From positions 1-20,489 of IMG/VR virus record IMGVR_UViG_3300044522_000214: a stretch of DNA of 20,489 bases; one strand, 5' to 3'. The DNA comes from a virus. Each line of letters starts with the position of its first letter. Position 1 is the stretch's first letter. Under the pieces are notes generated by a model. That model searched no databases and was not told where the DNA came from. It saw nothing but the letters and a program-made list of their open reading frames with translations. This document shows positions 1 to 20,489 of this stretch, piece by piece. The translations under genes were made by a program, and so were the position numbers.

Positions 1-22
1 CAATCATTAGAAATTTATTCAT
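1..22 (-). CDS. 5' end of an unidentified gene, cut by the left window edge
   Basis: An ATG at 22-20 opens a frame reading M-N-K-F-L-M-I before the window ends. Two things support it as a real start. It lies 20 nt downstream of a TACATTTG box (43-50), the same spacing seen before other genes here. The leader just before it contains AACCAAACA, the string seen upstream of the genes at 18914 and 15573. A purine-rich AAAAGAGAG run immediately precedes the ATG. Only seven codons are visible, so no function can be given. Confidence 0.45.
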
Positions 23-30
23 CTCTCTTT

Positions 31-73
31 TGTTTGGTTGTGCAAATGTAATCTGTTTTGTTGTGCAAATATA
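31..73 (-). promoter_or_regulatory. tandem promoter-like repeat (two TAnATTTG boxes)
   Basis: Two 20-nt direct repeats, 31-50 and 54-73, differ at only two positions. On the minus strand each begins with a box fitting the Bacteroidota -7 consensus TAnnTTTG (TACATTTG at 43-50, TATATTTG at 66-73), followed by GCACAAC and an A-rich stretch. The proximal box is 20 nt from the ATG at 22. I see no clean -33 TTTG element for either box; a CTTG lies 22 nt upstream of the distal one. The pair sits immediately after the stop codon of the 940-residue gene and probably drives the next gene leftward. Confidence 0.55.
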
Positions 74-91
74 ATAATAAAAACAATAATA

Positions 92-2914
92 TTAACAAGT
101 GTATGCTTCTTGTACTGAAGCCCCGTTGCCGTAGTTACTTATGGATACTGAGTACTCATTTACGCAAGGAGTCTGTCCAATAACTCCCGAAGAGTTAGCG
201 TAGAAACTAAAGTACCCTAGACCACCATTACAGTAAGTAAAAGAACCATCAACGTAATATCCGTAGTCGTAGGCAATGATGTCATATACCTTACATACCT
301 GAATAGCTGTACAGGAAGCTACTGCGTTAGCGTAGTTCTGCCCATCAGTAGGGAAGTTAGCGTCAGCCGTTGCGTTGGCTCCAGCTTGATTAAGTATTCC
401 TGTGTACGAGTAAGTATTTGAGTAATTAACCACCCCTCCAACATATCCTGCCCCGCAGTTATTTCTTGTAAAGTTTTGACTCCTGTAAGCATAGAACGTA
501 CAAGGGTCTCCTCCGAATTCATTAGATGTGAATTGTACTTCGTCCGCTCCATTCCTATATTGGTACTGTTCTCCGCCCCCACAACCATTTGCATCTTCGT
601 ATACATTATAATTTGTTCCATTAAAGCATCTAACTCCTCTAGATATACCATAACTACTATTTGTATTGCAGCCTCCTCTTGATGGCTCTGTCGTTCCAAC
701 GCTACCTCCATTAACAATGTATTGCCCACCTGTTCCAGAACATCTATTTCCATCATAATATACTGTAAATGTTGTGCAGTTTACGCAAGTATCATAACCT
801 GTAGGGGAAAGTTCTTGTGAGCCTGCATCGCAACCACAGTTGACTCTATTTGTAGCCCCTGTAGCAACTCCATTACAATTATATTTCTGCACAAACACCT
901 TGTCTCTATTGTCACAAACAAAATCTGTATAGTATGTACCTTGACAATTTTGATTACAACCACAAGAATTGTATTCTGTTGGAGTTGTGTTTCTATAAGA
1001 ACCGTCGCAAGTATTTCTTTCTCTATTGCCTAGGTAATTACATCCACTACAGGTAGGGTCTGCAACAAAACAACAACAAGTTCCGTTAGCGTTAGCAAAG
1101 TTCTGTCCGTTAGCATTTACGTTTGCTACTGCCATATTATAAGCAGCTGTTGTGGCAGTAGATACTGCTTCTTCGCAAGATGTTGTAGATACGGCAGAGG
1201 CATACTGAGTAGGAGACGCATAGTTTACAGTTCCGTTACCATAACAGTTAGCCCCGCAGTTGTTTCTAGTAAAGTTAGCGTTATAGTTGCCCGCTACATT
1301 AGATGCAGTCCAAGTACAGAACCCCTCCGCATTAAATTTTGCTTGCAAGCCTGCGTCATAAGCAGCATCTGATATTGCTTGTGCTTGAGCGTTAGCGTCT
1401 GCTTGGGAAATAGTTGATGTGTATGTGCCTGTTGTTGTATAAGAAGGGTATCCTGCTTGGTTTAAAAAGACTGTACTTCCTACTACACTTGTTGTAGGAT
1501 AGCAATTATTGGTACAGTTGTTTTTAGTTCCTACTGACTGCCTAGTTGTTGTCGCATTTCCCACAAAAGTACAAGCTCCGTTAGAAGGTGCGGTAGCTCC
1601 AACATTAACGTTGTTTACATAATAGTTATTATATGTAGTAGAGTTGACATTGGTATCTCTAAAAACTTCATAAGTTACACTAGAAGAACAAGTAAAGTAT
1701 CCTTGAGATGCTAATGTAGGAGTTCTCTTAAAGTCAATGTAGTTAGTCTTAGTGGCACTTGTGGCAAAGGAATTAGTTCCTGATACGCTTGCAGTATTAC
1801 TAATATTAGTATTTTCTCCTGTAGCCCTTACCCTTATTTTAATAGGATAACTGCCTTGATAAACAACGCTATTAGCATTTGCATTTACTGTAACTGTCTG
1901 CCCCGATACAGATGCAGTCCAACCAGAAGGAACCTCAGTAATAGAGACAAATGTTACTCCTGATGGTAAAACGTCGGTAAACACTACCCCCGTTGCAGCA
2001 ACTGTACTAGAGTTAGATACTACCATTGAGTAGTCAAACTCTTGATTAAATGTTATTGTTGTTGGATATGGGTTTGTCTTTGTTATTGTTAAAGACGCAT
2101 AATTCAAACTAATATAAAAGTCGGAAGATAAAGGACTATTTACCGCATAGTATGCAGACGATACTGTTGGCATATAAACTATAGCAGGCGGAGGTGCTCC
2201 ATTGTCCCAGCCTGAATTTAAATAAGATGTCATTAAGACGCTTATATGATATGCGGCAGGATTGGTAGATATATTATAAGGATTTGTAGGTTCAGTAACT
2301 GTAATAGTTAATGTGTTGCCAACCAACGTAGGTGCTACACTTGGTGTAAAAGAAGTTCCGCCTCTTAGGTGGGAAATTATAGGTTGCCCCCCTGATAAAA
2401 CACAAGACAATCCGTTAGGTATTGTTAGAGTAAACACAACGTTACCTTGAGTAACTATTGTGCCCGTATTTATAAAGTGGAATGCGTAGTAAAATTGTTG
2501 TCCAATTGTATAGTTAGATGCTTGACTTCCTAATGAACCAGAAGAGTTTTGAGATACCTTATACCCTGTACTGCTAAAATTAGCCTTATTTAAATTACTT
2601 AAAGCATTATAAGCAGCAGGTAATATAGTCCTTGCCTCGTACCCAATGTTAGGTCTAAATGGGGTTATATCTTGCTTTGCTACTAATTGTAGTCCTGTTG
2701 GATTTGAAGGAGAATTAAATTTTGCACTATAATACGGATTGCTAGTATCAAACCAAAAAGTTCCAGCCATCCTAGTCATACTCATTGCCTTCTTAGGCTC
2801 ACCCATAGAAATAGCATTCTCTCTAGGCACTAATTTAAAGTCATTAATTGCGTCAGTAATATTCTCGGCAGTAATGATTTTTAACGCAGGAATGGTGTCC
2901 CAATTAGTTGGCAT
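92..2914 (-). CDS. cysteine-rich surface/appendage protein with DUF11-like and DUF5977-like repeats
   Basis: This 940-residue protein has no signal peptide or membrane segment at its N-terminus. The first ~100 residues (TNWDTIPALKIITAENITDA...) look like a phage virion-attachment region, which is inference. Residues ~130-235 and ~275-390 are beta-rich Ig-like segments; the second matches the DUF11 pattern (LTITKTNP...VFTDVLPSGVTFVSIT). From ~405 to the end there are about 34 cysteines. Two segments (~547 and ~812) share FTRNNCGA followed by a VNY and a GQNxANAxxxC tail, resembling the DUF5977 repeats of Bacteroidota surface proteins. Shorter modules of the form YxDxxxxC...NG...C alternate with them. 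The ATG at 2914 overlaps the end of the upstream fibre gene by 11 bases, suggesting translational coupling. The likely role is a virion adhesin or tail accessory protein; specificity is unknown. Confidence 0.7.
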   Translation of the reverse strand: MPTNWDTIPALKIITAENITDAINDFKLVPRENAISMGEPKKAMSMTRMAGTFWFDTSNPYYSAKFNSPSNPTGLQLVAKQDITPFRPNIGYEARTILPAAYNALSNLNKANFSSTGYKVSQNSSGSLGSQASNYTIGQQFYYAFHFINTGTIVTQGNVVFTLTIPNGLSCVLSGGQPIISHLRGGTSFTPSVAPTLVGNTLTITVTEPTNPYNISTNPAAYHISVLMTSYLNSGWDNGAPPPAIVYMPTVSSAYYAVNSPLSSDFYISLNYASLTITKTNPYPTTITFNQEFDYSMVVSNSSTVAATGVVFTDVLPSGVTFVSITEVPSGWTASVSGQTVTVNANANSVVYQGSYPIKIRVRATGENTNISNTASVSGTNSFATSATKTNYIDFKRTPTLASQGYFTCSSSVTYEVFRDTNVNSTTYNNYYVNNVNVGATAPSNGACTFVGNATTTRQSVGTKNNCTNNCYPTTSVVGSTVFLNQAGYPSYTTTGTYTSTISQADANAQAQAISDAAYDAGLQAKFNAEGFCTWTASNVAGNYNANFTRNNCGANCYGNGTVNYASPTQYASAVSTTSCEEAVSTATTAAYNMAVANVNANGQNFANANGTCCCFVADPTCSGCNYLGNRERNTCDGSYRNTTPTEYNSCGCNQNCQGTYYTDFVCDNRDKVFVQKYNCNGVATGATNRVNCGCDAGSQELSPTGYDTCVNCTTFTVYYDGNRCSGTGGQYIVNGGSVGTTEPSRGGCNTNSSYGISRGVRCFNGTNYNVYEDANGCGGGEQYQYRNGADEVQFTSNEFGGDPCTFYAYRSQNFTRNNCGAGYVGGVVNYSNTYSYTGILNQAGANATADANFPTDGQNYANAVASCTAIQVCKVYDIIAYDYGYYVDGSFTYCNGGLGYFSFYANSSGVIGQTPCVNEYSVSISNYGNGASVQEAYTC

Positions 2915-5096
2915 TTAATTTTCTTTCTAGTTCTGCAATCCGATTCTGTAAAGATAATATAAGTAGCGTATGTGTATCTGTATAGTTGACAGATAAATAT
3001 CCTTCGCTGTCTGTGTTAACTAACTCAGGACATAAATCGTGTACCTCTTGAGCTGAGTATCCGTAACGAATTTTGTCCTTGTCGTGGGTAGTTCTTAAGT
3101 ACTTAATTACATCTAATTTAGACAAATCTACGTTAGGATTTTCTCCTAGTACCGTCTTTAGTCGAATGTCAGAAGATTCAAAGAATGAAGTTGCCGTAAT
3201 AACAAATCCTGTAGCGTCCGAGCCTATCGCACAAACTTGTGCTAAAGAAGGAACTGCCCCTGCTGTAGAGTTTATTGTTACTGCTCCTGTGCTGCTACTA
3301 ATTGTTATTCCTGTTCCTGCTACAATAGAAGTAACCCCTCCTTGATAAGAAGGTATGTTAAGAACTCCTGTAGAAGAACTATATGTTGCTGCACCACTTG
3401 TCCCCGTTGTAGTTAAACTTATTGCAGCCCTTGCTTGAGCAACTGTGATGTAGTTGGCTGGATTTAATGCATCATAAGGAGTAAATCCTAGTGCAGTAGT
3501 TACATTTCCACTTGTAAGCGTTAATGTACCACCTAGCGTCAGGTTGCCGCTTGTTGTAACTGTTCCCGTAAGAGTAAGCCCACTAACTGTTCCTGTACCA
3601 CTAACACTTGTAACTGTTCCTGTATTATTAGTATATCCACTTGGGTTAGTAGAGTTATAAGGAGTAAATCCTAAAGCAGTAGTAACGTCAGACGATTGTA
3701 GTACTACATCCCCTGTTCTACCAAATACACTTGTAACCGTATCTGTAAACGAAGCTGTTAGCGTAGTTCCGTTCTGCTTAGTTAATGTTATTGTCTTTGT
3801 TGTAGTGCCCGATACAGCTAACGTTATAGCAGACCTGTCATATGCTGTATTCCAATTAGAGATGTTAGTGTTGGTAATACCAAACGAAGGCGATGCTGTA
3901 AAGATTGGGTCTGTCTCAGCGTTAGAAATTTGCTGATAAGTAATATTGGTTGTGCCAATAGTTATAGCAGTTAGGTTTGTATTTCCGTACCTAACGTTAA
4001 TAAAAGTACCTGCTGTAATTAGGTACTGATAACCCCTAAGTTCTGCGTCAGAATCTGAGTCAGCAGACCTTGTCCACCCTCCCGACGCTGCGTCATAGAC
4101 ACCGTTCTCGGTAGCATTTGTTTGCCCTATAACAAGTATTCTATCTCCCGCTATAGGAGTATATCCATTGACAGCAGAAAGTCCGCTAAGACCAACGTTT
4201 GAGGTTGCTACGGTCTTGATAGAAGCTCCAAGTCTTAATCCTGTTAAGACGGTGTCGTCAACGTACTGCTTAGAGGCTGCGTGGGTTGCATCTACAGGTG
4301 TTACAGGAACATTTACGTTTGAGGTGAACGTCCAAGTGTTATTAGCTGTGATGCCTGCTGCGTTGCCAATAACGGGAGTAATTAAACTTGTTGAAGCTCT
4401 TGCTGTACCGTTAACATCTAATGTGTAGGCAGGAGTATTTGTTAGAATACCTAACCTATTGTTGGTATCATTCCAAAAGAAATGGGCAGGGTCTGAGGCT
4501 AAGGTAGTTCCGTCTGAGAACAGTACTGAGCCAGTCACAGGCATTGTAAAGGTTGTAACTAAGCCCGTATCACCAATACCAAGTATCCTTGTCTTTGTTG
4601 TCGGACTTGCGGGAATTAACCCAGCAATGATAAGTGAGAATAAGTTAATAATATTAAGCTTAGTAGCGTCTCCTAAGTAGATAGTCTTTAGAGTAGAACT
4701 TGCGGAGGCTACTAGTAGGCTATTTATTCTATACCCGTTAGGTAAGCTAGATGAGCCTATGTTAATGGAGTCTCCCTTTACGTCTAATAGATAAGAAGGC
4801 GACTTGGTGTTTAACCCGATTTTGTTAGCGTTCTGATATGCAACAGAGTTAATTAAATTATCCTGCGTGCTGTTAGGCATCGTAAGATAATTAGGGTCTG
4901 CCTCTATAGCTACGCTCGTCTCAATAGTAGTGTTAATAACCTCCGCTTTAGGCTGCTTTCCTGAAGGGATTACAACGGGGGCAGAGACTACTGTAGTGGT
5001 GGTTGCTGATATAAAGTCAGATACGGGGACAGATACTACTGCCCCCGCATTGTCAACCATCATAATTGAAACTATATTATCGGGTATTTTTGCCAT
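2904..5096 (-). CDS. tail fibre protein with C-terminal Peptidase_S74 chaperone domain
   Basis: This 730-residue fibre has a distinct N-terminus (MAKIPDNIVSIMMVDNAGAV), probably the virion anchor. Its middle is repetitive, with motifs common in phage fibres: VTTALGFTPYNxxNP, a GVTSIVAGTGI segment, and a module around GVYDAASGGWTRSADS. A linker near residue 225 reads LGILTNTPAYTLDVNGTARA, like the N-termini of the two fibres at 6350-9309. The C-terminus carries an S74 domain with SDIRLK at residue 642; the Ser and the Lys five residues later are the known catalytic dyad positions for self-cleavage. A short coiled coil (LQNRIAELERKL) ends the protein. S74 domains are known to assist fibre trimerisation and then release themselves. 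The stop overlaps the start of the next gene by 11 bases. The preceding gene lies 62 bp upstream. Confidence 0.85.
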   Translation of the reverse strand: MAKIPDNIVSIMMVDNAGAVVSVPVSDFISATTTTVVSAPVVIPSGKQPKAEVINTTIETSVAIEADPNYLTMPNSTQDNLINSVAYQNANKIGLNTKSPSYLLDVKGDSINIGSSSLPNGYRINSLLVASASSTLKTIYLGDATKLNIINLFSLIIAGLIPASPTTKTRILGIGDTGLVTTFTMPVTGSVLFSDGTTLASDPAHFFWNDTNNRLGILTNTPAYTLDVNGTARASTSLITPVIGNAAGITANNTWTFTSNVNVPVTPVDATHAASKQYVDDTVLTGLRLGASIKTVATSNVGLSGLSAVNGYTPIAGDRILVIGQTNATENGVYDAASGGWTRSADSDSDAELRGYQYLITAGTFINVRYGNTNLTAITIGTTNITYQQISNAETDPIFTASPSFGITNTNISNWNTAYDRSAITLAVSGTTTKTITLTKQNGTTLTASFTDTVTSVFGRTGDVVLQSSDVTTALGFTPYNSTNPSGYTNNTGTVTSVSGTGTVSGLTLTGTVTTSGNLTLGGTLTLTSGNVTTALGFTPYDALNPANYITVAQARAAISLTTTGTSGAATYSSSTGVLNIPSYQGGVTSIVAGTGITISSSTGAVTINSTAGAVPSLAQVCAIGSDATGFVITATSFFESSDIRLKTVLGENPNVDLSKLDVIKYLRTTHDKDKIRYGYSAQEVHDLCPELVNTDSEGYLSVNYTDTHTLLILSLQNRIAELERKLNAN

Positions 5097-5129
5097 AAGG
5101 TTAAATTTAAAACCGTTGTGAACCGCTAA

Positions 5130-5145
5130 GGAGCTTGCGACTCAT
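5130..5145 (-). repeat. intergenic hairpin-like element, copy A
   Basis: The minus strand reads ATGAGTCGCAAGCTCC, able to form a small stem (GAGT/GCTC). A related element occurs at 7781-7798 in the other sizeable gap of the fibre cassette, also just upstream of an S74 fibre gene. There is no following T-run, so it is not a standard terminator. The ATG opens a 12-codon frame ending at 5107, possibly coincidental. Confidence 0.35.
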
Positions 5146-5158
5146 TAGATTTAATTTG

Positions 5159-5533
5159 TTATACTTCTAGTGTTGGTTCTTCAACGATAGGTTCTTCAAC
5201 GATAGGAGCTTCTACTACAGGAACCCAAGGAAGGTGTTTAACCACCACAGGAGGGTTGATTTGATTATCAATATCCTGCTGTAGTCCTGCATCAATAGAC
5301 TCTACATCTAATCCTGCATCAAGCCAAGAACATACTTGCTCAAATGTCAAGTCTGGATAGGCTGTGAAGTCTGTCTCTGAAGGAGTGGCACACCCCATTG
5401 TTCCATAAGAATACGCTGTGTATTCTCCTTCTACTGCTGTTCTACCATAGTGAACTGTGATAACTACATCAGAAAGTCCGTCGAGAGTCGGAGCTGTATC
5501 AAGTTGATATACGCTCCAAAAAAAGTTTGTCAT
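5159..5533 (-). CDS. small phage protein resembling DUF7936 (tail-fibre-associated, function unknown)
   Basis: This 124-residue protein begins MTNFFWSVYQLDTAP. I chose the ATG at 5533 over an upstream in-frame ATG at 5578, because the latter would overlap the end of the GIY-YIG gene and the family-like sequence begins at the former. An A-rich AAAAAACAAATAAAT leader precedes it. The layout (VVITVHYG...GEYTAYSYGTMG...YPDLTFEQVCSWLD...QIDNQINPP...LPW) matches, from memory, small proteins of many phages that lie beside fibre genes and end in a GLPW-like motif. Here the LPW is followed by a Val/Glu/Pro-rich tail containing PIVEE twice, encoded by an exact 15-bp tandem repeat. No catalytic or membrane features are visible. 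Its position between fibre genes suggests a virion or fibre-assembly role. Confidence 0.65.
   Translation of the reverse strand: MTNFFWSVYQLDTAPTLDGLSDVVITVHYGRTAVEGEYTAYSYGTMGCATPSETDFTAYPDLTFEQVCSWLDAGLDVESIDAGLQQDIDNQINPPVVVKHLPWVPVVEAPIVEEPIVEEPTLEV
5176..5205 (-). repeat. exact 15-bp tandem duplication in the coding tail
   Basis: The 15-base unit GTTCTTCAACGATAG (plus strand) occurs twice in a row, at 5176-5190 and 5191-5205. It is in frame and duplicates the PIVEE peptide near the C-terminus of the DUF7936-like protein. A diverged third unit follows (GAGCTTCTAC...). It fits replication slippage. Confidence 0.8.
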
Positions 5534-5546
5534 ATTTATTTGTTTT

Positions 5547-6341
5547 TTAATGTTTATAGTATTCCCACTTAAATCCATAAGCTAATGGTTTTTGCCCTTT
5601 TAAGCATCTGACAATATTTGAACTATGATTGGTTTCAAATAATTCTAATGCAGCTAATCTAGCAGACTTCCATTCTTTTATAAATATGCCATCTTTAGAA
5701 TATTGTATAATAGGTATACTTCTATTTTCAGACATTTTTAATTTACAAGCATCTGACATTTTCTTGCCTAATGCCCCCTCACTTAATCTTTTTCTATGTT
5801 CTTCTGTTCTAATATAAATATAAGATGGGCTTTTGCCTTTTCTTCTATCCGACATTTTTTGTCTTTCTTCTTGGCTAAGAGGTTTTCTATTAAGTATTTT
5901 TTTACCTTTTTTAAAATCTCCTATTTTTCTTTTTACTTCCTCCGTATGCTTACAACCTTTTCTAGCTAAAGATATTTTTAATTTTGTCTCTTCTGTGCAT
6001 TTTCTACCTTTATTTCCAGCACCAATTTTTTTCTTAGATTCTTCTGAAAAAACAATACCAAGTGAACCTTCTCCGCCATTAGTCATATTAACTAAAGTTC
6101 CTAATCCTAAATCAATTCTTCCATACAACGATATGAATTCTATTTCTTTTTGTTTAGCCTCTTCATAACTTATATCATCAAACAATATTTCTACTCTAAT
6201 TGGTGTTTTATTTACTACGTTATGCCAATATTTATTTCTATTAAGATGAGATGTACATCTATTTGGATATGCATCGCACGAAATTCCAATATAGAATGGT
6301 TCATTCTTATCTAACCTAATGTGTCTGTATACGTAAGCCAT
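5547..6341 (-). CDS. GIY-YIG homing endonuclease with NUMOD3 and NUMOD1-like DNA-binding modules
   Basis: This 264-residue protein starts at the ATG at 6341 (MAYVYRHIRL). A TTG two codons upstream is possible but less likely. The N-terminal ~90 residues form a GIY-YIG nuclease domain: VYR and FYIGIS supply the two signature strands, an Arg-containing helix (PNRCTSHLNR) follows, then a Glu in KEIEFISLYG, and LVNMTNGGEG closes the domain. Residues ~95-205 hold repeated Lys-rich NUMOD3-type modules (FSEESKKKIGAGNKGR, CTEETKLKISLARKG, HTEEVKRKIG). The C-terminus (IIQYSKDGIFIKEWKSARLAA...) resembles a NUMOD1/helix-turn-helix module. This is the architecture of free-standing phage homing endonucleases of the I-TevI/SegA type. 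It lies 8 bp after the fibre gene at 6350 and 13 bp before the DUF7936-like gene. It probably cleaves related phage genomes lacking it and helps spread the neighbouring fibre genes. Confidence 0.9.
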   Translation of the reverse strand: MAYVYRHIRLDKNEPFYIGISCDAYPNRCTSHLNRNKYWHNVVNKTPIRVEILFDDISYEEAKQKEIEFISLYGRIDLGLGTLVNMTNGGEGSLGIVFSEESKKKIGAGNKGRKCTEETKLKISLARKGCKHTEEVKRKIGDFKKGKKILNRKPLSQEERQKMSDRRKGKSPSYIYIRTEEHRKRLSEGALGKKMSDACKLKMSENRSIPIIQYSKDGIFIKEWKSARLAALELFETNHSSNIVRCLKGQKPLAYGFKWEYYKH

Positions 6342-6349
6342 AGGCAAAT

Positions 6350-7756
6350 TTACTTAATTTTGTTCGAAATAATTGTTATTTCTGCTTTTAATTCTTGGAT
6401 GGCTTTGACTAGTATAGCTGAAATTGAACCATAATCAATTCCTAGATATTCTCCACTTGTATCGTCTACTACTTGAGGTAGTATTTCTAATATTTCTTGA
6501 GCAATAAATCCGATTCTTTCTTTTTGTTTTTCGTCACTTATAAATTTATAAGAAACAGGACGCAATAAAGAAACCGTATCTAATCCATTCAATGATATTA
6601 TGTTTATGTCTTTTTTTAATCTTGCATCAGAACCATTTACCCAAGTTGTTCCATTGCAATATGCTCCAGTTGCCCCACCAACAAATGCTTGAATCGAACC
6701 ATAATCATTATAGAATCCAGCAAGATTATTAGGCAATGAAGCTGGCTCTAATACCAAATCTGATCCATTTCTTAAAAATAATCCTGCTCCTCCTGTTGGA
6801 TGCCAAACTTGAAGAGTTCCAAGTCCATTGTCTGATGTACCACCCATAAGAACTCTACCCCCACTTGTAATTCGCATACGTTCGTTTAGTGAAGCCCCAC
6901 TAGAAAAAATTATGTTTGTTAATCCAGCTAATGCTATATCATTATTTGAACCTCCAATTACTAAATGATATGCTGAACCAACATAACCATAACCATTTCC
7001 ATTTCTTTTAAAAGATAAGTAGCCTCCATTTGCATCTGTACTATTTAATTCAAGTGAAACTGAACTTGTAGTAGAAGCAATTATTTGTCCAGCAGAAGTA
7101 ATTCGCATACGTTCAGTTATTGTACCATTTTGAGTTGAAAATGAAAGATAACCTAATGCACTGCCAGAAGTTCCATTTTCTTTTCTTCCTGCAATTGCTC
7201 CAAATGCAGTACTATTTGAAGTGCCTAAATAATACCCACCAAGTGATAATTGCCCACCATAATCAGCAGTTGATGAATTAGTTGTTTGTATAAATAACTG
7301 ACCATAACTATCTGTAACTCCATTAGAACCACTTACTTGTATATTTGTAACTGGCGAACTCGTTCCAATACCTACATTCCCAGATGGATTAATATATAAT
7401 CTATTGACAAATGTCTCACCAGTTTGTGTTGTTGTTTGTCTTATTCCAAAGTCACCATAAACATCTGTGTCGTTTCTTATTTGCCATCTTCTGCTTGCTG
7501 CATCAGCTGCGTTAGTAAAATTTAATCCACCAAGATTGCTGATAATATTTTGGATAGTTAACTGCCCATAAGGCGAAGTCGTTCCAATCCCCACATTACC
7601 ACTAGCAGTTGCTAAGTAAGTAGAAGTAGAAGTCCTAGCAATTCCTGTCACATCAAAACTATACGTAGGCGAAGCGTTATTAATACCAATTCTACCATTG
7701 GTGATGTCGGCAGTAATGTAATCTGTCAGGAAGGATAAATTAGTATTTTTTGACAT
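6350..7756 (-). CDS. tail fibre / receptor-binding protein with Peptidase_S74 domain (shorter paralogue)
   Basis: This 468-residue protein shares its N-terminus with the neighbour at 7804-9309: xxTADxxNxRxGINNxSPxYSxDxTGxARxSTSxYLATASGxVGIGTTS. The middle contains VGIGTSSP linkers and two copies of ERMRITS, features of Bacteroidota phage and secreted fibre proteins. The C-terminal S74 domain starts at SDARLKKDI, with the candidate nucleophile Ser376 and Lys five residues on. GFIAQEILEILPQVV follows, and a short helix ends the protein. Cleavage would release a ~93-residue chaperone. The first ~50 codons are less AT-rich than the rest, suggesting an older anchor joined to newer distal modules. 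The gene lies 47 bp after the 7804-9309 gene and 8 bp before the GIY-YIG gene. The receptor cannot be predicted. Confidence 0.85.
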   Translation of the reverse strand: MSKNTNLSFLTDYITADITNGRIGINNASPTYSFDVTGIARTSTSTYLATASGNVGIGTTSPYGQLTIQNIISNLGGLNFTNAADAASRRWQIRNDTDVYGDFGIRQTTTQTGETFVNRLYINPSGNVGIGTSSPVTNIQVSGSNGVTDSYGQLFIQTTNSSTADYGGQLSLGGYYLGTSNSTAFGAIAGRKENGTSGSALGYLSFSTQNGTITERMRITSAGQIIASTTSSVSLELNSTDANGGYLSFKRNGNGYGYVGSAYHLVIGGSNNDIALAGLTNIIFSSGASLNERMRITSGGRVLMGGTSDNGLGTLQVWHPTGGAGLFLRNGSDLVLEPASLPNNLAGFYNDYGSIQAFVGGATGAYCNGTTWVNGSDARLKKDINIISLNGLDTVSLLRPVSYKFISDEKQKERIGFIAQEILEILPQVVDDTSGEYLGIDYGSISAILVKAIQELKAEITIISNKIK

Positions 7757-7780
7757 AAGTTTAACTAGTTTAAACGTTGA

Positions 7781-7798
7781 GGAGCGTTAGCGACTCAT
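7781..7798 (-). repeat. intergenic hairpin-like element, copy B
   Basis: The minus strand reads ATGAGTCGCTAACGCTCC. It can form a small stem (GAG-CG/CG-CTC with one bulged base). It resembles the element at 5130-5145 and, like it, lies just upstream of a fibre gene. Between this copy and the ATG at 7756 is a nearly palindromic GTTTAAACTAGTTAAAC stretch. No T-run follows, so termination is unlikely. Confidence 0.35.
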
Positions 7799-7803
7799 AT
7801 TAT

Positions 7804-9309
7804 TTATTTGTTTTCTAATGCTTCTATTCTATTTATTAAAGAAGTGTTTTCTGCTGATAATTCTTCAATCTTAATCATTGCTTCTTGTAAAACCTTTATT
7901 GTTGCGTGATGCAAATCTGATGTATAAATTGATTTTAATGGTATTCCATCTTCTGGAGTATCTCCCCATCCATCAGCATCTACAAATTCTGGAGCTACTG
8001 ATTCTACTTGTTGAGATATAACTCCAATATTATAATCATCGTGAGTTTGGTCTTTGTATTTAAACTTAACAATTTCAATTGCTTTAAATTTATTCCAATA
8101 AGATTCCAAAGGAATAATATCTTTTTTTGTCCTTATATCTGAAAGATTAACATTATTAGCTTGATAATTTGCTAAACCACCATTTGAACGAACTGAAAAT
8201 CTTAAAGTTGTATTATCTTCACAATCTAAAAATCTATTTGTAGTATTATTAAGTGTATTTGGATAATAAACCATTAATCCAAATGGGGATGCATTAGTAT
8301 TGGCAATTTGTAAAGAATAATTACCACTTATATTTGATCTTATTTCATGGTAAGCACCTGTAGAACTATTATAAGTTCCATCATTACTTATTTTAGTCCA
8401 CCCCCCACTTGTAATTCGCATACGTTCAGTATTAGAGGTAGAAATTTTAACTAACTGATTTGCTCCATCTATACTTACAGAACTATAGTTACTAAATGAA
8501 GAATTTCCTGTTTGAATTCGGATTATTCTTCTACCATCTTCACTTCCAACAGTTTCCATATAAACACCGCCGGTATCATTTCCTACATTCACATAGTTTG
8601 TAGTACTTCCAAGTTGTATGCTTCCCCCACTATTAATTCGCATACGTTCAGTAGCATTTGTACCAAAAATAATTGGATTAGTAGTATCTGTATATAATTC
8701 AAAAATATTATTACCAGCCGAAATCATTTGACCAGCATAAGTAGTTCCACTAATTCCAGCAGAAGTTCCAGTATTTCTAAATGCAATATTTTCGCCTACT
8801 CCAGTAGTTCTTGATAAAACTAACATTGAACCAGTTATACTAGTATTTGTATTTCCAGCTCCGTCTTTTATTACATGAAGCATTCCGGTCGGCGAACTCG
8901 TTCCAATCCCTACGTTGCCAGCAGAAGTTAATGTAAATTTAGTAGCTGTTGCTGGATTTGCTCCATTACTAATTTTAAAATTATTTGCCGCATCATATCC
9001 TAAAGACCAATCATAAGAAGGAGTTTTTATATGAATATAAGCATATCCAGTATTATCATTTGTTTGAATAATAAATGATGGATTAACACCGTATAATAAT
9101 AATGATTTATCATAATCAGCAGTAACTGAAGTAGTCCCAATTCCAACAGACCCACTTGCAGTTGCTAGGTACGCTGACGTACTTACCCTTGCAGTGCCAG
9201 TTAAATCTAAAGAATAAGCAGGGCTAACATTATTTATCCCTAAACGACTATTTGCTAAATCAGCCGTTAGTATATTGGTTAAACTATATTGATTGGATAT
9301 TTTTGTCAT
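7804..9309 (-). CDS. tail fibre / receptor-binding protein with Peptidase_S74 domain (paralogue)
   Basis: This 501-residue protein begins MTKISNQYSLTNILTADLAN and is clearly related at its N-terminus to the next fibre (6350-7756). A VGIGTTS linker near residue 55 and VGIGTSSP near residue 140 separate modules. Two ERMRI motifs precede the distal region. The S74 domain starts at SDIRTKKDI (candidate Ser390, with Lys five residues later) and continues IGVISQQVESVAPEF. A coiled coil follows (IKIEELSAENTSLINRIEALENK). The start lies one base from the stop of the 1770-residue fibre, so the two are very probably co-translated. Much of the body is very AT-rich compared with upstream fibre sequence. 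It is most likely one of several alternative or jointly displayed receptor-binding subunits. Confidence 0.85.
   Translation of the reverse strand: MTKISNQYSLTNILTADLANSRLGINNVSPAYSLDLTGTARVSTSAYLATASGSVGIGTTSVTADYDKSLLLYGVNPSFIIQTNDNTGYAYIHIKTPSYDWSLGYDAANNFKISNGANPATATKFTLTSAGNVGIGTSSPTGMLHVIKDGAGNTNTSITGSMLVLSRTTGVGENIAFRNTGTSAGISGTTYAGQMISAGNNIFELYTDTTNPIIFGTNATERMRINSGGSIQLGSTTNYVNVGNDTGGVYMETVGSEDGRRIIRIQTGNSSFSNYSSVSIDGANQLVKISTSNTERMRITSGGWTKISNDGTYNSSTGAYHEIRSNISGNYSLQIANTNASPFGLMVYYPNTLNNTTNRFLDCEDNTTLRFSVRSNGGLANYQANNVNLSDIRTKKDIIPLESYWNKFKAIEIVKFKYKDQTHDDYNIGVISQQVESVAPEFVDADGWGDTPEDGIPLKSIYTSDLHHATIKVLQEAMIKIEELSAENTSLINRIEALENK
8891..8928 (-). repeat. 38-bp linker repeat, copy 1 (partner at 9948-9985)
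   Basis: This segment, in the 7804-9309 gene, matches 9948-9985 in the preceding fibre gene at 37 of 38 positions. It encodes the AGNVGIGTSSP-type linker. It is GC-richer than the flanking AT-rich sequence. Looser versions occur near 7351-7380 and 7571-7600 in the third fibre gene. Confidence 0.8.
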
Positions 9310-9310
9310 C

Positions 9311-12300
9311 TTATTTTGCTTTTAATAAAGTCTTTAATTCTTCGATTTGAACTTGTTGTTCTTGAATGGCTTTAAATGCTAATGCAACCATATTTGGATA
9401 AGCTAATGAATCAGGACTTCCATCTTCTGCATATTGCACAAATTCAATTAATCCTAATTCGTGTACTTCCTCAGCTATTAAACCAGCAAATACTACATCG
9501 CCATCATTATTACCTTTATAATAAACTGGTTTTAATTGATTAACAATATTCAACCCTTTATCATAATCTTCAACACTATTTTTGTATTTTAATGATGATG
9601 TGCTTCTAAAAATAGTACCACCAACAGTCATATGTACATTAGCCGCATTTGCAGTTGTTGGTGTTGCTAACATTGAAACACTTCCATCAGAATTAATTCG
9701 CATACGTTCGGTAAAACTACCACCATTTGGTCTTGTGTAGAAATTTATATATCCACCATAATCGCCACTTGTACCATTATCTTTCACCCCTTTGATAAAT
9801 CCAAAGTCGGTATAAGTGCCAGATGTATCATATTTTCCACCAAATGAAATACCTCCTCCAACATTTGCAGTCATTGCTGCTGAATCAAAACTTCTAATAT
9901 TAATAAAACCACCTAATAATGCACCTTCAACTTGTAATAAACTTGCTGGCGTACTCGTTCCAATCCCTACGTTGCCAGCAGAAGTAATTCGCATACGTTC
10001 AGAAACTCCTGAATTAGTACCAGTTCCAAATAACATATCTCCATCAGAACCACCTCCTCTATTATATCTAATATACCCAGCTATTGTATTTGATACTGAA
10101 TCATAATCTCTATACCAATTTATACCATAAGCACTTGCTCCAGCATTAAAAGTAGAATATAATCTTAAATTAGGTTTATTTGCAGATGTTGATTTTAATT
10201 CTAATAAATCATTAGGAGAAGTTGTTCCAACACCTAAATTTGTACCATTATCAAATATTAAACTATTACCAATTGTAGTACTTGAAGTAAATTTAGCGTG
10301 ATAATTTGTAGTTCCACTTAATGTAGCAGCCTTGGCATTTAATTGCGTTTGGATAGCACTTGTAACACCCTTTACATAAGAAAGTTCTGTAAGGGATGGG
10401 TAGGTGGCAACGGGTAAACTTGCTATTGTGCCACTTGCAGTAAAATAAGCTAACTCATTTATTGTCCCTGCACCACTTATGCCATTAACACTTGCTGTGT
10501 AGTTAATGCTCTGTACTTGGTCTCCTACTGTAGAAGCTACTGTAAGAACAAATGTCGTTCCATTAGTAGCTGTAAACTCTGAAGAGGTTAACTTTGAACC
10601 ATTAACAAATACATCTATAAGTCCTACTATGTAGCCATTAGTAACTGTGAACGTAGTCTGTGCTGCTGTTGCAGTATAGTCTTGCACGTTTCTTGATGTT
10701 GGCAAAGCTGCAATGCTTGACGTATAGTTTAATATAGTCACAGCATCTCCTGCCAATAGACCTATGCCTAATACTACTGTTGTGCCATTAGTGGCTGTGT
10801 AGTCTGTAGGCAGATATCTAACTCCATTGACATATACATCCACTAAGCCTACTACATAACCTCCCGTAATAGTGAAGGTAGTTTGTGCGGCAGTAGCAAC
10901 GAAATTTTCTTCGGCTCTTGCAGATGGATTGGTAGATATAGTAAAGGTTCTGTCGGCAGATAAGTCGTAAGTAGTTCCGTTAATCGTTATGTTACGAGTT
11001 GAAGGAACGCCTCCTAGTCCTGTTAGGGTATAGGTAGGAATATTCAGTACGTTAGAAACTAATGTAGCCGCACCACTTGAACCTGTAACTGTTAACGAAG
11101 TAATTCTGTTTGTGTAAGCCGTATCCCAAGTTGCAATAGATGCAGTTGTTGGTATTTCATAGCCTGCACTCAAACTAAATACTCCTGTAGTGTTAGTATA
11201 TGTTAGTCCTGTAGCTGAAGAAGATAGACCCGTTAATGTTATATAATTAGAACCGTTTGTTAGTTGGCTATTATTAGTAGGAATTGTTATTACTCCTGTA
11301 GTAGAATTATATCCTCCACTACCTGCTACAAAACTTAATGACGCTAATGTTATGTAATTAGAGCCGTTTGTTAAATGAGTATTGTTTGTAGGAATTGTTA
11401 TAACCCCTGTAGTATTATTATACGCTCCACTTCCTGCTACGAAACTTAATGCAGTTAACGCAATATAATTATTTGGATTAGTCGCATTATAAGGTGTAAA
11501 ACCTAACGTTGTCGCAATAGACTTCTTCTCCCATAAACTATTAGATGTATTATATGCTATAATATCATTATTAGCAGGAGATTGAGCCGATACATTATGG
11601 ATTTCATCTAGTTCATATCCGTTCTGAATATTAACCTCTATCTGTCCTAATGTTGGATGACTGCGTGTAACAATACCTATGTAAACTAAATGGATAGGTG
11701 CATATTGCTTTGTAGCAGTATACGTTCCTGCAGTAGCCCCCGACAAGTAAAGTTGTTGCCCTTCAGTAAATGCAGATGTATCTAATCCAATTAAGTCTCC
11801 TGCTATTACAACGTAACCTTCGGCATTATTAGCAATATTTGCTTGACATAATCCAAAGGTCTGTGCTGACGTAGAATCTCCTGTAGCTAATGCTTTTGAT
11901 ACAATTGGATTGTTTCCTGTAGCACCACTTATATAGACAACTGTTCCTTTTGTTAAGGTAGCACCTGTCTGATTTCTTATAAGCCTAACCAAAGAACCTG
12001 ACTGCCCAGCCACAGGAAAAGTAATTAAGCTTCCATCACCCGCTACATATTGAGCAGTTGTTCCCGTAGGGTTTGGATAGTAAGTAGCAGTATCATAAGA
12101 TATTGTACCACTTGTAGACTTAACGAATCCTGTGCCTGATAGGGTTGCCTGTTTTGCATTTAACGCTGATTGTAAATCAGTCTGATTAGATAATGTTCCT
12201 GTGATGCCACCCCATATAGTTCCAACCGTAGGAGAAACCTCAATGTAAGTAGCACCGCTCCAACGGTATATCTTATTTGTATCTAATGCAACGTATATCT

Positions 12301-14623
12301 TACCCGTCTCTCCTGTTGCAGGTAGTGCCGCTAAGTTAGCAAACTCCAACACATCGTCTACATAAGAAGGTAGCTGTGTAGAAGGAACTAAGCCTCCTCC
12401 ATCAAGACTCGCATATCCATTAGCAATGCCTTTATTTGCTGCGTTCTCAGGGGTAAACCCTAGGGCAGTAGTTACGTTACCGCTTGTGATACCCGTTATG
12501 TATCCAGCCCCATTTGTAATTTGATTGTTATTAGTAGGGATAGTTATAACACCTGTGGTATTATTATATGCTCCGCTCCCTGCTGCAAAACTTAAAGAAG
12601 TCAAGGCAATATAAGCGGACGGATTCGTTGCGTTGTATGGGGTATACGTTAACGCTGTTGTAACATCAGAACTTGTTAAGGTGATTGCACCTGTCCTTGT
12701 ATTAAAGCTCGTTACACCGCCTTGATAAGCGGGTATATTTAAAACCCCTGTTGCATTGTCATAAGTAGCACTTCCACTTGTTCCTGTAGTAGTAAGACTT
12801 ATAGCAGCTCGTGCCCTAGCGTCAGTATAATAAAGGTTAGTAACCTCAGTAACCAATGCTGTAGTATAGTCTCCCGCTGTAGGTGTAATAGCACCTGTTC
12901 TTGTATTAAACGAGGTAACACCTGCTGCTATAGTCCAACTCCTATCAGCAGACAAGTCAAAGCTAACTCCGTTAATGGTTAGATTTCTATTGGTAGGAAC
13001 TGGCGTATAAGTTAATGCTGTTGTGACATCTGCACTAGACAAAACTATCGCACCAGTCCTAGTATTAAAGGAGGTTACACCCCCAATATAAGAAGGGATA
13101 TTTAATACCCCTGTTGTGTTATCGTAAGTAGCCGCTCCTGTAGTGCCTGTAGTAGTTAAGCTTATAGAAGTCCTAGCTCTTGCAGTAGTAAAGTACAGGT
13201 TTGTATTCTCGGGTACGTTTGCAGTATTTAAGGTAGCCAAGGCTCCTGCTCCTGTAATATACTCAGCAGATGTACCACCCGCTGTAATAGCAAGCGTACC
13301 TGCAGTAGTTATAGGAGAACCTGTAACGCTAAATGCCGCAGGAACAGTTAAAGCTACGCTTGTAACAGTACCTACGTTAGCAGTAGCACCCGCAGCAATA
13401 CCGTCTAACTTGGTTTTATCAGACGCACTCATCGCCCCTGCACTACCTGTAGTAGCAGCAGCTAACGACAACGCTTGCGTAGAGATACTTAGTCCATTAG
13501 CAGTACCAATCGTTACAGGGTTATGAAACCTTGAGTCGTTACCTTGAGCAAATGTATTTATTAGTGTGCCAAAGGTAGGCGAGTAGGTAATATTATTATT
13601 TGTAACTATAGGCACTAGTGCCGCATTTCCCGAAACAAATGTTAAAGTACTTCCTAGTGGAACAGCGTCTGTATTTGTGCCGTCAGATATATTGAATGAG
13701 TTAGCCCCCGAAACAGCTAACGAAAATGTTAGCATCTTAGTTGACTGGTAGGTATATGTTCCTGAATAAGGCTCAAGTATTGACAACAACTCTCTTAGGA
13801 TAGGCTCAGAACCATCTTGTGTGGTGGTCTGGTGCATAGCAATCAAGTGAGAATATAACGCAATAACTAAGTCATACTGCTCACTTAATAAATTAAATTG
13901 GGTGTCATTGGTTTCCTTGTATGCATCTATAATTACCCTATAAGCATTAATCTTTTGAACTAACTCTAGTTGATTAGGACATTTTCTAATATCAAACGTC
14001 TTAGAGAAAGTTCTTGTATATAAGATTGTTAGCCAAGCGTTAGAAGTATGGGTATATGCTACAGATACAGCACTTGTAGGAGTATAAACCCCCTCATAAT
14101 AATTTGCTCCAGAAACAACCGTAACTGTATTTGTTGACGTAGATGTTACAGGAGAACTTCCTGACACCTCAGAGGTGCTAGGGAATGAACCAGTAATAGT
14201 TCTTGTAAGTGCCCCCGTAAAACTACCAATAGGAGAATAAGACGTAAGGTCTTTAAATACTACTTCGGGAGTAATAACATCTGAAAAGTTAGTAATTCCA
14301 TTAGCAGGCTCAATCCAATTGAAATCAAATGTTCTTACTAATGGGGTCTGCCCAGCAGAAAGATTATTTATAACCGCATAAGATATAGTATAATTACCTG
14401 TAACTACGTTGCCACTTGTATCTACCTCACAAGGAATATCTATAAAATTTCCAGCAGTAGATATATCAGGAGTACTAAAGTCAGGTAAGTTTCTAACAAC
14501 TCCGTTAGGAAACTCTACTTTAAAGCATCCTTTGCCGTATGTAAAGCCTGTTGAGGTGTCTGTTAAGCGAATAACTTTTGTCGCAACGCTTATTCTAAAT
14601 TGTATATCGAATGTTACTGCCAT
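9311..14623 (-). CDS. large tail fibre protein (1770 aa) with C-terminal Peptidase_S74 chaperone domain
   Basis: The N-terminal ~300 residues (MAVTFDIQFRISVATKVIRL...) form a non-repetitive, probably virion-proximal region with a helical stretch at ~220-290. A long repetitive shaft follows: GVTSFNTRTGAI units, TTALxxTPYNATNP knob-type motifs, ARARxxISLTTTGTxGxATYDN blocks, and SGAYNNTTGVITIPTNN blocks. Two adjacent ~65-residue repeats (ATAAQTTFT...DVYVNG / ...DVFVNG) lie at ~1240-1375. The distal part has VGVGTTSP, ERMRITSAGNVGIGTSTP and ERMRINSDG linkers, then an S74 domain. SSLKYK places the candidate Ser at 1676 and Lys at 1681, before FAGLIAEEV and a terminal coiled coil. Cleavage would release ~95 residues. 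A weak promoter lies 22 nt upstream of the ATG. Base composition drops sharply in GC at about 10320, suggesting that the tip was replaced. It is likely a trimeric host-recognition fibre. Confidence 0.9.
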   Translation of the reverse strand: MAVTFDIQFRISVATKVIRLTDTSTGFTYGKGCFKVEFPNGVVRNLPDFSTPDISTAGNFIDIPCEVDTSGNVVTGNYTISYAVINNLSAGQTPLVRTFDFNWIEPANGITNFSDVITPEVVFKDLTSYSPIGSFTGALTRTITGSFPSTSEVSGSSPVTSTSTNTVTVVSGANYYEGVYTPTSAVSVAYTHTSNAWLTILYTRTFSKTFDIRKCPNQLELVQKINAYRVIIDAYKETNDTQFNLLSEQYDLVIALYSHLIAMHQTTTQDGSEPILRELLSILEPYSGTYTYQSTKMLTFSLAVSGANSFNISDGTNTDAVPLGSTLTFVSGNAALVPIVTNNNITYSPTFGTLINTFAQGNDSRFHNPVTIGTANGLSISTQALSLAAATTGSAGAMSASDKTKLDGIAAGATANVGTVTSVALTVPAAFSVTGSPITTAGTLAITAGGTSAEYITGAGALATLNTANVPENTNLYFTTARARTSISLTTTGTTGAATYDNTTGVLNIPSYIGGVTSFNTRTGAIVLSSADVTTALTYTPVPTNRNLTINGVSFDLSADRSWTIAAGVTSFNTRTGAITPTAGDYTTALVTEVTNLYYTDARARAAISLTTTGTSGSATYDNATGVLNIPAYQGGVTSFNTRTGAITLTSSDVTTALTYTPYNATNPSAYIALTSLSFAAGSGAYNNTTGVITIPTNNNQITNGAGYITGITSGNVTTALGFTPENAANKGIANGYASLDGGGLVPSTQLPSYVDDVLEFANLAALPATGETGKIYVALDTNKIYRWSGATYIEVSPTVGTIWGGITGTLSNQTDLQSALNAKQATLSGTGFVKSTSGTISYDTATYYPNPTGTTAQYVAGDGSLITFPVAGQSGSLVRLIRNQTGATLTKGTVVYISGATGNNPIVSKALATGDSTSAQTFGLCQANIANNAEGYVVIAGDLIGLDTSAFTEGQQLYLSGATAGTYTATKQYAPIHLVYIGIVTRSHPTLGQIEVNIQNGYELDEIHNVSAQSPANNDIIAYNTSNSLWEKKSIATTLGFTPYNATNPNNYIALTALSFVAGSGAYNNTTGVITIPTNNTHLTNGSNYITLASLSFVAGSGGYNSTTGVITIPTNNSQLTNGSNYITLTGLSSSATGLTYTNTTGVFSLSAGYEIPTTASIATWDTAYTNRITSLTVTGSSGAATLVSNVLNIPTYTLTGLGGVPSTRNITINGTTYDLSADRTFTISTNPSARAEENFVATAAQTTFTITGGYVVGLVDVYVNGVRYLPTDYTATNGTTVVLGIGLLAGDAVTILNYTSSIAALPTSRNVQDYTATAAQTTFTVTNGYIVGLIDVFVNGSKLTSSEFTATNGTTFVLTVASTVGDQVQSINYTASVNGISGAGTINELAYFTASGTIASLPVATYPSLTELSYVKGVTSAIQTQLNAKAATLSGTTNYHAKFTSSTTIGNSLIFDNGTNLGVGTTSPNDLLELKSTSANKPNLRLYSTFNAGASAYGINWYRDYDSVSNTIAGYIRYNRGGGSDGDMLFGTGTNSGVSERMRITSAGNVGIGTSTPASLLQVEGALLGGFINIRSFDSAAMTANVGGGISFGGKYDTSGTYTDFGFIKGVKDNGTSGDYGGYINFYTRPNGGSFTERMRINSDGSVSMLATPTTANAANVHMTVGGTIFRSTSSLKYKNSVEDYDKGLNIVNQLKPVYYKGNNDGDVVFAGLIAEEVHELGLIEFVQYAEDGSPDSLAYPNMVALAFKAIQEQQVQIEELKTLLKAK
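9948..9985 (-). repeat. 38-bp linker repeat, copy 2 (partner at 8891-8928)
   Basis: This is the second copy of the near-identical linker, here directly abutting an ERMRI repeat at 9985-10000. A single mismatch separates the two copies, although the neighbouring modules are unrelated in sequence. Confidence 0.8.
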
Positions 14624-14645
14624 ATCAGAGCCAAGTATAATTTGT

Positions 14646-14653
14646 GTAAATAT
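14646..14653 (-). promoter_or_regulatory. weak Bacteroidota-type -7 box before the fibre operon
   Basis: The minus strand reads TATATTTA, seven of eight matches to TAnnTTTG, followed by CACAA as in the boxes at 43-73. It ends 22 nt before the ATG at 14623, the same spacing as at the other candidate promoters. The expected -33 site falls in a T-run rather than TTTG. It lies directly after a terminator, where a new transcript would be expected. Confidence 0.4.
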
Positions 14654-14673
14654 ACTATAATTTATTCTGCTTT

Positions 14674-14708
14674 AAAAAAAAGAAAGAGGAAGCAAATGCC
14701 CCCTCTTC
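14674..14708 (-). terminator. rho-independent terminator (distal of two)
   Basis: On the minus strand AAGAGG (14702-14707) pairs with CCTCTT (14684-14689) across a 12-nt loop. A run of eight T follows at 14681-14674. It lies between the 272-residue gene and the fibre operon. Confidence 0.6.
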
Positions 14709-14727
14709 TAATTAATCGAAACCAAAC

Positions 14728-14750
14728 AAAAAAATAACCTATCCTGTTAT
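14728..14750 (-). terminator. candidate rho-independent terminator (proximal of two)
   Basis: On the minus strand ATAAC (14746-14750) pairs with GTTAT (14734-14738) across a seven-base loop, extendable by one G-T pair. Seven T follow. It begins five bases after the stop codon at 14755. The stem is short, so alone it would be weak. Confidence 0.45.
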
Positions 14751-14754
14751 CGGA

Positions 14755-15573
14755 TTACCCTAATCGGGTCTTAATGGCGCTTAGCTCATTAGGATTATTT
14801 TCTTCTAGGTATTCAACTAATTCTTTTACGTAATTTTTATTAGAGGATTTTTTGTATTTAAAAATTTCCTTTTCGGTTTCAACCCATTGGAATGCACTTT
14901 CTTGTACATTATTTTTAATTATACCTTGCTTAATAGCCTCTTTAATTACGCTTTCTCCTTCTAGTGAAGTTTGCTCAATTACGTGTAAAAATTCTTCTGG
15001 ATTATCTCCAGCATAATCTTCTATTAAATTACGAATTTCTTCGGTACTTTCAGCCTCTATTCCTAGTGCCATTGCTACTTCCTTTACTTTTTTGTCGTCA
15101 AGACCTTGTGCTTCATTAAATGCTCTAACAATTAATTTACGCAATGTCCTTTCTTCGATAGCCTCCTTCTTATTGTCAACCCTGTAGAAAATAGCCTCGT
15201 TATCAGCTTCGTTTCTATCCTTGTTAGAAGAGTTGTAGTTACATAGCTCTACAAACTGATATATCTTCTGGTGAATAGGATTACTTCCATTTAAGAACAA
15301 GTATCCAAGGTTAGAAGCTGTAAAGACAATATTTAAAAATACGGGGTTACCATCATTGTCTATTCTTTCAATAGCCGCAATAGTAACAAACTCTCCCTTA
15401 GTCTTGTCGTACACTACATCTGTAGATGGTATCTGATAAGCCGCAGGCATTAAAAACTTGCCAAAATTATCGGGGTCAGGTCTTACATTAAGTACTCTGT
15501 AGCTAGCCCTTTCGTCAGGCTTTAATTTTTTCTGCATACTAGCAGAAAACTGATTGTATTCTGATGCTTTCAT
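14755..15573 (-). CDS. unknown phage protein between capsid and fibre genes
   Basis: I do not recognise this 272-residue protein. Residues 1-130 look globular and mixed alpha/beta (FLMPAAYQIPSTDVVYDKTKGEFVTI, NPVFLNIVFTASNLGYLF). Residues ~130-272 are mostly charged helices (IEERTLRKLIVRAFNEAQGLDDKKVKEV, VKELVEYLEENNPNELSAI). There is no signal peptide, membrane segment or recognisable catalytic motif. It follows the HNH gene by five bases, and its leader (AACCAAACAATAAT) overlaps the last codons of that gene. Two terminators follow, so with the HNH gene it forms its own unit. Its position after the major capsid gene suggests a head-completion, head-tail connector or virion accessory protein; that is positional inference only. 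Confidence 0.75.
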   Translation of the reverse strand: MKASEYNQFSASMQKKLKPDERASYRVLNVRPDPDNFGKFLMPAAYQIPSTDVVYDKTKGEFVTIAAIERIDNDGNPVFLNIVFTASNLGYLFLNGSNPIHQKIYQFVELCNYNSSNKDRNEADNEAIFYRVDNKKEAIEERTLRKLIVRAFNEAQGLDDKKVKEVAMALGIEAESTEEIRNLIEDYAGDNPEEFLHVIEQTSLEGESVIKEAIKQGIIKNNVQESAFQWVETEKEIFKYKKSSNKNYVKELVEYLEENNPNELSAIKTRLG

Positions 15574-15578
15574 CTTTA

Positions 15579-16355
15579 TTATTGTTTGGTTTTTAAATTA
15601 ACTCCGTCAAAAGTAGCACCTTTTTTTAAATTATCCAACGCCCATAGTGGTTGAAGATTAGAATGGTGATTTAATAAAATAATTTCTTCTTGAGAATTTG
15701 CAACAGCAAGTGGCTTTATGTGGTCTACGTGCCATCCATCTATCCCATAATTATCCCAACTCATTCCTTCGGTAAATTGATTTTCTATGTAAATTTTTAA
15801 CTCTTCAAACGAGCATCCTACTATTTCTTGTGTGCGTTTTGATTTTTCTCCAAGCATATACCTTGACACCATAGTCCTTGTATTCTTTATTAGTTTATAT
15901 AAAGGGTCTGTGTCGCAGCGGTATTTTGTATAAGCGGATTGTCTTTTATTTATTTTAGGTCTATTATTTTTAGCATATTGAGATTTCTTAATTGATAGTT
16001 TTTCTGAATTATTTTCTCTGTATTCTTTTTGTTTTTGAAAGACTTTTTTGGGATTATCTATTGCCCATTGCCTCTTGTATTCGGCTATTCTTAATTTATT
16101 TTGTTCTCGATATTGTTTATCGTATTCTGCTTTTGATTCTTTTGTTTTTTCGGAACGAGCTTTTACTCGTGCAATGTTTTCTTCTCTTTTTTTATAATAA
16201 GCTAACCTAGCCCCTTCTTTTCTTTTTTCTAAATTTTTTAACCTATCTTCTTTCTGCTTTATATTAGTGCATTTTCTACAAGAACCCATATTGGGCTTAG
16301 CATACAAATCAATCGTTAATTCTTCATTACAAGTTCTACAAATTTTTGTTCTCAT
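15579..16355 (-). CDS. HNH homing-type endonuclease with N-terminal zinc ribbon
   Basis: This 258-residue protein has an N-terminal zinc-ribbon pattern (C6-x2-C9 ... C26-x2-C29). A long, very basic helical region follows (~35-150, rich in Lys, Arg, Glu and Gln), likely contacting DNA. The C-terminal HNH domain starts at WHVDHIKPL (208-216) and continues with NHHSNLQPLWALDNLKKG; the DH pair, the Asn/His stretch and the final Asn-Lys-Lys are the usual ββα-metal residues. The gene sits between the capsid gene's terminator and the 272-residue gene. It has its own TATATTTG promoter box 19 nt upstream. Its last codons (K-T-K-Q-stop) are encoded by AAAACCAAACAATAA, the leader string of the next gene, which suggests a precise insertion. 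It probably acts as a mobile homing endonuclease rather than in DNA packaging, given its place far from any visible terminase. Confidence 0.88.
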   Translation of the reverse strand: MRTKICRTCNEELTIDLYAKPNMGSCRKCTNIKQKEDRLKNLEKRKEGARLAYYKKREENIARVKARSEKTKESKAEYDKQYREQNKLRIAEYKRQWAIDNPKKVFQKQKEYRENNSEKLSIKKSQYAKNNRPKINKRQSAYTKYRCDTDPLYKLIKNTRTMVSRYMLGEKSKRTQEIVGCSFEELKIYIENQFTEGMSWDNYGIDGWHVDHIKPLAVANSQEEIILLNHHSNLQPLWALDNLKKGATFDGVNLKTKQ

Positions 16356-16374
16356 TATATATTGTTTAGTTATA

Positions 16375-16382
16375 CAAATATA
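16375..16382 (-). promoter_or_regulatory. Bacteroidota-type promoter for the HNH gene
   Basis: The minus strand has a perfect -7 box TATATTTG, with ATTG (three of four matches to the -33 TTTG) 19 nt upstream. The box ends 19 nt before the ATG at 16355. The leader TATAACTAAACAATATATA resembles the leader of the gene at 18914. It lies just downstream of the capsid terminator. Confidence 0.65.
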
Positions 16383-16413
16383 GTGAACATTTTGTAAAAC
16401 ACAATAGGTATAT

Positions 16414-16440
16414 AAAAAAAGGAGAGAATTTCTTCTCCCC
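16414..16440 (-). terminator. rho-independent terminator after the major capsid gene
   Basis: On the minus strand GGAGA (16434-16438) pairs with TCTCC (16421-16425) across an eight-base loop. TTTTTTT follows at 16420-16414. It lies 30 bases after the capsid stop codon and probably ends the scaffold-capsid transcript. Confidence 0.7.
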
Positions 16441-16469
16441 CTTTCTTTAGAAATTGCACTATTCTAAGA

Positions 16470-17801
16470 TTAAATATTATATTTAATGAAGTGCTCGTTT
16501 CCTACCGACTCAAATCCTTCGATTGAAGTGTACACTATATCAAGTGTATCAGTATCAGAAGTAGGAGTTGGAGCAAGTCCACCAAGCATTTTCTCGCGGA
16601 ATCTAGAGTTTAAGCCTTCTGGCATCTCTAAGTAGCGAACCATCATACGATCAACTTGACCACCACCTTGCTCAACTTTAATCTTTCCTGCAGGAACTAA
16701 GTAAGCTTCCTTAGCGTAGTTTACGTTAGTAGCAGTAGAAGTAACTTGAGGATGAGATAAAGCATTTAAACGCTTCTTGTGGAAAGTACGTCCGTAAGCA
16801 GCAAGAGACTGAACGCCTAATGCAATAGCTACATCTTTCTTACCACCGAATGCTCCGTAGTTGATAGCTCCGTTAATGAATTGAGTAGCACCAGTAATTG
16901 ATGTATCAAAAGCATTATCAAAGTCAGCGCCAGCCCATAATTGATACTCAGAAGGACAACGGTTAGCATCCATCAAACGAGATAAAGCAGCTAAGTCAGA
17001 TAAGGCAACTGTACCAGAAGATGCAACGTTAGAAGTAATACCTCCAGCGTTTATGATAGTATCACGCAATCCACGAGTTGTGTTAATTGCATTACCAGCA
17101 GCATCAGTCAAGCCAGCAGACTCACGACCAAACAATACTGAATAAAGGATATCCATTCTATGCTTCAAATAAGCATCGTGTTGTTGCTTTAAGAAGTAGT
17201 AAGGCTTTCCTTTGAATTCAACCTCAATCTTAGAACCATAAGCGATATCTGTGATAGATGTCTTAGTCTTGAAAATTTGAAGTTTATTAGAACGCTTAAT
17301 CAAATCTGATTTACGCATTGTGTTAGAAGAAGTTCCTTCAGCATAAGCATTAGAGAAGAAAGACAACTTAGCACCAGTTGCAGCCGCAGGAATTGCGTCA
17401 GCAGAGTTAACAGGCTTGATAGTAAGAACTGAATCAGTAGCTGAAGAAGCTGCAGAAACATAACCTACAACACCGTTAGCGAACAAAATTAATTCTCCTA
17501 CTACAGGCTTAACAGAAGTTGAACCTACAATAGTGATGTCTACAGACGCACCAGCAGAACCCGCAGAAGTCCCTGGAGTTTTAACTGTAGCCATAGCATA
17601 CAAGAAGTTGTTTTGTACTGTAAAATATTCTGTTTGAGCAGTAGCCTTAGCCTTACCTGTCCAATCCATAATATCAAGCATAGACGCTTCTTCATCATAG
17701 ATGTCAAGAACGTCCTTTAAAATTTCACGCTGCTCTAGCGTGTTTGTGAAAGAAACCGTACTCAAAAAAGTACGATCTATATTACCTGCTGCAATAGCCA
17801 T
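16470..17801 (-). CDS. probable major capsid protein
   Basis: This 443-residue protein starts MAIAAGNIDRTFLSTVSFTN. The start region is followed by acidic, helical DVLDIYDEEASMLDIMDWTG, then beta-rich segments, a central helix with LKQQHDAYLKHRMDILYSVLFGRES, the loop TTRGLRDTIINAGG, and a C-terminal half with EQGGGQVDRMMVRYLEMPEG. This arrangement and length fit HK97-fold coat proteins that need no N-terminal protease domain. The gene follows the portal and an acidic scaffold-like gene, the classical head order, and is followed by a strong terminator, as for highly expressed coat genes. Its codon use is less AT-biased than its neighbours, consistent with high expression. The family assignment rests on order and overall appearance rather than on a diagnostic motif. 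No clear promoter box precedes it; the scaffold promoter probably serves both. Confidence 0.75.
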   Translation of the reverse strand: MAIAAGNIDRTFLSTVSFTNTLEQREILKDVLDIYDEEASMLDIMDWTGKAKATAQTEYFTVQNNFLYAMATVKTPGTSAGSAGASVDITIVGSTSVKPVVGELILFANGVVGYVSAASSATDSVLTIKPVNSADAIPAAATGAKLSFFSNAYAEGTSSNTMRKSDLIKRSNKLQIFKTKTSITDIAYGSKIEVEFKGKPYYFLKQQHDAYLKHRMDILYSVLFGRESAGLTDAAGNAINTTRGLRDTIINAGGITSNVASSGTVALSDLAALSRLMDANRCPSEYQLWAGADFDNAFDTSITGATQFINGAINYGAFGGKKDVAIALGVQSLAAYGRTFHKKRLNALSHPQVTSTATNVNYAKEAYLVPAGKIKVEQGGGQVDRMMVRYLEMPEGLNSRFREKMLGGLAPTPTSDTDTLDIVYTSIEGFESVGNEHFIKYNI

Positions 17802-17828
17802 TTTGATAATAATTTAAATGTGAATAAC

Positions 17829-18914
17829 TTATTTTCTTACGGTCATTCCCTTTAAAAATTCTACTGGATTCTCGAACGGACTAACAAATTCATTTGTCCG
17901 AACCTCTTCCTTTGAACTTAAATTAGGAGTCGCGTTTTTTAATTCCGCCTCCATTGCTTTTCTCCCTAATGACTTCCCGTGTTTAACAAGTTCACCCATA
18001 AACTGTGTTGGATTCTCAGCGAATGCAACAACTTTAGTCCATTTATCCCAGTCAATAGCTCCGTCTTTAGCAAAAATGGATAAGAATTTATTTGAATCAA
18101 CAGCATAATCAACAATTTTACTTGAATCTGACACTTGATAGTTTAAATTATCTCCACCAAGGTCAATTTTAATTAAATTGTTTTTTACTACTTCAGATAC
18201 GCCCTTTTCAATAATTTTACGACTAGCTTGTTGCTGTGCGTCAATTTCTTCTTGCGAAATCTTGGTTGACTCTTCTCTTGCTGCTGGCTGAATCGATTGG
18301 ATGAACTCATTCTGTTCTTCCTTAAAGCTTTTCCGTAACTTGTTAGCATCTCGCTGTAACAACGCATTACTTACTTCAGCCTCGTCTTCATCGTAAGCAT
18401 CAAGATTATATTTTTCAATTTCTCTTTCAAAAAGTCTAGCTCTAGCCTTTTCGCTTAGATCATTATTATCTCTGTCGAATTTAAGCTTTAATAGCTCTAC
18501 ATCTGACATAGCATCATAATCTATGCTTGTTGCCTCTAGAAACGGTGTTAGATTTCCATACGTATCGTAGTAGTCTACCGCTTTCTTAATGAAATCGTCT
18601 TTGAATTTATACTCTGCGGCTTCAGGTTCAGTGTATTCGTCATTTGAAGGCTCCTCATCCGCCACAGACTCCTGTTCTGTTTGCGCAGTATCTTCTTCAA
18701 TAACGTTTTCCTCATTGCCCCCTACCTCATTTTCTTCTGTAATTATATTCTCCTCGTCCGAAGAATCATTTTCAAGATTATTTTCAACTCCTTCATTTTC
18801 GTTATCAATATCCATATTAATAACTTTCTCTGAACTAGCTTCTGCTCCTCCTGTTTCTTTATCATTAACATTCTTTTCTGTTAATAAATCATCTAAATTA
18901 ATTGGCTCTGCCAT
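17829..18914 (-). CDS. probable scaffolding / head-assembly protein
   Basis: In this 361-residue protein, residues 1-110 are extremely acidic and low-complexity (runs of Glu, Asp and Asn such as NMDIDNENEGVENNLENDSS). Helical, charged segments follow (EKARARLFEREIEKYNLDAY, ANKLRKSFKEEQNEFIQSI, SQEEIDAQQQASRKIIEKG). The basic C-terminus ends NPVEFLKGMTVRK. An acidic, helical protein with a basic C-terminal tip, encoded between portal and coat genes, is the usual profile of a scaffolding protein, which chaperones coat assembly in the procapsid and is then lost. No protease motif is visible. The gene lies 34 bp after the portal stop codon, with a TAGATTTG box in that gap, and 27 bp before the capsid gene. 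It could instead be a minor structural protein. Confidence 0.6.
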   Translation of the reverse strand: MAEPINLDDLLTEKNVNDKETGGAEASSEKVINMDIDNENEGVENNLENDSSDEENIITEENEVGGNEENVIEEDTAQTEQESVADEEPSNDEYTEPEAAEYKFKDDFIKKAVDYYDTYGNLTPFLEATSIDYDAMSDVELLKLKFDRDNNDLSEKARARLFEREIEKYNLDAYDEDEAEVSNALLQRDANKLRKSFKEEQNEFIQSIQPAAREESTKISQEEIDAQQQASRKIIEKGVSEVVKNNLIKIDLGGDNLNYQVSDSSKIVDYAVDSNKFLSIFAKDGAIDWDKWTKVVAFAENPTQFMGELVKHGKSLGRKAMEAELKNATPNLSSKEEVRTNEFVSPFENPVEFLKGMTVRK

Positions 18915-18936
18915 ATTATTGTTTGGTTTGATTATG

Positions 18937-18944
18937 CAAATCTA
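18937..18944 (-). promoter_or_regulatory. Bacteroidota-type -7 box before scaffold-capsid genes
   Basis: The minus strand reads TAGATTTG, a full match to TAnnTTTG, in the 34-bp gap after the portal gene. It ends 22 nt before the ATG at 18914. The leader GCATAATCAAACCAAACAATAAT shares 14 bases with the leader of the gene at 15573. A clean -33 TTTG is missing (TTCG lies 22 nt upstream). Confidence 0.55.
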
Positions 18945-18948
18945 TAAA

Positions 18949-20489
18949 CTATTTCTGTTTTTCTTTCGAAGGTTGTTTTAATTTTTCGGAAGAACTTTTT
19001 ATTTGAGCTATATATTCCCTTGAATCAGCTTCGATTTTAGCTGTATTTATTTTGCCGTCAAGTTTGCCTTGTTCAATTAATGCTTCGTTCTGAAGCTTCA
19101 TTGCAAGCATTTGAGACTCAAGATTTTTTTCTAATTGCAAATAGCGCTCTTTTAGTTGAGCTTCCATTGCCATAGTCTGTTGCTTAGCTTGTTCTGCTGC
19201 TTGAGCCGATTGGGTTTGTATTTGCCCATTCATTTGCTGCTGCTCAAGTGCTCTTTGTTGCGCCTCTTCTTGATTTTTCTTAATCTTATAGCCAAGCAAT
19301 ACCTCAGAATATTTTATATTACTAAGATTCTCTACCATCATAGCGTCAGCTAAAGTAATTTGATTACTTCCAATTGCTTGCTCAATTCTTCTTGATAATT
19401 TATCTTGCTCAAATTTACTTGGTAGTTCTTTGATTATTAATCCGCATTCATAAGCAGATACATTTGGGTCGATTTTAAAGAATTGAACCGTTGAGCTACC
19501 TAATGCTCTAACATATCCGTTAATCAATCCAGATGCTGCAGAATCTTGAATTCTTAATGTTAAATCATAACATAATCGTTCCATTAAATCTCTCTCTGCT
19601 CTTTTAATGAAGTCAAGTGAGTTGTTTGTAGATTCGCTTGCGTATTGAGCAACTCCGTTAAGCATCCTTGCGTCTGGAGTTGATCCGTCAGTTACTTCAT
19701 TAAACCCTAAAATATCCCTAAGCAAATCAATATTCTGTTTAATAATATTAAAGTATTCTGTAGCCTCGCTTCCAATACCATTATTAAGCTCTTCAATAGG
19801 CTTATAATTACTTGCCTGACCTTGATCATCTAATCTTCTATATACTAAATTACCAGTTTGATTATACAAATCAATTATTTCCATTGGTTTTAGCGCTCTT
19901 CCTGCTTTACCTAAAGGAACGTTTTCTAGTGCCCCTAATTCAATCATTATACCCCTTGGTCTTGCGCGCAACATAACGTTTTGCAGTTTGTACCAAGCTA
20001 ATTGAATTTGGTCTGCAATACTCTTCATTTGGTCGCCTAAAGAATAGGTTGACATTTGGTAAATATGAGGAGCTACAATATGATAGCTTAAACTTGTATC
20101 TGTAAGCGAGGATTTTGCTCGCTTCATATTCGTAGCCATCTTACAATCAAAGAATATATCAGAACCAATTACCCATTTTCCTTGATATACAACTTTGTAG
20201 TCTGTTTTTGAATATTTTTTATCTGCTTTTTCTGATTTAATTTTTGCCGCACGACCTACAACCTTATTTCCCTTTGAATTAATTCTTTCTTCTAATACCA
20301 TTGAATTGTATGAAAAGAATTCTATATCTAACACCTTTACTCTAAATCCGTCATAGTTTTTGTCATAACTAGAATTCAAATCTCTTGTTGTTGATGTATT
20401 TGATTTCATATTAACAAATTTTTCTGCAATAGTATCAAATTGCTCTGAAGTTATTTTGTCTCCAGCTAATTGCTTTAAATCTGGTAATG
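18949..20489 (-). CDS. portal protein, C-terminal part (5' end beyond the window)
   Basis: The frame stays open from an internal ATG at 20409 to the right edge, adding 26 residues (LPDLKQLAGDKIT... FVN), so 512 residues are visible and the true start is outside the window. The middle reads like the wing/stem part of a phage portal: DQIQLAWYKLQNVMLRARPRG, ENVPLGKAGRALKP, YNQTGNLVYRRLDDQG, KPIEELNNGIG, LLRDILGFNEVTDGSTPDARM. Helices and an ITLADAMM turn follow. From visible residue ~395 to the end there is a Gln/Ala/Glu-rich coiled coil (EEAQQRALEQQQMNG, AMEAQLKERYLQLEKN). Portal dodecamers form the DNA entry vertex and the connector platform. Together with the scaffold-like and capsid genes it makes a standard head module. 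The sequence reminds me of portals from crAss-like phages, from memory only. Confidence 0.78.
   Translation of the reverse strand, partial: LPDLKQLAGDKITSEQFDTIAEKFVNMKSNTSTTRDLNSSYDKNYDGFRVKVLDIEFFSYNSMVLEERINSKGNKVVGRAAKIKSEKADKKYSKTDYKVVYQGKWVIGSDIFFDCKMATNMKRAKSSLTDTSLSYHIVAPHIYQMSTYSLGDQMKSIADQIQLAWYKLQNVMLRARPRGIMIELGALENVPLGKAGRALKPMEIIDLYNQTGNLVYRRLDDQGQASNYKPIEELNNGIGSEATEYFNIIKQNIDLLRDILGFNEVTDGSTPDARMLNGVAQYASESTNNSLDFIKRAERDLMERLCYDLTLRIQDSAASGLINGYVRALGSSTVQFFKIDPNVSAYECGLIIKELPSKFEQDKLSRRIEQAIGSNQITLADAMMVENLSNIKYSEVLLGYKIKKNQEEAQQRALEQQQMNGQIQTQSAQAAEQAKQQTMAMEAQLKERYLQLEKNLESQMLAMKLQNEALIEQGKLDGKINTAKIEADSREYIAQIKSSSEKLKQPSKEKQK

Follow-up and report, generated by a model that had tools for sequence, protein, structure and literature searches.

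A cysteine-dense DUF11/DUF5977 protein encoded beside a tail-fibre gene in a phage of a probable flavobacterial host

The window, which is the whole stretch of DNA analysed here (20,489 nt; virus record IMGVR_UViG_3300044522_000214), carries a head module and a set of fibre genes, and its leftmost gene is a cysteine-rich gene that overlaps one of them:

92-2914 (-): DUF11 and DUF5977 gene, 940 aa with 35 cysteines (complete ORF, Pfam, cysteine count)
2904-2914 (-): 11-nt overlap of the cysteine-rich gene with the upstream fibre gene, ATGCCAACTAA (ORF coordinates)
2904-5096 (-): upstream fibre gene, 730 aa (PHROGs)
5159-14623 (-): fibre cassette with a DUF7936 gene, a GIY-YIG/NUMOD3 homing endonuclease and three S74-type fibre genes (Pfam, PHROGs)
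16470-17801 (-): SU10-type major capsid protein (Pfam, PHROGs)
17829-18914 (-): unassigned gene in the scaffold position
18949-20409 (-): portal (Pfam, PHROGs), which closes the head module (16470-20409)

The ORF at 92-2914 has its ATG start and its stop inside the contig. The gene at 2904-5096 matches tail fibre, long tail fibre distal subunit and head decoration families in PHROGs, and its Pfam S74 match is below the cut-off (17 of 22 bits), as is that of the gene at 9311-14623 (20.5 of 22 bits). An earlier note on this DNA, made from the sequence alone, described the cysteine-rich gene as coupled to a fibre gene, and the 11-nt overlap bears this out; by ORF coordinates, the same overlap with the fibre gene occurs in two relatives, L007 and L008 (contigs of 65.7 and 64.0 kb). 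In both, the order is fibre gene, cysteine-rich gene, a 149-aa gene, lysis-like genes (called by inspection) and tail genes. Three loci of a sister lineage (L090-L092) hold a cysteine-rich protein in the equivalent slot, and the gene is placed among virion genes in the window, in L007 and L008 and in the sister loci. The portal relatives belong to phages of Cellulophaga (phi38:1), Flavobacterium (elemo) and Maribacter and to one unassigned phage, all at less than 60% identity (77 of 77 records), so the host is probably a flavobacterium. Phages phi38:1 and elemoF have the gene order portal, scaffold-position gene, capsid, and then virion proteins.

In the 940-aa protein, 34 of the 35 cysteines fall within residues 402-940 (window 92-1710), exactly the interval for which the earlier note had counted about 34. 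Cysteine makes up 6.3% of this part versus 0.47% of the remaining ORFs on the minus strand, and at the rate of those ORFs the binomial probability of at least 34 cysteines in 539 residues is 7e-27; the observation is correct and goes beyond chance. Histidine is scarce (0.3% of the protein). The lack of a signal peptide also agrees with our result: by a crude hydropathy rule (signal-like start; 10-residue Kyte-Doolittle mean of at least 2), no signal-like hydrophobic N-terminus was found, the best 10-residue mean being 1.4.

A Pfam search, which had been proposed as a check, placed both DUF5977 (PF19404; three stretches, 77.7 bits, cut-off 25) and DUF11 (PF01345; one domain, 37.3 bits, cut-off 24.6) above cut-off, and these are the only Pfam families in the protein; the NCBIfam model TIGR01451 (DUF11-type repeat) covers two stretches (48.8 bits, cut-off 24). 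There is no cell-surface anchor domain among the Pfam matches, and Peptidase_S74, present in the neighbours, is not matched in the protein itself (Pfam, E 0.1). PHROGs gave no match at E 0.1, nor did 50,697 phage records for the gene or PDB sequence searches, and a scan of genome contigs with the whole cysteine part returned 46 candidate stretches and no relative. The protein can be divided into the following segments:

2585-2914 (-): residues 1-110, N-terminal part with lower conservation and exchange between relatives (dN/dS, dS)
2099-2584 (-): residues 111-272, beta-rich, probable first DUF11-like Ig-type domain (TIGR01451, DUF11-segment profile)
1772-2092 (-): residues 275-381, DUF11 domain (Pfam PF01345)
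1568-1711 (-): residues 402-449, short module M1, 2 cysteines (alignment)
1307-1567 (-): residues 450-536, DUF5977-like unit D1, 3 cysteines (Pfam, local profile)
1076-1288 (-): residues 543-613, DUF5977-like unit D2, 4 cysteines (Pfam, profiles)
815-1075 (-): residues 614-700, 12-cysteine block, phage-only in the sample (profile)
668-814 (-): residues 701-749, short module M2, 4 cysteines, replaced in L007 (alignment, dN)
497-667 (-): residues 750-806, short module M3, 3 cysteines (alignment, pLDDT)
308-496 (-): residues 807-869, DUF5977 unit D3, 2 cysteines (best Pfam stretch, 811-869)
95-307 (-): residues 870-940, conserved 4-cysteine tail ending in cysteine (alignment, cysteine columns)

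DUF5977-like units had been said to alternate with shorter modules. Both kinds are present, the short ones as three copies (M1-M3, about residues 402-449, 701-749 and 750-806) of the pattern YxDxN..C..VNG..Ps.g.C, but the alternation is not strict, since it is incomplete at the 12-cysteine block (614-700) and the 4-cysteine tail (870-940). The cysteine pair that flanks DUF5977, a feature seen in this analysis rather than in Pfam's text, was recovered by profile in D2 and D3; in D1 it is assigned from position. The block of 12 cysteines contains close CxC, CxxC and CCC spacings, and cysteine is the last residue of the protein in 11 of 11 aligned rows. In profile searches from which duplicates (L001, L012, L013, L015, L016, L086-L089 and L094) were excluded, the local DUF5977 profile found 86 domains in 31 loci and the DUF11-segment profile 14 domain matches in 8 loci; the profile of the 12-cysteine block matched 14 phage loci and no cell loci, and the M modules and the C-terminal tail had no match in cell loci.

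Eleven relatives of the gene were found in viral contigs. All 34 cysteines are kept in six of them (L002-L006 and L008) and 31 of 34 in L007, which has lost three and gained one; the partial loci L009, L010 and L011 keep 29 of 29, 26 of 26 and 5 of 5. L014, found after the main set and counted separately from the cysteine columns, keeps 28 of 29. The other residues of the cysteine part are 67-93% identical among relatives, and TGT/TGC variation occurs at 27 of 35 cysteine codon positions, so what is preserved is the amino acid and not the nucleotide sequence. The sister proteins (550-556 aa) align to the cysteine part at 44-46% identity, keep 31, 31 and 30 of the 34 cysteines and also end in cysteine. 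They have no DUF11 arm; the cysteine part is thus the core that is conserved, and the arm is exchangeable. The number of C-terminal cysteines is even in 8 of 8 sequences that span the cysteine part completely, namely the window and L002-L008 (34 in seven, 32 in L007), and we rejected this parity as a proof of disulfides: it is weak, because only one independent change is involved and the sister proteins total 33, 33 and 35, so that at least one cysteine must be unpaired within the chain there. Directly after the cysteine-rich gene, two sister loci carry a gene of 93-94 aa with 6 cysteines (L090:6431-6712 and L091:2375-2659), and the L090 product has no Pfam match.

Across segments with measurable divergence, dN/dS is between 0.03 and 0.53. 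Residues 1-110 have values of 0.27-0.40 (six comparisons with measurable divergence), and residues 809-940, i.e. the tail and most of D3, have 0.07-0.12 in all seven comparisons. Between L005 and L006, dS is 0.014 in residues 1-110 and 0.41-1.34 elsewhere, and such sharp shifts within one pair are a sign of recombination. In L007, another sequence takes the place of residues 701-808 (dN about 0.67-0.735), and conservation resumes after it.

Using an alignment of five units as query, we collected 67 chromosomal DUF5977 loci, nearly all from Bacteroidota by record title (L052 comes from a bacterium with no phylum stated), and 26 viral loci, comprising the 11 with this gene, the three of the sister slot and 12 others. 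Repeats of this kind had been called typical of secreted Bacteroidota proteins, and the chromosomal ORFs are in line with this: by the crude hydropathy rule 57 of 67 have a signal-like start (a few, e.g. L023, L054 and L083, on stretches far from the start), five have none and five run off the contig. Of the five that lack a signal-like start, L019 and L020 resemble proviruses: L020 encodes an endolysin and, by inspection, has a gene order like that of the viral contig L098, and L019 is similar to L020, also by inspection. Among 295 DUF5977 units, the two cysteine columns are filled in 216 of 216 and 203 of 203 cell units and in 72 of 76 and 70 of 70 phage units, as would be expected if the pair has a structural role in exported proteins. 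The unit can also exist without the pair, since the phage protein of L105, in which DUF5977 is matched at 23.8 bits, slightly under the cut-off of 25, has no cysteine at all.

Homologues restricted to non-structural loci would have spoken against a virion role, and virion genes of unrelated phages do carry DUF5977. By annotation, this holds for 4 of the 12 other viral loci: a virion structural protein in L103, a gene after a tape-measure gene in L105 and before one in L093, and a gene beside a baseplate wedge gene in L097. By inspection, the gene order of L093 and L097 recurs in L096 and L099, and in L100 a neighbour of the DUF5977 gene matches a tail-slot gene of L007 (E 2e-6). No structural neighbour was seen for the DUF5977 genes of L095, L098, L101 and L104; the neighbour in L095 carries Big_9 and cadherin-like domains. 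The protein of the viral locus L102 has a signal-like start. In phage QdP_Psa3, DUF5977 is fused to Tail_P2_I (21.3 of 20.6 bits) between baseplate wedge and fibre genes; csAssE-Sib has 12 DUF5977 stretches alongside BACON domains, and there another DUF5977 gene adjoins a putative tail fibre (with annotated variable/template repeats) and a reverse transcriptase. PAU gp21 contains one copy. DUF5977 thus turns up repeatedly in tail and fibre loci of phages. In the literature searched, beyond which most subscription literature lies, DUF5977 in phage virions seems little discussed, and nothing was found on cysteine-rich proteins of Bacteroidota or Flavobacterium phages or on csAssE-Sib.

A further phage protein, seen in L101:9132-12161 and L104:5011-7098, contains 13 DUF5977 stretches and 37 cysteines in 1,010 residues and runs off the locus; it is 97.5% identical to a human faecal phage contig, MT838154, and another DUF5977 gene and small cysteine-rich genes lie upstream. 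A virion-module protein of another phage (L093:3181-6387) combines DUF5977 with SprB repeats, the repeat of the Flavobacterium gliding adhesin.

Capture of the gene from a host surface protein, as the earlier note proposed, is unsupported so far. When D1, D2 and D3 were scored against all other loci, the six top-scoring loci outside the family for D3, the best DUF5977 unit, were all phage, and the best for D2 was chromosomal (L052); overall, there is no difference between the scores of phage loci and those of cell loci (Mann-Whitney p 1.0 for D3, 0.20 for D2 and 0.50 for D1). The 12-cysteine block, the M modules and the tail, as described above, have no cell match. The same proposal was right in outline on the location of the gene and on the lack of export.

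Structure prediction, another suggested check, worked for one part of the protein. Residues 700-872 fold at pLDDT 91.2 with a pTM of only 0.65 (alignment of 89 rows; 14 long rows and 75 selected DUF5977 units), but the full-length model (11 rows) is of low confidence (pLDDT 35.8, pTM 0.23). The 700-872 model predicts compact small domains, with M2 and M3 beta-rich (M3 pLDDT 83-96 by blocks of ten); D3 is modelled as strands followed by one long helix (model residues 144-166), and its two cysteines would lie one behind the first strand and the other behind the helix. With this model, Foldseek found no PDB entry at or below E 0.001, the lowest E being 1.1. The best VIA-align Z is 3.7, mostly over model residues 51-100, so the fold of DUF5977 itself is barely probed and we do not claim a new fold. 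Searched against BFVD, the model matched best with H9NBP8, a protein of 951 aa (E 0.039, probability 1.00) that is presumably gp21 of phage PAU, which has equal length.

The protein can be compared with several known systems. Secreted Bacteroidota DUF5977 proteins have the same unit of 60-65 residues with two conserved cysteines, repeated near the C-terminus, but they are mostly longer than 1,100 aa with signal-like starts, whereas the phage protein has no such start and adds M, 12-cysteine and tail modules of its own, which have no match in those loci. Like the bacterial fibrillar adhesins, among whose stalk domains DUF5977 is listed in a published survey (PMC8286594), it is a multi-domain repeat protein with a stalk-class domain; unlike them, it is encoded by a phage and has no signal-like start or cell anchor, and Pfam recognises no adhesive domain in it. 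With virion-displayed Ig-like proteins (Hoc-type, of the bacteriophage adherence to mucus model) it shares a phage structural locus and an Ig-type DUF11 domain, but it adds a cysteine-dense rod of modules and is not a capsid decoration by sequence. The DUF5977/BACON protein of csAssE-Sib and the DUF5977/Tail_P2_I protein of QdP_Psa3 likewise carry DUF5977 in tail or fibre neighbourhoods, with other partner domains, and no relation beyond the DUF5977 units was seen in the searches made. For binding to extracellular glycans, mucin binding by the flavobacterial phage FCL-2 (PMC6867891) is a precedent for the idea only.

On balance, we lean, by a narrow preference, towards a virion-attached fibre or adhesin of a Bacteroidota phage whose disulfides form after lysis; its virion location, attaching end, disulfides, time of oxidation and adhesive function are what we infer from the evidence above. 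The protein would belong to the tail-fibre apparatus of a podovirus-like phage as an accessory structural component. Its first 400 residues (the variable 110 and one or two DUF11 Ig-type domains) may form an arm, probably joining the fibre or virion, and the last 540 a rod (M1-D1-D2-12-cysteine block-M2-M3-D3-tail) in which each module would be pinned by its conserved cysteines and which might touch the bacterial envelope or extracellular glycans. The bacterial cytoplasm is generally reducing, and the protein would be made there without a signal peptide and packed on the virion; because of these two circumstances, oxidation would wait for lysis, when the particle meets an oxidising medium and disulfides could form that stiffen and protect the rod outside the cell. 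How disulfides form had been raised as a question by the earlier note, and it is a real one: the cysteines behave as structural residues, and the four redox families searched for (thioredoxin, glutaredoxin, Erv1/Alr and DsbA) had no match at E 0.1 in 3 of 3 relatives' records (64-66 kb), which are possibly incomplete, the Erv1 profile's control matching in only 1 of 14 genomes. This absence fits oxidation at lysis. A stronger version, which we regard as doubtful, is a redox-latched fibre with up to 17 possible disulfides that hardens and turns adhesive only on release, with DUF5977 as a shared exchange module. If it were true, lysis itself would be the maturation switch, the phage would build its rod with no oxidase of its own found, and DUF5977 would be exchanged between Bacteroidota surface proteins and phages.

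The cysteines could instead be cytoplasmic ligands of zinc or iron-sulfur and form no disulfides, as synthesis in a reducing compartment and the close spacings of the 12-cysteine block might suggest. We consider this very unlikely: no Pfam metal-binding family was matched, histidine is scarce, and the cysteine pair is universal in the sampled cell units, which come from the 67 chromosomal loci, mostly (57) with signal-like starts; for the last two reasons disulfides are the favoured reading over metal. A non-virion role, i.e. release at lysis or carriage in the fibre operon for another purpose, is also very unlikely, since the N-terminus is not signal-like and the gene overlaps a fibre gene. 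DUF5977 genes do follow lysis-type genes, namely an endolysin gene in the provirus-like L020 and a lysozyme-like gene in L098 (by eye), but the cysteine-rich gene keeps the equivalent slot in both lineages, and in another phage DUF5977 is fused to Tail_P2_I.

Within the virion, the protein might be a host-receptor-binding tip whose cysteine modules recognise a specific bacterial surface receptor, with no adhesion to the environment. The gene is the last in the fibre cassette, and the replacement of residues 701-808 in L007 with later parts conserved resembles many exchangeable tips. Against this, residues 809-940 are among the most constrained parts, which is unusual for an exposed specificity tip, and separate S74 fibres are present, so we think a tip rather unlikely. 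For the virion-attached fibre or adhesin, the interest is that such dense cysteine scaffolds are expected in exported proteins, yet the phage makes this one in the cytoplasm. If the protein is on virions, it would offer a testable case of lysis-triggered disulfide formation, link an uncharacterised Bacteroidota surface domain, DUF5977, to tails of several unrelated phage groups, and provide a sequence marker for possibly adhesive environmental phages.

The fibre cassette itself differs between the relatives. There are three S74 fibre genes in the window (6350-14623) versus one large gene in L008 (L008:2206-7395), which suggests cassette turnover. GIY-YIG/NUMOD3 homing endonucleases with the common N-terminus MAYVYRHIRLDKNEPFYIGI are found in the window (5547-6347), L007 (L007:16124-16789) and L008 (L008:16057-16872). 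In the window this gene lies before the DUF7936 gene, but in L007 and L008 it is flanked by tail genes; the element has thus changed place within the phage group. A second endonuclease-like gene (15579-16355; 258 aa, with C-terminal HNH-like residues by eye) is located between the capsid gene and a 272-aa gene in the window, and is absent there in L008.
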